Below, one piece after another: positions 1 through 64,000 of a stretch of 64,000 nucleotides of DNA; within the stretch, counting starts at the first letter, position 1, and each line of letters starts with the position of its first letter. The stretch spans positions 927,353 to 991,352 of the forward strand of contig NZ_DF967965.1 in NCBI RefSeq assembly GCF_001050195.2. Direction: 5' to 3'. A program made the position numbers and the translations under genes. Source of the DNA: Anaerolinea thermolimosa. Its GTDB lineage: Bacteria > Chloroflexota > Anaerolineae > Anaerolineales > Anaerolineaceae. The notes beneath the pieces are model-generated. The model saw only the letters and a program-made list of their open reading frames with translations, did no database searches and was not told where the DNA came from.

Positions 1-400
1 CTACCCGCACCGGCTTCCAGAACCGCTCCCGTTCCAGCTGCTCAGCGCGCTGCTGAACATCCCTCCAGATGCTCATCCGGCTCAAAGCGATCCCAAAGGC
101 ACTCAGATACCGCGAGCCACAGCGATAGCTCATCCCAAAAAGCCAGCCGATCGCGGCCAAAGCTCGCATTCTCGCTGTTTGCCGTGCCCGATCCACTCCC
201 ACCGGGTAATGCCGAAAGGTTCTCCGACAACGGCAGCAGCGATAGCGATACACCCATACTTCTCCCAGCTGCGGATCGATGACCCGCTTCCCTTCCCCTC
301 CCCAGCGTTGAAAGGTCTCCCCACTGCAATATGGACAGCGCTGCGGTCGCTCCTGCTGGCATTCCTTGACTTCTGGAAGTTTGAGTGTGACAATAGACAT
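1..400 (-). CDS. Transposase, N-terminal part (runs off window edge)
   Basis: The frame is open from the ATG at 400 to the window edge, giving about 133 residues. It begins MSIVTLKLPEV and carries a zinc-ribbon near residues 23-60 (CPYC ... RYRCCRC), followed by RTFRHYPVG and an HTH-like stretch ending in WRDVQQRAEQ. This layout, a zinc finger then an HTH ahead of a DDE domain, is typical of transposases; the catalytic domain lies outside the window, so the IS family cannot be named. It reads towards the window edge, just beyond the 3' end of the BREX operon, and fits the mobile border of a defence island. Whether the element is intact is unknown. Confidence 0.7.
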   Translation of the reverse strand, partial: MSIVTLKLPEVKECQQERPQRCPYCSGETFQRWGGEGKRVIDPQLGEVWVYRYRCCRCRRTFRHYPVGVDRARQTARMRALAAIGWLFGMSYRCGSRYLSAFGIALSRMSIWRDVQQRAEQLERERFWKPVRV

Positions 401-492
401 GGCAAGCTCCAAGTATATGGCTGTTGAGACACCTACCATATTACTCGGAGCTTGCTCTTTTTTCAAAACCCACCGGCTTTGGGACGGATACC

Positions 493-2514
493 TTAACCCA
501 CTCCAATTGCTTTTAACGCAGCTGATAACGGATCAGAATAAAAGATTGGATCTACCTTTTCTAATAGGTCTCCAGGTACTTCCAATACTTGTCGTTTATT
601 ACTAATAGGGATTAATACTTTCTTAGCACCATTATCAACAATAACTTGTAAGGGTTCTACAAGCGAACGTAAAGGTAATATTGATCCCTGAATTGTCATC
701 TCCCCTAAAACGACCAAGCCGCCAAGTGTTGGCTTATCTCTCAAAAGAGAATAGAGAGCAATAAAGAAAGCCACCCCACCTTGAGATCCTTCTTTGGTTT
801 GCATCAAATCGACCATTTGGACATGAAAATCATAACTATCCATGTCGCGCTCAATTCCTAATCGATTTTTATTGGCGCGCATATAGTCAAAAGCAGTAAG
901 GATAGAATCTTTCATCGTTCTATCTGGACTGCCTGTAATCCGTAATTTTCCCGATCCGCTCATTCTGGATACTTCAACACGAGTCAATGCTACTAGATCG
1001 TTATCAGTTAAGGACGCGGTATAGATACATCCAGGAGTTAATGGATCTTGAGCGATTAAGTTCCGCCCTCCCTCTTCAGGTACTCCCACATAATACTCTC
1101 TCATTGTTTCGCTATCAATATATGAAAAAGATGTCTGATAATATTCGAATGCCCCCATTTTTTTGAGTTGTTCTTTTACTCTTCTCCGACCCTCAAGGGC
1201 AATTTCCAGGTATTCCTGAGTTTCTTCTTTTGTTGGATCTCCACCAGGATGTAAAAGCTTAATTAGTCCGGATACTGTTCTGCGGACGGCTTTTGCATCC
1301 CTTGTGTTTAGATCTGTACCCAGTGAGAAATAACGATCAAGTACATCTGTATAATTGCGTCGGCGCAATTCGCGGAAGGCTTCAGCAAGATAATCCACAA
1401 CAAATCCATAATGATCGGTCATGAATTCGTTTCTCATTTTAGGCATCTCCCATCCCGGGAGATAGTAATGAATTCGGTCGATCAAGGCCATATCTTGCAT
1501 TTCTTCTGGTAATGGTTGTAGTAAAGTGGATGTCCTCACCAATACATCAACCGGCTGATTTAGGTTGCCGGCAAATACAATTGAAGCCTCTGCCACTAAT
1601 TCTTCTCGTCCACGGCTAAAGCTGCCGCTTTCCATATAATCTTTAAGAATTTGAACAGCTGATTTATCATCAAACTTGATCCCGGCTACCTCATCAAAAG
1701 CGACCACATCCCACATTCCTACTAAACCGACCTTGCGAGTGCTCATATTGTAAAAAAGATTCGGAACTGTGGTTTTTCCGCCCGAAACAAGAATCGCATA
1801 GGGTGAGAGGTCCCGATACACATAACTTTTACCAGTCCCGCGTGGGCCTAGCTCAATTAAATTGTAATTTCGTTGAATCATCGGGATTAACCGAATAAGC
1901 ATTAATAATTTAGTTCTTCTCTCAAATTGGCTTGGTTCAAGGCCAATCGTCCTAACCAATAAATCTAACCATTCATCTGTTGATAAATTAGATCGCCTTT
2001 CTATATAGTCTTCCAGGTTAAACGAAGCAAGTTGGATGGGATTCAATTCAGATACAAAAAATGGCCTGGCTTTTCCAGATACTTCTTCGTCTTCTCGATA
2101 TTCCAATTTGACTTGTGCCCACACCCCCCCTTCTAGTAAACGATCATATTTTCTGACGATTGTGTCAGGAATATGCAAGAAGCTGTGTCCAAAATTGACC
2201 ATTTCTGCCCAATATTTTGTGCCATCTAATCGAACGAGGATTTTGTCAATGAACGTCATCTCTCCTCGTTCTTTTACTCTCGATTGAGCTTTCATGGCCT
2301 CATCCGGCCGAATGATATTCTCTGAGATTATGCTATTAACTAGTCGTAATCCCGCCTCAATTGCCGTTGGATCATCAGTAGCACAATATTTTCCCAATAA
2401 GTATTCCAATACATAAACAGGGACATTTGCTCCAACTTTTACTCTCCGAACCAAATCTTTGCGTACCACTCGCCCTGCGAAGATAGAAGTTGCTTTTTGA
2501 TCAAGGTTATCCAT
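493..2514 (-). CDS. brxL: BREX protein BrxL (AAA+ with Lon-like C-terminal domain)
   Basis: This 673-residue protein has the BrxL layout: an N-terminal domain, a AAA+ core with Walker A GPRGTGKS at about 223-230 and Walker B VVAFDE at about 270-276, and a C-terminal Lon-like domain. The Lon serine position is visible in KEGSQGG at about residue 577. The lysine of the Lon Ser-Lys dyad, expected in an LKEKL-like segment, aligns with proline in LVEPLQ, so proteolysis is doubtful. BrxL is a core BREX-1 component needed for phage restriction; published structures suggest a DNA-encircling AAA+ machine rather than a simple protease. It is the last gene of the operon, 12 bp after pglZ. Confidence 0.93.
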   Translation of the reverse strand: MDNLDQKATSIFAGRVVRKDLVRRVKVGANVPVYVLEYLLGKYCATDDPTAIEAGLRLVNSIISENIIRPDEAMKAQSRVKERGEMTFIDKILVRLDGTKYWAEMVNFGHSFLHIPDTIVRKYDRLLEGGVWAQVKLEYREDEEVSGKARPFFVSELNPIQLASFNLEDYIERRSNLSTDEWLDLLVRTIGLEPSQFERRTKLLMLIRLIPMIQRNYNLIELGPRGTGKSYVYRDLSPYAILVSGGKTTVPNLFYNMSTRKVGLVGMWDVVAFDEVAGIKFDDKSAVQILKDYMESGSFSRGREELVAEASIVFAGNLNQPVDVLVRTSTLLQPLPEEMQDMALIDRIHYYLPGWEMPKMRNEFMTDHYGFVVDYLAEAFRELRRRNYTDVLDRYFSLGTDLNTRDAKAVRRTVSGLIKLLHPGGDPTKEETQEYLEIALEGRRRVKEQLKKMGAFEYYQTSFSYIDSETMREYYVGVPEEGGRNLIAQDPLTPGCIYTASLTDNDLVALTRVEVSRMSGSGKLRITGSPDRTMKDSILTAFDYMRANKNRLGIERDMDSYDFHVQMVDLMQTKEGSQGGVAFFIALYSLLRDKPTLGGLVVLGEMTIQGSILPLRSLVEPLQVIVDNGAKKVLIPISNKRQVLEVPGDLLEKVDPIFYSDPLSAALKAIGVG

Positions 2515-2526
2515 AGTCCAAATCTC

Positions 2527-5145
2527 CTAAAGGGAAAATGCAATTGGAATATTTTGGACCTGAGTTAGGGCGAGCCCAGTCTCTGAATTGATTAAGTCAA
2601 GATCAACGGTGACTGTTCCCGCAGGAATATCATCTATAAAAAGAGTCACCGTATTAGGAATCAATGTTGTTGATCCTTCCTCAATCTTCATCTTTACGTC
2701 TTTTGTGGTTTCATCAAGGCCATATGTGGCTGCTACAGGCATTGATAGAACATGGTTCCCGGATTTTAATTCCACACGGATTTTAGGCGGTGTTGCGAGA
2801 AGCTCAGTTGCGTTTCCATTAATAGTAACAGAGAAAAACCTTGTAGATATCTGTTTGCTACCAAGGATTACCTCCCAATGAAAAGCAGGTTCCTTGTTGG
2901 ATGATAAGTAGTTTTTCCCCGGTCGAACCGATAGGATGGGAATAATTATTTCTTGAAGAGACATGCCACCATGAAAATATTGAGTTGATCCACCTGGTGC
3001 CTTAAAGCACCCCAGTCCTATTGGTGTTACAAGTTCTAAATCACCACCAATGCCAAATGCAGAAACTGGTTTGCGTAAGCACGTTGAGACATTAGCTCCT
3101 CCATGACCAATCCAAACACGGCGATGCAAGTCAACAGTATCGCCGCCGGGGGGATCCATCGGAGTGCCTACCATAAGGTTGTCTCCAGCTATGAAGCCAT
3201 GATCAGATGTGATAATAACCGTTTGATAATTGACATTCAGTAAATTGCGGATACACCGGCGTAATTGGTTGAAAACATCGTCATGGATACGCCTAGCAAT
3301 TTCTGGCTGACTTTCCCACAATCCGTCGATTTCGTCTGTCGCAGTAATGACGGCCAGCTTTGCATTGGCAAGGGCGTTTACAATCTTCTTATCCTTTAGC
3401 GGTGCAATTTGGTTAAGTTCCAATACAATGCTTTGTGGGTGGTTGGTTTCTATATATTTCACGCGGTCTGGTCGACCCTTGAGCATTGTTTTTAAAATCT
3501 CAACACCCAATTTCCCTGCTCCGACAGGTGAAAATGATATTCCCTTTTCTGCATCCGGCATAAGTGCTGCCATTCCCACTTCTGTGATAGTGGGTACTGT
3601 AGCTAAGGCGGGTAATACCTGACAATCCCAATCTGTTTGGATTTGTTCGAATAAATCTAAAGCCATCTCATATCGAAATGAGTCAACCAGAATATATGCG
3701 ATTTTTCCACTTTCCAATGACGGTTGAACAAAATCATGGAATATATTGGCTTGTTGCACAATTTCTGGAAGGTGGAAGCTTGCTTTTTCATAACCTTCTA
3801 TAAACCGTTCGGTCATTCTGTGAATCACATCAATATAACTTGATCGAGCTGATGCCAGGAGTTTTTGAAGTGAATCATGATGCTCAGTCTCGAAATCAAA
3901 ACTGTGCTCATCTCTTTCCATTCTTCTAAATGTTGTATCTAATTTGCACCAAGGAGATTGTCCATCACTGGCATGAATTTGATATCCAGTATAATTTTTG
4001 ACCAATTGGGATGCTGACCATTCTTGTTTCAGGGCAGTCTTAATGGCGTTGGATTGAACGAGGACTTGTCCAGCTTCTACGATCATTTGCCAATGTAATT
4101 TCAAGGTCGGGATTTGGTTCGGCCAGAATCCGTTCTGCCGCTTTCTAGCAATTTCAACCAAATCTTGAACCGGTTTTTCTATAAGTGCTTTTTCGACCAA
4201 AGACTGTAGAATGTCTTCAATTCCAGCAAAAGTATCTGCATGATCCAACATTTCGATCGTCCAGACGTGTTTTGATAAGTCAATCTCCGGTTCAAATTTA
4301 TTGGCTGCTTCTATGTAACTGGCGGTGGTATCACTCCTGAGGCGCCATTGTCTTACAAGGCGAAGCACGGTTTCATAGGCTCCTTTACTCTTCGGGCCTT
4401 TGAATGTACTGAGTGAGGCAGGTAATGATTTACCCAAATGACTCGCAAACTCTGCGAATAATAAATATCTGGCTAAGGATTCGCGGACTTTACCCAATTC
4501 ATCTTTTTCACTAAGTTGGATTTCCAATTCGTTTTTTAGTAAAGCGATTAGTGTTGTAATCGCATTTTTCGTTCTTATGTCTTCATCAAAATTCTTAGAG
4601 GCAAGGAATTGAAGGCAAATATCTTCTATGTTTTCACTTTTAAATATTAGAGCTAAAGCTCCAATGTGGATTTCCTTATGCCGGCTTGCTATCTCATCCA
4701 ATTCTGAGAGGGATAACTGACCGTTTTCCACCTCACTAATAACTTTTGACAGGTTATTGGCAGGCAAAATTCCATTCAACGCTTGACGTGCAACGATAGC
4801 CAAGCGAGAATTTCGCTCAACAGGCTGTTCCCCTGGTTGAACAGTTACGCCGGCTGTTGTATATTCAACCAGTGCGTGATTGGAAAAATCTTCGGATGTG
4901 GGTACATAGATTAAAAGTTGGGGCGGTTCAAAAGTACCCCAAACCTGCTCTAATTCTCGCCGCAGCGCCATGAAACCTTTTTGGGGTTCGTATGAAAATA
5001 ACTGCACGTTAGGAAAATTCTCTGCACGAACGAGGGCTTGATACTGCTTCTCGGGATCAAACCAAACAACAATATGGTGCTCTTGGATTTGTTGGCGAAG
5101 TGTTTGGATCAAATATTGGCTGACAAGATTTGCAGTATTACTCAT
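2527..5145 (-). CDS. pglZ: BREX alkaline-phosphatase-superfamily protein PglZ
   Basis: This 872-residue protein belongs to the PglZ family, a BREX signature. The alkaline-phosphatase-type metal-binding motifs are visible: YILVDSFRYEM near residue 485, then ITSDHGFIAGD near 648 and WIGHGGA near 680. The N-terminal half is helical and resembles BREX-1 PglZ proteins; the last 130 residues look beta-rich. PglZ is essential for BREX methylation and exclusion, but its substrate is not settled. It lies between the pglX specificity gene (24 bp upstream) and brxL (12 bp downstream), in the usual pglX-pglZ-brxL order. Confidence 0.94.
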   Translation of the reverse strand: MSNTANLVSQYLIQTLRQQIQEHHIVVWFDPEKQYQALVRAENFPNVQLFSYEPQKGFMALRRELEQVWGTFEPPQLLIYVPTSEDFSNHALVEYTTAGVTVQPGEQPVERNSRLAIVARQALNGILPANNLSKVISEVENGQLSLSELDEIASRHKEIHIGALALIFKSENIEDICLQFLASKNFDEDIRTKNAITTLIALLKNELEIQLSEKDELGKVRESLARYLLFAEFASHLGKSLPASLSTFKGPKSKGAYETVLRLVRQWRLRSDTTASYIEAANKFEPEIDLSKHVWTIEMLDHADTFAGIEDILQSLVEKALIEKPVQDLVEIARKRQNGFWPNQIPTLKLHWQMIVEAGQVLVQSNAIKTALKQEWSASQLVKNYTGYQIHASDGQSPWCKLDTTFRRMERDEHSFDFETEHHDSLQKLLASARSSYIDVIHRMTERFIEGYEKASFHLPEIVQQANIFHDFVQPSLESGKIAYILVDSFRYEMALDLFEQIQTDWDCQVLPALATVPTITEVGMAALMPDAEKGISFSPVGAGKLGVEILKTMLKGRPDRVKYIETNHPQSIVLELNQIAPLKDKKIVNALANAKLAVITATDEIDGLWESQPEIARRIHDDVFNQLRRCIRNLLNVNYQTVIITSDHGFIAGDNLMVGTPMDPPGGDTVDLHRRVWIGHGGANVSTCLRKPVSAFGIGGDLELVTPIGLGCFKAPGGSTQYFHGGMSLQEIIIPILSVRPGKNYLSSNKEPAFHWEVILGSKQISTRFFSVTINGNATELLATPPKIRVELKSGNHVLSMPVAATYGLDETTKDVKMKIEEGSTTLIPNTVTLFIDDIPAGTVTVDLDLINSETGLALTQVQNIPIAFSL

Positions 5146-5169
5146 GCTCTCCTCTTCCTACTACTCGTT

Positions 5170-7107
5170 CTAGTTTCCGATAAACCATTCTTCATGCCCA
5201 TGCGCAATGGCATAGGACTTGTTCTTCTTGCAGGCCTGCTTCACCCGCTCCGGCCAGTAATGCATGGCAATGTGGCTCCAATCGTACTTCCCGGCGGCCA
5301 GCTCCTCCCAATACTTCTTCGGTTCGCTCTTCCATAACGGGATCACGCTCCATAACGGCGCCATGCGCAGGATCACCCCGTCGTCAATCCAGTCTGGCTC
5401 CGGTTCATACCCGCCGCGGGTGATGGCCTCCAGGTCTTTGGCAAACTGCGCCAACTCCTCCGCCAGCTGACGCAGCTCATCCATCTCTTTCTCGATGGGC
5501 TTGCGGGCGGCTCCCTGAGCGGTCTGCGCCTTTTTGCCAAGCTCTTCCAGGCGCAACTGCACGGCGCGCCGTTTGGTGGGCAGGTAGGGTTCCTGCTGCA
5601 GGGCGTAGAAGGTGTTGCGGTCGATCTTCTCGTGGAACAGCACGAAGCCGTAGGAGCGTTTGGACGACTGAATGGGCCAGTAGACCGGGCGTTTGCGGTA
5701 TTGTTTGATATGGTGCTGGGTGAAGAAATCTTTCTCCAGGAACCTGCGCAGGTCGCCACCAGCCGCCTGCTGGATCACTTCCTGAGCCTGCGCCTGGCCG
5801 AGCATCAATTCCAACGCCTTGCTGACCAGGGTAGGCAGATCGCGGGGGTGGTTGGGGTCAAAGACGGCGATGCCGTCGGGCAGAGCCAGATTCTGAAGAG
5901 CCAGTTCCACTTCGCGGGAGAAGACGTGCCGCCCGCCATGCTCGTCGATGGTTGCGAACTGGGAGGGATCGCCGACCAATTCGTCGAATTCTTCTTCGCT
6001 GGGTTCGGGCAGCGAGCCGATGGCAAAATCCGATCGGCGGTAAACGGCAGAGCCTAGTGCGCCTGGGGTACCAGGCTGGAAACGACCGAGGAGAATGCCG
6101 ATGGCGTAGGAGAGCCAGTCGCTCGCTATATCCTCTTGATTGATAATAATAGGTTGTGCTGTTTCTTCTTCATCTTCACCCATTAAGCCATCATTTTCTG
6201 TTGCTTTTACCAACCCTCCTCCAGCAAGATCAGTCTCGATGAAAGCTTGATCCTCCTGGTCAATTTCAAATAATTGGTAGACCTCTTGGTTGATTTGTTT
6301 TTCTAACTCCATTAATTTTTGTCGAATAATGGTTACTTCGCTCGATCCATTGTGCCATGAAAGAGGAATATCGAAATCAATAGAGACCTCCTTTTTGGTT
6401 TCGAACCACCTAGCAAGCCAAATACTAAAATTGGAAGGTTTTGACAAACAATCTGGTGAAGATCCTTCGAGATTCGGCCACGGCAATAAACTGAGTTGCC
6501 CGATCTCAAAACCCATCGTTGGGCTAATCAAAGACAACAGTCCTGAAATCGCTACCGAGTTTAGGATTGCTAGCGCTTTACTGATTGAGGTACCACCCGG
6601 AAAGTAAATACCAGGTCCTTTGTGGGTTATTATCCAACCTGGCGGAATAATTCGAAATCCTGCACCTTTTGAACTTATAAGACTCCATGAAATTCCTTCA
6701 CGAAAATAATATACCGTGTTCCTAATCACTGAAGCAGTAAAATTCTTTAATTCATACCCGTTATTTAACCAATTTATGACATACTCTTGATTTCCATACC
6801 ACTTTCTATAACTACCACCCTTTGTGCATGGAAACCATTTATATGATAATTGCTTAGCATCGTTTTCATTTCTACATGAAAAAACAATCTTATTGAATCC
6901 AATTTCCCACCAATATCTTAAGAAACGCATATTATCAGCTGTTGCCAACCCTTGTTTAGGTTCAGCTACTTCTGATAGTGATTGGTAACTTGAAAATATC
7001 TGCTGAACCTTTTTGCTGACCCAATACACCCAAGGGCTCCCAGGAATCGCTCCAAAATCAGCCTGGCGCAAGCGGTATACCTGGTTTGGCAACTTCGTCT
7101 CGCTCAT
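5170..7107 (-). CDS. pglX: PglX specificity (target-recognition) subunit, copy 1
   Basis: This 645-residue protein corresponds to the C-terminal half of an ordinary BREX PglX. It opens with the linker motif IPGSPWVYWVS that in full-length PglX follows the methyltransferase domain, then a target-recognition-like region (PKQGLATADNMRFLRYWWE; KGGSYRKWYGNQ) up to about residue 230 and a helical spacer. No methyltransferase motifs are present, so it probably works in trans with the 15873-17918 subunit, much as HsdS works with HsdM. Residues 330-645 are almost identical (about 20 differences in 316) to the protein at 12618-14555, while residues 1-329 differ strongly. The gene is AT-rich in the variable half and GC-rich in the shared half, so it is a mosaic. 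Confidence 0.85.
   Translation of the reverse strand: MSETKLPNQVYRLRQADFGAIPGSPWVYWVSKKVQQIFSSYQSLSEVAEPKQGLATADNMRFLRYWWEIGFNKIVFSCRNENDAKQLSYKWFPCTKGGSYRKWYGNQEYVINWLNNGYELKNFTASVIRNTVYYFREGISWSLISSKGAGFRIIPPGWIITHKGPGIYFPGGTSISKALAILNSVAISGLLSLISPTMGFEIGQLSLLPWPNLEGSSPDCLSKPSNFSIWLARWFETKKEVSIDFDIPLSWHNGSSEVTIIRQKLMELEKQINQEVYQLFEIDQEDQAFIETDLAGGGLVKATENDGLMGEDEEETAQPIIINQEDIASDWLSYAIGILLGRFQPGTPGALGSAVYRRSDFAIGSLPEPSEEEFDELVGDPSQFATIDEHGGRHVFSREVELALQNLALPDGIAVFDPNHPRDLPTLVSKALELMLGQAQAQEVIQQAAGGDLRRFLEKDFFTQHHIKQYRKRPVYWPIQSSKRSYGFVLFHEKIDRNTFYALQQEPYLPTKRRAVQLRLEELGKKAQTAQGAARKPIEKEMDELRQLAEELAQFAKDLEAITRGGYEPEPDWIDDGVILRMAPLWSVIPLWKSEPKKYWEELAAGKYDWSHIAMHYWPERVKQACKKNKSYAIAHGHEEWFIGN
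5185..6120 (-). repeat. Long direct repeat, copy A (3' half of pglX specificity gene 1)
   Basis: About 935 bp are nearly identical to 12633-13567 in the same orientation. The match begins just inside the stop codons and ends sharply at the codons for DWLSYAI (residue 330 of both proteins). Such repeats are substrates for homologous recombination: a simple crossover would delete about 7.4 kb including brxC, while gene conversion would only swap sequence. Confidence 0.93.
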
Positions 7108-7125
7108 GAAACCTCTCCCCCTAAC

Positions 7126-7935
7126 TTAGCGGGCATTGATCACCGCCTGCAGTTCTTTCATTCTTTTGTCCACAATTTCATCCAGCGCCAGACAGATATT
7201 CTCTATTGTATCCACGGATTGTTTCGCCCAGGCAAAGGTGATCTCCTGTTGATTGCCTTGAGGATTGGCTTGATCGTGATCCGCCCGGTGAACGATATCA
7301 TTTCTACGCTTGACCGTCTCATTCACGATGGTCATCAATTCTTTCTTGTCGCGGTTCAGTTGTTTTGAGATCATCTCCCAAGGTTTTTCGATCCCCAAAA
7401 ACCGAGCAGTAACGTGAATCCCTTTATGCGTGCTAAGATACGAAAAATTCGTTAAATTCAAAATTTTATTTGCGATGTATTCTGCTGCATTTGGATCTTC
7501 GCTTAGACGTAATACTTCATCCAAAGAAAAAGTTAAATTGGATAGATACTCTTTCACCGTTTCATCTTCACTCGAGACAAAACCACGACCCTGTGCTTTG
7601 ATGACAATTGGCAGGTTTGCTCGCAACAGAGCCGGAAGATAGGTATCCAATCCTGTACATGCGGCGACAACAGCCTGTCTTAATAGGTGAGCCAGGGTTC
7701 CCCGCCTCAATGAGGCGCGCGGAATTTCTGCTCCTTGGCGAACAAGGCCCAGAAAGATTTCGTTGTACACGAGCAAGAGTTCTTCATCTGTATTGGCTTG
7801 TACTACCCCGCGCAGGATTTCGACCAGATCGCCTTCAGAGACAATGTTGTCATTTGTATCCAGCAAGGAATATACCTGCAGCAATAATTTTGCCGGACGG
7901 ATATTCTCTTTAAAGGTCTGAATAGGACTGGGCAT
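7126..7935 (-). CDS. HEPN-domain protein in the BREX operon
   Basis: This 269-residue protein has an all-helical look and a C-terminal RRNDIVHRADH stretch near residue 213. R-N-D-I-V-H fits the Rx4-6H motif of HEPN ribonuclease or RNA-binding domains. HEPN proteins are common in defence and toxin-antitoxin systems, where they cut RNA or act as scaffolds. The gene sits 5 bp downstream of brxC and 18 bp upstream of pglX specificity copy 1, so it is co-expressed with BREX. It is not one of the six core BREX-1 proteins. Catalysis is inferred only from the motif. Confidence 0.65.
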   Translation of the reverse strand: MPSPIQTFKENIRPAKLLLQVYSLLDTNDNIVSEGDLVEILRGVVQANTDEELLLVYNEIFLGLVRQGAEIPRASLRRGTLAHLLRQAVVAACTGLDTYLPALLRANLPIVIKAQGRGFVSSEDETVKEYLSNLTFSLDEVLRLSEDPNAAEYIANKILNLTNFSYLSTHKGIHVTARFLGIEKPWEMISKQLNRDKKELMTIVNETVKRRNDIVHRADHDQANPQGNQQEITFAWAKQSVDTIENICLALDEIVDKRMKELQAVINAR

Positions 7936-7940
7936 GCTGA

Positions 7941-10900
7941 TTACTCCAGGATGACCTTCACACCGGCATCAATCCGTTCCATCAGGGCTTCGCGCAGCTG
8001 CTCGAGCGCTTCTTCCACTTCTTCACGTGTATTCAGCGCTTGAAACGTGTTCAGGATGGCGGATAGCTTCACCCGCTCCACTTTTTCTTCCGGTTTGAGG
8101 ATTTCCTGAATTTTTCGCATCACTGCGTTTTTTAGCCCGTTTGCCGCGGCAATATCCGATTCCATCTGCGGGATGGTGGCGTGACACTGCTCGCATACCA
8201 ATTTACCGGCTGGCAGTGCAAACGAACCATCCTCTATGCCGCCATCACAGTACCGGCTTGTTAACGGAGCAAGGATCGCCGCTTGATGATCAGGCTGCAA
8301 GGCAACCCAATCAGAAGAACCTTTCACCTGGTCAATTGCTTCACGAAAGACTTGCGCTCGTTCCTGGTGGATGGTTGAATACGTTTGGGCGTAATGGTTT
8401 TCAATGGTTTGGATCGCCTGATCCACCTCGACCGTCCTTTGATAGTACGACCCATCGGTCAAACGAGCATCCAGCAAATCCTTCGCTTCAGCTACTCCTG
8501 CATCCACACCCCGTTCTATCAGGAGCCCAGCCATTTGCGTGGCAGCCATTCTGGCTCGCTGCAAGCGTTTTATGCCAGCCGGTTCGGTTGCTCCGCGAAT
8601 ACCCTGGACATGTGAGCGCAGTTTCTTGAATGATTCGCCTTCACCTTCCAGCATGTTCACCAAATCATCGGATGCTCCCTGCAGAATCGCCTTCAAAGTA
8701 CTCTGATATTCTTCCAAAATGTCGAGAACGGGAATGGCATTGGCTCTGGCAACGGCATCCACTGGCAAAAGGGCGTTCAGTTCTGCCTGAGCTAATTTCT
8801 GGAAAGCCTGAGCAATAGCCGCTTCATCCACGTCCACTTCTTCCCCAGTGATCTCCTCATAGCGTTTGGCGGCATTCACCAGGGTTTTGAGGTCAGGAGC
8901 TTTACGAGGAGCGAAGGATGCTGATCGGAAGGTATTTGTGGATGCGAACACGGATCTCACCTGGGGATCCAGGTGATTGCGGAATCGGCGGCCCTGATAC
9001 GTTACTTCGATCACGCCAGCGCGTAACAATGCCGCCAGTACGATCCATAAAACTTCACGCGACCAACCGTATCCCAATCCACCAAAATGATCCTCCAGGA
9101 TACGCCCGGTCACTTTGTTGCCGTAGCTGTGTTCCTGCTGCAAATACCCCATCACTTCAAGGGCAATCTCTGCTTGAGTATGGATGACGGTCTTGCCGCC
9201 CTCGGTGATCACTAGCTTCAGTCCGTCCTGACCAGAATAAAAGACCTTTGATAAACCATTCAGGTTGACCGCCTTGAGGATTTCATCGGCTTCCGTTCCC
9301 TTTACCGGAACGCTGCCCATCTTTAATTTATCGTATAGTTTCGGAACGGCATAATCCAGCATACTTTTCAGAATTTCAGGCAGGCTGGTGCCCATATCTG
9401 GTCCATTCTTGGAAACCCCATTAAAAAACCCGGTTCCTTGCTGGAGCGCTTCAAGCAGCAGGCGCTTCAACCGTTCCTCATGCCGGCCGGCCTCTAACTT
9501 TTCGCTGGCCAGGCTGCTGGAATCATCGGCGTTCAGCTTCCCTTGTGCTCGAAGCTGGTCATATTTTGCCACCATCTGGCGTGACCGTGAAAGCTCCACA
9601 ACCCGATCGTCAATCTCATCGGATAAAGCAGCGACCCAAAACACCTGGCGGGGTTTCTCGCGGCTTTCATTTCGAACGAGTTCCAAATTCGCCGAAAGGC
9701 TTTTGGGTTCATCTATAAGTCTAAGCTCTATCGGGATCTCGCCCTGAGCAATACTGCGCCCTTCCCAGCCAATATCGAGCTTGAAAGTACGTTTCTCCAT
9801 CGTATAACGGCTGAGGCTTGGCTCGCTAAAGCTCGCCCTCAGCATATCTTCGATGATATCGCGACGCTCCTTCGGGGTAGGGCTGATGCTGTTGCGTTCC
9901 ACCGTCCAGTTCTTTTCTTGATCCGTCAGCAGCTTCCAGCCGTCCTCGGTCTGGCGAATGAACTGCTTCTCATGCAGCAGCCCAATCGCCCGTTCAACCT
10001 CGGGCAAGCAGCTTCCGGCATCCACCGCATTGAAGAGTAAAGCCGCAAGGTTTTTCTCTGTACGCGGCACAGTGCGGACAAACTCCAATAAAGCAATTGC
10101 CTTAGCCACTTTGAGGGGCCAGACATCATTGGGCCACATGACTGCAATATCACGGATATCATCCTTGCGCTGCGTCGGCAAGTTTTCGCCGATCAAGTCA
10201 AAAATCCGGTCAATGGATACCAGGCTGCCGACGGGCGCATCCGCCAAAGCCGTGCGTTCGCTGACCAGCATTTCATAGACCTGTTTGATGATTGTGCGAT
10301 TACTGCCGCCAATGTGTCGCGGCGCCCCGGCCTGCAATCGCATGCCGGATACGATATCAATGGATAGCTCGATGAAGTGGGGCAGGTAGGGGTAGAACTG
10401 GATAAAATCCTGTTCACTGAAATCAAAACTGATCTGCGAACGCTCCAGGGATGTGTGTGCTTTGATTTGGCTATGATAATCCTGATACATTTTGCGAAGT
10501 ATAGGTTCGGCTTCTGCCTTTTTGCTCAATACACGCCTGGTAGCTACTTCACGGATGTCAGACGGAGCCATATCCACGCGATAGCGAAACCGATCCTGTA
10601 GTTTCGCAAGCTGCACCCGTTTGTCATCAATGGCAGCGACAACCTCATCTAATTTCTCTTGTGAGGTGACAATGATCCAAACCGGTGCAACAGCCTTATT
10701 AGCCAGAACACGATTCTTACCTTCTTTACCATATTGCTCAACCACAGCGCGTAAGTTCTCAATTTTTTCACCGCTGCGCGCCACGTACTGCCCTACCTCA
10801 TCGATGACGAATACGATGGCTTTACCAGGACTGCGGCGGGCAGAAAGCTCAAACGTCCGATCCACCAGGGTATTAATCGTGATGTCCGCATTTGGATTAA

Positions 10901-11684
10901 AAGACATCGCCCAGGAATCGGGAGCGGGATAGGTCTTTGGATCCAATTGATTCATCACAGCACTGGTGCGCAGCACTTTTTGAGCGCCTTTACGAACCAT
11001 TTGCCAGACTGCATAATCCGCGGCATTGACGCCCGCCAATGTTACTGGAATGGTGGTTCCACCCGCGTCGCTTACATTGACTTGATCGCGGTAAAGCTCA
11101 GCGCATATTTTGACGAATTTGCCTAACCGTTTTTCTGCTTCCAACTCAATTTCCAGGTTAGCGATGTCGAAATCCTGGGCATAATCCAGCTCACGCAATA
11201 AAACGGTATACATGATCTCGGCAATCGTTTCGGTCGAGCGCCGGACTGCGCGATCCACCTGGACATCAAACAAGATCGTTTGAGTAGGTATCCTTACGGT
11301 GATGTAGTTGATGAGGTCGCGCAGTTTCTTTGTAGAATCTTCACCGGGAGCCTGCTGCTCCAATTGCTGCAGGAAGATCTGGCTGGCCGGCGTTCCGTTC
11401 AATGAGCGATTTGAGAGGATATAACCCAGGTTTTTCGCAAATGAGCTTTTACCAGAGCCAAAGAAACCCGAGACCCATACCCCAATCGCTTCACTTGGAT
11501 CGCCCGGACCCTCTGAAATTGGTTTCAAAACCTCGATGTATTGTTCACGGATGCGTTTGGTGGTGATATATTCAGTCAGCTCCGTATACACCGTCTGTTC
11601 ATCGCGCTGGTCTAGCTTGATGACTTCTTCGATGGGGCGGGAAAGATCACGAGAGAGAAGATTTCGAATGGTCTGCATGCTCAT
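7941..11684 (-). CDS. brxC: BREX ATPase BrxC
   Basis: This 1,247-residue protein matches BrxC/PglY, the large P-loop ATPase (DUF6079-type) of BREX. Walker A is GFFGSGKSS at about 73-81, in the family context VWVSGFFGSGKSSFAKNLGY. A Walker-B-like strand, IVFVIDEVGQYVARSG, lies near residue 295. The remainder is long and helical. Just before the C-terminus two closely spaced cysteines (VCEQCHATIP) may bind metal. BrxC is needed for both methylation and restriction in studied systems. The start overlaps the stop of the upstream nuclease-like gene (ATGA-type), so translation is coupled. Confidence 0.93.
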   Translation of the reverse strand: MSMQTIRNLLSRDLSRPIEEVIKLDQRDEQTVYTELTEYITTKRIREQYIEVLKPISEGPGDPSEAIGVWVSGFFGSGKSSFAKNLGYILSNRSLNGTPASQIFLQQLEQQAPGEDSTKKLRDLINYITVRIPTQTILFDVQVDRAVRRSTETIAEIMYTVLLRELDYAQDFDIANLEIELEAEKRLGKFVKICAELYRDQVNVSDAGGTTIPVTLAGVNAADYAVWQMVRKGAQKVLRTSAVMNQLDPKTYPAPDSWAMSFNPNADITINTLVDRTFELSARRSPGKAIVFVIDEVGQYVARSGEKIENLRAVVEQYGKEGKNRVLANKAVAPVWIIVTSQEKLDEVVAAIDDKRVQLAKLQDRFRYRVDMAPSDIREVATRRVLSKKAEAEPILRKMYQDYHSQIKAHTSLERSQISFDFSEQDFIQFYPYLPHFIELSIDIVSGMRLQAGAPRHIGGSNRTIIKQVYEMLVSERTALADAPVGSLVSIDRIFDLIGENLPTQRKDDIRDIAVMWPNDVWPLKVAKAIALLEFVRTVPRTEKNLAALLFNAVDAGSCLPEVERAIGLLHEKQFIRQTEDGWKLLTDQEKNWTVERNSISPTPKERRDIIEDMLRASFSEPSLSRYTMEKRTFKLDIGWEGRSIAQGEIPIELRLIDEPKSLSANLELVRNESREKPRQVFWVAALSDEIDDRVVELSRSRQMVAKYDQLRAQGKLNADDSSSLASEKLEAGRHEERLKRLLLEALQQGTGFFNGVSKNGPDMGTSLPEILKSMLDYAVPKLYDKLKMGSVPVKGTEADEILKAVNLNGLSKVFYSGQDGLKLVITEGGKTVIHTQAEIALEVMGYLQQEHSYGNKVTGRILEDHFGGLGYGWSREVLWIVLAALLRAGVIEVTYQGRRFRNHLDPQVRSVFASTNTFRSASFAPRKAPDLKTLVNAAKRYEEITGEEVDVDEAAIAQAFQKLAQAELNALLPVDAVARANAIPVLDILEEYQSTLKAILQGASDDLVNMLEGEGESFKKLRSHVQGIRGATEPAGIKRLQRARMAATQMAGLLIERGVDAGVAEAKDLLDARLTDGSYYQRTVEVDQAIQTIENHYAQTYSTIHQERAQVFREAIDQVKGSSDWVALQPDHQAAILAPLTSRYCDGGIEDGSFALPAGKLVCEQCHATIPQMESDIAAANGLKNAVMRKIQEILKPEEKVERVKLSAILNTFQALNTREEVEEALEQLREALMERIDAGVKVILE

Positions 11685-12616
11685 TACTCCTGGATTCCGG
11701 ATACATTTTGATAAGCGGCTTTCAGCATTTCACCCAATTCCGTTATATCTATCGCGCTTCCGGGAATGGGACGAAATATCGAATTCTTAAAAGTAGCGTC
11801 GTACTTATGATATTTCCAAACTTGCCCATGGAAAGTCTCTGATATTTCAGGCGGGATCTTCATGTGAATAGACCAAGTTTTGGTGCTTTCCCATGAGACA
11901 TCGAAAACCACCTTATTTCCGAGTTTAAAGCCGGTGTAAAATTTATTGAGGTTAAAAGGAAGATCCCAACCTTGCTCCTTAACAAATTCCGCTAACTGGG
12001 TGACCACCTTCTGGAACTCTTGGGTGGGTTCCTTACCATGTTCAGATTCGTAGTAATCCCAGGTCCAGTCACCCATCACTTTTGTCGTCGTCGGCTTCGC
12101 TGGGGGCATATCCGCAAGAGTTTCTACCATAACGAATTCGTCATCGTCCTGGCAAAAACGCCTGATCTGAACCAGGTCAAGAGGATAGTTAATTTTGCTG
12201 GATAATTTCAGTACGCTAGATTTGAAGGATGGCGCAATCACAACAATCCGAACTTCTAACGCATCCCACTCAATCTTGATATCCTCGGGGCGACTTTTAG
12301 CCTCCAACCAAATTGCTTTGATCGAATCAGGATTCGTCTCAGCCCACATGGCATAAGTGAGAACTTGCGGAAGGATTTCTTCACCCACCTCTACGTTCTT
12401 CATTTCTATGATGCAGATACGGGAGTCTTGATCTACACCCAACATATCCGGAATGCCCTGTTTATTCCCTGTTTGGATCTGGCGATAAAGTATAAAAATA
12501 TCTGGGAGTAAATCTTGGTTTCGAAAAATATAAGATTCAAACTCTTTTTCGTTCTGAAACGGCTTCAGCAGTAGATTACGGGTTTGGTCTTTCGACTTCC
12601 AATACAGATTCAACAT
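11684..12616 (-). CDS. PD-(D/E)XK nuclease-like protein in the BREX operon
   Basis: The start at 12616 is chosen because a GGGAGGA ribosome site lies just upstream; longer frames overlap the previous gene and only copy it out of frame. The 310-residue product has a PD-(D/E)XK-like core: GIPDMLG near residue 54, then IIEMKN near 71, followed by a helix (LPQVLTYAMWAET). This order (D, ExK, Q-containing helix) resembles NucS/DUF91-type and other restriction-like nucleases. The last 110 residues hold a separate alpha/beta domain rich in aromatic residues. It sits between pglX specificity copy 2 and brxC. BREX is not thought to cut phage DNA, so a nuclease inside its operon is notable. Activity is inferred. 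Confidence 0.65.
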   Translation of the reverse strand: MLNLYWKSKDQTRNLLLKPFQNEKEFESYIFRNQDLLPDIFILYRQIQTGNKQGIPDMLGVDQDSRICIIEMKNVEVGEEILPQVLTYAMWAETNPDSIKAIWLEAKSRPEDIKIEWDALEVRIVVIAPSFKSSVLKLSSKINYPLDLVQIRRFCQDDDEFVMVETLADMPPAKPTTTKVMGDWTWDYYESEHGKEPTQEFQKVVTQLAEFVKEQGWDLPFNLNKFYTGFKLGNKVVFDVSWESTKTWSIHMKIPPEISETFHGQVWKYHKYDATFKNSIFRPIPGSAIDITELGEMLKAAYQNVSGIQE

Positions 12617-12617
12617 T

Positions 12618-14555
12618 TCATCCTCCCTCATACCATTCTTCATGCCCATGCGCAATGGCATAGGACTTGTTCTTCTTGCAGGCCTGCTTCACCCGCTCCG
12701 GCCAGTAATGCATGGCGATGTGGCTCCAATCATATTTCCCGGCGGCCAGCTCCTCCCAATACTTCTTCGGTTCGCTCTTCCATAACGGGATCACGCTCCA
12801 TAACGGCGCCATGCGCAGGATCACCCCGTCGTCGATCCAGTCTGGCTCCGGTTCATACCCACCGCGGGTGATGGCCTCCAGGTCTTTGGCAAACTGCGCC
12901 AGTTCCTCAGCCAGTTGACGCAGCTCATCCATCTCTTTCTCGATGGGCTTGCGGGCGGCTCCCTGCACAGTCAGCACCTTTTTGCCAAGTTCTTCCAGGC
13001 GCAGCTGCACGGCGCGCCGTTTGGTGGGCAGGTAGGGTTCCTGCTGCAGGGCGTAGAAGGTGTTACGGTCAATCTTCTCGTGGAACAGCACGAAGCCGTA
13101 GGAGCGTTTGGCAGATTGGATCGGCCAGTACACCGGACGTTTGCGGTACTGCTTGATGTGGTGCTGGGTGAAGAAATCTTTCTCCAGGTATTTACGCAGG
13201 TCGCCCCCGGCAGCCTGCTGGATGACTTCCTGGGCTTGCGCCTGGCCGAGCATCAATTCCAACGCTTTGCTGACCAGGGTAGGCAGGTCACGGGGGTGGT
13301 TGGGGTCGAAGACGGTGATGCCATCCGGCACGGCGAGGGCTTGCAGGGCGGCTTCCACCTCGCGGGAGAAGATGTGCCGCCCGCCTTGCTCGTCGATGGT
13401 TGCGAACTGGGAAGGCTCACCCACCAGTTCGTTGAATTCTTCTTCGCTGGGTTCGGGCAGCGAGCCGATGGCAAAATCGGTACGGCGGTAGATGGCAGAG
13501 CCTAGTGCACCCGAGGTGCCAGGCTGGAAACGACCTAAAATGATGCCGATGGCGTAGGAGAGCCAATCCAAAGCCCTGCCCCCATTGTCTTCGCCCTCAG
13601 TAAGATCTCCCTCCTCCTCCTCCGCTTTAACGCTTTCGCCTTCCTCAGGCATATTGTGTATAACGGCAAGTTCGCTTTCAATCGCCTGGCGGTCTTCCGC
13701 GCCAAGATCGTACAGTTCATAGACCAGATGATTGATCTTTTCCTCGAGTTCCGCCAGACGCTGGGAGGAAAGCCTGCACAGATCATTTCCGTATTGCCAC
13801 GAAAACGGTGCGATAAAGTCAAAGGTTGTTTCACTGTGCATGGATTCCGCTTGTTGCAGGTGGATGCACTGTGGAACCAGTTGGTCAAAGCTACTTCTGC
13901 TGGTTGCATCCGGCACATGGAAAGGTACCCGCGCTATGTCGCCAATTTGGAAATTTATTGTTGGATTGAGAAGCCTCAAGGCATAATTCATCCAAGGTGA
14001 ATTCATCACCGCCATGACCGAAAATAACAGTTCTTTATCTGGAAATCCGCAGGATCCACCCACATCAAATATAAACCCGGGTGGCAGGTAGCGCACTCCA
14101 AACCTTGTGGTACTAACCAGTGACCAGGTGATGCCTTCGCGGAAATAATAATTTACATTCTGCGGTCTTGAGGCTAATCTGCCATTGGGGGCATAAAAAT
14201 TTTTAATTTCCTTACCGTCATTTTTCCAATTAACAACAAACCATTGATTTCCGAACCATTTATTGAGACCACCACCCTTCATGTAAGGGATAAATGAGTT
14301 AATTTGGGATAATTTCTCGGGTTTTTCATCGATTTGGTTTTCTAAAGGCATTTCCCAAAAATATCTCAGGAATCGAAAATTTTCACCTGTGGCTAAACCC
14401 TGTCTTGGCTTAACATAAAATTCCAAAGATACGGACTTTAAAAAAACACCTCTAATCTCACGACTTACCCAATACACCCACGGGCTACCAGGAATCGCTC
14501 GAAACTCACTCTGGCGAAGTGTAAACACATTGGGAGATAAATTCGAATTGCTCAT
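12618..14555 (-). CDS. pglX: PglX specificity (target-recognition) subunit, copy 2
   Basis: This is a second 645-residue C-terminal PglX half. It starts with the same kind of linker (LRQSEFRAIPGSPWVYWVSREI), then a recognition-like region (PRQGLATGENFRFLRYFWE; KGGGLNKWFGNQ) that differs from copy 1, a helical spacer (AELEEKINHLVYELYDL) and a C-terminal half from residue 330 about 94% identical to copy 1. No methyltransferase motifs are seen. The start overlaps the upstream gene's stop (ATGA). By analogy with HsdM/HsdS it would give the PglX methyltransferase a different target sequence from copy 1. The matching GC-rich 3' halves of the two genes are 7.45 kb apart in direct orientation. Confidence 0.85.
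   Translation of the reverse strand: MSNSNLSPNVFTLRQSEFRAIPGSPWVYWVSREIRGVFLKSVSLEFYVKPRQGLATGENFRFLRYFWEMPLENQIDEKPEKLSQINSFIPYMKGGGLNKWFGNQWFVVNWKNDGKEIKNFYAPNGRLASRPQNVNYYFREGITWSLVSTTRFGVRYLPPGFIFDVGGSCGFPDKELLFSVMAVMNSPWMNYALRLLNPTINFQIGDIARVPFHVPDATSRSSFDQLVPQCIHLQQAESMHSETTFDFIAPFSWQYGNDLCRLSSQRLAELEEKINHLVYELYDLGAEDRQAIESELAVIHNMPEEGESVKAEEEEGDLTEGEDNGGRALDWLSYAIGIILGRFQPGTSGALGSAIYRRTDFAIGSLPEPSEEEFNELVGEPSQFATIDEQGGRHIFSREVEAALQALAVPDGITVFDPNHPRDLPTLVSKALELMLGQAQAQEVIQQAAGGDLRKYLEKDFFTQHHIKQYRKRPVYWPIQSAKRSYGFVLFHEKIDRNTFYALQQEPYLPTKRRAVQLRLEELGKKVLTVQGAARKPIEKEMDELRQLAEELAQFAKDLEAITRGGYEPEPDWIDDGVILRMAPLWSVIPLWKSEPKKYWEELAAGKYDWSHIAMHYWPERVKQACKKNKSYAIAHGHEEWYEGG
12633..13567 (-). 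repeat. Long direct repeat, copy B (3' half of pglX specificity gene 2)
   Basis: Partner of the repeat at 5185-6120. Most differences lie at the end nearest the variable half (for example GTPGALGSAVYRRS against GTSGALGSAIYRRT); the last third is almost unchanged at nucleotide level, which points to recent duplication or ongoing gene conversion. Confidence 0.93.
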
Positions 14556-15202
14556 GAAACTATCCCTCTCTGCTGCGCAATACTTCTGCGTGCCTGGCTT
14601 AGGTTAGGCCCATTTCCTGCCTTTTCCCAAACAGCCTGTTCGTAAGACTCGCTCAGCGTTGTTATCACTCCGGATTCAAGATTGTCTGCCAGGTATTGGA
14701 TGCCGTCCATCATGTTCGCATAAGTCTCTGACGTAAGGCTGTCAATCGCAGCTTGCGCCAGAAGTTCGGCTTTCTCTTCTTGTGTGCGTCCCGCTTCAAG
14801 AATCTCGGTAAAGTTGGGTTTGAGCGCGGTGTAATAAATCACTGAAAGTCCAAATTGATTCTGCATGCTTTCAATCACCAGAACGTCTCGTTTCTGACGC
14901 TGCGCCTGATCATCATAAATAACTGTCAGGTTACCTTCTCGATGGATTTCACGGCGATAAAGAAAGTTCTGCGCCTTCTTCTTTCGGGTGTATTCCTTCA
15001 AGACATAGACGACTGCTTTCACTGGAACACCGCGACCCTTTGGCACAGGTGCCAGGGTTGGCGCGCCAGCCCGGCTCCGGCTGCGCCGGGCATATTCCAC
15101 CGGGAAAGAAGTCAACACATCCGGAATCACATGATCCACAACAGTTTCAATCTCGTGTCCTGGGTAGGTGATGAGGGAGCCGTAGGCGAGAATGCCGATC
15201 AT
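14552..15202 (-). CDS. Gamma-glutamylcyclotransferase-like (GGCT-fold) protein
   Basis: This 216-residue protein starts MIGILAYGSLITYPGHEIE. The near-N-terminal AYGSL is the hallmark loop of the gamma-glutamylcyclotransferase/AIG2-like fold, which binds substrate in cyclotransferases. Further on, FPVEYARRSRSRAGAPTLAPVP fits the next strands of that fold. The actual substrate is unknown; related domains occur beside defence genes. It overlaps both neighbours by 4 nt (ATGA junctions with the HEPN gene upstream and pglX specificity copy 2 downstream), so the three are tightly coupled. Its BREX role is undetermined. Confidence 0.6.
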   Translation of the reverse strand: MIGILAYGSLITYPGHEIETVVDHVIPDVLTSFPVEYARRSRSRAGAPTLAPVPKGRGVPVKAVVYVLKEYTRKKKAQNFLYRREIHREGNLTVIYDDQAQRQKRDVLVIESMQNQFGLSVIYYTALKPNFTEILEAGRTQEEKAELLAQAAIDSLTSETYANMMDGIQYLADNLESGVITTLSESYEQAVWEKAGNGPNLSQARRSIAQQRGIVS

Positions 15203-15858
15203 TGCTCAAATTCCGGTAAGCCGCAGATGTAGTTCATTTTATTTCTAAAATTGGGCCTCAATTCTTCACGGCTGTCATTTGCACGAAGATGACTGCAATA
15301 CGTATTAAGTTCGTCCGCAAGGACTTTCACAAATTGCTTACGGTAGACGGTCAAAGCGCCGCCTGTTTGTCTGAAGAGATTTTCTCCATCTCTTAGCTTG
15401 ATTTTTGATTTTCCGCCCGTTTCACACGCATGTAATAAACCGCAGCGAATATCTTGATAAAAGATTCGTGCTTGTTGGTCATTGAAGTACCGACTCAGGA
15501 CAAATGATTTTGAAGTCAGGAATTGTGAAAAAAAGTCTGAATTGTTCATGGGGTGGCCGCATGGAAACCTGGCGTCGTTACTATTTTCCAGCCCATCATA
15601 GAATTGGGCTAATGTCTCAATCAACATACAGGATAGGGCCATCACAGAAAAGCCAGAAAATTTCCCATTCGAATCGATCTCTCTACTGACATTCATATAC
15701 CTGAAATTTATCCGATCTTCGAAGATACAGACTGCTTTATCCCAATCTTCTTGGGTCGCAAATGCGATATTCTGCCAATTTTGAACGGCCCATTTTCCCC
15801 CGTCACTTGAAGGAGCAGTGATCAAATTTGGATTTAAAGATCGTCTTTCTCTGGGCAT
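15199..15858 (-). CDS. HEPN-like protein with RCGLLH motif
   Basis: The ATG at 15858 is preferred over an upstream TTG because a GAGG site lies 6 nt before it, giving 219 residues. The key segment is FYQDIRCGLLHACET near residue 140: R-C-G-L-L-H fits the Rx4-6H signature of HEPN domains. It is preceded by a helix (SVMALSCMLIETLAQFYDGL) typical of the first HEPN helices. The gene lies between the PglX methyltransferase gene and the GGCT-like gene, overlapping the latter. Together with the gene at 7126-7935 it gives this BREX operon two HEPN-type members. RNase activity is an inference. Confidence 0.6.
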   Translation of the reverse strand: MPRERRSLNPNLITAPSSDGGKWAVQNWQNIAFATQEDWDKAVCIFEDRINFRYMNVSREIDSNGKFSGFSVMALSCMLIETLAQFYDGLENSNDARFPCGHPMNNSDFFSQFLTSKSFVLSRYFNDQQARIFYQDIRCGLLHACETGGKSKIKLRDGENLFRQTGGALTVYRKQFVKVLADELNTYCSHLRANDSREELRPNFRNKMNYICGLPEFEQ

Positions 15859-15872
15859 TCTGTCCTCAAATC

Positions 15873-17918
15873 TCAATGGCTGCTCAGAACTTGTTTGAGT
15901 TCTGACAATGCTTTTTCAAAAGCAACGCGCTTCGACTCTGCGTCTGGCTCATGCACCAGGCGGAAGTAAATCCCTTCCGATTCTTCTCGTTTACGTGTGT
16001 CCGGCTCGCGGCGCAAAACAAAAGCTGCTGTTTGTAATGTTCCCGGGTTTCCCGTAGCAAAGAGTCCTGGTCCGAAATGTGCCAATGTCTTAATTGCAGC
16101 CCGACTGGTGATATATTCCCGCAACGATTCGTAAGAAGAGATAAACATAAAGGAATGCATCGTCAACATGCCAACCCAACCATCATCTTTTACCAACTCC
16201 AAAGCGCGCATAATGAAAGCGGCATAAAGATCGCCTTTGCCTTCTGGATACTGGTCATCTAACAGCTTTGCAAGGGTATCATTCATTTTACGTCTTGAAA
16301 GATATGGGGGATTTGTGACCACAACATCATATTGTCGTAGCATCATGTCTAGGAACCGAAAGCCTTTGCTTACTTCTTGAGTAAAGAATCTCACATTCAC
16401 ACCGTGGTTTGCTGATTCCTTATAAAAAAAATCAAGAGCTTGAATAAGTTGATTTTCAAGATATCCCCAATATTCTGTTTCCGTTGCATCATCATCCATT
16501 TCTGGGAACAAGCTTGGAGCAGGTAAGCCTGGAAGAAGATGGGCTTGACGATATCGGTCATGTTTTTGTCGTTCACTTTCAACCAACTCGTGGATATCTC
16601 GTTCAATTCTGAGGAGAGATCCAAGTTGATTGATATCTTCTAGTTGCTCCTTAATACGGCGAAGCATCTTCTCAAAAATTGGATTGGAGAACTTCATTTC
16701 TATGATGAATCTGCCAAGATCAGCAGAACTAAAAGGTAATACATCAGCACAAGATAAGTTGTGATCTTTAATCTGTGCGTTTTTACTCATCCGTTTTGCC
16801 CGTAGATACAAAGCCAATGCTGAAAGCTGCACAGCCCGAAGATCAATATCAATTCCATAAATATTATTCTTTATAATCGCTTCTGGAATTTCATCTTCAG
16901 TGGATACTGAAGGTTGTTTTGGCCAACCCGGTTTTCCAATGTTGGCTAATTCTTCCTTGTACATTGCAGCAAATATGTCAAAGGCTACTAAACCGAAATG
17001 CATACTACCGCACGCTGGGTCAAGCAGTGTAATTTCTTTGGCTAATCGTAGGGGTTGAGTGTCAGATTCACCCGGCAAATTGATAAAATATTCCAATTTT
17101 GTTGACAATTGCGAATCGGGATGGATCTGTATCCACAATTGTCCTAGTGTATTTTCAACGAGATAGTGGACCACCCAATCCAAAGTAAAAAGTTGGGTTG
17201 CAGCTGGTATATCGCCGGCTTCGAATTTTTGGCCGGATAGCCGTACGGCAGCAAATGCAGCCTGCAGTTCAGGTTCATTGAAGTATTGATATATCCAGCC
17301 AATTGTTTCCTCGACTTGCCACGCTGGAGCTAAAATCTCATCATTCAACATGGAAAGAAAATTCGTCAAGGATGTTGGCCGAGGAAATAATTGAGAAGGT
17401 AAGGTTTCAACATCAAATAAAACAGCTATTTCACCCGCTACCTGACTAGATTGCCACGTAAGAAAATGTCGGTAAGCCGTATCTACTTTTCCTTGGTCAT
17501 ATAAAGTTTTTTCTTCAGGGTGATCTGCTAAATAAAATTTAAACCCATTTGATTGGTGTCCCCGACGCACCGTCTCGCGAATCAGCTTTCGCTCTTCCAT
17601 CATCTTGAAGGCCACTAATCGATTCAGGTGGGTAAAAGCGATTTCTTTCACCAATTTATCCACTGCTTCTTTGCGCTTCAAGCCTGCACTTACTTCATCA
17701 TCCAGAAAGCGTATTAATTGGCCATAGATCTCACGGGTTTCAGGATCTTTGAGAGTTGGGAGGTTTTCCGGTTTTTCCAGGCTTCCATCAGAATGCAGCC
17801 CATAAACCCCTTCCAGCAAGTCGCGCGCTTCTCGGGTCAGAAGCTCGCGGCCTTTTAGGGCAAAATCATGAATAGCATTACGAGTGGACTCAGGTAAGTA
17901 TTGTTCTGTGAAAGCCAT
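15873..17918 (-). CDS. pglX: PglX methyltransferase subunit (N-terminal half of BREX PglX)
   Basis: The ATG at 17918 is chosen because AGGAGAGG precedes it at good spacing; an upstream TTG at 17933 is less likely. The product (681 residues) has the N-terminal and methyltransferase domains of BREX PglX: SAM motif I DPACGSMHFG and the N6-adenine catalytic motif NPPYLSRRKM, about residues 300 and 536 from this start. It ends after GIYFRLVHEPDAESKR, just where full-length PglX continues through a linker into IPGSP..YWVS and the recognition domain. That continuation is supplied by separate genes at 5170-7107 and 12618-14555. It would methylate host DNA for self-recognition, with specificity from a partner subunit. 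Confidence 0.9.
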   Translation of the reverse strand: MAFTEQYLPESTRNAIHDFALKGRELLTREARDLLEGVYGLHSDGSLEKPENLPTLKDPETREIYGQLIRFLDDEVSAGLKRKEAVDKLVKEIAFTHLNRLVAFKMMEERKLIRETVRRGHQSNGFKFYLADHPEEKTLYDQGKVDTAYRHFLTWQSSQVAGEIAVLFDVETLPSQLFPRPTSLTNFLSMLNDEILAPAWQVEETIGWIYQYFNEPELQAAFAAVRLSGQKFEAGDIPAATQLFTLDWVVHYLVENTLGQLWIQIHPDSQLSTKLEYFINLPGESDTQPLRLAKEITLLDPACGSMHFGLVAFDIFAAMYKEELANIGKPGWPKQPSVSTEDEIPEAIIKNNIYGIDIDLRAVQLSALALYLRAKRMSKNAQIKDHNLSCADVLPFSSADLGRFIIEMKFSNPIFEKMLRRIKEQLEDINQLGSLLRIERDIHELVESERQKHDRYRQAHLLPGLPAPSLFPEMDDDATETEYWGYLENQLIQALDFFYKESANHGVNVRFFTQEVSKGFRFLDMMLRQYDVVVTNPPYLSRRKMNDTLAKLLDDQYPEGKGDLYAAFIMRALELVKDDGWVGMLTMHSFMFISSYESLREYITSRAAIKTLAHFGPGLFATGNPGTLQTAAFVLRREPDTRKREESEGIYFRLVHEPDAESKRVAFEKALSELKQVLSSH

Positions 17919-17933
17919 CATTCCTCTCCTCAA

Positions 17934-18521
17934 CTAGGCGACATAGATCTTGGTGTGATAGCTGCCGCGCGGTTCCAGATCGGCTAATCCCATGAAGCGC
18001 AAACCCTCACTCTCCCCAGATGTAGCCGGCATGAATAAGACACAGGACACTGAAGTCCGGCCTTTCATCTTGTCCAGAAGCGTAGAGACACGATACATTT
18101 CCGGAGCAAGGGCTCCAGCGCGCCATAGAAACACCAGGTCTTTTTTGGGATCCAAATGGTTAAGACGTTCAGCTAATAAATCAGGCAAAGGGCGCCAATC
18201 AGGATCAGAAAGATACTCGTAAACTTGCGATTGCGCGGTTGGGAAACCACTGCTTCTTTCAAGAGCAGTTATGGCATCCATTCCCTCGGTCTCATCTATT
18301 GATTGCCAAACCAGCTCTGCTAATGAGATCAAAGTTACTTGCCAGTTTTTGTCTTTCTCTAGACGGGTTTTGAGAAGCTGCATTTCATGTCTCATTTCCC
18401 ATTCCTGTTGGGGAGGATAGCAAAAGACAGCAAATGGCAAGTCATTGTAAATATAATGACGCGGTGGGCGAGAGCGTAAGTCGATTTCCAGGTTACGAAC
18501 GAGATCTTTCAATGATGGCAT
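17934..18521 (-). CDS. brxB: BREX protein BrxB (DUF1788)
   Basis: This 195-residue protein matches the BrxB/DUF1788 family in size and place. It begins MPSLKDLVRNLEIDL, and near the end carries LVFLWRAGALAPEMYRVSTLLDKM and the family-typical LRFMGLADLEPRGSYHTKIY. BrxB is a core BREX-1 protein of unknown biochemical role. Its start overlaps the brxA end by 29 nt, and pglX begins 15 nt after its stop. Confidence 0.88.
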   Translation of the reverse strand: MPSLKDLVRNLEIDLRSRPPRHYIYNDLPFAVFCYPPQQEWEMRHEMQLLKTRLEKDKNWQVTLISLAELVWQSIDETEGMDAITALERSSGFPTAQSQVYEYLSDPDWRPLPDLLAERLNHLDPKKDLVFLWRAGALAPEMYRVSTLLDKMKGRTSVSCVLFMPATSGESEGLRFMGLADLEPRGSYHTKIYVA

Positions 18522-19281
18522 TGGTCAACTCCATAAAATCCTGAAATGGAAATTCCAACCGGATTACTGCTCCAGCAGCAAAATACTCGCATAATCTTTG
18601 TTGGTGAGCCTCAATCAGGTGTTCTTCTACCTCATTCGGTTTTAAATTAAATAATCCCCAATCTGGTGAATGTAAAACACGATCTCCAGATCCGTTCCTT
18701 TTCAATAGATCAAAAGCAATGAAAGCAAAGGGCTCAATAGGGAGCATCACAGGGATCAGATATTTTTGGGTAGCCCCTTCGAGGATTCCAAAATCACGTA
18801 GGCTGGCCAATGCATGTTGAGCGACATGCAAGAGAGTGTCTTCTCCCCATGCAGTGGTTGTTTTGCCCTCTGAAGACCAATCTCTTAGCTTTCTAATAAC
18901 ATGATCCAGGTGTATATCTGAGAAGCCGGCTTGCCGGCGGGGATTGACAACCTGAAGAACAATATCTTTTAATGTCTCGTCGTTTTGCGCAGAATAATAA
19001 TAAAAAAGGGAGTCAATCCATTTGGTCGGAACCTTGGCCTGAACCAACGTCACCAATGCATTTCCAATTTGCGGATCTTCGAAATACCGCTGTTTAAAAA
19101 TACGAAGGATATCTTCTACGCGAGAGCGTGAAGCTTTTCCAAAGATATTATTTTGACGAGCATTGTTTAAATTTGTATTTACGTCTACTGATAGATCCCA
19201 AGATGCCATTAAAGCTTTGGTATCTGGTAAAAGAGCTGTTGCTTTAATTAAGCGACTAGAATAAGTCATATGTTCATTCAC
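18493..19281 (-). CDS. brxA: BREX protein BrxA (DUF1819)
   Basis: This 262-residue protein matches BrxA (DUF1819, NusB-like helical fold, reported to bind DNA). Recognisable segments are YSSRLIKATALLPDTKALM, KQRYFEDPQI and the C-terminal HQQRLCEYFAAGAVIRLEF. The start is a GTG at 19281 that overlaps the regulator stop (GTGA); an ATG four codons later is an alternative. It is the first BREX structural gene. Confidence 0.87.
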   Translation of the reverse strand: MNEHMTYSSRLIKATALLPDTKALMASWDLSVDVNTNLNNARQNNIFGKASRSRVEDILRIFKQRYFEDPQIGNALVTLVQAKVPTKWIDSLFYYYSAQNDETLKDIVLQVVNPRRQAGFSDIHLDHVIRKLRDWSSEGKTTTAWGEDTLLHVAQHALASLRDFGILEGATQKYLIPVMLPIEPFAFIAFDLLKRNGSGDRVLHSPDWGLFNLKPNEVEEHLIEAHQQRLCEYFAAGAVIRLEFPFQDFMELTNAIIERSRS

Positions 19282-19511
19282 TCTTCATGTTCAAAAATGA
19301 TTAAATCGCCGACTTGGCAAGAGAAATATTCGCATAAAGCTTTAATAACAGGAGCATCATAACGGGTTACTTGATTATTAGCCCAGGCGTTTAGTGTAGA
19401 CCAAGCGATACCAGTTTCTCTAGCCACTTCTTTCAGGGCAATATTTCGTTGCTCACGAGTAGCTTTTTGCGCTAGCAGGATACGAAAACGGTTTGAAATT
19501 TTTTCGGTCAT
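19278..19511 (-). CDS. Small XRE-type regulator of the BREX operon
   Basis: The product from the ATG at 19511 is 77 residues with one helix-turn-helix (IALKEVARETGIAWSTLNAWANNQ) of the XRE/Cro type. A longer frame starting at 19547 is rejected because its ATG falls inside the -10 hexamer; the 19511 ATG has a GAGG site 6-9 nt upstream. It heads the operon and overlaps brxA, so it is probably an autoregulator that holds BREX expression in check. Many BREX loci use a WYL-type regulator instead. Confidence 0.8.
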   Translation of the reverse strand: MTEKISNRFRILLAQKATREQRNIALKEVARETGIAWSTLNAWANNQVTRYDAPVIKALCEYFSCQVGDLIIFEHEE

Positions 19512-19545
19512 TTCCGCCTCAGCCAATGAGTTGGGGGTCGTTATC

Positions 19546-19574
19546 ATCTTATATCAGCCTGAAAAATTTGTCAA
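19546..19574 (-). promoter_or_regulatory. Promoter of the BREX operon
   Basis: On the minus strand TTGACA (19574-19569) is followed after 17 nt by TAAGAT (19551-19546), giving a leader of about 27 nt to the regulator ATG at 19511. TATAAG, two bases upstream, is an alternative -10 with 15-nt spacing. Confidence 0.65.
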
Positions 19575-19583
19575 TCAAATTAA

Positions 19584-19595
19584 CTGACTAGTCAG
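19584..19595. promoter_or_regulatory. Perfect 12-bp palindrome upstream of the BREX promoter (likely operator)
   Basis: CTGACTAGTCAG is a perfect inverted repeat centred about 18 bp upstream of the -35 box, flanked by A/T-rich arms. Its place suggests an operator for the XRE regulator at 19278-19511, but binding is inferred only from position and symmetry. Confidence 0.55.
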
Positions 19596-19718
19596 AATTT
19601 CGCAATCATTACTCAAGATTATTAGATAAGAGTATTAATTAAAGGGAGGGTAATACTCATTGGAGAATTCCTTCAAAAAACGATGGTTACATAATTCGTT
19701 ACCAGGTATTAAAAAAAT

Positions 19719-19746
19719 AACCAGCGAAAATTAATGCTGGTTTTTT
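19719..19746. terminator. Intrinsic terminator
   Basis: AACCAGC (19719-19725) pairs with GCTGGTT (19736-19742) around a 10-nt loop and runs into T's. On the minus strand the stem is also followed by a T-rich run. It can end the small minus-strand operon at 19776-20182 and insulate it from the BREX promoter. Confidence 0.65.
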
Positions 19747-19775
19747 CTCACGCAATGAGATTTCGTTGTAAGTTT

Positions 19776-19871
19776 CTAGCTGTTGGGCTTATCAAATCCC
19801 CATTTTTTACAAGCTTCCAAAAGAATAGACATAGCTTCCTCTGAAGTATCTTTAACACCTTTTTTACTCAT
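19776..19871 (-). CDS. Small ORF of 31 residues, coupled to the HTH gene
   Basis: The ORF starts with an ATG overlapping the stop of the upstream HTH gene (ATGA) and encodes MSKKGVKDTSEEAMSILLEA followed by CKKWGFDKPNS. The overlap and the terminator 30 nt beyond its stop make it plausible as a real peptide, but it is short and no family is recognised. Confidence 0.35.
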   Translation of the reverse strand: MSKKGVKDTSEEAMSILLEACKKWGFDKPNS

Positions 19872-20182
19872 TGAGCTTCCCAGAGTGCATGCACAATTTT
19901 TCCCCGGTTCTCACCAGTGATATGTGCGAAGGATTTGTAGATTTCTAGTAATTGAGGTTCAGGTTTCGGAAGATCTAATACTTCGTAAACATCAGTTCCG
20001 AAAATCCCGGCAATGCTTAACACTTCAGGCTCTTCAGGTAAAAACTCGCCGTGCAACCAACCTAACACCTTGGAAGGTGGATAGCCTAATAGATCAGAAA
20101 AGGCAATGAAATCTTCCTCACCCGCCTGGGATCGGCTCCATCGTTTGTACGCTCTGTTAAACCAGGCCGGAAAGTTGGACAT
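19868..20182 (-). CDS. XRE-like HTH protein, 104 residues
   Basis: The product has an HTH-like N-terminal region (EDFIAFSDLLGYPPSKVLGWLHGEFLPEEPEVLSIAGIFG) that fits a degenerate XRE domain, then a C-terminal helix (ITGENRGKIVHALWEAQ). It lies next to the BREX regulator, in the same direction but separated by a terminator. It could be a second regulator of the island or a relic of a neighbouring element. Its upstream region holds three copies of a short direct repeat. Confidence 0.55.
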   Translation of the reverse strand: MSNFPAWFNRAYKRWSRSQAGEEDFIAFSDLLGYPPSKVLGWLHGEFLPEEPEVLSIAGIFGTDVYEVLDLPKPEPQLLEIYKSFAHITGENRGKIVHALWEAQ

Positions 20183-20324
20183 GTGGCTTTACTTTTCAAG
20201 GATTACGATGTGGAATATGAAAAATATGTTCGCCTCTAATCCATATAATATTTTCTTCGATCTGACAACAAATCCCCCTTCATGTGTCTGTCCTAAAAAT
20301 GGTGGGCGACTTTTGAAACCCCAC

Positions 20325-20406
20325 ATATGGGGGCAAATCTGCCTGATTTACAACTTTTTATCACCATATGTGGCAAGCAATCAAAAACCAACCAGATATG
20401 GGACAA
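20325..20406. repeat. Three short direct repeats (ATATGnGrCAA) upstream of the HTH gene
   Basis: ATATGGGGGCAA (20325), ATATGTGGCAA (20366) and ATATGGGACAA (20396) lie in the same orientation, 41 and 30 bp apart. They sit 140-220 bp upstream of the divergent start of the HTH gene at 20182. They look like operator iterons for a DNA-binding protein; which one is unknown. Confidence 0.4.
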
Positions 20407-20484
20407 ACACGAAAATCGGTAGGTTAGTGTATTCTATTTTCTGTAGGATCTGAACCTTAACAAAAAGTGTAGGTCAGGTGTATC

Positions 20485-21204
20485 TTACGGTTACCACACC
20501 AAGCGGCCATCATCGAGCAGGTGTGCGGGACGGAGATCTCCTCCACGCAGGTCAGCCGGGCGGCAGCCCTCCTGGATGAAACGTTGGCTGCCTGGCGCAA
20601 GCGTCCCCTGGGCGAGATCGTCTACCTGTTTCTGGATGCCCGCTCTGAGAAGGTGCGCCAGGACGGCCAGATCCGCGACGCAGCCATTTTGATTGCCAGC
20701 GGAGTGGATCGGGCGGGCAAGCGGCGTATTTGGGGCGTTTCCGTTTCGCTCAGCGAGCAGGAAGTGCACTGGCGCGCCTTTTTGCAGAGTTTGATCGCCC
20801 GCGGCCTGGGTGGGGTGCAGCTCATCGTCAGCGATGACCACGCCGGTCTCAAAGCCGCCCGACAGGCCGTCTTGGGTAGCATCCCCTGGCAGCGCTGCCA
20901 GTTCCACCTGCAGCAGAACGCCCAGGCGTATGTCCCGCGCAAGGAACTGCAAGCTGAGGTGGCCAACGACATTCGGATCATCTTCAATGCCCCTGACCGG
21001 GCCACCGCCGAGCAGTACCTGGCTAGAACCGTGCAGAAGTACGCCCAAACTGCCTCGCGCCTGGCCGACTGGATGGAAAAGAACATCCCCGAAGGGCTGA
21101 CGGTGTTCTCCTTCCCAGCCGACCACCGGCGCAAGCTGCGCACCACTAACGGGCTAGAACGGGTCAACAAGGAGGTTTATCCCTCGATTCTTAACGTTCT
21201 TTGA
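20485..21204 (+). pseudogene. IS256-family (mutator-type) transposase fragment
   Basis: The open frame carries the central domain of an IS256-type transposase: an HTH remnant (GTEISSTQVSRAAALLDE), VYLFLDARSEKVR with the first catalytic Asp, LIVSDDHAGLKAA with the second, QRCQFHLQQNA, and TTNGLERVNKE with the last Glu. The N-terminal 140 or so residues are missing. After GLERVNKE the frame changes to unrelated sequence, losing the C-terminal tail. The element is dead and marks the right edge of the defence island. Confidence 0.85.
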
Positions 21205-21284
21205 TAATCCGTTTGGGTCTCCTGGCTCATCCTACAGAAAAACCCTTACACAATCATCTTGATTTATTCTTGACGTTTCTTTCT

Positions 21285-21303
21285 CGATTCTTGCCCGATT
21301 CTT
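21285..21303 (+). promoter_or_regulatory. Tandem CGATTCTT repeat upstream of kdp (possible KdpE site)
   Basis: CGATTCTT occurs at 21285 and 21296, 11 bp apart, about one DNA turn, and a third copy is at 21185. OmpR-class response regulators such as KdpE bind direct repeats with about this spacing. The pair lies 44-62 bp before the first ORF of the kdp operon. The link to KdpE is inferred. Confidence 0.4.
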
Positions 21304-21346
21304 AATCAATCATGGAATAAATTATTGATTGAAATGGAGGAGACCC

Positions 21347-21439
21347 ATGAGTGATTTCTTAATGATCATGATTGTGATTGTCTTTTTTCTATTAATGATA
21401 GGATTTGTCTCTTTATGTAATTCGTTATTGGAGAAGTGA
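21347..21439 (+). CDS. Tiny membrane ORF preceding kdpF
   Basis: A 30-residue peptide, MSDFLMIMIVIVFFLLMIGF with a short tail ending SLLEK, follows a good AGGAGA ribosome site. It is one hydrophobic helix and lies 1 nt before kdpF. Small hydrophobic ORFs next to kdpF occur in other kdp operons; the function is unknown. Confidence 0.6.
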   Translation: MSDFLMIMIVIVFFLLMIGFVSLCNSLLEK

Positions 21440-21440
21440 T

Positions 21441-21533
21441 ATGAATGGACTTCTGATCATTGTGGGCATAATGGTCTTAGCCTTATTGTTCTATCTGTTC
21501 GTTTCACTCATTAAACCGGAGTGGTTCGGATGA
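21441..21533 (+). CDS. kdpF: Potassium-transporting ATPase subunit KdpF
   Basis: The 30-residue product is one membrane helix ending LFVSLIKPEWFG, matching the KdpF pattern in which a single helix ends with a P-E-x-F/W-like tail. KdpF stabilises the KdpABC complex in the membrane. Its stop overlaps the preferred kdpA start (ATGA). Confidence 0.8.
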   Translation: MNGLLIIVGIMVLALLFYLFVSLIKPEWFG

Positions 21534-23251
21534 ATATTATGAGTTGGCTTCAATTACCTATATACATTGGGGTTCTGTTAATTCTGGTCAAACCTCTTGG
21601 ATCTTACATGGCTCGCGTTTACCAAGGAGAAAGGACTTTCCTTTCCCCAGTCATTGCTCCAATTGAAAGGTTTATGCTAAAAATTGCCGGTGTCAAATCA
21701 AATGTTGAGATGACATGGAAGACCTATGCATTAACCGTTTTACTATTTAACTTAGTTGGTTTTTTCTTCCTATACCTTCTATTGCGTTTTCAGCAATTTT
21801 TACCTCTCAATCCTCAAGCGCTTGGTAGTATTTCACCTCAACTTGCTTTCAATACCGCTGTTAGCTTCGTAACCAACACGAACTGGCAGAGTTATAGCGG
21901 TGAAACGACCATGAGCTATCTATCCCAAGCGTTGGGGTTGAGTGTGCAGAATTTCCTCTCCGCAGCCACAGGAATGGCGGTCTTGATCGCTTTAATCCAG
22001 GGACTGACAGGGCATTCTACTAATAGGCTTGGTAATTTCTGGGTAGATCTGATTCGTTCAGTTTTATATATACTCCTGCCTCTATCCATAATACTGGCAT
22101 TATTGTTGGTCGCTCAAGGTGTTGTTCAGAGCTTTCAGCCGGCGATTATTAGTCAAACGGTTGATCAAACATCAGGTGTGGTTTCGCAAACCATTCCACT
22201 AGGGCCAGCAGCTTCCCAAATTGCAATAAAACAATTGGGAACTAATGGAGGGGGTTTCTATAATGTCAATTCTGCTCATCCCTTTGAAAACCCCACGCCG
22301 TTTTCAAATTTTCTTGAAATGCTCGCGATTCTGTTGATCCCAGCTGCATTGACTTATACCTTTGGCAAGATGGTGGGGGATACGCGTCAGGGTTGGGCAC
22401 TACTGGCAGCAATGACAATTATTCTCATGTTGATGATTAGCGTCACAATCAGTGCAGAATCACAAGGTAACCCAGTATTTACTTCAATGAGTGTAGATCA
22501 ATCTGGTGGAAATATGGAGGGCAAAGAAGTACGTTTTGGCGTCGTGAATTCAAGTATTTGGGCTACCGTTACAGCGTCATCGTCTAATGGTTCAGTCAAC
22601 ACCATGCTCGATTCATTTAGTCCCCTTGGTGGTTTGGTACCCATGTGGATGATACTGCTAGGTGAAGTCGTTTTTGGTGGAGTTGGCTCTGGTCTTTATG
22701 GGATGCTGGCTTTTGTTGTTATTGCAGTATTTGTGGCGGGTCTGATGGTTGGAAGAACCCCAGAATATCTTGGTAAAAAGATAGGAATCCATGAAATGAA
22801 AATGGCAGTTTTGATTGTCTTAATCCCTGTGATTACGGTTCTGTTTGGAACGGCTATTGCTTTAACAAGTTCAAGGGGTACGGCGACTATCTTTAACGCA
22901 GGTCCGCAAGGTTTCAGCGAAGTACTCTATGCCTTTGCTTCTGCAGGAAATAATAATGGATCGGCGTTTGCAGGATTGGGTGTAAACACAGATTTTTATA
23001 ATATCACACTGGGGATCGCAATGTTGTTCGCCAGATACGCTCTAATTGTTCCTATATTGGCGATGGCAGGTTCACTTGCACAAAAGAAAATCGTACCTGC
23101 TAGCAGCGGCACAATGCCAACTTACACACTATTATTCATTGGTTGGCTGATAGGAGTGATCATCATTGTGGGGGCACTCAGCTTTTTACCAGCTTTAGCA
23201 TTGGGACCTATAGTACAGCAATTGATGATGGGCGCAGGAAGGTTATTCTGA
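21530..23251 (+). CDS. kdpA: Potassium-transporting ATPase subunit KdpA
   Basis: The ATG at 21530 overlaps the kdpF stop and gives 573 residues, close to the family norm of about 560. KdpA is the K+-selective channel-like subunit. Selectivity-loop segments are visible (FVTNTNWQSYSGETTMSY; LGTNGGGFYNVNSAHPFENP; FASAGNNNGSAFAGL), between about ten membrane helices. The gene looks intact and overlaps kdpB by 1 nt (TGATG junction). Confidence 0.95.
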   Translation: MNIMSWLQLPIYIGVLLILVKPLGSYMARVYQGERTFLSPVIAPIERFMLKIAGVKSNVEMTWKTYALTVLLFNLVGFFFLYLLLRFQQFLPLNPQALGSISPQLAFNTAVSFVTNTNWQSYSGETTMSYLSQALGLSVQNFLSAATGMAVLIALIQGLTGHSTNRLGNFWVDLIRSVLYILLPLSIILALLLVAQGVVQSFQPAIISQTVDQTSGVVSQTIPLGPAASQIAIKQLGTNGGGFYNVNSAHPFENPTPFSNFLEMLAILLIPAALTYTFGKMVGDTRQGWALLAAMTIILMLMISVTISAESQGNPVFTSMSVDQSGGNMEGKEVRFGVVNSSIWATVTASSSNGSVNTMLDSFSPLGGLVPMWMILLGEVVFGGVGSGLYGMLAFVVIAVFVAGLMVGRTPEYLGKKIGIHEMKMAVLIVLIPVITVLFGTAIALTSSRGTATIFNAGPQGFSEVLYAFASAGNNNGSAFAGLGVNTDFYNITLGIAMLFARYALIVPILAMAGSLAQKKIVPASSGTMPTYTLLFIGWLIGVIIIVGALSFLPALALGPIVQQLMMGAGRLF

Positions 23252-25354
23252 TGAAACACAATAAACCCTCACTGAAAAATAGTCACTATGAGATTTATCG
23301 CCACGCCATTCTAGACGCTTTTGCTAAACTAAATCCAAAACACCAGGTGCATAATCCAGTCATGTTCGTGACAGAAATCGGTAGCCTTTTGACCACGGTT
23401 CTTTGGATCTTGGCATTACTTGGAAAAGGGGAAGCGCCCACCGGATTTATTGGCGCCATAGCTTTATGGCTCTGGTTTACGGTTATATTTGCAAATTTCT
23501 CAGAAGCTATAGCTGAAGGGCGCGGTAAAGCGCAGGCCGAATCTCTGCGAAAAGCACGTCAAGATACTCCGGCCAAAAAACTCCAGGGAAATCCAGCAAC
23601 TTTGGAATCTGCGAAAAAAGTTGTTTCATTGGTTTCTTCAACAAAACTAATGAGGAATGATCTTTACCTCGTTGAGGCCGGAGATATATTGCCAGCGGAT
23701 GGAGAGATTGTCTACGGTATTGCTTCGGTAGATGAAAGTGCAGTTACAGGTGAATCCGCTCCAGTAGTGCGCGAGGCTGGTGGAGATCGTTCAGCGGTGA
23801 CAGGTGGAACTCGCTTGCTATCCGATTGGCTGATTGTTCGAGTAAGTGCCAATCCCAGTCAGGGATTTTTGGATCAAATGATCTCTTTGGTGGAAGGTGC
23901 CAAACGCCAAAAGACACCAAATGAGATTGCTTTAAGTATCTTACTCTCAAGCTTTACTATTGTTTTTTTTAGTTGTGTGTACGACTCTACTGCAATTCTC
24001 ACAATTCAGCGTGCAAGTAGCTGGACAGGGCACACCAATCAAGATAACGGTATTGATAGCATTATTGATCTGTCTGATTCCTACTACTATCGGCGGCTTG
24101 CTTTCAGCTATTGGTATTGCTGGTATGGATCGTTTGATTCAGCGCAATGTGATTGCTATGTCAGGTCGTGCGGTTGAAGCTGCCGGCGATGTAGATGTAT
24201 TGATGTTGGACAAAACCGGTACCATAACTCTTGGTAATCGTCAGGCAGTGGCATTCATTCCAGTCAATGGTGTCAGAATTGAAGAGTTAGCTGAAGCTGC
24301 ACAATTAGCATCATTGGTGGATGAAACACCTGAAGGACGTTCAATTGTAGTTCTAGCAAAAGAAATGTTTGGGTTACGTGGGCAGACGATTGGTGCAAGC
24401 GAGAAAGCACCAGGAGGAATGCATTTTATCCCATTTACAGCGCAAACTCGTATTTCGGGTGTTGATTTTAATGGCACACAAATTCGCAAAGGTGCGCCGG
24501 ATACCATGATTGCATTAATAGAAGGGAATGGAAACAGAATTCCTGAAAATCTACTCCCAACAATTGAGGACATTGCAAATAATGGTGGAACGCCACTGGT
24601 AGTATCCAAAAATGGTAAAGCTCTGGGAGTGATCCATCTGAAAGATATTGTCAAAGGGGGCATCAAGGAGAGATTTGCGCAACTACGGAAAATGGGCATC
24701 AAAACAGTCATGATTACAGGCGATAATTCTCTCACAGCAGCAGCAATAGCAGCTGAAGCTGGTGTGGATGATTTTCTTGCTCAATCTACTCCAGAAACCA
24801 AGCTCAAATTGATCCGGGAATACCAGGCGGGTGGACGGCTTGTGGCGATGACCGGGGATGGGACAAATGATGCTCCTGCGCTCGCCCAGGCAGATGTGGC
24901 TGTGGCAATGAATACCGGAACGCAACCGGCGCGTGAAGCAGCAAATATGATCGATCTCGACAGCAATCCCACAAAACTTATCGAAATTGTTGAAATCGGC
25001 AAACAGCTATTGATGACCCGCGGGGCTTTGACTACTTTTAGCATTGCCAATGATGTCAGTAAATACTTTGCCATCATTCCAGCGGCATTCGCTTCGACTT
25101 ATCCTATCCTTGAAAAGTTAAATTTTATGAAGTTGACCTCTCCTGAGAGTGCTATCCTTTCGGCAGTTATTTTTAATGCGCTTATCATCATCATTCTTAT
25201 CCCTTTGGCACTTAAAGGCGTTCCATACCATCCTAAGTCAGCGGCCAATCTACTTAGGGATAACTTACTTATTTATGGTGTGGGTGGTTTGGTGGCTCCA
25301 TTCATAGGCATTAAATTGATCGACTTGCTTTTATCTCTATTAGGTTTGGTCTAG
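23251..25354 (+). pseudogene. kdpB: KdpB, P-type ATPase subunit, interrupted by a 1-nt frameshift
   Basis: KdpB is the ATP-hydrolysing subunit of the K+ pump. Two frames together encode the whole protein. The first (23251 to about 23962) holds the start, the TGES actuator motif (AVTGESAPVV) and [11 protein letters not shown]. The second carries [20 protein letters not shown], the phosphorylation motif [13 protein letters not shown] and [21 protein letters not shown]. The join is at an 8-T run near 23962-23969; seven T's would restore [12 protein letters not shown], as in the family. A homopolymer error, a real mutation or ribosomal or polymerase slippage are all possible. Confidence 0.85.
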
Positions 25355-25379
25355 GAGTAATAAGACGAAAAAACAACGA

Positions 25380-25535
25380 TTGATCAAAGTTGTAAAAATT
25401 TTATCAACATTGGCAGTGATAGTAGTCGGATTTGCACCTTCAATTTTTAGAATTCCGACAATTTATCACCCGTGGTTGTTTCTAGTTTCCATTGTATGGA
25501 TTGTGACTTATTCGTCTGGAGTATTGGGTTCATGA
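25380..25535 (+). CDS. Small membrane ORF between kdpB and kdpC
   Basis: An open frame from a possible TTG start at 25380 gives 51 residues with two hydrophobic stretches (ILSTLAVIVVGFAPSIFRI; LFLVSIVWIVTYSSGVLG). Its stop overlaps the kdpC ATG (ATGA), arguing that it is translated as part of the operon. No family is recognised and the start is uncertain. Confidence 0.4.
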   Translation: MIKVVKILSTLAVIVVGFAPSIFRIPTIYHPWLFLVSIVWIVTYSSGVLGS

Positions 25536-26128
25536 AAATTCAACTTCGTCCACTATTTGGTGTTTTTACTTTATTGGTATTGATTACAGGTGTTTTTTAT
25601 CCCTTAACCGTTACTGGTTTTGCACAATTGTTATTCCCTTACCAAGCAAATGGGAGTCTTATTAGCGTCAACGGGCAGGTGGTGGGTTCGGAACTGATTG
25701 GGCAAGACTTTTCTGGACCACAATATTTTGGGGGTAGACCTTCAGCTACTTCTGTACATCCATATAATGCATATGATCAAGCTTCATTAACCGGTTCAGC
25801 GGGTTCCAATCTCGGACCTTTATCAAAGGAATTGGTCAAAAAGGTTGAAGAACGGATAAAACTACTCAAAACCTTCGATCCAAATAATGAGAATCTGATC
25901 CCTATTGATCTCGTAACCTCGTCTGCTTCGGGTTTGGATCCAAATATCAGCGTATCAGCAGCTTATTATCAAGTTCCAAGAATAGCTCGAGAGCGTGGTT
26001 TGGATGAGTCAACATTATTATCCCTGGTGGATCAATATACTGAAACTCGTCAATTCGGAATATTGGGTGAACCTCGTGTGAATGTTTTACTCATAAATCT
26101 TGCACTCGATGGTATAAAAATAAAATAA
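25532..26128 (+). CDS. kdpC: Potassium-transporting ATPase subunit KdpC
   Basis: The ATG at 25532 gives 198 residues: one N-terminal helix (FGVFTLLVLITGVFYPLTVTG), GSELIGQDFSGPQYFGGRPSA and a C-terminal region with VSAAYYQVPRIARERG. These are the conserved KdpC segments. It assembles with KdpA and KdpB and stabilises the complex. The end overlaps kdpD by 1 nt. Confidence 0.93.
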   Translation: MKIQLRPLFGVFTLLVLITGVFYPLTVTGFAQLLFPYQANGSLISVNGQVVGSELIGQDFSGPQYFGGRPSATSVHPYNAYDQASLTGSAGSNLGPLSKELVKKVEERIKLLKTFDPNNENLIPIDLVTSSASGLDPNISVSAAYYQVPRIARERGLDESTLLSLVDQYTETRQFGILGEPRVNVLLINLALDGIKIK

Positions 26129-28769
26129 TGAAATCACGACCAGATCCTGATGAACTATTAAAAAATATCAAGGCTGAAGAACCCACCCGTGGCAAGTTAA
26201 AAATATTCCTGGGGTATGCCGCAGGAGTCGGGAAGACTTATGCGATGCTTGAGGCTGCGCATCAACGGCGACAACAAGGTGTAGATGTGGTGATCGGGTA
26301 TATCGAAACCCATGAGCGTGCGGATACACAAGCCATAGTCGATGGCTTAGAAATTATTCCACGAAGGCAAATTGAATACCATGATATAACGTTGCCTGAA
26401 TTAGACGTGGACGCAGTAATCAATCGTCATCCACAATTGGTTTTAATTGATGAATTGGCACATACCAATGCACCAGGGTCCCGGCATCCCAAACGATATC
26501 TAGACGTTGATGATATTCTAGAGGCCGGGATTGATGTTTACACTACATTGAATGTACAACATCTTGAAAGCTTGAACGATATTGTGGCACGAGTCACAGG
26601 TGTTGTAGTTCGTGAAACTGTACCAGATCGGGTGTTGGATGAAGCATCAGAAATCGAAGTTATAGACCTCCCACCAGATGAACTAATCATCCGGCTTAAC
26701 GAAGGAAAAGTTTACGTTCCAGATCAGGCTAAAAGGGCGATAGAAAAATTTTTCCGCAAGGGGAATCTTTCTGCTTTGCGAGAAATGTCTCTACGGCGCG
26801 CTGCTGAACGCGTGGATACACAGATGCGTAATTACATGCGGACTCGAGCAATCGAGGGCCCGTGGCCGGCAACTGAACGGTTATTGGTTTGTATCAGTTC
26901 CAGCCCGCTCTCTGAAAAATTAGTCCGTACCACACGCCGATTATCAGACGAACTTAACGCAGAATGGTTTGCAGTGCATGTGAATCTGACTTCGAAGCCA
27001 GAAATGAATCCAGGAAAAATTGAGCGTGTAGCTAAAACAATGCAGCTTGCTGAAGAACTTGGAGCGCGTACACGAATATTAACTGGACGTTCAATTCCTG
27101 AAGCGGTGCTCGCTTATGCAAAAAAGCATAATGTCACAAAAATTGTGGTGGGTAAACCTATACATCCTCATTGGATGGAATTACTATCAGGGTCGATTGT
27201 TGATCAATTGATTTATGCCAGCGGTGACATTGATATTTATGTGATTAACGAACAACCAGACATAAATCCATCAAAAATCGCCGATGTTATTCGTCCTCAC
27301 CTGCCATATTGGAGATATTTAATCGCGTTTGGATTGGTAGTTCTCGCAACTATTATTGGGAAACTGATCCATACCAGGCTGGAACCTGTAAATCTTGTGA
27401 TGCTCTACCTGGTTACCACAGTAGCAGCAGCTGTTTACCTTGGACGTGGACCAGCATTATTAACTTCTTTTTTGGGCGTTTTGTCTTTTGATTTTTTCCT
27501 CGTTCCTCCTTACTTGACATTTGAGGTTACTGACACCCAATACTTCATTACCTTTATAGGATTATTACTTGTAAGTCTGGTAGTAAGTACTCTCACGGCG
27601 CGAACTCAAGAACAAGCTGAGGCGGCAATTCAACGTGAATCACAAACATCAGCTTTGTATGCCTTGGGACGTGACTTAACTTCTGCCACCGACCTTCATC
27701 AAGTGACAGAGATAATAATCAACCATATCAGTCATGTGTTTGGATGCGATGCAGTGATTTTTTTGCCAGAAAATAATAAGTTAAAAATGTATGCAACAAC
27801 AGCTGGATATACCCCTGATGCCAATGAGATAGCAGTAGCGACATGGTCTTTTGATCACAACCAGCCCGCAGGTCTCGGAACAGCCACATTACCTGCAGCT
27901 TCGTTGAGATGCCAACCTTTAAAAACTGCCCGAGGACGAATTGGAGTGCTTGGGATTCATCCCAAAGAAGGTGAAAAATTACTTTCACCAGACTTGCGGC
28001 AAACATTTAATGCGTTTGTGAATCAGGCAGCTCTTGCAGTTGAACAAGCAAACCTGGTAGAACAATCACGCAAAGCAGAATTACTTCAAGCTACAGAAAT
28101 ACTTCAAACTGCTTTACTCAACTCAATTTCCCATGACTTACGTACCCCATTGGTTAGTATCACGGGGGCATTAAGCAGCAGTCCTTGAGTATTAACGAAG
28201 AAGATCGCAGTAATTTGCTTGAAACAGCTTATAATGAGGCGGAGCGTCTTAACCGGTTAGTAGGAAATTTATTAAATATGACCCGACTTGAAGCCAACGC
28301 TATCCATCTCAAGCTTGAACCTTGCGATATTCAGGATGTGATCGGATCTGCGCTGGATCAACTTGAAGATCGTCTTGGTAAGAAACCCATCGTGGTGACC
28401 CTCCCGGAGGAACTGCCGATGGTCATGTTAGATTTTGTCTTGGTTGAGCAAGTGCTGGTTAACGTGTTAGATAATGCAATAAAGTACTCGCCAAAGGACA
28501 CTCAAATTGATATAGATGTTTTCCAAACTGATAAGGAGATCACCATCCGTATCAGTGACCGGGGAATCGGAATTCCCAATGAAGACTTGGAACGAGTTTT
28601 TGACAAGTTTTATCGTGTATCCCGACCTGAAAATGTCAGCGGAACGGGTTTAGGATTAGCCATTTGTAAGGGAATTGTTGAAACTATTGGAGGAAAGATA
28701 AGTGCAGCAAACCGTGAAGGTGGAGGAACGCTAATCACAATTACTTTTCCAAAAGGAAACGAGCCATGA
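26128..28769 (+). pseudogene. kdpD: Osmosensitive K+ channel histidine kinase KdpD, frame-interrupted
   Basis: Two frames, 26128-28188 and 28185-28769, together make KdpD. The first has the N-terminal KdpD domain with Walker A GYAAGVGKTYAM, a UspA-like domain, four membrane helices (HLPYWRYLIAFG onward), a GAF domain and the H-box ISHDLRTPLVSITGA. It stops at ALSSSP. The second resumes with INEEDRSNLLETAYNEAERLNRL and the ATPase domain (DNAIKYSPKD; DRGIGIP; GTGLGLAI). About eight to ten residues normally between these parts are missing, so a small deletion shifted the frame between H-box and catalytic domain. The frames overlap by TTGA, so split but coupled translation cannot be excluded. Confidence 0.8.
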
Positions 28770-29449
28770 CCCTTTTGGGTTTGAAAGTATTAGTGGTCGA
28801 TGATGAAATTGCTATCCGTCGATTTTTACGGGTTGCTTTAAACGGGCAAGGATTTGTTGTCAGTGAAGCCAGCAATGGGGAAACTGCTTTGCAAGCAATT
28901 ACAATAAATCGACCAGATATTGTGATTCTGGACTTGGGATTGCCTGATATTGATGGCATCGAAGTTACCAGACGTACACGAGAGTGGTCGAAAGTTCCCA
29001 TCATCATTCTGTCTGTTCGTGAACAGGAGAATGATAAAATTTCAGCTTTGGATGCTGGTGCAGATGATTATTTAACAAAACCTTTTGGTATGGGTGAGTT
29101 ATTAGCTAGAATAAGATCTGTATTGCGTCGTCAGAGCAGTAGTATTTCGGAACCGATTTTTTCCATCGGTGGGTTGGTGGTTGATCTTGCTCATCGTTTG
29201 GTAACAGTGAATAGTGTTGAGATTCAACTCACACCGACCGAATATGATATTTTACGATTATTGGTCATTAATGCTGGGAAAGTCATTACCAATCGTCAAT
29301 TATTGAAACAGGTTTGGGGAGAAGGCTATAATGACCTACATATTCTACGTGTAAATGTAAGCAATCTAAGGCATAAGCTAGAACCGAACTCTTCCAGACC
29401 TACTTATATTCACACTGAACCGGGGGTGGGATATCGGTTGAAGATATGA
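28766..29449 (+). CDS. kdpE: Response regulator KdpE
   Basis: This 227-residue OmpR-family regulator has a receiver domain with acidic pocket (VVDDE), phospho-acceptor in DIVILDLGLPDIDG, and lysine in LTKPFGMGEL, then a winged-helix domain (LTPTEYDILRLLVINAGKVI; RVNVSNLRHKLEPN). It is the partner of KdpD and activates kdpFABC at low K+. The start overlaps kdpD (ATGA). It appears intact although its kinase gene is broken. Confidence 0.92.
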   Translation: MTLLGLKVLVVDDEIAIRRFLRVALNGQGFVVSEASNGETALQAITINRPDIVILDLGLPDIDGIEVTRRTREWSKVPIIILSVREQENDKISALDAGADDYLTKPFGMGELLARIRSVLRRQSSSISEPIFSIGGLVVDLAHRLVTVNSVEIQLTPTEYDILRLLVINAGKVITNRQLLKQVWGEGYNDLHILRVNVSNLRHKLEPNSSRPTYIHTEPGVGYRLKI

Positions 29450-29829
29450 AATTATTACAAATTCCATTGAGTTTTTCAGATACTTCGATACCCTATCCTC
29501 TCGGAAGTCAACCGCCAACCAATGGGGGGAGCGAGCCAAACACCGGGGGAACCACTTCGTTGCTTGATGTTGTAGGTACAAAGAAAGAAGGAGTTTTTCG
29601 CCGATTCCGCGGCACAGTGGAACTGGACGCTACCCGTCTTGGCCGAGATGCAGGCCGGATTTCGGATGAAGTACTGACTCACCTCACCAGTCTGGTTGGT
29701 GCAAAAGCGAAAATTGTTCTCGAAATCGATGTGGAAGTTCCTGACGGTATCCCGGAGGACAAGGTTCGGGTGATCAATGAAAATTGTAACACTCTGAAAT
29801 TTAAGGGATTTGAATTTGAGGAAGGATAG
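29446..29829 (+). pseudogene. C-terminal remnant of a DUF499-type ATPase
   Basis: The 127-residue frame contains FRRFRGTVELDATRLGRDAG, then EVLTHLTSLVGAKAKIVLEI, PDGIPEDKVRVINEN and LKFKGFEFEE. This is the tail of large (over 1,000-residue) DUF499-domain ATPases, found in restriction and other defence loci. The N-terminal P-loop portion is absent. The start overlaps the kdpE stop, so the kdp operon end appears joined to the relic of a second defence system. Confidence 0.6.
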
Positions 29830-29987
29830 CCCGCTGTGAAAAAGGCTTCCAGGGGCCAGGTCTGCCTCCACTGCGCACCCCGGGTGCTCTGCCATGATAG
29901 GTAAGTACTATCCGTGCTTAACTTCAAAGGACACTGCAGTTGAGAATCGCTCCGGGCCGAGACCTGTTTTAATAGATGAGCGCTACT

Positions 29988-32036
29988 TTATTCCTCCAGA
30001 TCGGGGTCAATCCCCAGTCTCTTCTTGCGGACATATTCGATCTGGTAAACACGCTCTCTGGCCTGACGCATGGCGCGGCCGCGCATTTTGACGGTTTGCT
30101 TTAGGGCATCATAAAGACGTTCATCCTGATTAAATCCGTAAAGACGGACGGCATAATAGCGAGTATTTTCATTTTCATCCACAAGCAGTTGCTCAAGCAC
30201 GTCTGTTGGCACTTTTACACTCATTTTATTTAACAATCGTGCAGCCTCTAAACGAACCCATTCTGATGGATCTGCCGTGGCTTTGATCAAGGCTGGGATG
30301 ATCTGACCGGGATCTACCTTTCGAAAACGGCGCAAGGATTGAACGGCGACCGCACGAACCTGTTCGCTGGGGTCTGAGAGCATGTGCAGGATCAGGGAAA
30401 GGCTTTCTGGATTGTGGATTTCAGCCAGTGAAAAAAGGCCCGCGGTTCGCAATTCTTCATCTCGATCCAGTAAAATCGCCTGCAATGCTGCAGGAGGGTG
30501 TTCCAGTCCCATATACCCCAGGGATAGTACAGCCTGCCGAACGATCTCCCGGTCTTCTTCTACCAATCGTTCAAGCAAAAATGGTTCATAGGCGCGAAAG
30601 GCACGCTGTCCCAGAGCGCGAATGACCAGAAGCCGCATGCCTCGAGTTAAAGTGGAATAGGCACGAATCAGATCATTGATTCCACGTGGATCACCCAGCC
30701 GGGCAAGGGATAACGAGAGAGATAGATCATCGGGGGTGGCATACCAGAGGCGGATTAAAAGTTCTCTGTTTTGCTGGATGTTCTTTAATGCCTCACGAGC
30801 GGAGATAATGTCTTGATGGAAACCGGAGGGGTTTAATATCTCCTCGCCGGCTATTTTTTCAACCAATGGTAATGCTGCGGGATGCCCCAGCAACCCAAAA
30901 CACACCATGCATGCCTCATTTTCAAGAAAAGGCTTCCAAAAATAATCATCTTCCCAGTTCATAATTAAATCAACGACCTCGACGGCATTCAGGTCAATGA
31001 AGGCGTAGAAAATTGCATCCTCCAGAATATCGTCTTGACCTTCTAATAGCGCCAGGCAATTCAGCAAAAATGGGATAGAAGAAACATCCAATCGGTCTCT
31101 TAGCGTATCCAGCGCCGTTCTAATTTGGGCTTTGTTCCCTGTAAAAAGCCTCTTTCTCAATTCTTGAAGGGGGGTGGATTGATCTTGGATTTTTTGCAGC
31201 GCATCCTGGCAAAACAGACGTGTAGTTGAATCCATGGGGTCACGAAACCGCTGGTTCAAGTATTCTTGAATGTATGGCAAGGCGCGTTTGTCGGGGTGTG
31301 CCGCGAGATATATGGCGGCATCCAGGCGAGATAGCGGGTAAGGGTCGGTTAACGCACGGCACATGATATCAAATACCTCTGGCGAGTCCACGGCTTTCAG
31401 ACCATGAAGTGCAGCCGTGCGGATGTGATGATCTTTGCTTCCGGATTGCTGAACCAGGAAGCCAATAGCGTTTTGATTTCCGCTCTGCGCCAGTGCCATG
31501 GCAAGGGGCGCCATCAACCTGGGAGGAATATCCTGTGCATGTGAAATGAGTGTAAAGATTCCTAACTCACCTGTGGTTACCAGCAGATTCAGCGTGCGCC
31601 GAATCATATTTTCATTCTCGCTGAACAAGTATGGTTCCAGAGATGGAATTGCTTTTTCGCCGATAACGTGGATTAATCGTTCAATCTCATGATCGTATTC
31701 TTGATGGACGGGTAGAGCAGCAATACAGGCGGCAATTTGTTCGTCCCAGAAACTGCCGGTAAATTTTGCCAGAGTGCGAATACCTTCTCCACGCAGTGAT
31801 GGGATCTGGGTGGACGAAATAAAGTTAATGAGCGGGTGGAAGAGGCGAGGGTCTGCCTGAACTCCAATCGCTCGGAGCGCGGCTTGCTGAATCTCCGGGC
31901 TGTCAGATCGCAATGCTTCTTCTATTGCCTGGAGGGCTGGATCTTCTTTGTAATACGCTAGCTTTTCCAGTGCTGGTATTGCAACCTGAGGATCATTGGA
32001 GCGCGATTGAACGATTAAATCCTCTAGAATGGACAA
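29988..32036 (-). CDS. HEAT-repeat protein
   Basis: This 682-residue protein is built of HEAT/PBS-lyase-type repeats of about 30 residues, for example AALRAIGVQADPRLFHPLI, AALHGLKAVDSPEVFDIM, AVLSLGYMGLEHPPAALQ, AVQSLRRFRKVDPGQIIP and AARLLNKMSVKVP. Such solenoids are protein-binding scaffolds. No catalytic domain, signal peptide or membrane helix is seen. The gene is alone, facing away from the fluoride locus. The specific partner is unknown. Confidence 0.85.
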   Translation of the reverse strand: MSILEDLIVQSRSNDPQVAIPALEKLAYYKEDPALQAIEEALRSDSPEIQQAALRAIGVQADPRLFHPLINFISSTQIPSLRGEGIRTLAKFTGSFWDEQIAACIAALPVHQEYDHEIERLIHVIGEKAIPSLEPYLFSENENMIRRTLNLLVTTGELGIFTLISHAQDIPPRLMAPLAMALAQSGNQNAIGFLVQQSGSKDHHIRTAALHGLKAVDSPEVFDIMCRALTDPYPLSRLDAAIYLAAHPDKRALPYIQEYLNQRFRDPMDSTTRLFCQDALQKIQDQSTPLQELRKRLFTGNKAQIRTALDTLRDRLDVSSIPFLLNCLALLEGQDDILEDAIFYAFIDLNAVEVVDLIMNWEDDYFWKPFLENEACMVCFGLLGHPAALPLVEKIAGEEILNPSGFHQDIISAREALKNIQQNRELLIRLWYATPDDLSLSLSLARLGDPRGINDLIRAYSTLTRGMRLLVIRALGQRAFRAYEPFLLERLVEEDREIVRQAVLSLGYMGLEHPPAALQAILLDRDEELRTAGLFSLAEIHNPESLSLILHMLSDPSEQVRAVAVQSLRRFRKVDPGQIIPALIKATADPSEWVRLEAARLLNKMSVKVPTDVLEQLLVDENENTRYYAVRLYGFNQDERLYDALKQTVKMRGRAMRQARERVYQIEYVRKKRLGIDPDLEE

Positions 32037-32376
32037 GGTTTCCTCTCAAAACATGATTCGCCAGCTCAATAGATTGGTTTCAATGAGCCCTTTAACGAGT
32101 TTAAAACAAATTGTTTGATAAGGGGATAGAATTTCAGGCCTAATATTTGCAAGGCCAATAAATTACTGTGCATGTATCGATGATTGACAGTAGCCGCTCC
32201 TTTGAGATGTGTTGTACTCTTGATGTAGAATTTATTGTAACTGTTCCAAAGTGGATAGATTTTGAAAAGAGAGCAAACTTGGAATGCTGTGGCATTTACC
32301 TGAACCGCCAGGATCTCGGAGATCAATATATCTGTTGGTATGCTAAGTATCGCAGAAGCTAAGTACTCCCCGGGAA

Positions 32377-32515
32377 GCACGTCTTTATAAATACACTCCT
32401 ATATCAGAGGGAGACCTATCAAAGCCTGGGAGGGGAAACGGGGCATCGATCTAAGCTGGGTTTTACGATGCACTTCCTCGGCATAGGCCCGGGGTCTGGA
32501 ATGGGCGTGTCCTTT
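32377..32515 (+). ncRNA. Candidate structured RNA of about 140 nt
   Basis: The 0.8-kb gap between the HEAT gene and the fluoride riboswitch has no convincing ORF, but this stretch can fold as one long rod: GCACGTC (32377) with GGCGTGT (32504), AGACC with GGTCT, GCCT with AGGC, and a terminal hairpin GCATCG/CGATGC around 32443-32471, separated by internal loops and ended by TTTTT. A closing stem, wide bubble and terminal stem recall 6S RNA, but no family-specific sequence was recognised. The direction is set by the T-run and the following terminator. Confidence 0.35.
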
Positions 32516-32522
32516 TTAACAA

Positions 32523-32562
32523 AACAGACAGCGATAACGTTGGCTACCGCTCTCTGTTTTTC
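32523..32562 (+). terminator. Intrinsic terminator
   Basis: AACAGAcAGCG (32523-32533) pairs with CGCTcTCTGTT (32548-32558) with one mismatch, followed by T's. It would end transcription from the candidate RNA before the fluoride-controlled gene. Confidence 0.6.
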
Positions 32563-32792
32563 CACCCCGATTTTGACGTTCCGTTCGGTGACATTTGGGA
32601 CATTCGAGCATTCTATTTACCCCTGTTTATAGCTACTTTCTCATCTCTTGTGCTTGTCGAATGAGTGGAAATTTTTGGTGAAAATAAGAAAAAAACAGCA
32701 AATGTGTCGGTGTGATGATCTTTTGATTTGCCATGGCTGATGGTTAGAAAGTTACCCACCACTGATGCGACAGATTCTTTTCTTTAAAACTA

Positions 32793-32822
32793 TTTACCTG
32801 TTTTTTGACTTCGTGATAAAAT
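32793..32822 (+). promoter_or_regulatory. Promoter of the fluoride-riboswitch PPase-PH gene
   Basis: TTTACC (32793-32798) and TAAAAT (32817-32822) are 18 nt apart. The predicted transcript starts near 32829, right at the 5' edge of the riboswitch. Confidence 0.6.
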
Positions 32823-32828
32823 TAACAA

Positions 32829-32908
32829 AAGGAGCGATGAGGCTCGCCGAAATTGTCTTGTATGACTGATAGCCTCTACTGAGTGCATATTCAGTGGAGG
32901 TTTTTTTT
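32829..32908 (+). promoter_or_regulatory. Fluoride riboswitch (crcB motif) with intrinsic terminator
   Basis: GGAGCGATGAGGCTCGCC followed by CTGATAGCCTCTACTG reproduces the fluoride aptamer core (GCGAUGAGGC.CGCC ... CUGAUGGCCUCUACUG in known examples), including the GAGGC/GCCTC pairing. The same CCTCTACTGA (32873-32882) is the left arm of a 10-bp terminator stem with TCAGTGGAGG (32891-32900), followed by eight T's. Fluoride binding would hold CCTC in the aptamer, block the terminator and turn on the gene at 32980. The 70-nt gap to the start codon holds only a ribosome site (AGGAAAT). Confidence 0.93.
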
Positions 32909-32979
32909 ATTTCATAATGCCCGTGCAGAGATTGTAAAAAACTTATATGTCTGTTTATACCATTTTTAGGAAATAACCT

Positions 32980-34431
32980 ATGGATAAATTAACGATTGAA
33001 ATTGAGATTGTCCAATCTGGACGCGCGACGGGAGAATACAAGCCTGGTGAACATGGTGTTTTACGGCTTAAACAAATTCTCTATCCCGAAGTAATGTTAC
33101 CTTTTGATATTGGAATCCTACCAAACACTATGACCTCGGAGGGAGATCCTCTAAAAGTAATTTTAATTGGGGAAATCTCCCATCCGCCAAGAACACAAAT
33201 CCCTGCCCGATTATTAGGTGGTGTCCAAACAGATGGTACCGATCCATACCTCCTGGCAGTATCCGATGTGGATGAACGGTTTGCCGCAATTACATCAGTT
33301 TTGGATCTGGAAGACTCTTGGCGAAGTGCAATTGATCAACGATTAAAGACGTCCTCAATAGCAGATTTACATTGGATAAAAGCAGACGAACTTGAACCCT
33401 GGATTAAAAAAGCGCAAAAAAAATACCGGTTAGCTAGAATTAAGAACAATGAAGGTGGGCATTCACAGCCTGCCTGGAAACCGGTTGATTCCAAAAAGCC
33501 GGTTACAAGTTTCACTGAAGCGGAACATTATACTGCAGCTGAATACACGTTCTTTCAACTCCCGTATCATATTCAGCACTATGTGAGTGAGTATTTGGAT
33601 AAAGATGAAAGAATCCTGTATGCAGTTCGCCGCCCAGCTACATACAGCCATCGTACTCGCTCATGGTTAGGCCGTGAGAAACTTCAGGAGGGCGTGCTTA
33701 TTCTAACAACTCAGCGCTTGATCCAACTTGTTGAACTGGTTCCATTAGGAGATAGTGGTGTGCGATATGGTTTTAAAGCCCAATTGGGAGTGCTGGAACG
33801 TTTAATCGATGCGTCAGTCGAAACGGTTTCAGATGAAGCGATCCTTCTCAAGTTTACGTGGCGAGCAAAGAATGGTTATTCTTTCCTGGAATGGGAATCG
33901 CCTATATATACTCGGGCAGAGATAGATGAATTGATGGGCTTCTTGAAAATGTTTGCTCCTTCAAATATCAACCCGCGAGCTTTACAGTGCTCCACCTTAC
34001 CTGTTCCATCAGAATTACCCCCCTTAATTGATCCGGCCAGTAATGATGGTCAAAAAATAAATTATCAGCATTTCGTAGATGCTATATCATCCATGCTATT
34101 ACCTGAAGAAAAAATTTATGCATGGGCATTATGGCCAGCCTGGTTTGAAGAGAGGGGGTTTGATCAAGTCATGGTTATAACTGGTTCCAGGCTCCTGGTA
34201 GTTTCGGATTCTGATTTACATCAATCTATTACATTAAGTATTCCTCTTACACAAATCGCAACATTATCTTATACGGGCTCCATTTTGAACTCATACATGG
34301 AGTTGAGTGTAGTGGAATCAGGGAAAGTTCAGAGTATCACATTAAAATTTCCCTATTCGGCTGATGAAGCATTTCACAGATGCTTTGAAGCCATGCGACG
34401 ATGTATGGCAGTGTTGCCTTTAATGGATTAG
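32980..34431 (+). CDS. Degenerate inorganic pyrophosphatase domain fused to PH-like domains
   Basis: Residues 1-150 follow the family I pyrophosphatase fold: LYPEVMLPFDIGILPNTM, EGDPLKVILIG (54-64), GVQTDGTDPYLLAV (81-94) and WIKADELEPWIKKAQK. Against the E. coli enzyme several active-site residues look lost: the third Asp of DGDPxD is Lys59, and the lysine of the DxxxxDxK region is Tyr90. Residues about 185-330 and 360-483 resemble two bacterial PH-like domains (DKDERILYAVRRP ... GVLILTTQRLIQLVEL; LPEEKIYAWALWP ... VMVITGSRLLVVSDS). Fluoride inhibits pyrophosphatases and ppa genes are known fluoride-riboswitch targets, so a role in fluoride tolerance fits; catalysis is doubtful. The stop overlaps that of the convergent MFS gene. 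Confidence 0.75.
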   Translation: MDKLTIEIEIVQSGRATGEYKPGEHGVLRLKQILYPEVMLPFDIGILPNTMTSEGDPLKVILIGEISHPPRTQIPARLLGGVQTDGTDPYLLAVSDVDERFAAITSVLDLEDSWRSAIDQRLKTSSIADLHWIKADELEPWIKKAQKKYRLARIKNNEGGHSQPAWKPVDSKKPVTSFTEAEHYTAAEYTFFQLPYHIQHYVSEYLDKDERILYAVRRPATYSHRTRSWLGREKLQEGVLILTTQRLIQLVELVPLGDSGVRYGFKAQLGVLERLIDASVETVSDEAILLKFTWRAKNGYSFLEWESPIYTRAEIDELMGFLKMFAPSNINPRALQCSTLPVPSELPPLIDPASNDGQKINYQHFVDAISSMLLPEEKIYAWALWPAWFEERGFDQVMVITGSRLLVVSDSDLHQSITLSIPLTQIATLSYTGSILNSYMELSVVESGKVQSITLKFPYSADEAFHRCFEAMRRCMAVLPLMD

Positions 34432-35636
34432 GTAGCAACCCGCGCGTTTTTTCTAAAGAATATTAATACAAACAGAGCGGCAATCTCGATCATTACTACA
34501 TAGGTAAAGATCCATATGGTTGATATGTCGTACAATATTCCCACAACGACCCCGCTAAGCAAATAAGCTGCTCCGTAAATTGTATTAAAAATGCCATAAG
34601 CAAAGGCTCGCCTTTCAGTCGGGATAAGGTCAGCAATGGCTGCACGAATGATTGTTTCATGAACGGCCATAACTATTCCCCACAAAATGATTCCTCCACT
34701 TGCCAGCAAATATAGGTGTGAAAAAACCAGGAAGGGAATTGGGAGTGTTACAAGGGGAATCATGACGAGAGATAAAAAACCAATTTTGTCGTATATTTTA
34801 CCCACTACCAGAGCGGCTAATGCATCAACCCCCATAGCAACTGCATAAAAAAATGGAATTTGTGAGACCGGAACCACAGACTGATTTACCAAATGGTAGG
34901 AGATGATTTGAAAATTAGTAAATCCAGCCACACTCATAAAGGTAAACAAACCATAGATCCAAAAAATGCTGGGGAGACGCTGTTTTTGTGCTGTGGATTT
35001 TGTTGAAATTCTGCCAGGCTGGTTTTCAAGTTTCTCCGGTGCAGGTACAAGTATTCGGGCTACAAAAAGTGCCAGTATGGTTAGAAAAGCTGAAATCCAC
35101 AGGAGCCGGAAACCATCGTGATAATTTTCCCGCTGTAAAAAAGCTACCATAAAAATTAGTGGTCCAGCCACTGCTCCAATCTGATCTAACGCCTCATGAA
35201 TGGCAAATCCCCATCCACGGCCAACCTTGTGTGTGGCATGCGACAGGATTGTATCTCTTGCTGGCGTGCGTATTGCTTTGCCAATGCGTTCTAAAAGTAG
35301 AAGAAGGACAGCCCATTCCCAGCGGTTTGTATAAGCAAGCAATGGAACACTCAGGAGCAAGCCATATCCAATAAATGTGGCAAGCCAATAAGACTGTGTA
35401 CGGTCGATCAGATAGCCTGAAACCAATCGCAATGCGTATCCAAGAAATTCTCCCAGGCCAGAGACAAAACCAATCACCGCAACACTTGCACCCAGAAATG
35501 CCAGGTAGGGCCCACTAATGCTTCGGCCTGTTTCATAAGTAATGTCTCCTAAAGCACTGACCAAACCCAGAAGAAGTATCAAATTAAGTGCCAGGCTTTT
35601 ATCATTCTTGTTGGAGTAGTTTTGTTTCTCTATCAT
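34428..35636 (-). CDS. MFS transporter under fluoride riboswitch control
   Basis: This 402-residue protein has about 12 membrane helices. MFS signatures include YALRLVSGYLIDRTQSYW (loop 2-3 motif A) and ERIGKAIRTPARDTILSH, and the fold ends without extra domains. The mRNA leader carries a fluoride riboswitch and terminator (35669-35760), so the likely task is fluoride export or fluoride stress relief; known exporters are CrcB/Fluc and CLC-F, not MFS, so this is an inference from control, not from family. It ends overlapping by 3 nt with the convergent PPase-PH gene. Confidence 0.85.
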   Translation of the reverse strand: MIEKQNYSNKNDKSLALNLILLLGLVSALGDITYETGRSISGPYLAFLGASVAVIGFVSGLGEFLGYALRLVSGYLIDRTQSYWLATFIGYGLLLSVPLLAYTNRWEWAVLLLLLERIGKAIRTPARDTILSHATHKVGRGWGFAIHEALDQIGAVAGPLIFMVAFLQRENYHDGFRLLWISAFLTILALFVARILVPAPEKLENQPGRISTKSTAQKQRLPSIFWIYGLFTFMSVAGFTNFQIISYHLVNQSVVPVSQIPFFYAVAMGVDALAALVVGKIYDKIGFLSLVMIPLVTLPIPFLVFSHLYLLASGGIILWGIVMAVHETIIRAAIADLIPTERRAFAYGIFNTIYGAAYLLSGVVVGILYDISTIWIFTYVVMIEIAALFVLIFFRKNARVAT

Positions 35637-35668
35637 TTTGTCCCGCTTCTTTGTTGGTGAAGTTGACT

Positions 35669-35760
35669 AAAAAAGCTTCTACCAACGGTTTGTTTCCGCT
35701 GACAGAAGCTATCATCCGTAAAACCGGCAGATCAATTAAAAAAAGCGAGCTTCATCGCCT
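35669..35760 (-). promoter_or_regulatory. Second fluoride riboswitch (crcB motif) with terminator
   Basis: On the minus strand GGCGATGAAGCTCGC is followed by the CCG/CGG hairpin and ATGATAGCTTCTGTC; GAAGCT can pair with AGCTTC as in the fluoride aptamer. AGCTTCTGTCAGCGG then pairs with CCGTTGGTAGAAGCT, 15 bp including wobbles around an AAACAAA loop, and runs into six T's: a terminator that competes with the aptamer for AGCTTC. It matches the riboswitch at 32829 in logic but differs in sequence, so it is not a recent copy. Confidence 0.87.
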
Positions 35761-35767
35761 GGTAGCT

Positions 35768-35796
35768 ATACTACTCATAATGACATGTTTTGTCAA
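35768..35796 (-). promoter_or_regulatory. Promoter of the fluoride-controlled MFS gene
   Basis: On the minus strand a perfect TTGACA (35796-35791) is followed after 17 nt by TAGTAT (35773-35768). The transcript would begin near 35761, exactly at the aptamer. Confidence 0.8.
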
Positions 35797-35883
35797 GTTA
35801 CGCTGAAAAGGAGTCGGGGCTATCTTAAAGTAGGAAATAGGTGATTAAAAATGGCCTTCTTCGGGGTGGTTGGGACAGACACC

Positions 35884-36669
35884 GAGGAATTGTTGCTATG
35901 ACGTGTGGCACAAAAGCAGGGATTGTGTTTGATGTTGAGAACCTGAATGCGCATTTTCAAGGTCTGCAGGACACAGGGAATCCAAAGGGGGTGGTATCCG
36001 CTCGTGCCGGTGCTTTTGCTGTCCGTACTGGCGAAGATGCATGGAGAAGATCGTCCCGGTGAGATTGCCGGAAGGGCCAAACATCGCACGACGATGCTGG
36101 TGGAATGGCTAAGGTTGAAAAGGAGAAACATGCCGCATCACAGCCCCTATTGGCGCATTCTGGCAGAGGTGGTGGGTGGGAAAGTTGGAGCGCATCTAAC
36201 AGGTCTATCTGAGCGGGAAGAAATCCATTAGCAAACAAGGGCTGGTGAGGATAGATGGCGAAGTATTCCGTGGGACATTGCTGGAGCGTCGTTTTACGTC
36301 CACCCGCAAAGGCAAGGTACAGAAACAGGTCGTGTATGGAATAACCAGCCTGTGCAGGCAAGACATCGTCCCAAGGTTACTTCGTAGATGACCTGTGCCT
36401 TTTGGGGCATTGAAAACGGGCTTCACTATCGTCGAGATATCACCATGTTAGAAGACCACGCATGGATGACTAAAGAAAGGATGGGACAGGCAATGGCTTG
36501 TATCAACAATCTGGTGTCGGGCATTCTCCTGGGCAGACTGATGTTTCGTTACCTTCCCCGTGCCAGACGCTTCTTTGCTGCTCGTTTTGCTGAAGCCCTA
36601 GCTCTCATTTCTTTAGGAAGTCCTGTCGTTCATGCATACAATGGTTTCATTTTGATTGTCTGGATATAG
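35884..36669 (+). pseudogene. ISAs1-family transposase relic
   Basis: Pieces of one transposase appear in different frames: an N-terminal part (VPVLLLSVLAKMHGEDRPGE, then VEWLRLKRRNMPHHSPYWRIL), a middle part (ERRFTSTRKGKVQKQVVYGITSL) and the C-terminal part (FWGIENGLHYRRDITMLEDH). These fit ISAs1/H-repeat-type DDE transposases. Several frameshifts and stops show it is long dead. No terminal repeats were identified. Confidence 0.75.
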
Positions 36670-36751
36670 AATCAATGCAAGATCGATTAAAAAGGGAGGA
36701 TAGAAATAACCAGGCGTCATTGCAGCATTATCTGCTTTTCCCGGCCTGTTT

Positions 36752-36785
36752 TACGGAAGCATGCCCCGCATCAGGGGAATCCGTA
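36752..36785 (+). promoter_or_regulatory. Nested hairpin upstream of the dehydrogenase-like gene
   Basis: TACGGA/TCCGTA (36752/36780) encloses CCCC/GGGG (36764/36774). No T-run follows, so it is more likely a leader structure or protein site than a terminator. Confidence 0.35.
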
Positions 36786-36824
36786 TAGTTATTAATCGCT
36801 AAAGAGAGGGAGAGGGAATAAAAC

Positions 36825-37952
36825 ATGTCAAAAATCCTGGTCCTGGGTGGCACAGGATATACGGGAAGGTTGATTGTTAAGCATCTGGTAGAGAACTCCA
36901 AAGCGGATATCACTGTTGCGGCGCGGCACCTCGACAGGGCGCAAGCCCTGGCCGATGAACTCAATCAGCAATATTCTGACGATCGTGTCAAAGCGATCTA
37001 CGCTGATGCGTCGCAAACAGATTCGTTGTGCCAGGCGTTTGCAGATCAGATGATGGTGGTGGTCGCTGCTCCTACCACTGCGTACGCCGAAAATGTCATT
37101 CGAACCTCTCTGAGTATGGGTTTGGACTATCTGGATGTGCAACTCGGCGCTCAGAAATTTGCGTTGTTGCAATCACTGGCGCATGAAATTGAACGGGCCA
37201 GCCTTTGTTTCATTACCGAAGCTGGCTTTCATCCCGGTTTACCCTCCGCGCTGGTGCGTTATGCCGCCTCTCATCTGGATCGCGTTGAGAGCGCCATTAC
37301 GTTGGGCTATCTGAATATGGGCAAAGGCTTGCCGTATTCCGAAGCTGTGGATGAGGTGGTTGAGAGTTTCAGAGAATATAACGGACAGGTCTTTAAAAAT
37401 GGCTCGTGGACGAAGCTCAATTCATACGAAATGCGTACATTCGATTTTGGCGGTGATATTGGACGCCGACGCTGTTATTCCATGTTTTTGGAAGAGTTGC
37501 GCACTTTGCCTTCCCTGTTCCCCTCACTGCGTGAGACCGGGTTTTACATTTCAGAAATGCATTGGCTGTTGGATTGGGTGATCATGCCGATCACCTGGGC
37601 CTGGCTTAAGATAGCGCCGCAGGCCGTACGTTCCATCGGGAAATTCTTGTGGTGGGGAATGGGTACCTTTCACAAACCGCCCTATCGGGTTGAACTTCAG
37701 GTTCAGGCTGCTGGTCTGAAAGATGGGCGACCGGTTACGGTACGGTCAAGCGTTGCCCATCCCGACGGATATGAACTAACCGCCATCCCGGTCGTTGCAA
37801 CCTTGTTACAGTACCTGGATGGTATCGCCAGAAAGCCCGGCCTCTGGATGATGGGACACCTGGTTGATCCGTTCCGTCTTATCAAGGACATGGAGAAGAT
37901 GGGCATTACCTGTGCGACCAGAATTCAAGCAGAGGAGGCGGAATGTCTCTAG
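36825..37952 (+). CDS. Saccharopine dehydrogenase-like NAD(P)-binding protein
   Basis: This 375-residue protein starts with a Rossmann motif, LVLGGTGYTGRLIVKHL, continues with AARHLDRAQALADEL and DYLDVQLGAQKFALL, and has GFHPGLPSALVRYAA in the middle, all features of the saccharopine dehydrogenase family of putative oxidoreductases. Substrate specificity cannot be told. The GGGAGAGGG ribosome site before the ATG is strong. No operon partner is obvious. Confidence 0.78.
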   Translation: MSKILVLGGTGYTGRLIVKHLVENSKADITVAARHLDRAQALADELNQQYSDDRVKAIYADASQTDSLCQAFADQMMVVVAAPTTAYAENVIRTSLSMGLDYLDVQLGAQKFALLQSLAHEIERASLCFITEAGFHPGLPSALVRYAASHLDRVESAITLGYLNMGKGLPYSEAVDEVVESFREYNGQVFKNGSWTKLNSYEMRTFDFGGDIGRRRCYSMFLEELRTLPSLFPSLRETGFYISEMHWLLDWVIMPITWAWLKIAPQAVRSIGKFLWWGMGTFHKPPYRVELQVQAAGLKDGRPVTVRSSVAHPDGYELTAIPVVATLLQYLDGIARKPGLWMMGHLVDPFRLIKDMEKMGITCATRIQAEEAECL

Positions 37953-38069
37953 AATATCACGCGGCTAAAAAACGGCCTGCACCCGAGGCGCTCCGCCGGT
38001 TGCGCCCATTTTGCGTGTAGCTAAAGCAAACTGTTGAGCAGCTTTGTCCGAGGAAAGAAAAGAATTAAT

Positions 38070-38591
38070 ATGTCATCCATTTCCACCGACATCTTGATTA
38101 AAGCAATGGTTGTTATTGGCCTGGTATTGTTTTTCTTGTCCACTGCTTTTGTTAGGTTTTCCACCAAAATCGTACCCGAAAGCAAACGAGTTGTGATTAT
38201 GAGGTTCGGGAAGATCCTGGGGAGTCGAGGTCCAGGAATCGTGACCCTTATTCCCATGATTGATTATGCCATTTGGGTTGATTTGCAGCCAACCTTCCAC
38301 TACAAATATGGTAATTTGCTCACATCAGATAATCAGATGATTTCCCAGGCAGTGACTGTCGAAGGAAAAGTGACTGATCCAGAGAAATACGTGATAAATG
38401 TGCCCAACCTGGAAAATGCTCTATCCAGAGTCATTGAAATAGAGATAACCGATATCGTAAAAAGCAAAAGCAGGGATGAGTTAATGCAACGACGTGATTG
38501 GCTGGAAGATCAATTGAAAGATGTTCTTTATCGTTCCAGCAGGTTATGGGGCTTTGAGGTCAGTAAATTAAGCATTCATGATACTCAATAA
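38070..38591 (+). CDS. Short SPFH/band-7 membrane protein
   Basis: From the ATG at 38070 the product has 173 residues: an N-terminal membrane helix (KAMVVIGLVLFFLSTAFVRF), then a band-7 core (VPESKRVVIMRFGKILGSRGPGIVTLIPMID; VTVEGKVTDPEKYVINVPNLENAL). It stops shortly after the SPFH core (LWGFEVSKLSIHDTQ), where stomatin-like proteins usually continue with a coiled coil, so it is short for the family. A start 12 codons upstream is possible. Confidence 0.7.
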   Translation: MSSISTDILIKAMVVIGLVLFFLSTAFVRFSTKIVPESKRVVIMRFGKILGSRGPGIVTLIPMIDYAIWVDLQPTFHYKYGNLLTSDNQMISQAVTVEGKVTDPEKYVINVPNLENALSRVIEIEITDIVKSKSRDELMQRRDWLEDQLKDVLYRSSRLWGFEVSKLSIHDTQ

Positions 38592-38669
38592 CCGTATGCC
38601 TGAGCAGGATTTCAAAATAAAATGCTGGCGTTATGCGATAAATCGAGTAAGGCCTTTTGGCGAAACGCT

Positions 38670-38790
38670 GCCCAACAAAGCGTGCAGCCGACTGTAAGTA
38701 AGATTCTGCGCGGCTTACAGGCATTTTCCTCGCTTCGGGCTTTTTCCTGCTCTCGGAGCTTCTTTCACACCTGCCCAGGTGATGTTAACG
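38670..38790 (+). repeat. attC-like imperfect palindromic repeat
   Basis: The 120-bp stretch opens with GCCCAACAAAGCGTGCAGC, which contains the RYYYAAC core seen at the left end of integron attC sites, and ends near GTTAACG, which only partly fits the right-hand GTTRRRY core. The middle has partly complementary GC-rich segments. No integrase gene is in the window. It could be a decayed attC site between accessory genes or another dispersed repeat. Confidence 0.35.
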
Positions 38791-38835
38791 CATGCTGTGA
38801 GGCGGGTCATTCTGCAGAATGGATAAGGGAATAAG

Positions 38836-40017
38836 ATGGCAAATATTTCCGTAGAAATCATCACACTCTTTGCAGGGATTGTCCTTCTGTTGGTTTTGTT
38901 CTCCCTGATTTTCTTTATGGTTGTGATGTTCTTTCAACTGAAAAAACTTCAGGGGAAGAAAAGCGACTCATCGGAACTTGTTTCCCAGATTGCTGTTCTG
39001 GGAGAGAAATTATCTCATGTTGAGCCAATTACGCAAGCAGTAAATGCCATGCAATCGGAAATTCGGGGGTTGACAGAGAGAATCGTTTCAGTTGAACAAA
39101 ATCAATCCCTATCGAATCAGGGGATAGGAAGGTTGGCGACAAGTGCCTTATCATCCATTTCAGAACTCAAAGCGCTCACAGCAAGTCTATCCGAAGCAAC
39201 AGGGGCAATGAGGAATGAATTATCGAGCACTAAAAATGATTTAAAAGAACTTCATGCTCATCTAAAATCAAAACAAGAAATTGAGCGCCAAACTGCAGAT
39301 TCGATTCGCAGGCTGGAAACCATTATTGCAGGCACACAAACGAAAGGTTTAGCAGGTGAAAATGTTCTTGAAGTGGTTTTTTCCAAACTTCCAGTCGAAT
39401 GGCAGGTCCGAGATTTTAGAATTGGTGGAAAATCGGTCGAATTTGCACTGCGATTACCCAATAATTTGATTATGCCGATTGACAGCAAATGGGCGGCTAC
39501 GAATTTGCTGGAGCAATTTATCAATTCTGATGATACTCAGGAAAAACAGAAGCTAAAGAAAGATATTGAAAATGCAGTTTTGGCAAAAGCAAAAGAAGTA
39601 AGAAAATACCTCGATCCCAGCATCACTGTAAATTTCGGCGTTGCTGTTGTGCCAGACGCAGTTTATGATCTATGTGCAGGGATCCTGTCGGAGACTTTTC
39701 AACTCAATGTGGTTCTGGTGAGTTACAGCATGTTTGTACCTTATCTGCTTTTGGTTTTTCAGACCGCGTTGAAAAGTAGCCAGAGTATAGATTTGCAGAA
39801 ATTAGAAGTCTATTTACAGACTGCCCAGGAAAGTATTACTCATTTACAGGAAGAGATAGATGGGCGATTATCGAGGGCTATAACAATGATGAATAATTCA
39901 AGGGATGATATGCGGGCGGTACTGGGCAAGCTGAGTAGCAGTCTCACAGGTTTACAGATGGGCGTAAATTCCGTACCTTCATTGTCTGAATCAACGGATC
40001 AAATACGTGAGGGCTAA
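38836..40017 (+). CDS. rmuC: RmuC-domain protein
   Basis: This 393-residue protein has an N-terminal membrane helix (IITLFAGIVLLLVLFSLIFF), a long coiled coil (residues about 45-165) and the RmuC domain with GLAGENVLEVVFSKLP, LIMPIDSKWAATNLLEQF and VSYSMFVPYLLLVFQTAL. RmuC proteins are linked to limiting inversions at short repeats and may act in DNA processing; the nuclease-like fold is conserved in the family. The sequence is more diverged than usual housekeeping RmuC. A following small gene at 40042 may be co-transcribed. Confidence 0.8.
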   Translation: MANISVEIITLFAGIVLLLVLFSLIFFMVVMFFQLKKLQGKKSDSSELVSQIAVLGEKLSHVEPITQAVNAMQSEIRGLTERIVSVEQNQSLSNQGIGRLATSALSSISELKALTASLSEATGAMRNELSSTKNDLKELHAHLKSKQEIERQTADSIRRLETIIAGTQTKGLAGENVLEVVFSKLPVEWQVRDFRIGGKSVEFALRLPNNLIMPIDSKWAATNLLEQFINSDDTQEKQKLKKDIENAVLAKAKEVRKYLDPSITVNFGVAVVPDAVYDLCAGILSETFQLNVVLVSYSMFVPYLLLVFQTALKSSQSIDLQKLEVYLQTAQESITHLQEEIDGRLSRAITMMNNSRDDMRAVLGKLSSSLTGLQMGVNSVPSLSESTDQIREG

Positions 40018-40041
40018 CCAGCCTGATAAAGGAGAAATGCT

Positions 40042-40476
40042 ATGGGATTATTAAGCGATTTGTTCATAACGACACCCCCAGAACTCCAATCTCTCGATAT
40101 ACGCCAGAGCCCTGCGCAATCTTTACCATCTGTCCGGGCGCGGAGAATTGAGGTCGTCAAACTCGTCCAGCTTCAGTGCATCATGGATGGTTCTTCATTC
40201 AACGACCATCTAAATAGTCTTGGTGACATGATCGTAAGATCGGCAAGTGATGATGGCCCCTGGGTAGTTCTTGTTCCAAACGCTTTAACGCGGGCGCTTG
40301 CGGAGGCCGATCGATCTCAGGTTGAAGAAATGGGTAGGTTATGGGCTTCAACCGAGGAATGGCTGCTTGATGGTGGCAGAGAAGAGGAGATTATTTCTTT
40401 GATAAAAGAAATTGCGACCTTAGCCAGAAAAGCAGTGGCCGGGGGTCAAAATTTGTATTGTTGGATTAGTTTATAA
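40042..40476 (+). CDS. Protein of unknown function, 144 residues
   Basis: It starts 24 nt after rmuC behind GGAGAAA. No family is recognised. It is soluble and mostly helical, with segments ARRIEVVKLVQLQCIMDGSS and VVLVPNALTRALAEADRS, and a C-terminal helix pair. Spacing suggests it is co-transcribed with rmuC. Confidence 0.6.
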   Translation: MGLLSDLFITTPPELQSLDIRQSPAQSLPSVRARRIEVVKLVQLQCIMDGSSFNDHLNSLGDMIVRSASDDGPWVVLVPNALTRALAEADRSQVEEMGRLWASTEEWLLDGGREEEIISLIKEIATLARKAVAGGQNLYCWISL

Positions 40477-40888
40477 AATCCTGTGATCACTGCCTGATGC
40501 TGACTGCTGGCGACTGCGCTGCTGAGTGGAAACGCTGTTGGTGAGCCTGGCAAAGGTAGATCGTTTGCAAAATCAAGCCGTTTTTATTCTTGCCTTCATA
40601 AGTACATTTATTCTCCCATTTTCTCCGCTCTCGGTGGTATCGCCAGTAATCCTGGCTATATCTTTGCTGTTGGATAAAGAAACACCAATATTGCCGGAGA
40701 ATATACCATTCACAAATTGACCGGAAGAAAAATTTCTGTCCCTCGTTAACCTGTCCATCCTTATTTCACTCCTACCTGCACAGATAGGTGAAGGGCACCT
40801 TTGCGTTGGCTGGCAGACTGGCGCTATTCTGATGTGCTCCGGGCAAAACAGGGACTCTGATATATTCCGTCAGGCTGGTTTCCACAGG
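40477..40888. other. Gap without a recognisable gene
   Basis: About 410 bp with only short frames in both directions and no similarity recognised. The right end holds the promoter region of the spermidine-synthase-like gene. Confidence 0.5.
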
Positions 40889-40894
40889 TATAAT
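40889..40894 (+). promoter_or_regulatory. -10 box, leaderless-type promoter
   Basis: A perfect TATAAT ends 6 nt before the ATG at 40901, with no ribosome site between, so the transcript probably begins at or beside the start codon. Confidence 0.55.
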
Positions 40895-40900
40895 CTCTCC

Positions 40901-42457
40901 ATGCGCACATCGCAACTTTACCTCGCTGTGTTTTTCTCCGGGTTGACCACCCTGGCTGCCGAACTGGCAGCTTCTCGATTGCTGGAGAATCATTTTGGCA
41001 CCAGCAATTTAATCTATGCTTCGATCATCGGCTTAATTTTGATTTATCTTACCGCCGGATATATGCTTGGTGGGCGCTGGGCAGACCGGTCTCCACACCC
41101 ACGGACTTTTCTTAATATTCTGGCATGGGGAGGGTTTACCATTGGCCTGGTGCCGTTAATCTCCCGTCCGGTGTTACGACTGGCATCCAATGCGTTTGAC
41201 CAGCTCCAAATGGGGGCGCTCCTGGGTTCTTTTGTTGTGGTTATGGTGCTTTTTGTGGTACCGGTTACTCTCCTGGGAATGGCATCTCCCTTTGCCATCC
41301 GTCTGGCCATTCAAGACCCGGGGCAGGCAGGAAGTGTTTCGGGGAAGATTTACGCTGTTTCTACCCTGGGTTCGTTTCTTGGAACATTTTTACCCGGTCT
41401 GATCCTTATTCCCCTAGTGGGAACGTATCGTACTTTTCTATCGATCAGTGGGTTAATGCTGTTCATTTCGCTCGGGTTATTGTGGCGCTCATGTGGATGG
41501 AAGCCGGTGCTTTCGCTCCTCTGGATGCCCATGATCATCCTTTTACTGGCGGTGCTTGGGGTTCGAGGATTTGATAAGGCTACACCCGGGCTAATGTTTG
41601 AAACTGAGTCTTCCTATAACTACATTCAGGTCATCCAGGATGGTGATTTCCGATATTTACGCCTGAATGAGGGGCAGGGCATTCATTCGATGTATCATCC
41701 TACCCAATTGTTTTATGCAGGTCCCTGGGAACAGGTGCTGGCTGCCCCCTATTTTAATCCTGCTCCGTATGACCCTGAAACTCTTCGTAGCATGGCGATC
41801 ATCGGGCTGGCGGCCGGAACGACTGCCCGGCAGGCCACAGCTGCTTACGGAAGCCTGACTATTGATGGTTTCGAAATTGACCCCAAAATTGTTCAGGTGG
41901 GTCGTGATTATTTTGGTATGAACCTCCCCAATTTAAATGTGATTGTGCAAGATGGACGTTATGGTCTGGCGCACAGTTCACGACGGTATCAGGTTATCAG
42001 TATTGATGCTTATCGGCCGCCTTATATTCCCTGGCATCTCACCACCCGGGAGTTTTTTCAGGAGGTGCGCAACCACCTTACTGATGATGGCGTGGTAACA
42101 ATCAATGTGGGGCGCGCCCCCGGTGATCGCCGATTGATTGAGGCCTTCAGTGCTACCCTGCTGACCGTATTCCCCAGTGTGTATGTGGTTGACCTGCCCG
42201 GTACCTTTAACTCGATTCTCTACGCTTCTATACAACCATCTGATCCGGCGAATCTGGATGCCAATCTGGTCTATCTTCTTGGGCGAGGCGATGTTCATCC
42301 CCTGATCCTGTACTCTCTCAAGGTGGTTCTTGAAAATCTCCAACCTGCGCCCACCGGGGGAGTTGTATTCACTGATGACCAGGCTCCGATTGAGTGGATT
42401 ACCAATACGATGGTGGTACGTTTCTTGCTCTCTGGAGAAGCGGAGGTACTGCAATGA
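40901..42457 (+). CDS. Membrane-bound spermidine synthase-like protein
   Basis: The ATG at 40901 lies just after a -10 box and gives 518 residues. The N-terminal 210 residues contain about seven helices (FFSGLTTLAAELAASRLLEN; LLGMASPFAIRLAIQDPG; KIYAVSTLGSFLGTFLPG), as in fused transporter/spermidine-synthase proteins. The C-terminal part has a Rossmann methyltransferase-like fold (MAIIGLAAGTTARQATAAYG; IDGFEIDPKIVQVGRDYF; VISIDAYRPPYIPWHLTTREFF). Spermidine synthases use decarboxylated SAM and putrescine; whether this membrane form does is unclear. It overlaps the DUF1461 gene (ATGA). Confidence 0.82.
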   Translation: MRTSQLYLAVFFSGLTTLAAELAASRLLENHFGTSNLIYASIIGLILIYLTAGYMLGGRWADRSPHPRTFLNILAWGGFTIGLVPLISRPVLRLASNAFDQLQMGALLGSFVVVMVLFVVPVTLLGMASPFAIRLAIQDPGQAGSVSGKIYAVSTLGSFLGTFLPGLILIPLVGTYRTFLSISGLMLFISLGLLWRSCGWKPVLSLLWMPMIILLLAVLGVRGFDKATPGLMFETESSYNYIQVIQDGDFRYLRLNEGQGIHSMYHPTQLFYAGPWEQVLAAPYFNPAPYDPETLRSMAIIGLAAGTTARQATAAYGSLTIDGFEIDPKIVQVGRDYFGMNLPNLNVIVQDGRYGLAHSSRRYQVISIDAYRPPYIPWHLTTREFFQEVRNHLTDDGVVTINVGRAPGDRRLIEAFSATLLTVFPSVYVVDLPGTFNSILYASIQPSDPANLDANLVYLLGRGDVHPLILYSLKVVLENLQPAPTGGVVFTDDQAPIEWITNTMVVRFLLSGEAEVLQ

Positions 42458-43113
42458 AAACCGTGCTGCGTTCACTTGGGCTTTTCCTGATCTCGCTCAG
42501 TGTGCCGTTCTTTCTTATGATGACAGCCATTCGCTTATTGATTACACCGTTTTATCCTCAGGTTGAATACCGTATGCCCTGGTTCCCACCCGATCCTTAC
42601 GGTTTTTCTCTGGAAGATCGTTTGCACTGGTCCAGAGTTTCTATTGACTACTTATTGAATGATGCCGGGATAGAATTCCTCGCTAACCAGCGTCTTCAGG
42701 ATGGTACGCCGCTTTATAATGAACGTGAATTGTCTCACATGCGAGATGTAAAATTGCTTGTGCAATCCATGGTAACGGCGTGGACTATTTTAACCAGTAT
42801 CTACCTCATTTTACTGGCGTGGGCCTGGCGGCGCGGATGGCTGACAGATTTGCTTCGTGCCTTTGGGAGGGGAGGATGGTGGACGATCGGACTGGTTGTT
42901 CTAATTCTGGTGGGGGTAGGGGTTAGTTTTAACTGGCTTTTCACCATGTTTCACCGGCTCTTTTTTGTGGGAGATACCTGGCTCTTCCGATATTCCGATT
43001 CGTTGATTCGGCTTTTTCCGCTTCCATTCTGGCGAGATGCCTTCATCCTTATGGGAATACTGACTTTGCTGGGTGGGTTCCTGTTGACCCGCTTACCGAA
43101 GCGTTCTGTCTAG
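42454..43113 (+). CDS. DUF1461 (TIGR01906) integral membrane protein
   Basis: The ATG at 42454 overlaps the upstream stop and gives 219 residues. Layout and motifs fit DUF1461: an N-terminal helix, an outer segment with YGFSLEDRLHWSRVSIDYLLND and LSHMRDVKLLVQ, then helices (LILLAWAWRRGWL; TIGLVVLILVGVGVSFNWLF with FHRLFFVGDTWLF) and a last helix. The function of the family is unknown. Confidence 0.8.
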   Translation: MKTVLRSLGLFLISLSVPFFLMMTAIRLLITPFYPQVEYRMPWFPPDPYGFSLEDRLHWSRVSIDYLLNDAGIEFLANQRLQDGTPLYNERELSHMRDVKLLVQSMVTAWTILTSIYLILLAWAWRRGWLTDLLRAFGRGGWWTIGLVVLILVGVGVSFNWLFTMFHRLFFVGDTWLFRYSDSLIRLFPLPFWRDAFILMGILTLLGGFLLTRLPKRSV

Positions 43114-43137
43114 TTCATTGGTGTAATGCAAAGAAAG

Positions 43138-43165
43138 ACAACGCCCCGCTTCTGCGGGGCGTTGT
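43138..43165. terminator. Strong bidirectional terminator hairpin
   Basis: ACAACGCCCCGC (43138-43149) pairs perfectly with GCGGGGCGTTGT (43154-43165) around TTCT. On the minus strand it is followed by CTTTCTTT, ending the convergent ABC ATPase transcript; it also follows the DUF1461 gene. Confidence 0.75.
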
Positions 43166-43187
43166 GCTGTTCCCGGTGAAAGGATTC

Positions 43188-44300
43188 TTAGCGGATAGCC
43201 GGCGGATTCTCAGAATCGGCGGCGGGATCGAAGAGGTGCATGTTGTCCATGTTGAAGACGACCTGAACCTGCTCACCGATCTGGAAGCGTGTGCGTGGGT
43301 CAACCCGGGCGACGAAATTATCTTTGCCGTTTACCAGGTAGAGGAAAATTTCATTGCCCATCAATTCGGTTACGTCAACTTTGGCCTCGACAGGAGCGGC
43401 ATGAATTCCTGGAGGGGCGAACACGGGGTTGTGGATATCTTCCGGGCGAATACCGAAAATGACATCACGCCCGACGTAAGGAGCATAAACCCCAGTCTTG
43501 TTTTCTGGCACCTTGACCGAGAAGGCACCGCCTTCAACCACGAGAGCACCATCGCCGCGGCGGAGTTTGGCCGGGAAGAAGTTCATGGCAGGAGAACCGA
43601 TGAAGCCCGCGACAAAGAGGTTGGCGGGGCGATCATAGAGGTTCTGGGGGGTATCCAGCTGCTGGAGGACGCCTTTGTTCATGACTGCGATGCGCGTAGC
43701 CATAGTCATGGCTTCTACCTGATCGTGGGTCACGTAAATAAAGGTGGTCTGCAGGCGCTGGTGGAGTTTGCTGATCTCTGCCCGGGTTTGCACGCGGAGT
43801 TTTGCATCCAGGTTCGAGAGAGGCTCATCAAAGAGGAAGACCTTTGGCTCGCGAACGATGGCTCTTCCTACTGCCACACGCTGGCGCTGACCGCCGGACA
43901 GTTCGCGTGGTTTCCGCTTCAAAAGATTCTCGATACCAAGGATCTGGGCGGCTTCTTCAACGCGGCGCTTGATTTCGTCCTTGGGTACTTTTCGGAGCTT
44001 AAGGCCGAATGCCATATTGTCGAAGACCGTCATGTGAGGGTAGAGCGCGTAGGACTGGAAAACCATAGCAATGTCCCGATCCTTGGGAGGAACATCGTTG
44101 ACTACCTGGTTTCCAATTAAAATCCGTCCCATCGTGATCTCTTCCAGCCCTGCCAGGCATCGCAGAGCCGTCGTTTTACCGCAGCCTGAAGGCCCAACCA
44201 GCACAAGGAACTCCTTGTCTTCAATTTGGATATCCAGGTCGTTCAGAGCGGTAAAATCCCCGAACTTTTTTGTGACATGATCGTACGTTACACTTGCCAT
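43188..44300 (-). CDS. Sugar ABC transporter ATPase (MalK/UgpC/MsmX type)
   Basis: This 370-residue protein has Walker A GPSGCGKTTALR, Q-loop FQSYALYPHMTVFDNM, signature LSGGQRQRVAVGRAI, Walker B VFLFDEPLSNLDAKLR and the switch histidine in YVTHDQVEAMTMA, then the C-terminal TOBE/regulatory domain (FGIRPEDI; ELMGNEIFLYL) of the carbohydrate-importer ATPases. It stands alone, as multi-task ATPases of this group often do, and would energise several sugar permeases encoded elsewhere. Confidence 0.9.
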   Translation of the reverse strand: MASVTYDHVTKKFGDFTALNDLDIQIEDKEFLVLVGPSGCGKTTALRCLAGLEEITMGRILIGNQVVNDVPPKDRDIAMVFQSYALYPHMTVFDNMAFGLKLRKVPKDEIKRRVEEAAQILGIENLLKRKPRELSGGQRQRVAVGRAIVREPKVFLFDEPLSNLDAKLRVQTRAEISKLHQRLQTTFIYVTHDQVEAMTMATRIAVMNKGVLQQLDTPQNLYDRPANLFVAGFIGSPAMNFFPAKLRRGDGALVVEGGAFSVKVPENKTGVYAPYVGRDVIFGIRPEDIHNPVFAPPGIHAAPVEAKVDVTELMGNEIFLYLVNGKDNFVARVDPRTRFQIGEQVQVVFNMDNMHLFDPAADSENPPAIR

Positions 44301-44469
44301 TGGTCATTCCTCCTTCTGGAATTGGGTATAGTGAGCTTATTATAGAATTCTTTTGATGGAATGGCAAATGAAAAACGGGGAGAAAATTTTTAGATAAAAA
44401 TATTTTTATGCGGTGATCCATCCATTGGTTTCCTCCCCTGAAGGCAAAATTGGAATACAATACCCCTTG

Positions 44470-47043
44470 ATGAGTGAAGATGTAACCCCTATTCGCCAGC
44501 AATACCTTGAGATCAAACGTCAGTACCCGGGGACGATTCTCTTCTTTCGCCTGGGAGATTTTTACGAGACCTTCGATGAAGACGCAGAAGTAACTTCGCG
44601 TGAACTGGATATTGTGCTCACTTCACGCCCGGTGGCTCGCGGAGTACGTGTGCCGATGGCCGGTATTCCCTATCATGCGGTGGAGAATTATCTGGCCCGT
44701 CTGATCGAGCGGGGATACCATGTGGCTATCTGCGAACAGGTTGGAGATCAACCTGTAAAGGGGTTGTTTCCTCGTGAAGTGGTTCGGGTGGTCACACCTG
44801 GCACGTTGATCGAACCGGGGCTTCTGAAAGGTGACCGCAATAATTACCTTACGGGAGTTGTGGTGCAGGACAGCCGCGCAGGAATTGCCTATGTGGACAT
44901 CAGCACAGGCGAGTTTTCAGCTACCGAAATCGATACCGATGCCAGTCTGTCTACCTTGCGGGCAGAGTTGATCCGCCTTAGCCCATCTGAAATACTCCTG
45001 CCGGAAACGCTTCATCTCTCCGATTCTCTTCCCGGCCATGTGACGCCCTTCCCTGCCTGGCGGTTTGAGACCGCCCGTTGTCAGGAAGTCCTGATGACCC
45101 ATTTTGCAGTAGCTACTCTGGATGGGTTTGGTCTGCGTGGGAAACAGTTAGCCGCTCGTGCGGCTGGTGCTATTGTGCAATACCTTCAAGAGACCCAACC
45201 TGCCGCGCTAAAACTGCTTACCGGGCTTTCCACGTATAACCTGAGTGAATTTATGGTGCTGGATGCGTCCACCCGCCGAAACCTGGAGTTAACAGAAACC
45301 ATCCGTGATGGCCAGGTAGAAGGCAGCCTGCTCTCGGTGCTCGATTATACTCTCACCCCGATGGGGAAACGTCTCATCCGTCAATGGGTGAGTAAGCCAC
45401 TGCTGGACCTGGAAATGATCCGAAAACGACAGGTTGCGGTAGGGTATTTTCTGGAACAGGGCATTCTGCGAGCTGAGTTGCGGGCCGTACTCCGTCCCAT
45501 TGGTGATCTGGAAAGGCTGGTCAACCGGGTGGTCTCGGGGCATGCGTTACCCCGCGACCTGGTCGCCATTCGGAGTATTTTACGCCAGCTACCCGCTGTA
45601 GGGAATCTTTTCTCAGAGATTCCCTCCGCGCTAAAAGAATTTCTGTTGGAACTCCATCTCTGCGGTGAACAACTTGATTTGCTGGAGAAGGCTCTGAGCG
45701 ATGATCCGCCTGCCACGCTGCAGAACACGGGAGTGATACGTGCGGGGTATTCAGCTGAGCTGGATGCTGTGATTGATGCCTCTACCCATGCACGTGAATG
45801 GATTGCCAACCTGGAGGCCGTAGAACGTGAAAGAACGGGGATTAAAACCCTCAAGGTCGGGTACAACAAAGTTTTTGGCTATTATATTGAAATTAGTCGT
45901 GGGAACGCCGCCAGCGCGCCGCCGAATTACATCCGGAAACAGACTTTAGTTAACGCAGAGCGGTTTATTACCCCGGAAATGAAAGAATACGAAGCTCTCG
46001 TGCTCAATGCCGAGGAACGTATTCGTGAAATTGAGGCACGCCTGTTTCGGGAAGTATGTTCCAGTCTGGCGGTTGCCAGAGAAAGCCTTTTATCCACCGC
46101 CCGAGCGCTTGCAAACCTGGATGCCCTGGCTTCTCTGGCCGAGGCGGCTGCACTCGGCCATTACACCTGCCCTGAGGTGACCGCTGACAGGGTACTGGAA
46201 ATTCGCGACGGACGTCATCCTGTGGTGGAACGCCGGTTGAGCGGGGAGCGGTTTGTGCCTAACGATGCTGTCTTTGAGCCTGGTGAAATTATCCGTATCA
46301 TTACCGGGCCCAACATGAGCGGGAAGAGTACTTTTTTACGCCAGGTAGCGCTCATTGTTCTTATGGCACAGATGGGAAGTTTTGTGCCTGCTTCCAGTGC
46401 CCGGATTGGTGTGGTAGACCGCATCTTTACCCGGATTGGAGCCCAGGATGAAATTCATGCCGGGCAATCGACTTTTATGGTGGAGATGATTGAGGCCGCG
46501 AACATTCTCAATCATGCCACACCTCGCAGTCTTCTCATCCTTGACGAGATCGGTCGGGGAACCAGCACGTATGACGGGGTTTCCATTGCCTGGGCGATGA
46601 TCGAATTCATCCATAACAACCCTGCACTTCGCGCGCATACCCTGTTTGCAACGCATTACCATGAATTGATTCAACTCAGTGATTTTCTTCCCGGTGTGCG
46701 TAATTATAATGTTGCGGTCAGCGAAGCCGATGGTCGGGTGGTTTTCTTACATAAAATTGTGCCGGGTGGATCTGACCGTTCTTATGGGATTCATGTTGCC
46801 CAGCTTGCGGGGATGCCTCGTCCGGTAGTTCAGAGGGCGAATGAAATCCTTCAGCAACTGGAATCTTCCTCAGGCAAAGCTGTGCGTATTGATCCTCAGC
46901 TTCCCCGGCAAATGGCTCTTTTCCCTGAGACCAATCCGTTGCTGGAAGAGCTGAGGAAGCTGGATGTGAATTCTCTCACGCCGATTGAGGCGATCAACCG
47001 GTTGTACGAATGGAAGAAGCGGTTTATTCCGCCTGACGAATAA
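44470..47043 (+). CDS. mutS: DNA mismatch repair protein MutS
   Basis: The ATG at 44470 gives 857 residues, normal for MutS. The mismatch-binding F-x-E is present (FFRLGDFYETFDEDAE), and the ATPase has Walker A ITGPNMSGKSTFLRQVAL, LILDEIGRGTSTYDGVSIAW and ATHYHELIQL. It recognises mismatches and loops during replication. TACAAT at 44456-44461 sits 8 nt before the ATG, so the mRNA may be leaderless. The 3' end overlaps the convergent membrane-protein gene by 20 nt. Confidence 0.96.
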   Translation: MSEDVTPIRQQYLEIKRQYPGTILFFRLGDFYETFDEDAEVTSRELDIVLTSRPVARGVRVPMAGIPYHAVENYLARLIERGYHVAICEQVGDQPVKGLFPREVVRVVTPGTLIEPGLLKGDRNNYLTGVVVQDSRAGIAYVDISTGEFSATEIDTDASLSTLRAELIRLSPSEILLPETLHLSDSLPGHVTPFPAWRFETARCQEVLMTHFAVATLDGFGLRGKQLAARAAGAIVQYLQETQPAALKLLTGLSTYNLSEFMVLDASTRRNLELTETIRDGQVEGSLLSVLDYTLTPMGKRLIRQWVSKPLLDLEMIRKRQVAVGYFLEQGILRAELRAVLRPIGDLERLVNRVVSGHALPRDLVAIRSILRQLPAVGNLFSEIPSALKEFLLELHLCGEQLDLLEKALSDDPPATLQNTGVIRAGYSAELDAVIDASTHAREWIANLEAVERERTGIKTLKVGYNKVFGYYIEISRGNAASAPPNYIRKQTLVNAERFITPEMKEYEALVLNAEERIREIEARLFREVCSSLAVARESLLSTARALANLDALASLAEAAALGHYTCPEVTADRVLEIRDGRHPVVERRLSGERFVPNDAVFEPGEIIRIITGPNMSGKSTFLRQVALIVLMAQMGSFVPASSARIGVVDRIFTRIGAQDEIHAGQSTFMVEMIEAANILNHATPRSLLILDEIGRGTSTYDGVSIAWAMIEFIHNNPALRAHTLFATHYHELIQLSDFLPGVRNYNVAVSEADGRVVFLHKIVPGGSDRSYGIHVAQLAGMPRPVVQRANEILQQLESSSGKAVRIDPQLPRQMALFPETNPLLEELRKLDVNSLTPIEAINRLYEWKKRFIPPDE

Positions 47044-48106
47044 TCCGGGAACGGCTGATTAAAATCAACGTCAGTCCTGTCAGAGCGCAGGTAATCTCAA
47101 CTGCGGCGGTCCAGAGGAGGAATTGTTCCATTACCCGGTACATTACCCCGCCAAAGAAGAGAAAGACTTCCTGAACTGCACCGGGAAGCCAGAGAGAGAT
47201 CATCTCCAGGAGCCAGCGGAGGCCTGTACCTGCGAGGCCGCTTAACACTGCACCAAGGAGTCCGCCAATATAGAATGGAAAACCGGCCCACTCAATCCAG
47301 TGGGCAAAGTTGCGCCTGGCAAGGAAAAAACCAGATATTAAAAACAGGATCACTGAAAAGCTACTTCCCCGAAGGATGCTTCGGATTGATCGGAACAGAC
47401 CACGGGTGGATTGGCTCTCATCCTGAAGCGGACGGGTTCTGGTAAGAACGGCCTTATCGGGAAGCTGATTGATAAAGGCCTGCAGTGTGGATTGAAGGCC
47501 GGTAATGACCAGTGGTTCCAGGAGCGCAGGCGGGCGGCACTGGATGGGTGAAGCGGGCTTTCCCTGAAGAGCAAGCCCGGCGATGGTCAGCAAATCCTGG
47601 GTGGTGCAAACGGGAAGGTTCTGAAAGGCTTGCTGGATTAAGATTCGTCCATCTTCACCTCTAAGCCTGGTTTTGACAGGGAAAAAATCCAATGTGAGGG
47701 ATGTTTCTCCGGGGGTCGGGGAGAAGGCCAGAATCCAGAAATGGGTAACCAGTTGCTCCGTCTGATCGCGTACCCAGGTCTCGGGGAAAATGAAGCGGAT
47801 GATCTGCTGTGTCTGATTGGGCGGGAAGAGGGCCTGTATCATCGGGAGCAATCCGGGAATCAACCAGCCGCTCCAGCCTTGAACCAGGTCCATGAGCAGG
47901 TGAGGATATTGGGAATACCAGCCGGAGCTCTCGAGCGAATCGAGGTAAGGTTGGGGTTGAAAAAGGATCTGCTCAGCAGGTAAAGTTGCCGCCGCCGGGA
48001 TGAGAGAAAACATCAGCAACAGGGCCGAAATAGAACGCAAGGCGCGCCGTACCCATGGAACAGGGGTTAAGGTTAAAGTAGAGGAAGAATTTTTAGCAGG
48101 GTTCAT
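47024..48106 (-). CDS. Membrane protein of unknown function
   Basis: The ATG at 48106, 9 nt from an extended -10, is chosen, giving 360 residues. There is an N-terminal signal or anchor helix (ALRSISALLLMFSLIPAAATL), a long outer segment rich in L, P and W, and three C-terminal helices (FSVILFLISGFFLA; FYIGGLLGAVLSGLAGTGL; FLLWTAAVEITCALTGLTLIL). No family is recognised. It overlaps mutS tail to tail by 20 nt. Confidence 0.65.
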   Translation of the reverse strand: MNPAKNSSSTLTLTPVPWVRRALRSISALLLMFSLIPAAATLPAEQILFQPQPYLDSLESSGWYSQYPHLLMDLVQGWSGWLIPGLLPMIQALFPPNQTQQIIRFIFPETWVRDQTEQLVTHFWILAFSPTPGETSLTLDFFPVKTRLRGEDGRILIQQAFQNLPVCTTQDLLTIAGLALQGKPASPIQCRPPALLEPLVITGLQSTLQAFINQLPDKAVLTRTRPLQDESQSTRGLFRSIRSILRGSSFSVILFLISGFFLARRNFAHWIEWAGFPFYIGGLLGAVLSGLAGTGLRWLLEMISLWLPGAVQEVFLFFGGVMYRVMEQFLLWTAAVEITCALTGLTLILISRSRIIRQAE

Positions 48107-48114
48107 TCCATGGT

Positions 48115-48124
48115 TATAATAACA
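48115..48124. promoter_or_regulatory. Overlapping divergent -10 elements
   Basis: TTATAATAA reads TATAAT on the plus strand (48115-48120, for the pterin dehydratase) and TGTTATTAT on the minus strand (48124-48116, extended -10 for the membrane protein at 48106). One A/T core could serve both directions. Confidence 0.5.
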
Positions 48125-48173
48125 CATCGAAGAAGTGTTTCCTGAAAGTTTCCCGGCGGCTGGAGGGAAGTGA

Positions 48174-48521
48174 ATGCAAGATTTACACTTGATGAAGTGT
48201 GTTCCTTGCCATGGGCAGATACCGCCCCTCACGATGGATGAAATAAACCCTTTGCTTCCTCAGGTCAGGGCATGGAATCTTGTTGAAGAAAGGGGCGAGC
48301 TCCGTTTGCAAAGACGCGTAAAAACACCGGGATTTATGGGTGCAATCAAGCTGGCGAATCAGATTGCCGAAATAGCAGAGATGAACGATCACCATCCCAC
48401 CTTGCTGATTGAATATGGTTGGCTAACTATCACCTGGTGGACGTATGGAATTGGTGGATTACACAAAAATGACTTCATTATGGCGGCCAAAACGGACCGG
48501 CTCATTGAAGACTTGAGGTAA
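48174..48521 (+). CDS. Pterin-4a-carbinolamine dehydratase
   Basis: The 115-residue product carries the family motif NDHHPTLLIEYGWLTITWWTYGIGGLHKNDFIMA, split here as NDHHPTLLIEYGWLTITW and GGLHKNDFIMA, including the catalytic His-His and the later His. It dehydrates 4a-hydroxytetrahydropterin in pterin recycling; in bacteria lacking aromatic hydroxylases it may serve molybdopterin or tetrahydromonapterin use. GGAGGGAA supplies the ribosome site. Confidence 0.88.
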   Translation: MQDLHLMKCVPCHGQIPPLTMDEINPLLPQVRAWNLVEERGELRLQRRVKTPGFMGAIKLANQIAEIAEMNDHHPTLLIEYGWLTITWWTYGIGGLHKNDFIMAAKTDRLIEDLR

Positions 48522-48524
48522 ACG

Positions 48525-49139
48525 TTGGCGAAACCTGACGTGTATGATGGGGTTAACCCTGATGAAGAGCCATCTTCCCCTGATCTTGAAGCTCTTCCCG
48601 AAGATCAAATCATCGAAAGGGCTTCAGCAGGCGATACCGAGGCGTTCACACTGTTGTATGAACGCTACGTCAATCGGATTTACAATTATATATATTACCG
48701 CACAGGCAACCCTACCGAAGCTGAGGATCTGACGTCACGGGTATTTCATCGGGCGCTCAACCACATTGCCCATTATCATAACCGTGGTGTGCCTTTTTCG
48801 GCTTGGCTTTATCGCATTGCTCACAATCTGGTAGCTAACTGGCATCGTGATAACAGCCGCCGAAATGAGGTGCCTCTGGAAGATCAACCTTCCCTGGCGA
48901 CTCGTACAGAGCTCCCGGAACATACTTTGGTGACCAACCAGGAATTGGAGAATTTGCTCAAAGTCATCCGCCGGCTCCCGGCAGAACGCCAGCAATTGTT
49001 GATCCTGAAGTTTGTTGAGGGGATGTCGAATGCGGAAATTGCTGCGATCATGATGCGCAGTGAGGGAGCCATTAAAAGCCTGTATCACCGCACTCTCCTC
49101 ACCTTGCGAGATCAGATCAATGGGCTGGAAGAGGAGTGA
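48525..49139 (+). CDS. ECF-type RNA polymerase sigma factor
   Basis: The TTG at 48525 has GAGG upstream and gives 204 residues. Region 2 (FTLLYERYVNRIYNYIYYRTGN, then AEDLTSRVFHRALNHI) and region 4 (RLPAERQQLLILKFVEGMSN, then IAAIMMRSEGAIKSLYHR) are clear. The gene starts 3 nt after the pterin dehydratase stop and is followed closely by degV. No classical anti-sigma gene follows; the 75-residue membrane protein at 50000 is a weak candidate. Confidence 0.85.
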   Translation: MAKPDVYDGVNPDEEPSSPDLEALPEDQIIERASAGDTEAFTLLYERYVNRIYNYIYYRTGNPTEAEDLTSRVFHRALNHIAHYHNRGVPFSAWLYRIAHNLVANWHRDNSRRNEVPLEDQPSLATRTELPEHTLVTNQELENLLKVIRRLPAERQQLLILKFVEGMSNAEIAAIMMRSEGAIKSLYHRTLLTLRDQINGLEEE

Positions 49140-49145
49140 AAGACC

Positions 49146-50003
49146 ATGTTGCGGATTGTGACTGACGGGGCAACCGATATGCCCGAGGGGTGGCAGGAAG
49201 AGTATCAGATTAACATTCTCCCATTGCGTGTCAGTTTTGGAGAAAAGATTTATACGCAGGGGGAGAACTTCAGCTTTATGGATTTTTATAATCTGGTGAA
49301 GCAGACCCGGATTATTCCTAAAACATCGTTACCTTCTCCCGGGCAGGTGGTCGATTTTTACCGGAGAATTGCACAAAAAGGGGATACGATCCTTTCCATG
49401 CATGTGACAGGAAAACTTTCGGGCACCCTGGCGACCATTCAGGCCGCGGCTCAGGAGCTGAAAGAGGAATACCGTATTTTCCCGTTCGATTCGGGGGCCG
49501 GGTCAGCTGCTGTTGGTTTTATGTGCCGAGAGGCCCGTATTCTCGATAGAGCTGGCAAGACTCCGGAACAAATTTTAAAACGTTTGGAGAGAATTCGCAC
49601 TCGCCTTACGGTGATCTTCACCCTGGATACCCTGGAGTTTGCGCATTTGAGCGGGAGGATTAACGCGTTTCAGAATGCGCTGTCTTCACTGCTGAAGGTT
49701 AAACCGATTGTGATCTTGAAAGACGGACTTTTGGAAATGGCTGATCGTGTGCGCACACGCCAGAAAGCGCTGGAGCAGGTGCTGGAAACGGTTCGGCAAA
49801 GGGTTGGAAATCGCCCGGCTAATATTGCCATTGTTCACGCGGCTGATCCTCAGGCGGCTCAGCAAATGCTTGAGCGCATTCGCAACTTGCTTAATGTCAA
49901 GGAATCCATTATTACGGACCTTTCGATACCGGTGGCGGCAAACCTTGGCCCCGGTACCATCGGAATTGTAGCTTATCCAGTGGATGAGGAAGAAGAGGAA
50001 TGA
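49146..50003 (+). CDS. DegV family fatty-acid-binding protein
   Basis: The 285-residue product has DegV features: VTDGATDMPEGW at the N-terminus, PKTSLPSPGQVVDFY, MHVTGKLSGTLATIQAA, DSGAGSAAVGFM and FTLDTLEFAHLSGRIN. DegV/FakB proteins bind a fatty acid and, in Firmicutes, present it to the kinase FakA. No FakA homologue is in the window. It lies in the sigma-factor operon. Confidence 0.88.
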   Translation: MLRIVTDGATDMPEGWQEEYQINILPLRVSFGEKIYTQGENFSFMDFYNLVKQTRIIPKTSLPSPGQVVDFYRRIAQKGDTILSMHVTGKLSGTLATIQAAAQELKEEYRIFPFDSGAGSAAVGFMCREARILDRAGKTPEQILKRLERIRTRLTVIFTLDTLEFAHLSGRINAFQNALSSLLKVKPIVILKDGLLEMADRVRTRQKALEQVLETVRQRVGNRPANIAIVHAADPQAAQQMLERIRNLLNVKESIITDLSIPVAANLGPGTIGIVAYPVDEEEEE

Positions 50004-50227
50004 CGCTATCGACCCCGGATCAAATTCAAGGCCTTGAACAACATCTGAGGCGTTCTCTGCGCCCGGTGAATCCTGACCCTGAATTTATCAATCGTCTGCA
50101 CGATCGGCTCGTGACCCCCAGACCTGTGGTTGAACCGGCAACCCCGGATTCGAAATTGCCCCTGTTCATTGTGCTGGTAATTTCGTCTCTCGTTTTTCTG
50201 ATCTGGGCTATCCGTCAGATGCGTTGA
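50000..50227 (+). CDS. Small single-helix membrane protein
   Basis: The 75-residue product begins at an ATG overlapping the degV stop (ATGA), has a soluble N-terminal half (LEQHLRRSLRPVNPDPEFINRLHDRLV) and one C-terminal helix (LPLFIVLVISSLVFLIWAI). The LRPVNPDPEFxxRLxxRL pattern resembles the cytoplasmic tails of small sigma-associated membrane proteins, but no family is certain. Confidence 0.65.
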   Translation: MTLSTPDQIQGLEQHLRRSLRPVNPDPEFINRLHDRLVTPRPVVEPATPDSKLPLFIVLVISSLVFLIWAIRQMR

Positions 50228-50240
50228 GAAAGGGCCTGTT

Positions 50241-50486
50241 TCAGGACAACCCAAGTTTTTCTTTCAATTCGCTCGAAGAAGGTTCTACCAGGATCGTCCC
50301 ATCGGGGAAGACGATGGTTGGAACGCTTCGATACCCTTTGTTGACCTGTTCCACGAATTTTCTTCCCTCAGAGTCACTGTCAATATCCACCCACAGGTAG
50401 GGGATTTGGTTCTCGTCAAGAATTCGTCGAGCTCGACGGCTATCTCCGCACCAGGTTGTCCCATAAACAATGATCTCGGTTTCCAT
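50241..50486 (-). CDS. Glutaredoxin/mycoredoxin-like protein
   Basis: The 81-residue protein is a thioredoxin-fold glutaredoxin with VYGTTWCGDSRRARRIL, where the second active-site cysteine is replaced (C-G-D-S), and SVPTIVFPDG with the cis-proline. A monothiol form suits deglutathionylation or mycothiol-type chemistry. Confidence 0.85.
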   Translation of the reverse strand: METEIIVYGTTWCGDSRRARRILDENQIPYLWVDIDSDSEGRKFVEQVNKGYRSVPTIVFPDGTILVEPSSSELKEKLGLS

Positions 50487-50504
50487 GGACGTTTTATAAT
50501 CCTT

Positions 50505-50837
50505 TCAGTATTCTGGGAGAAGTTCTTCGATCAGGATTTGGGCTTCTTCTAAAAGGTTAAGATGGGCTGGAAGCTGGAAGGTTTCATCAACCCGCAGGGT
50601 AAGAGCCCGGGCGGCCTGACGGACACGGGCAGACACTGTAGATAATGCGGCTACCTGGCGCAGGGCATCGTATGCGCTTATGGTGATGTTACTTCCCTGA
50701 GTGTGGAGGAATATGCGGGCGGCAATGCCAGCGGCTCTCCGTGCATGGACTCGTGCCCGTCCTTCAAGCCCCTGCTTGTGTGCGGCCCATCCATGCTCCA
50801 ATTCAAGGTTAATCTGGTTTCTGGTTTCTTGATCCAT
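50505..50837 (-). CDS. Conserved-looking helical protein, unknown function
   Basis: The 110-residue product is helical throughout (LELEHGWAAHKQGLEGRARVHARRA; SAYDALRQVAALSTVSARV; LNLLEEAQILIEELLPEY). It contains no recognised motif. It lies 18 nt upstream of the glutaredoxin gene in the same direction, so both may form an operon. Confidence 0.6.
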   Translation of the reverse strand: MDQETRNQINLELEHGWAAHKQGLEGRARVHARRAAGIAARIFLHTQGSNITISAYDALRQVAALSTVSARVRQAARALTLRVDETFQLPAHLNLLEEAQILIEELLPEY

Positions 50838-50869
50838 CCCCTGATGATTCTACACTATAATTTTCCGTA

Positions 50870-51538
50870 ATGGATTCATATCGGCTAATCCGTTCACGCA
50901 GGAAAACGATCGCCATTGAGATTCGCCCGGATGGGGAGGTGTGGGTTCGCGCTCCCCTGCATGCCAGCAAAGCAGCGATCGAGGCCTTGATAGCCCAAAA
51001 AGAGGCCTGGATCACCCAAAATAGAGAAGAAATGCGCCAGCTTATGCAGGCGGAATTGCCTCCCCGGTTTGTGGCGGGAGAGAGCTTTCTCTATCTGGGT
51101 AAGGAATATACGCTGACATTCTCAAAAAGTCTTGAATCGGTAAAAATTAGGCATGGGTTCGTCATTCTCCCCGAAAATGACCAATCCCGGGCACGTGATG
51201 TGCTGATGGAGTGGTATCTCACCGAAGCACGGCGGATTTTAATACCGATGGTTGATCGGCTTGGCTTACGTGCAGGGGTGAAACCTGCGCGCATCCGTAT
51301 TTCCAACGCCCGTAAGCGCTGGGGGTCATATTCCAGTAGTGGAACGCTCAGTTTGAACTGGCGTCTGGTGATGGTTCCTCCGGCGGCCATGAGTTATGTT
51401 ATTTTTCATGAGCTGGCCCATATTCTCATTCCCAACCATTCCCGTGCCTTTTGGAACCTGGTTGCCTTATGGCAGGCGGATTATCGGGTGCAACGTGCCT
51501 GGTTGAAGAAGATGGGAAAGAAGATATTTCAATTCTGA
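50870..51538 (+). CDS. YgjP-like metal-dependent hydrolase
   Basis: The 222-residue product carries the zinc motif VIFHELAHILIPNHSRAFW (HExxH plus a third ligand), a preceding RKRWGSYSSSGTLSLNWRL and an N-terminal RSRRKTIAIEIRPDGEVWVRAP, all standard for YgjP/DUF45 metallopeptidases. The target is unknown. TATAAT at 50856-50861 ends 8 nt before the ATG, a leaderless layout. Confidence 0.87.
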   Translation: MDSYRLIRSRRKTIAIEIRPDGEVWVRAPLHASKAAIEALIAQKEAWITQNREEMRQLMQAELPPRFVAGESFLYLGKEYTLTFSKSLESVKIRHGFVILPENDQSRARDVLMEWYLTEARRILIPMVDRLGLRAGVKPARIRISNARKRWGSYSSSGTLSLNWRLVMVPPAAMSYVIFHELAHILIPNHSRAFWNLVALWQADYRVQRAWLKKMGKKIFQF

Positions 51539-51603
51539 GCGTTCTGGTCTGTGAAGTATCTATTTATACTTGAAATCAGAGAAAACCCGGCTATTATGGA
51601 AGT

Positions 51604-52662
51604 ATGGTGAAGCCGGGTCTGGTGGTGTTGATTGGCTCAGGCGAGACAGCCTCCGCGGCTGGTCAGGTTTATGAAACGATTGCCGGGAATCTGGGGCAGG
51701 GATTTACAGTGGCTGTGCTGGAGACCCCTGCGGGTTTTGAACTTAATGCTGCCGGTGTTGCTCGAAAAGTAGCCGATTATCTGGCCCTTCGTTTACAGAA
51801 TTACCGGGCCAATGTCGTATGTATCCCGGCACGAAAACAGGATGGGCCTTTCAGCACAAATAACCCCGAAATTCTATCTCCCCTTCTTGAAAGTCAACTC
51901 ATTTTCGCCGGGCCAGGAAGCCCAACCTTTACGGTAAGGCAATTGCAGGACAGTCTGGCCTGGAGATATATTCTTGCACGGCACCGTCTCGGTGCGGCCC
52001 TGGTTTTTGCCAGTGCGGCCAGTATTGCCATTGGCAAGCTGGCTTTGCCGGTATATGAAATTTATAAAGTAGGAGAAGATCCTCACTGGAAACCCGGACT
52101 TGATCTTTTGAGGGTATATGGTCTCTCGCTGGTGGTTTTTCCCCACTGGAACAATTCGGATGGAGGCGCTGAACTGGACACCAGCCGTTGTTTTATGGGG
52201 ATGGAACGTTTTAAGCTGCTACAAACGCAACTCCCTGAAGAAATTGCTATCCTGGGGATTGATGAACATACCGCGGTGATCATGGATTTGAATGAGGGTG
52301 TCTGTCACGTTGTGGGAAGGGGTGCGGCCCATGTTCTTCGCCAGGGAGAAGAATGGACATGGGGGGAGGGCGAATCCTTTCCCCTGGAGGTCATGGGAGA
52401 CTTCAAAGGGCTGGTGTCTCCAGAGGAGGGAATTGGTAAGGAGGTCTGGGAAGAGGCCCTTGCGCGAGAGAGGGAACGGATTGCGGCGGCTTTTTCTAAG
52501 AGACCTCTGCCAGATGAGGTTGAAATTCTTGTTCAAGAACGTGAAAAGGCTCGGAAACAGGGCCAATGGGGAGAGGCGGACCGCATTCGTACCCAGCTCA
52601 CCCGGCTTGGCTGGGAGGTACGGGATACCCCTTCAGGCCCCCAGCTGATCCATCGGGGTTAA
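51604..52662 (+). CDS. Peptidase S51-like domain fused to a cysteinyl-tRNA synthetase-type tail
   Basis: Residues 1-250 look like the class I glutamine amidotransferase-like/S51 (cyanophycinase-type) fold: VVLIGSGETASAAGQVYE, IFAGPGSPTFTVRQLQDS and LVFASAASIAIGKLALPVYE, where serine occupies the nucleophile-elbow region, then GIDEHTAVIMD. The last 50 residues (VQEREKARKQGQWGEADRI with RTQLTRLGWEVRDTPSGPQL) match the C-terminal segment of CysRS. The tail probably helps RNA binding or is a relic. TTGAAA/TATTAT (51570-51597) lie directly upstream, 6 nt from the ATG. Confidence 0.75.
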   Translation: MVKPGLVVLIGSGETASAAGQVYETIAGNLGQGFTVAVLETPAGFELNAAGVARKVADYLALRLQNYRANVVCIPARKQDGPFSTNNPEILSPLLESQLIFAGPGSPTFTVRQLQDSLAWRYILARHRLGAALVFASAASIAIGKLALPVYEIYKVGEDPHWKPGLDLLRVYGLSLVVFPHWNNSDGGAELDTSRCFMGMERFKLLQTQLPEEIAILGIDEHTAVIMDLNEGVCHVVGRGAAHVLRQGEEWTWGEGESFPLEVMGDFKGLVSPEEGIGKEVWEEALARERERIAAAFSKRPLPDEVEILVQEREKARKQGQWGEADRIRTQLTRLGWEVRDTPSGPQLIHRG

Positions 52663-52669
52663 AAGAAAC

Positions 52670-52701
52670 CAGGCCGTCCAACTTGGGGTTGAGACGGCCT
52701 G
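52670..52701. terminator. Terminator hairpin between convergent genes
   Basis: CAGGCCGTC (52670-52678) pairs with GACGGCCTG (52693-52701). The minus-strand side is followed by GTTTCTTTT, so it best ends the DUF4870-like transcript; for the plus strand the T-run is poor. Confidence 0.6.
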
Positions 52702-52752
52702 ACGCGATTTCACGAAAATCTATGGAACCCCCCTCATCCCGCTTTTTTGATC

Positions 52753-53082
52753 TTACCAGCCCTGTTGCCGAACGAATTTTGTAATGACCGGGATTTCAAA
52801 CACCTCACCCCGGTTGGCTTTAATCCCCAGGTAGATGTTCAGGATCAGCGTCAATACGCTGGTAATGCAACCAATCACGACGAAACTGAGAAGAATGTTG
52901 ATGATCCATTCTACAATGCCCAGGATTAATGCCTGCATGTTGTGAGCCTTGATGAAGGGGCGATTTTTCTTATCCTCTAGAAGAAGCACGACAATGGGGA
53001 TAATGGGTGTAAAGATATATCCAAGCAAAACCCAAAGACGATCATCGCTGGTTGATTCGATCTGCGGAGCCGGTGATTCCAT
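52753..53082 (-). CDS. DUF4870-like membrane protein
   Basis: The 109-residue product has three hydrophobic segments (WVLLGYIFTPIIPIVVLLL; MQALILGIVEWIINILLSFV; CITSVLTLILNIYLGIKANRG) with RPFIKAHNMQAL between them, the DUF4870/Tic20-like pattern. The role is unknown. It is preceded by AGGAGGA. Confidence 0.78.
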   Translation of the reverse strand: MESPAPQIESTSDDRLWVLLGYIFTPIIPIVVLLLEDKKNRPFIKAHNMQALILGIVEWIINILLSFVVIGCITSVLTLILNIYLGIKANRGEVFEIPVITKFVRQQGW

Positions 53083-53165
53083 AGCAATCCTCCTGAAATG
53101 AAAATGGTTATCTGGTGAAGAATAGTTATCATTTTACTCACTTTTTTAAAATGTACAACTGTAAA

Positions 53166-53195
53166 ATGACCTTAAATTAATCCATGTGTTACAAT
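53166..53195 (+). promoter_or_regulatory. Promoter of fmt, leaderless type
   Basis: ATGACC (53166-53171) and an extended -10 TGTTACAAT (53187-53195) are spaced 18 nt; the ATG follows at 53204 with no ribosome site. Confidence 0.5.
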
Positions 53196-53203
53196 TTTAG
53201 CCA

Positions 53204-54118
53204 ATGACACTGCGCATTGTTTTCATGGGATCGCCTGAATTTGCGTTGCCTGTTCTTCAGAGGCTGGCAGAGGTATATCAGGTGGTTGGGGTGGTCACGC
53301 AGCCTGACCGCCCTGCGGGACGTGGAAAACAACTCACTCCACCGCCGGTTAAGCTCCTGGCGCAATCGTTGGGAATTCCGGTGATGCAACCAGAAAAACT
53401 GCGCCAGCCAGAGGCGTTTCAACAGCTTCTGGACTGGGCCCCAGAGGTGATTGTGGTGGCCGCATTTGGCCAGATTTTGCGCCAGAACGTGCTCGATTTG
53501 CCTCCGTACGGTTGTATCAATGTTCATGCTTCTCTGTTGCCCCGGTGGCGCGGAGCGGCACCCATCCAGGCGGCCTTGCTTCACGGTGATGAAGTCACCG
53601 GGGTGACGATTATGAAGATGAACGCCGGGGTGGATACAGGGCCGATTCTCAGTCAAAGAGAAGTGCCCATTTTGCCTGAAGATAATGCCGCATCACTGTC
53701 TTCACGACTCGCAGAGGCCGGGGCATCTTTGCTTATGGAAACCCTTCCCCGTTATCTTTCAGGTGAAATTCAACCGATTCCTCAGGATGACTCGAAAGCT
53801 ACCCTGGCGCCCATGCTGAAAAAAGAAGATGGTCGGTTAGACCTATCGCAGCCGGTGGTTTCTCTTGTGAATCGGGTTCGCGCATTTAATCCCTGGCCGG
53901 GTGCATTTATCGAGTGGCAGGGGCAACCCTTAAAGATCCTCCGCGCGCATGGGGTAACAGATGATCATGCTGTACCCGGAAGGCACTGTGTGATTAATGG
54001 ATGGCCCGGGCTGGGTGCTGTGGGTGGCTGGTTGATCCTGGACGAGGTCCAACCGGCCAGCAAAAGACCCATGAGTGGGAAACAATTTTTATCTGGAGCG
54101 CGCCACTGGAGCGATTAA
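53204..54118 (+). CDS. fmt: Methionyl-tRNA formyltransferase
   Basis: The 304-residue product has VFMGSPEFALPVLQRLAE, TQPDRPAGRGKQLTPPPVK, the catalytic segment NVHASLLPRWRGAAPIQAAL with Asn-His, and GVTIMKMNAGVDTGPIL, then the C-terminal OB-like domain. It formylates initiator Met-tRNA using 10-formyl-THF. No def gene is adjacent. It precedes the ketopantoate reductase-like gene by 7 nt. Confidence 0.94.
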   Translation: MTLRIVFMGSPEFALPVLQRLAEVYQVVGVVTQPDRPAGRGKQLTPPPVKLLAQSLGIPVMQPEKLRQPEAFQQLLDWAPEVIVVAAFGQILRQNVLDLPPYGCINVHASLLPRWRGAAPIQAALLHGDEVTGVTIMKMNAGVDTGPILSQREVPILPEDNAASLSSRLAEAGASLLMETLPRYLSGEIQPIPQDDSKATLAPMLKKEDGRLDLSQPVVSLVNRVRAFNPWPGAFIEWQGQPLKILRAHGVTDDHAVPGRHCVINGWPGLGAVGGWLILDEVQPASKRPMSGKQFLSGARHWSD

Positions 54119-54125
54119 GTTTTTT

Positions 54126-55175
54126 ATGACCGACTCTTCTCTCCCGCAACTTCGGTTTCTTTGTTTTGGGGCAGGTGCCATTGGAACTTACCTTGGAGGT
54201 AGCCTGGTTTTGGCCGGGCATTCGGTGGTTTTTTTTGAGCGCCCTGAACCTGCTCAATTGTTACGCGAAAAAGGGTTGACCATCTGGCAGGGTGAAAAAG
54301 CCAGCCGTGTACCTTCCCCGCAGGTAGTAGATCATATCGATGATGTGCTAACGCATGGGCCTTATGATGTAGCCATCCTGGCGGTAAAAGCGTATGATAC
54401 GTTAGCCCTGGCAGAGAGCCTTCATCCCTATCGGGTTGCACTCCCGCCGGTGATTTGTTTTCAGAATGGGGTGGAAAACGAGGTGGTGATTGCGGAGCAC
54501 CTTGGTTCAGACAAGGTGATCGCGGGCACCATTACCACTGCTGTAGGGCGCCGGGGGCCGGGAGAAATTGTGGTTGAACGGCTTCGTGGGGTTGGTATCG
54601 CAAATGAGCACATCCTGGCGCCGACGCTTGTAGCGGTCATGGATCGCGCTGGATTGCGGGCGCGTATGTATGATCAGGCGGCGGCAATGAAATGGTCGAA
54701 GATGCTCACCAATTTGCTGGGGAATGCGTCATCAGCGATCTTAGATATGCCCCCTTCTCAGATTTTTGCCCATCCGGGGTTGTTCCGCATGGAAATGCTT
54801 ATGTTGCAGGAGGCCATACGGGTGATGCAGGCTCAGGATATACCAGTGATAGATTTACCAGAAACACCCGTGCGGGCACTGGCATGGTCTGCAAACCATC
54901 TGCCTCTTTTCCTCAGCCGGCTCCTGTTGGGCAGGGTACTGGCCAGCGGGCGAGGTGATAAAATGCCATCCTTCCATATTGACTTTCACGCCGGGCGTGG
55001 TAAGAGCGAAGTGGATTATCTCAATGGGGCGGTCGTGCGCTTTGGAAGGCGATTGGGCATTCCAACTCCAGTGAACAGTCTTTTGACCGAAACCCTTCTG
55101 GCTCTCACAGCAGGGAAAATACCCCCCGACCGATTTGCTCACAAACCTGACCAGCTTCTCAAACTGCTCCCCTGA
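54126..55175 (+). CDS. Ketopantoate reductase (ApbA/PanE) family protein
   Basis: The ATG at 54126 follows fmt directly. The 349-residue product has the Rossmann motif FLCFGAGAIGTYLGGSLVLAG, then VAILAVKAYDTLAL, FQNGVENE and AGTITTAVG, then AMKWSKMLTNLLGNASSAIL with the catalytic lysine and VDYLNGAVVRFGRRLGIPTPVN. It may reduce 2-dehydropantoate with NADPH for CoA synthesis, but such paralogues also act on other 2-oxoacids. Confidence 0.85.
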   Translation: MTDSSLPQLRFLCFGAGAIGTYLGGSLVLAGHSVVFFERPEPAQLLREKGLTIWQGEKASRVPSPQVVDHIDDVLTHGPYDVAILAVKAYDTLALAESLHPYRVALPPVICFQNGVENEVVIAEHLGSDKVIAGTITTAVGRRGPGEIVVERLRGVGIANEHILAPTLVAVMDRAGLRARMYDQAAAMKWSKMLTNLLGNASSAILDMPPSQIFAHPGLFRMEMLMLQEAIRVMQAQDIPVIDLPETPVRALAWSANHLPLFLSRLLLGRVLASGRGDKMPSFHIDFHAGRGKSEVDYLNGAVVRFGRRLGIPTPVNSLLTETLLALTAGKIPPDRFAHKPDQLLKLLP

Positions 55176-55211
55176 AGGCCAGGTTCATGGACACAGGTAT
55201 TGTCTGTTGAA

Positions 55212-56018
55212 ATGAATACCCGGAAACGCGAGGTGTTAGGGGTTGGCAGGACTGCTGAGATTCTTTCGGAGGGGGAAGGAAAGGTTCTCAAGCTATTTTA
55301 TGCGTGGGTGGAACCAGAATGGGCAAACTTTGAATTTATGGCTGCCCGGCTGGCATTCCAAAATGGCGTGCCAATGCCTCAGCCTTTTGAGCTGGTTCAG
55401 ATGGATGGGCGTTTCGGGATTGTATATGAACGGGCACGGGGTCCAACCCTGCTGGCCATGTTTTCCCGGCAGCCATGGAGGTTATCTGCACTGATACGCG
55501 GGTTGTCTGCTCTGCAAGCTGGGGTCATTCGTACTTCAGGTGATGGCTTGCCCCCGGTGAAACGCTCGCTGGAGGCAACCACACAAAGGATGATCGAATC
55601 CGGGGATTTACCCTCTGATAAGGGGGCAGAAATCATGGCACGGATGCGGGAATTGCCGGATGGAGACAGCCTGTGTCATATGGATTTTCATCCTGACAAT
55701 CTCATTTTCACAGAACGCGGATGGATGATCATAGACTGGATGAATGCAAGATGCGGTAGCTCTCTGGCGGATATTGCTCGAAGTGCGTTGATCTTCCAAA
55801 TTGCCGGGCCACCCTCCGGTAAACGAGCCAGATGGCTCTTTGAGTGGGCTGGCAGGCTCGTATACCGTACATACCTGCGGGAAGTTCAGAGGCTGGTTGG
55901 TTTCTCCATGGATGATCTCAAAGCCTGGCTTCTGCCAGTAGCAGCTGCCCGATTGGCAGAAGGTGTTCCCGGCGAAAAAGGAAGAATCGTAAGGCTTATC
56001 CAGTCTTTGCTGATGTAG
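55212..56018 (+). CDS. Aminoglycoside phosphotransferase (APH) family kinase
   Basis: The ATG at 55212 is chosen; a TTG at 55200 is possible. The 268-residue product has LKLFYAWVEPEWANFEFMAA with the ATP-binding lysine, FGIVYERARGPTLLAM, the catalytic loop LCHMDFHPDNLIF and the metal site MIIDWMNARCGSSLADIARS. It phosphorylates an unknown small molecule; resistance cannot be inferred from the fold. Confidence 0.82.
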   Translation: MNTRKREVLGVGRTAEILSEGEGKVLKLFYAWVEPEWANFEFMAARLAFQNGVPMPQPFELVQMDGRFGIVYERARGPTLLAMFSRQPWRLSALIRGLSALQAGVIRTSGDGLPPVKRSLEATTQRMIESGDLPSDKGAEIMARMRELPDGDSLCHMDFHPDNLIFTERGWMIIDWMNARCGSSLADIARSALIFQIAGPPSGKRARWLFEWAGRLVYRTYLREVQRLVGFSMDDLKAWLLPVAAARLAEGVPGEKGRIVRLIQSLLM

Positions 56019-56033
56019 AGAGGCGGGGTTTGG

Positions 56034-56666
56034 ATGAAAGGAATAATAACCTTAAAAAATATGGAGCGATTCTTGCTTCTTCTCTGGTTGGGGGGTATTC
56101 CATGGATCGGGGGATTCCTTCTCGGTTGGTGGGCGGCTTACCTGTTTCTCCCCGAACGCTGGATCCTCGCGGGGGGCGTTTTCGGGGCACTGGCCGGGGC
56201 GGTTGTGGATGGAGTTTTCTTAAAAAAAGGCCTGCTTCGGGCCATCCACGCTCCGATGTGGGTCTGGGGAGGGGGGTATTTGTTTTACTCTATATGTACC
56301 TTTGGTTTCTTCATGGGAGTTCCGGTATTTAATCTCCTTCCGGGTTTCCTGTTCTGTTTCTTGATGGGATGTCGGCTGGCACACCAGGGGCGCAATGGGA
56401 CTGAAGTAAAAAAATCTGCCATCGGAATCGCCTGGTTTACACTGGGTGTCCTTCTTATCGTCTGCGTTACCTCGGCTATCCTTGCGCTGACAGACCCTTA
56501 CACTGCGGCTAATCTGAAGGGGATGCTGGGGCTGCCCTTTGATGTTACCCGGGAGATGATTTACTGGTTAATTCTTACCGGCGGTGGAGCGCTTCTGGCA
56601 GTGCAATGGTGGGGGAGCCGGGCTACGGTATGGTGGGCCTGGAAGCTCCTGGCGAGCATGGGGTGA
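56034..56666 (+). CDS. Polytopic membrane protein, unknown
   Basis: The 210-residue product has about six hydrophobic segments, starting FLLLLWLGGIPWIGGFLLGW and ending LILTGGGALLAVQWWG, and is rich in G and W. No family is recognised. It starts 15 nt after the APH-family gene and is likely in the same operon. Confidence 0.65.
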   Translation: MKGIITLKNMERFLLLLWLGGIPWIGGFLLGWWAAYLFLPERWILAGGVFGALAGAVVDGVFLKKGLLRAIHAPMWVWGGGYLFYSICTFGFFMGVPVFNLLPGFLFCFLMGCRLAHQGRNGTEVKKSAIGIAWFTLGVLLIVCVTSAILALTDPYTAANLKGMLGLPFDVTREMIYWLILTGGGALLAVQWWGSRATVWWAWKLLASMG

Positions 56667-56717
56667 TCAAACGCCTCACCGCTCTTAAGGCATAGAACAA
56701 AGTTTCCCATTTTCTTT

Positions 56718-56726
56718 GATATAATA
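56718..56726 (+). promoter_or_regulatory. Extended -10 promoter of uvrA
   Basis: TGATATAAT is an extended -10 with a perfect TATAAT; no good -35 is seen, as is common for extended -10 promoters. The leader to the uvrA ATG is about 47 nt. Confidence 0.55.
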
Positions 56727-56779
56727 CTCATTTGTTCATTGACCATTTCAGCCGTCTGGCTGATGGGAGGCTCAGGGGT

Positions 56780-59698
56780 ATGTCACAGAATGTAATCCGG
56801 GTGGTGGGCGCGCGCGAGCACAACCTGAAGAATATTACTGTTGAAATTCCGCGCGAAAAACTGGTGGTCATAACAGGGTTATCAGGCTCAGGCAAGTCTT
56901 CGCTGGCTTTTGATACGATCTTTGCCGAAGGTCAGCGGCGGTACGTTGAGTCATTATCGGCGTATGCAAGACAATTTCTGGGCCAGATGAACAAGCCTGA
57001 CGTAGATGCTATCGAAGGCCTTTCTCCGGCGGTATCGATCGACCAAAAGGCGACCACACATAACCCGCGCTCGACAGTGGGCACTGTCACTGAGGTATAC
57101 GATTATCTGCGTTTACTGTTCGCCCGGGTGGGGGTGCCCCATTGCCCGGTGTGTGGCCGCGAGGTAGTAAAGCAGTCCGCTCAGGAAATTGTGGATGCCA
57201 TCGAGCGAATGGCAGATGGTTCACGGTTGTTAATCCTGGCGCCAGTGGTGCGTGGACGTAAGGGCACCTATCAGGCTGTGTTCGAAGAGATACGCAAACT
57301 GGGTTTTGTTCGCGCGCGTGTGGATGGCACGGTATACAGCCTTGAGGATGAGATCACGCTGGACCGTTATAAAATCCACACCATTGAGGCTGTGGTTGAT
57401 CGTTTGATTCTCAATCGAGCCGAAACCGAAGAAGATCGGCGCACTTTCCTGACCCGGCTCACCGATTCGGTCGAAACTGCGTTAAAAGTAGGTGAAGGCT
57501 ACCTTACGGTGCACAATCTTTCAGCCGAACCGCCCCAGGATTTGTTCTTTTCAGAACACCTGGCCTGCCCGGAGCATGGGGTGAGCCTGCCAGAAATTGA
57601 GCCAAGGACTTTTTCCTTCAATACCCCTCACGGAGCCTGCCCTGATTGCCAGGGTCTGGGTAGCCGGTTGGAAATTGACCCCGATCTGTTGATCCCTGAT
57701 GATGAACGCTCGCTGTGCGATGGAGCCATTGTGGCGTTGGAGTGGAATGGCCCGCGAGAACAGGGAGGTTACTACTGGCAGACCATCGAAGCGGTCGCTG
57801 AGAGGTATGGCATTGACCTGGATGCCCCGGTGAAAAGTATTCCGCCGGAAAAGCTGGAGAAGATCCTCTATGGGACGGCTGGCGAAGAGGTTGATGTGAG
57901 GATTGAGGGACGCAATGGACGCGAAACGAGCTTCAGGACTCCCTTTGAAGGGGTGATCCCGAACCTTATGCGGCGATACCGCGAGACCAACTCGGAATAT
58001 ATTCGCGGGAAGATCGCCGAGTTTATGACCGATAAACCCTGCCCAACCTGCGGTGGGGCTCGTTTGCGTAAGGAGGCTCTGGCTGTCACGGTAAACGGTG
58101 CGAATATCATCGAGGTGACGAGCTGGCCAGTGTTGAAAACCCTGGCATGGGTGAATGAGCTGGCAGAAGGGGGGGCCCTTTCTCCGCGTCAGCTTGCTAT
58201 TGCAGATCGGATACTCAAAGAGATTCGTGCGCGGCTGGGGTTCCTTGTCAATGTTGGGCTGGACTATCTGACTCTGGGGCGTTCGGCGGGTTCGCTTTCG
58301 GGTGGAGAGGCTCAGCGTATTCGACTGGCTACGCAGATCGGCGCCCGTTTAATGGGGGTGCTGTATGTTCTGGATGAGCCATCCATCGGGTTGCACCCGC
58401 GAGATAACTCCCGGTTACTGGCTACCCTGAAAGAGTTGCGGGATCTGGGGAATACTGTGCTGGTGGTGGAGCACGATGAAGAGACCATCCATGCTGCGGA
58501 TTGGGTGATCGACCTGGGGCCGGGGGCAGGTGAGCATGGTGGAAAGGTGATTGCTGAAGGGCCTGTGGAAAAAATCCTCGAGAATCCAGAATCCCTGACG
58601 GGGGCTTATCTTTCCAAACGGCTCAAGGTTCCTTTGCCACCTCAACGCCGAAGGGGAAACGGAAAGCACCTGACGATCATCGGAGCGCGTGCCAATAATC
58701 TGAAGAATCTGACGGTAGAAATCCCCCTGGGGAAACTGGTGTGCATTACAGGGGTTTCAGGATCGGGAAAATCGACCCTGCTCGTAGATGTTCTATACAA
58801 TGCACTGGCAAGAGAGTTACACGGTGCTCATACTCAACCAGGTGATTATGACCGCATTGAAGGCCTGGAGTATATTGATAAGGTGATTAATATTGACCAG
58901 TCACCCATCGGGAGAACTCCGCGCTCGAATCCGGGAACGTATACCGGTGTGTTCGATGAGATCAGGGCGTTGTTCGCTGAAATGCCCGAAAGTAAAATGC
59001 GGGGGTACAAATCGGGGCGGTTTTCTTTCAATGTCCATGGTGGGCGGTGTGAGGCGTGTCAGGGACAGGGGCAGTTGCGAATTGAAATGCAGTTCCTGCC
59101 CGATATTTATGTTCCCTGTGATGTCTGTCATGGAGCGCGTTTCAACCGTGAAACGCTACAGGTGCGTTTTAAGGGGAAAAATATCGCTGAAGTACTGGAT
59201 ACGACTGTCGAAGAGGGGCTTGAACTCTTTTCGGCTTTCCCTTCCATTGTCAATAAATTGCGCACTCTCATGGATGTAGGCCTGGGGTATGTGCGGATTG
59301 GACAACCGGCTCCCACATTATCGGGAGGCGAAGCGCAACGTGTCAAACTGGCACGGGAGCTATCGCGCCGTGCAACCGGGAAGACCCTGTATGTGCTGGA
59401 CGAGCCCTCGGTGGGATTACATGCTGCTGATGTGCATAAGCTAATTGAGGTGTTGCAACGGCTGGTAGATGCAGGAAACTCGGTCTTGATCATTGAGCAT
59501 AATCTGGATATTATCAAAGTGGCTGATTACCTGATCGATCTGGGACCGGAGGGGGGCGATCGAGGCGGAGAACTTATCGCTGCCGGAACTCCTGAAGAAG
59601 TATGCCAGGTGTCGGATTCTTACACAGGTCAGTTCCTCAAGCGATATCTTGAAGAGGAGCAACAATTGGAGAGCCTATCGCGATCCAAAGTTCTTTAG
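56780..59698 (+). CDS. uvrA: Excinuclease ABC subunit A (UvrA)
   Basis: The ATG at 56780 follows GGGAGG; a TTG at 56732 is less likely. The 972-residue protein has two ABC modules: Walker [19 protein letters not shown] and [18 protein letters not shown], signatures [16 protein letters not shown] and [16 protein letters not shown], and zinc modules CPEHG...[13 protein letters not shown] and [10 protein letters not shown]...CDVCHGARF. It finds bulky DNA damage with UvrB. Confidence 0.97.
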
Positions 59699-59769
59699 TA
59701 CAATGAAAAATGGCAGAAATTTGAACGCCTGCCATAACTTTTCAGGAGAATTTCAAAACAGGAACCCTT

Positions 59770-60519
59770 ATGATTGGAAAAGACTCACCGCAAAGCGTGA
59801 TTGATTCCTACCGAAAGCGCCAGCAGATGTTGCCCTTTATGATCTGGGGGTTGGTGGTTTTGCTTGTTGTGGTAGGGTTAATCATTCTCATCACCTGGTT
59901 TGTTGGCCCTGGCAAGGGCAGTATTGCGCTCTTTGCATCGCCCACTCCAACGGCGACGAGCACCAACACCCCGACTCCCACAGTGCCCAGCGCGACTCCG
60001 ACTCTGACGCCAACCGAAACTTTAACGCCGACGGTTACCGAAACTCCTACCCCGAGCGGGCCGTTTGAATACACCGTGCAGGAGGGAGATACCTGCTGGG
60101 ATATCGCTGTGAAATATGAGGTCTCTCTGGATGTGCTTCTGGCGTTGAACAGCTTCGGGAATGCATGCCCGATTAAACCGGGAGATAAGATCCTCGTGCC
60201 GGTTAAAGGACAGGAGTTGCCCACTGAAACCCCGTTACCCAGTGATTTCCCGCGGGGGCAGAAGATTGAATATACGGTGAAGACGGGTGAGCGGCTGGCT
60301 GATATTGCGGCCCGGTTCAACAGCACCGTGGATGCAATCCTGAAAGAAAATAAGCTTACCGACGCAAACAATATTTTTGCCGGGCAAAAACTGGTGATTC
60401 CGGTGAATATTGTCACGGCTACCCCCACGCGGGTTCCAACACGCACGGTTACACCCGGCGGGCCCACCTTTACGCCGGTTCCACCGACTGCTACTGGCAC
60501 CCCTTCTCCAACGCCCTGA
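59770..60519 (+). CDS. Membrane-anchored LysM protein with two LysM domains
   Basis: The 249-residue product has one N-terminal helix (MIWGLVVLLVVVGLIILITW), a T/P-rich spacer (residues about 57-96), LysM 1 (YTVQEGDTCWDIAVKYEVSL ... ILVP), LysM 2 (YTVKTGERLADIAARFNSTV ... LVIPVN) and another T/P-rich tail. LysM domains bind glycan; here the protein would sit outside the membrane. Such linkers are frequent in Anaerolineae proteins. Confidence 0.85.
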   Translation: MIGKDSPQSVIDSYRKRQQMLPFMIWGLVVLLVVVGLIILITWFVGPGKGSIALFASPTPTATSTNTPTPTVPSATPTLTPTETLTPTVTETPTPSGPFEYTVQEGDTCWDIAVKYEVSLDVLLALNSFGNACPIKPGDKILVPVKGQELPTETPLPSDFPRGQKIEYTVKTGERLADIAARFNSTVDAILKENKLTDANNIFAGQKLVIPVNIVTATPTRVPTRTVTPGGPTFTPVPPTATGTPSPTP

Positions 60520-60558
60520 TTACTCTCAGATTCTCTGTCTGATCTGACTTTTAACATT

Positions 60559-60586
60559 CCCGCCGTCCTCACCAGAGGACGGCGGG
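60559..60586 (+). terminator. GC-rich hairpin after the LysM gene
   Basis: CCCGCCGTCCTC (60559-60570) pairs perfectly over 12 bp with GAGGACGGCGGG (60575-60586) around ACCA. No T-run follows, so it may be a weak terminator or an mRNA-stabilising hairpin before the TolB-like gene. Confidence 0.5.
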
Positions 60587-60600
60587 GGTACTCTTGATTA

Positions 60601-61965
60601 ATGGCAATGAAATCTGGAACTGGCAGACGGTTGATTTTCTTCCTGGGCGGGGGGCTGTTCCTGCTTCTGGCTGTTTTTTGGTTTGGTGTGCATTTACTCC
60701 AGCCTGCAGGGATTGTGCCCGGGAATGGAGATGGGACGATCGGTGTTTTTGGACCATTCGTCGTCATATTCTCATCCACGGCGGATAAAGAGGCCGCTGA
60801 GGCATCGATTGGGTTTGAACCACCGCTGACAGGGGAGTTTCGATGGGATGGAAGTCGAGTTTCTTTCTGGCCTTCGCAACCGTTGAACGTGGGGGAAGAA
60901 TATACAGTGAAAGTAGCGGGGAAAAGCCCCCTGGCAGGAGGACAACCTTTCGGTAAGGGGAGTACCAGAACTTTCCTTGTGCGTTCCCCCCAACTTCTTT
61001 ACCTTTCACCAAGTGACCGTCCAGAAATATGGCGTCTTGTGCTGGATGGTACCCCGGCGGTTCAAATGACGCATACGCAGGGAAAAATATATGATTACGC
61101 CGTAGATCGAAGCGGCGAAAAGATTCTATATTCGGCGAAGAATGATCAGGGGGGAATCAGTTTATGGATTACGGACAGAGAAGGAGGTTCAGCTCGAAGC
61201 CTCTTACCCTGCGGCGAAGATATATGTATCCAACCGAGTTTTTCTCCGTTTGGAGATCAGCTGGCCTATGTGCGTCGGAATGCAAACGGGGTGCCGGGGA
61301 GTTCGCCGGGTTTACCACGGGTGTGGCTGATGAATCTTAACGATGGTTCAACACAACCCCTGCCGATGAGCCCGGAGCATTCTGGAAGCAACCCGGCATA
61401 TTCTCCCGATGGTAAATGGTTGAGCTATTATGATGAGCTGGCGGCCCAGATTCATCTGGTGAAATTATCGACCGGAGAAGAGGTCGTGCTGGAAAGGGCG
61501 GCAAACATTCCGGCCACCTGGACTGCGGACAGTCAGTGGTTATATTTTGTTCAGGTTCAACAGGAAGAAACAGTTACTTTCAACATTCTGGTTCAATGGA
61601 ATGCCGATACCCGTAAAATCAGCCGGGTGTTTCCGGGCGAAGGGGAGTCTGGGATTGATGAAGGGCCTGCTTTGTTTTCTCCGAATGGTCAGTGGCTGGC
61701 AGTACGGCGGGCTGAGATTGGTCACCCCGAATCGCGAATTTTTGAGGTCATGTCAAACCCAGGAGGAACCGCAACCACGATTGCGATTAACGCCCCCGAT
61801 ATTCTGGGGATGGCTTCCTGGAGCCCGGACAGTGCTCATCTGGCGTTTCAGGTTTTTCGATCGGGAGGCTCTTCTGCAACACCAGCAGTCAGGGTCTGGT
61901 CACAGGAGGAGCACCGTACGATAGAGGTTGCCAGCGACGCGATGCTACCCCAGTGGCTTCCGTGA
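60601..61965 (+). CDS. Membrane-anchored Ig-like/TolB-like beta-propeller protein
   Basis: The 454-residue product has an N-terminal helix (LIFFLGGGLFLLLAVFWFGV), an Ig-like region (FRWDGSRVSFWPSQPLNVGE) and a WD40/TolB-type propeller with repeats such as IWRLVLDGTPAVQMTHTQGK, IQPSFSPFGDQLAYV, SNPAYSPDGKWLSYYDEL, ALFSPNGQWLAVR and ASWSPDSAHLAFQ. It would act as an outer-face binding or sensor protein. No enzyme motif is seen. Confidence 0.8.
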   Translation: MAMKSGTGRRLIFFLGGGLFLLLAVFWFGVHLLQPAGIVPGNGDGTIGVFGPFVVIFSSTADKEAAEASIGFEPPLTGEFRWDGSRVSFWPSQPLNVGEEYTVKVAGKSPLAGGQPFGKGSTRTFLVRSPQLLYLSPSDRPEIWRLVLDGTPAVQMTHTQGKIYDYAVDRSGEKILYSAKNDQGGISLWITDREGGSARSLLPCGEDICIQPSFSPFGDQLAYVRRNANGVPGSSPGLPRVWLMNLNDGSTQPLPMSPEHSGSNPAYSPDGKWLSYYDELAAQIHLVKLSTGEEVVLERAANIPATWTADSQWLYFVQVQQEETVTFNILVQWNADTRKISRVFPGEGESGIDEGPALFSPNGQWLAVRRAEIGHPESRIFEVMSNPGGTATTIAINAPDILGMASWSPDSAHLAFQVFRSGGSSATPAVRVWSQEEHRTIEVASDAMLPQWLP

Positions 61966-61971
61966 GTTCGG

Positions 61972-63114
61972 TCAGCCGGACTGGGCAGATTGGATCGCAG
62001 CGCGAATTTCATCCAGCACTGCAGGGTCACGCTCCTGTTGCAGGGCTTCATGGAGACCCTTAAGAGCCAGGGGAGTGCCTATCTGTCCAAGAGCCCAGGC
62101 AACATGGGCGCGAACAAGGGGTTCTTCTTCATGATTCAGGCAGGTTAAAAGGGCAGGGATGCTTTGTGGGTCACGGGTATTTCCCAGGGCGACTGCCAGG
62201 TTACGTAAAAAGCCACGGCGTTTGGATCGCAACAAGGGGGTTGCTTGATATTTTTCTTTGAATTGTTGAGGGGTGAGGAGGAGTTCCGTGGGCAGGTGGG
62301 GAAATGGTTGTTCAGGGTGCGGTGCAAGGTGCGGGCTTCCATCTAATTTTCCAAAACACAGGTTCCATGGGCAAACCTGCTGACAGATGTCACAGCCAAA
62401 AACCTGGTTTCCAAGGGCGGGACGCAAATCAGCAGGGATAGAGCCTTTGTTTTCAATGGTCAGATACGAGATACAGCGTGATGAATCGATGGTGCGGTCG
62501 GGTAAGATACAGTGGGTGGGGCAGGCTTCAATACATCTCCGGCATTTGCCGCACTGGTCGGTCGTAAAAGGCGGATCTGGATCGATTTTGAGATCGACGA
62601 ATAACACACCCAGCAGAAAGTAAGAGCCATGGCGGGGAGAAATGAGACAGGTGTTTTTCCCGATCCATCCCAGTCCGGCCTGCATGGTGATATCCCGTTC
62701 CAGAATGGGGCCGGTATCAGTATAGGCGCGGTAGGTGAGGGGGGCGCCATTCAGAGTTTTAATGCGGTGAGCTATCTGTTCGAGCCGCTCGAGGATAATT
62801 TCGTGGTAGTCCTTTCCCCACGCATAGGCAGCCACTTTGCCATGCAGGGGGGTGGGAGGGGTGGAGTGACGGGCAGGGTTAAAGTAACGCATTCCAACCA
62901 CGAGGATCGACTGCACCCCTGGGAGAATGCGTGCCGGATCAGCCCTCAACTCCTGGGCGCGGGAAGTAGCCAGATAAGCCATTCCGGCATGCCTTCCCTG
63001 GGCTACCCAGTTAAGATAGGTTTCCAGGTGTGGAGGTGGAGATGGATGGGTAAAACCAACCAGCTCGAAACCGACTTCGTGAGCCAGCTGGCGAATAAGC
63101 TCTTTGAGGTTCAT
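61972..63114 (-). CDS. queG: Epoxyqueuosine reductase QueG
   Basis: The ATG at 63114 gives 380 residues. QueG features are GWIGKNTCLISPRHGSYFLL, the 4Fe-4S motifs CGKCRRCIEACPT and CDICQQVCPWN, and a C-terminal HEAT-like extension (RAHVAWALGQIGTPLALKGL) typical of the family. It reduces epoxyqueuosine in tRNA to queuosine using cobalamin and Fe-S centres. No other queuosine gene is in the window. A terminator precedes it. Confidence 0.93.
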   Translation of the reverse strand: MNLKELIRQLAHEVGFELVGFTHPSPPPHLETYLNWVAQGRHAGMAYLATSRAQELRADPARILPGVQSILVVGMRYFNPARHSTPPTPLHGKVAAYAWGKDYHEIILERLEQIAHRIKTLNGAPLTYRAYTDTGPILERDITMQAGLGWIGKNTCLISPRHGSYFLLGVLFVDLKIDPDPPFTTDQCGKCRRCIEACPTHCILPDRTIDSSRCISYLTIENKGSIPADLRPALGNQVFGCDICQQVCPWNLCFGKLDGSPHLAPHPEQPFPHLPTELLLTPQQFKEKYQATPLLRSKRRGFLRNLAVALGNTRDPQSIPALLTCLNHEEEPLVRAHVAWALGQIGTPLALKGLHEALQQERDPAVLDEIRAAIQSAQSG

Positions 63115-63134
63115 CTTCTGTGGTAAGTATAACA

Positions 63135-63168
63135 AAAAGGCCACAGGATGGCATTCCTGTGGCCTTTT
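63135..63168. terminator. Bidirectional terminator
   Basis: AAAAGGCCACAGG (63135-63147) pairs with CCTGTGGCCTTTT (63156-63168), with A/T tails on both sides. It ends the lipoprotein transcript before queG on the minus strand. Confidence 0.75.
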
Positions 63169-63184
63169 CTGTGGACTGAACGGT

Positions 63185-63853
63185 TTATTTAACTACCAAT
63201 TTGAGGTAAACCGAGAAGAAATTCACCCCATCAGCATTGGTGAGCACCCAGATGGTATTGGTCTCTCCGGCTTTATCCGGGGCGGTCAACTGGAACAAGA
63301 TTTCAACCGTTTCATTGGGTTTGACCTCTTTGGTGAGGTTGAGGTCATTGGGGGAGCCCATTTTATCTCCCGCGTAATATCGGAAGGTATATTTGGGTGT
63401 CCAGGTGGTCTTTCCCACGTTCTTAAGGACGTACTTGACGGTAACGACGTCCTTTTTACCCACTTCGGTACCATCCACCGGGCTTTGAGAAACCCACTCG
63501 GCTTTATCTGCGACGCTGGGTTGGGCGACTGCCGGGGTATTTGTGGGAATGGGAGTAAGCACCACTGCCTGGGTAGCAGTCGGTGTTTCATTACCAGGGC
63601 CAGGTTGGTTAAGGGTGGCAGTCGGATTGACGATCATCGTGACGGTTGGGGTGGGAGGCAAGGGCGTGGGGGTTGGGGATGGCAAAGCCTGTTGAGTCTG
63701 TGCCAGCCCGGCCGCGACGGTAGCAGCAGCCTGGGTGTAGATCGCGTTGGCATCGATGGTGGGAGCCACCGGTGTGCTTTGCTGGCAGGCTGCCAGAATG
63801 ATGGTTGCCGCCACAAGAAGAACCAGGCTGGCGGTGATTTTCGTTTTTGACAT
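63185..63853 (-). CDS. Lipoprotein with NBR1-type Ig domain
   Basis: The 222-residue product has a lipoprotein signal (SLVLLVAATIILAACQQ, lipobox LAAC), a long T/P-rich linker (residues about 57-115) and a C-terminal domain (SQSPVDGTEVGKKDVVTVKY; VGKTTWTPKYTFRYYAGDKM) that fits the Ig-like NBR1 central-domain fold seen in bacterial surface proteins. It is a cell-surface component of unknown ligand. AGGAGG lies 7 nt before the ATG. Confidence 0.85.
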   Translation of the reverse strand: MSKTKITASLVLLVAATIILAACQQSTPVAPTIDANAIYTQAAATVAAGLAQTQQALPSPTPTPLPPTPTVTMIVNPTATLNQPGPGNETPTATQAVVLTPIPTNTPAVAQPSVADKAEWVSQSPVDGTEVGKKDVVTVKYVLKNVGKTTWTPKYTFRYYAGDKMGSPNDLNLTKEVKPNETVEILFQLTAPDKAGETNTIWVLTNADGVNFFSVYLKLVVK

Positions 63854-63885
63854 GCGAATTCCTCCTGACGTAATAGACGAGGTGT

Positions 63886-63914
63886 ATTCTCTTTCGGGAT
63901 GGCCGAATTGTCAA
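63886..63914 (-). promoter_or_regulatory. Promoter of the lipoprotein gene
   Basis: On the minus strand TTGACA (63914-63909) and GAGAAT (63891-63886) are 17 nt apart, with the ATG 32 nt further on. Confidence 0.65.
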
Positions 63915-63928
63915 GGGTAAATGAAAAA

Positions 63929-64000
63929 TTAAGGATTGAAAGGTCTCAACAGGTCATCCACCGGGGGAGGGGAGGGCATTCCAAGCTTAAAGCCATTCTT
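63929..64000 (-). CDS. Possible C-terminal end of a gene running in from beyond the window
   Basis: One minus-strand frame is open from the edge to a TAA at 63929-63931 and reads KNGFKLGMPSPPPVDDLLRP then FNP. It ends just before the lipoprotein promoter, as expected for an upstream neighbour, but is too short to identify. Confidence 0.35.
   Translation of the reverse strand, partial: KNGFKLGMPSPPPVDDLLRPFNP

Follow-up and report, generated by a model that had tools for sequence, protein, structure and literature searches.

Introduction

BREX is thought to hold target recognition within one large enzyme, so a new target means an altered enzyme. The type 1 systems methylate adenine (m6A) within an asymmetric site, on one of the two strands. 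A second methyltransferase is reportedly present in L. casei, to judge from a reference title. In the type 1 systems of Salmonella D23580 and E. coli HS, this enzyme, PglX (BrxX), is a single chain. The accessible text of PMC11341690 places the hinge of Salmonella PglX at residues 654-659 and describes its C-terminal domain as resembling Type I specificity subunits. Split pglX genes have already been published, described as truncations; the accessible part of one report interprets in this way two pglX pieces of Ca. Regnicoccus frigidus that make up the full gene (PMC9716671). Here, we describe an operon of Anaerolinea thermolimosa whose core genes are like those of the Salmonella and E. coli systems, but in which PglX is divided into one methyltransferase protein (M) and two separate specificity proteins (S1 and S2).

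Results

The window that we analyzed comprises 64,000 nt of the A. thermolimosa genome (NZ_DF967965.1, 927,353-991,352, forward strand), and feature coordinates are positions in this window. A type 1 BREX operon occupies 493-19547 on the minus strand, with every reading frame open (Table 1). The gene set of BREX type 1, brxA, brxB, brxC, and pglZ together with brxL, lies in one cluster (493-19281). PglZ was identified by Pfam and PADLOC, its score against NCBIfam TIGR02687 (140.6 bits) being below the cut-off of 270.35. The nuclease-type accessory gene has a weak similarity to NucS (25.5 bits, below the cut-off of 216), and the HEPN accessory gene, HEPN269, has an equivalent position in relatives. 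Two further genes, spanning about 1.3 kb, lie between M and S1. The 225-residue product may be HEPN-like, given its R-x4-H motif, and the 216-residue product, which starts with YGSL, is tentatively taken here to be gamma-glutamylcyclotransferase (GGCT)-like. A Pfam search returned no family above cut-off for either, and single-sequence AF2 gave no usable fold for the 225-residue protein (mean pLDDT, 42.7). A homologue of the latter adjoins a GGCT-like gene in one other locus (L147), and viral scans revealed no copies of the two genes. The original prediction was silent on both of them, as well as on the two accessory genes, the nuclease-type one that follows S1 and the HEPN one that precedes S2. 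Neither promoters (26, against a shuffle mean of 30.2) nor terminators (19, against 20.3 in shuffles) were counted above chance. Elsewhere in the window, kdpB carries a frameshift; frame errors or decay do therefore happen nearby.

Table 1. Genes of the BREX operon, in window coordinates
Feature	Position	Strand	Basis
HTH regulator, first gene of the operon	19278..19547	-	PF13443, 58.0 bits
BrxA	18493..19281	-	PF08849, 65.8 bits
BrxB	17934..18521	-	PF08747, 37.4 bits
M subunit, 681 aa from ATG	15873..17918	-	NF033452 residues 1-648; PF07669, 96.8 bits
225-aa frame, likely start 15858	15199..15858	-	HEPN-like (weak), without Pfam match
216-aa protein	14552..15202	-	GGCT-like; homologues found; without Pfam match
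S1 specificity subunit, 645 aa	12618..14555	-	NF033452 residues 653-1209, 336.5 bits
Nuclease-type accessory gene	11684..12616	-	PADLOC PDC-S18, 509.9 bits
BrxC	7941..11684	-	NF033441, 662.2 bits (cut-off, 400)
HEPN (RiboL-PSP type) accessory gene, HEPN269	7126..7935	-	PF18735, 29.5 bits (cut-off, 28.4)
S2 specificity subunit, 645 aa	5170..7107	-	NF033452 residues 653-1209, 343.7 bits
PglZ	2527..5145	-	PF08665, 63.1 bits
BrxL, Lon C-terminal domain	493..2514	-	TIGR02653, 995.6 bits (cut-off, 628.25)

PglX is split in this operon into one M and two separate S proteins. We aligned the three proteins to NF033452, the model of single-chain BREX-1 PglX. As predicted, M ends after the methyltransferase domain (460.7 bits), and M and either S together rebuild the full-length protein. 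Each of the three scores below the whole-chain cut-off of 500, and none is a single chain of about 1,200 aa. M consists of an N-terminal helical domain and an Eco57I-type N6-adenine methyltransferase domain and ends in the interdomain linker. It keeps the PACGS (PACGSM) and NPPY motifs of the PglX/BrxX methyltransferase domain and matches PDB entries 8c45 and 9ewz. S1 and S2 each carry one PglX recognition domain, a spacer, and a C-terminal region, as in the remainder of PglX/BrxX; the AF2 model of S1, in which residues 1-95 are below pLDDT 50, superposes on residues 694-1223 of 8c45_B with a Z of 18.0 over 409 aligned residues. The prediction that the two 645-residue proteins carry the rest of PglX was borne out, but their start is about 20 residues ahead of the IPGSPWVYWVS sequence at which they had been said to begin. 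Each S gene has its own ribosome-binding site. In the whole A. thermolimosa genome, the A and B profiles found one strong PglX-type M match and two S matches.

The cut falls in the interdomain linker and costs no conserved residue. In single-chain relatives (25 junctions), both the length and the sequence of the stretch from a conserved helix to the start of VYRYRQxDFxAIPGSPWVYW are variable, and the cut in the window lies inside this stretch. PGSPWV of S1 aligns with the Salmonella PglX hinge. M and S1 were not separated by one frameshift, since two other genes intervene.

We then compared the two S proteins. Their C-terminal halves are 93% identical over 301 columns, versus 36% over 214 columns in the recognition parts, in line with the original prediction. 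The S2 3' end (5184..5483) and the corresponding 300 nt of S1 (12632-12931) form a direct repeat, 97% identical and 7,448 nt apart. Ahead of the recognition parts (residues 1-25), identity is 56% at the amino acid level and 67% at the nucleotide level. The C-halves grouped together in trees (support, 100/99), with a dS of 0.284-0.474 and a dN of 0.025-0.070; third codon positions hold 61 of their 89 differences. The resulting dN/dS of about 0.09-0.15 points to constraint at the sequence level, although the value does not single out the constrained copy and may be blurred by gene conversion. The recognition part of S1 is closer to that of a single-chain PglX (54% identical to L047) than to that of S2. 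An AU test did not reject the two recognition parts as sisters (P = 0.36), so we dropped a separate origin as a result of the tree; identities and composition are its only basis. GC3 is 0.75-0.76 in both C-halves and 0.37 in M, whereas the C-half value less the M value ranges from -0.06 to 0.23 across 20 single-chain relatives.

The history of M differs along its length. The M tree rejected a grouping of M with the lineage to which its S C-halves belong (p-AU = 0.0018), and the C-half data rejected S1 and S2 outside that lineage (p-AU = 0.0033). When M was divided, residues 1-425 went with the S C-half lineage (clade not rejected, p-AU = 0.396), and residues 426-681 grouped elsewhere (the same clade rejected, p-AU = 0.0028). 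M itself is mosaic, as judged from these trees. We had considered whether the discordance between the M and S trees proves re-pairing; a mosaic M explains it equally well, and this argument was dropped. Excluded from the trees were L065, L059, the partial S' of L063, and further frames that were short or broken; the second S trees left out class B rows and L064_3.

A search of other genomes, which the original prediction had proposed, revealed that M and S are separate genes in PglX lineages of which four can be told apart, almost exclusively in Chloroflexota. These genes show two cut sites, and in several cases a nuclease- or toxin-type gene lies between M and S. Frames of at most 744 aa hold 9 of the 16 M matches at E <= 1e-60. 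One other system (G493) combines a full PglX with a solo S, giving one methyltransferase domain and two S modules; per 40-residue block, these modules are 93-100% identical in the C-half and 18-44% identical in the recognition part. Among the loci examined, we found no other case of exactly one solo M combined with two solo S. The A1 scan of viral_contigs yielded 2 loci, both with single-chain PglX. A palindromic repeat seen in L076 and in gaps of L064 was rejected as the splitter in the window, where it has 0 matches.

Discussion

We consider it probable that PglX functions here as a two-subunit enzyme, in which M pairs with either S and one operon thereby has two methylation and exclusion targets. 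According to this model, M would supply the SAM-binding and catalytic domain, and S1 and S2 would supply the target recognition domain, spacer, and C-terminal region. M would join either S non-covalently, at the hinge position of single-chain PglX, and the two S proteins, if both are expressed, would be exchangeable. Each M-S pair would then assemble with BrxB, BrxC, and PglZ, so that one operon would methylate and exclude at two asymmetric sites; exclusion would act on DNA unmethylated at either site. The arrangement may have originated when the variable linker between the domains of an ancestral single-chain PglX received an insertion, with S later present twice, with common C-halves and different recognition domains. 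The original prediction of alternate pairing and two targets is partly supported.

Alternatively, an inserted cassette may have split PglX into halves that complement each other, with S1 working and S2 a redundant or decaying duplicate. Linker insertions do explain a split: in L076, the palindromic repeat gives M its stop codon, beside the S start. In the window, M and S1 are still in slot order and S2 is elsewhere. However, S2 is a full-length gene that has a ribosome-binding site of its own, the C-half differences are mostly silent, and at 36% identity its recognition part is no degraded copy of that of S1. We regard this explanation as unlikely.

The near-identical C-halves would also suit a silent store, in which recombination moves the S2 recognition domain into the active gene, in the manner of phase-variable systems; for BREX, the accessible text of PMC11842806 reports both phase variation and duplication of pglX. 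Phase-variable loci combine inverted repeats with a recombinase. Here, S1 and S2 are direct repeats, positions 1-26000 hold 0 inverted repeats of at least 40 nt, and protein scans revealed no recombinase among the operon genes, which leaves regulated switching between S1 and S2 without support. One crossover between S1 and S2 would remove BrxC, and homology ahead of the recognition parts is low. A store of this kind seems quite improbable.

There is likewise only a slim chance that S2 acts outside methylation, competing with S1 or recruiting other BREX components, such as by serving as an inhibitor or by reading DNA for restriction only. An S without M could bind DNA, and the slot that S2 fills between HEPN269 and PglZ holds a second PglX in relatives. 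Nevertheless, its recognition and C-terminal parts are intact, it matches PglX throughout, and it shows no specific sign of a non-catalytic role.

Finally, the relatives with single-chain PglX (L047, L048, and L074), the broken M-side frame of G319, and the kdpB frameshift could suggest an inactive system in which M is a truncated remnant. The original prediction had named a degraded M, set against a single-chain PglX in close relatives, as its own refutation. Close relatives do have a single-chain PglX, but this reading is very improbable, as M keeps its catalytic motifs and full domain, every operon gene is open, and G144 and G169 have solo M genes that are equally long.

With two subunits, one catalytic and two DNA-reading proteins could let a single system mark and attack two DNA sequences. 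If the two-subunit model is true, a separate S gene lets the cell gain a second target while the first is kept, and BREX gains the route to diversity to which Type I restriction owes its great variability. M and S would be testable apart, which is hard in single-chain PglX, and the handover of a recognized site from PglX to BrxB, BrxC, and PglZ could be tested with interchangeable parts. Pipelines that label half-length pglX genes as truncated may discard working systems. More broadly, modular M/S BREX might have evolved several times, with one methyltransferase, interchangeable S proteins, targets gained by S addition or replacement, and recurrent intervening nuclease or toxin genes that belong to the unit and couple loss of the S-M linkage to an abortive response; we hold this wider view tentatively, leaning slightly against it.

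Compared with known systems, M and S together cover the whole protein of PglX structures 8c45 and 9ewz. We liken the arrangement to HsdM/HsdS of Type I restriction, where catalytic and specificity subunits are also on separate genes. However, HsdS has two recognition domains and S1 and S2 have one each, and no HsdR was found in the operon (ten proteins plus BrxA, BrxB, and HTH scanned). The 50 structural matches listed for S1 included no Type I S subunit, a result still compatible with similarity to such subunits. Unlike Type I restriction, the window proteins are PglX-type, with BREX partner proteins. A literature search, with most subscription papers outside its scope, returned no report of separate BREX M and S subunits. 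Two half-length profiles of PADLOC-DB, PDLC02526 and PDLC02532 (640 and 682 positions), align with the M' and S' that L048 encodes separately, either along nearly the full length or over the first part; such genes are therefore already in PADLOC-DB, named PglX, and the PADLOC-DB output on these profiles contains no mention of subunits. The complementary pglX pieces of Ca. Regnicoccus frigidus resemble those in the window, but the accessible part of that report (PMC9716671) includes neither a second S nor a recurrence analysis. As in BREX with duplicated or phase-variable pglX, which provides more than one specificity per cluster (PMC11842806, accessible text), the window would hold two specificities; in those systems pglX is affected, whereas here the S part alone is doubled.

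A single M gene and two S genes

The window carries a type 1 BREX gene row in one compact cluster, ordered HTH regulator, BrxA, BrxB, M, a 225-aa frame, a 216-aa gene, S1, a nuclease-type gene, BrxC, HEPN269 (an HEPN-type accessory gene), S2, PglZ and BrxL. By their coordinates, adjacent genes from BrxB to BrxL overlap or lie at most ~24 nt apart, so these genes are likely on one transcript. The BREX core genes in the window pass Pfam; BrxC and BrxL passed the NCBIfam cut-offs, and PglZ fell under its NCBIfam equivalog cut-offs. A relative of the nuclease-type gene (47%) also stands directly before BrxC in genome G679. Elsewhere in the window, kdpB occupies two frames, matching KdpB model residues 9 to 234 and 229 to 674, which points to a frameshift or an assembly error.

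The original prediction, that PglX is split here into one methyltransferase part (M, 681 aa) and two specificity parts (S1 and S2, 645 aa each), proved correct: M matched residues 1 to 648 of the single-chain (undivided) PglX model, and S1 and S2 matched residues 653 to 1209. At single-chain junctions (n = 25), a conserved KRxxFExAL helix is followed by a linker of variable length and then by the block VYRYRQxDFxAIPGSPWVYW. M ends past this helix, and S1 and S2 start a few residues ahead of the block, each with a purine-rich ribosome-binding site (AGAGAGGG and GGGGGAGAGG, respectively). In Went et al. (PMC11341690), the hinge of Salmonella PglX is placed at residues 654 to 659, which align with PGSPWV of S1. 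The PACGSM and VTNPPY motifs are kept in M; the methionine in place of the last glycine in PACGSM is no sign of decay, since the position reads PACGTM and PACGAM in the relatives G144 and G169. M is also mosaic, its nearest kin differing between residues 1 to 425 and 426 to 681.

In the host assembly (4.17 Mb in 6 contigs; completeness 99.99 and contamination 4.69), an M profile (8 rows) gave one full match and, at a weak 31 bits, a match to a section of a 1,209-aa frame; an S profile (27 rows) gave two matches.

Coordinates of features in the window and in relatives' loci (L numbers)
Feature	Location	Strand
Type 1 BREX gene row	window 493-19547	minus
M	window 15873-17918
S1	window 12618-14555
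S2	window 5170-7107
kdpB, two frames	window 23143-25354
Relative of nuclease-type gene (G679)	L107:1-270
Full PglX and solo S of G493	L120:5553-13698
MNT/HepT between M and S	L139:4755-5520
PIN gene between M and S	L142:1661-2260
Schlafen gene between M and S	L104:3610-4737
OLD/TOPRIM gene between M and S	L042:2189-4543
Palindromic repeat between M and S	L076:9460-9528; L064:9818-9874
225-aa-gene homologue and GGCT-like gene	L147:881-2118

Divergence of S1 and S2

Per 25-residue block, amino acid identity between S1 and S2 is 12 to 63% up to residue 335 and 80 to 100% over residues 336 to 635. Within the C-terminal region (C-half), dS and dN are 0.474 and 0.070 over residues 331 to 430 and 0.284 and 0.025 over residues 431 to 645. 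The N-terminal, DNA-reading recognition part of S1 shares 54% identity with its counterpart in single-chain L047, compared to 36% with that of S2. The two C-halves have GC3 values of 0.75 and 0.76, the two recognition parts 0.41 and 0.33 (low values in this part are also common among relatives) and M 0.37. The resulting gap between C-half and M, 0.38 to 0.40, lies outside the range of single-chain relatives (-0.06 to 0.23; n = 20), which suggests that the C-half came from a GC-rich donor and may now work with an AT-rich M. An AF2 model of S1 (27 rows; mean pLDDT 74.6, residues 1 to 95 poor) aligned with PglX 8c45_B residues 694 to 1223 (Z 18.0, 409 residues), and Foldseek returned only PglX entries at E ≤ 0.001.

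S2 occupies a place that holds PglX in relatives. After BrxC-HEPN269, L048, L063 and L107 carry a second, distant PglX (class B, its methyltransferase half M' ~30 to 41% identical to M), and L050, L061 and L066 a single-chain PglX; M' follows likewise in L074 and, after one further gene, in L075.

Separate M and S in relatives

A separation of M and S, which the original prediction proposed to seek in other genomes, was found in classes A, B, C and D. In class A, the kin of M, G169 (L076) has M, a palindromic repeat containing M's stop codon, and then S. In G144, M and a Schlafen-type gene end one contig, and another starts with the last part of a Schlafen/HATPase-type gene followed by S; we infer that the two contigs adjoin. 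L051 (Desulfobacterales) has a solo S with no M visible on the same contig. In class B, M' and its partner half S' are separate in nine loci (L048, L038, L063, L064, L075, L037, L041, L042 and L109), and PADLOC has half-length profiles for this split form. In the six of these whose ends were compared, M' ends at an earlier point than class A M, and an FxRLL strand opens S'; judged by these ends, this is a second cut site. As far as seen, in seven of the nine the same contig or genome also encodes a PglX or S of class A. Class C is split in G106 and G323, and class D in G742 and, with a broken M, in G319.

In an M tree (18 rows), the classes stand apart at 98 to 100% SH-aLRT except where open. 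Two split forms each group with a single-chain one, L076 with L047 (99%) and L139 with L143 (98%), indicating that splits arose more than once; L070, although undivided, is placed inside class B. Across Anaerolineae genomes there were 16 M matches at E ≤ 1e-60, of which 9 fall in frames no longer than 744 aa; of the 7 closer kin (at least 53% identity, window included), 3 do. Judged by length, several L loci and G genomes are the same contigs, so their counts are not additive.

A second system with one methyltransferase domain and two S parts is that of G493, from another family in the same phylum, which has a single-chain PglX (1,448 aa), a nucleotidyltransferase gene, small genes, a PIN gene, a solo S (778 aa, likely starting at residue 28), PglZ and BrxL. 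Per 40-residue block, solo S and PglX are 18 to 44% identical over residues 27 to 297 and 93 to 100% from residue 298 on, the last 280 codons being identical in DNA; such long identical repeats can mislead, as a possible assembly artefact. The start HPAVSTPKQS is common to the solo S proteins of these three genomes (G493, G742 and G319) and absent from both single-chain junctions compared.

Genes and repeats between M and S

Nuclease/toxin-type genes separate M from S in the window (where the HEPN label is weak), G144, G742 (a nucleotidyltransferase and a HepT-like gene), G319 (PIN) and G032/L042 (an OLD-type ATPase/TOPRIM gene, between M' and S'); none was seen there in L076, L040 or L064. 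By the part of PMC12839542 consulted, BREX is known to be accompanied by HEPN, PIN, Schlafen and OLD genes, so their presence is ordinary; in the literature we met no description of their placing in the PglX linker.

Two lineages have a palindromic CCACAGAG...CTCTGTGG repeat between M and S; it is present in many of the loci examined, also within single-chain pglX of L039 and L062. At L147, outside BREX, a homologue of the 225-aa gene precedes a gene that we tentatively take to be GGCT-like from a short motif, a hint of a mobile two-gene unit.

Comparison with known systems

The M/S arrangement is genuine, recurs in relatives and is most likely functional. The best reading, and a fairly probable one, is that one M would serve two targets. 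In the literature searched, we met no BREX paper in which an S encoded on its own works with a shared M. In the excerpts consulted, PMC12839542 treats BrxX (PglX) as a single chain, with no occurrence of the word "split", and PMC11842806 mentions pglX duplications and phase variation. Separate PglX pieces and multiple specificities are each already known.
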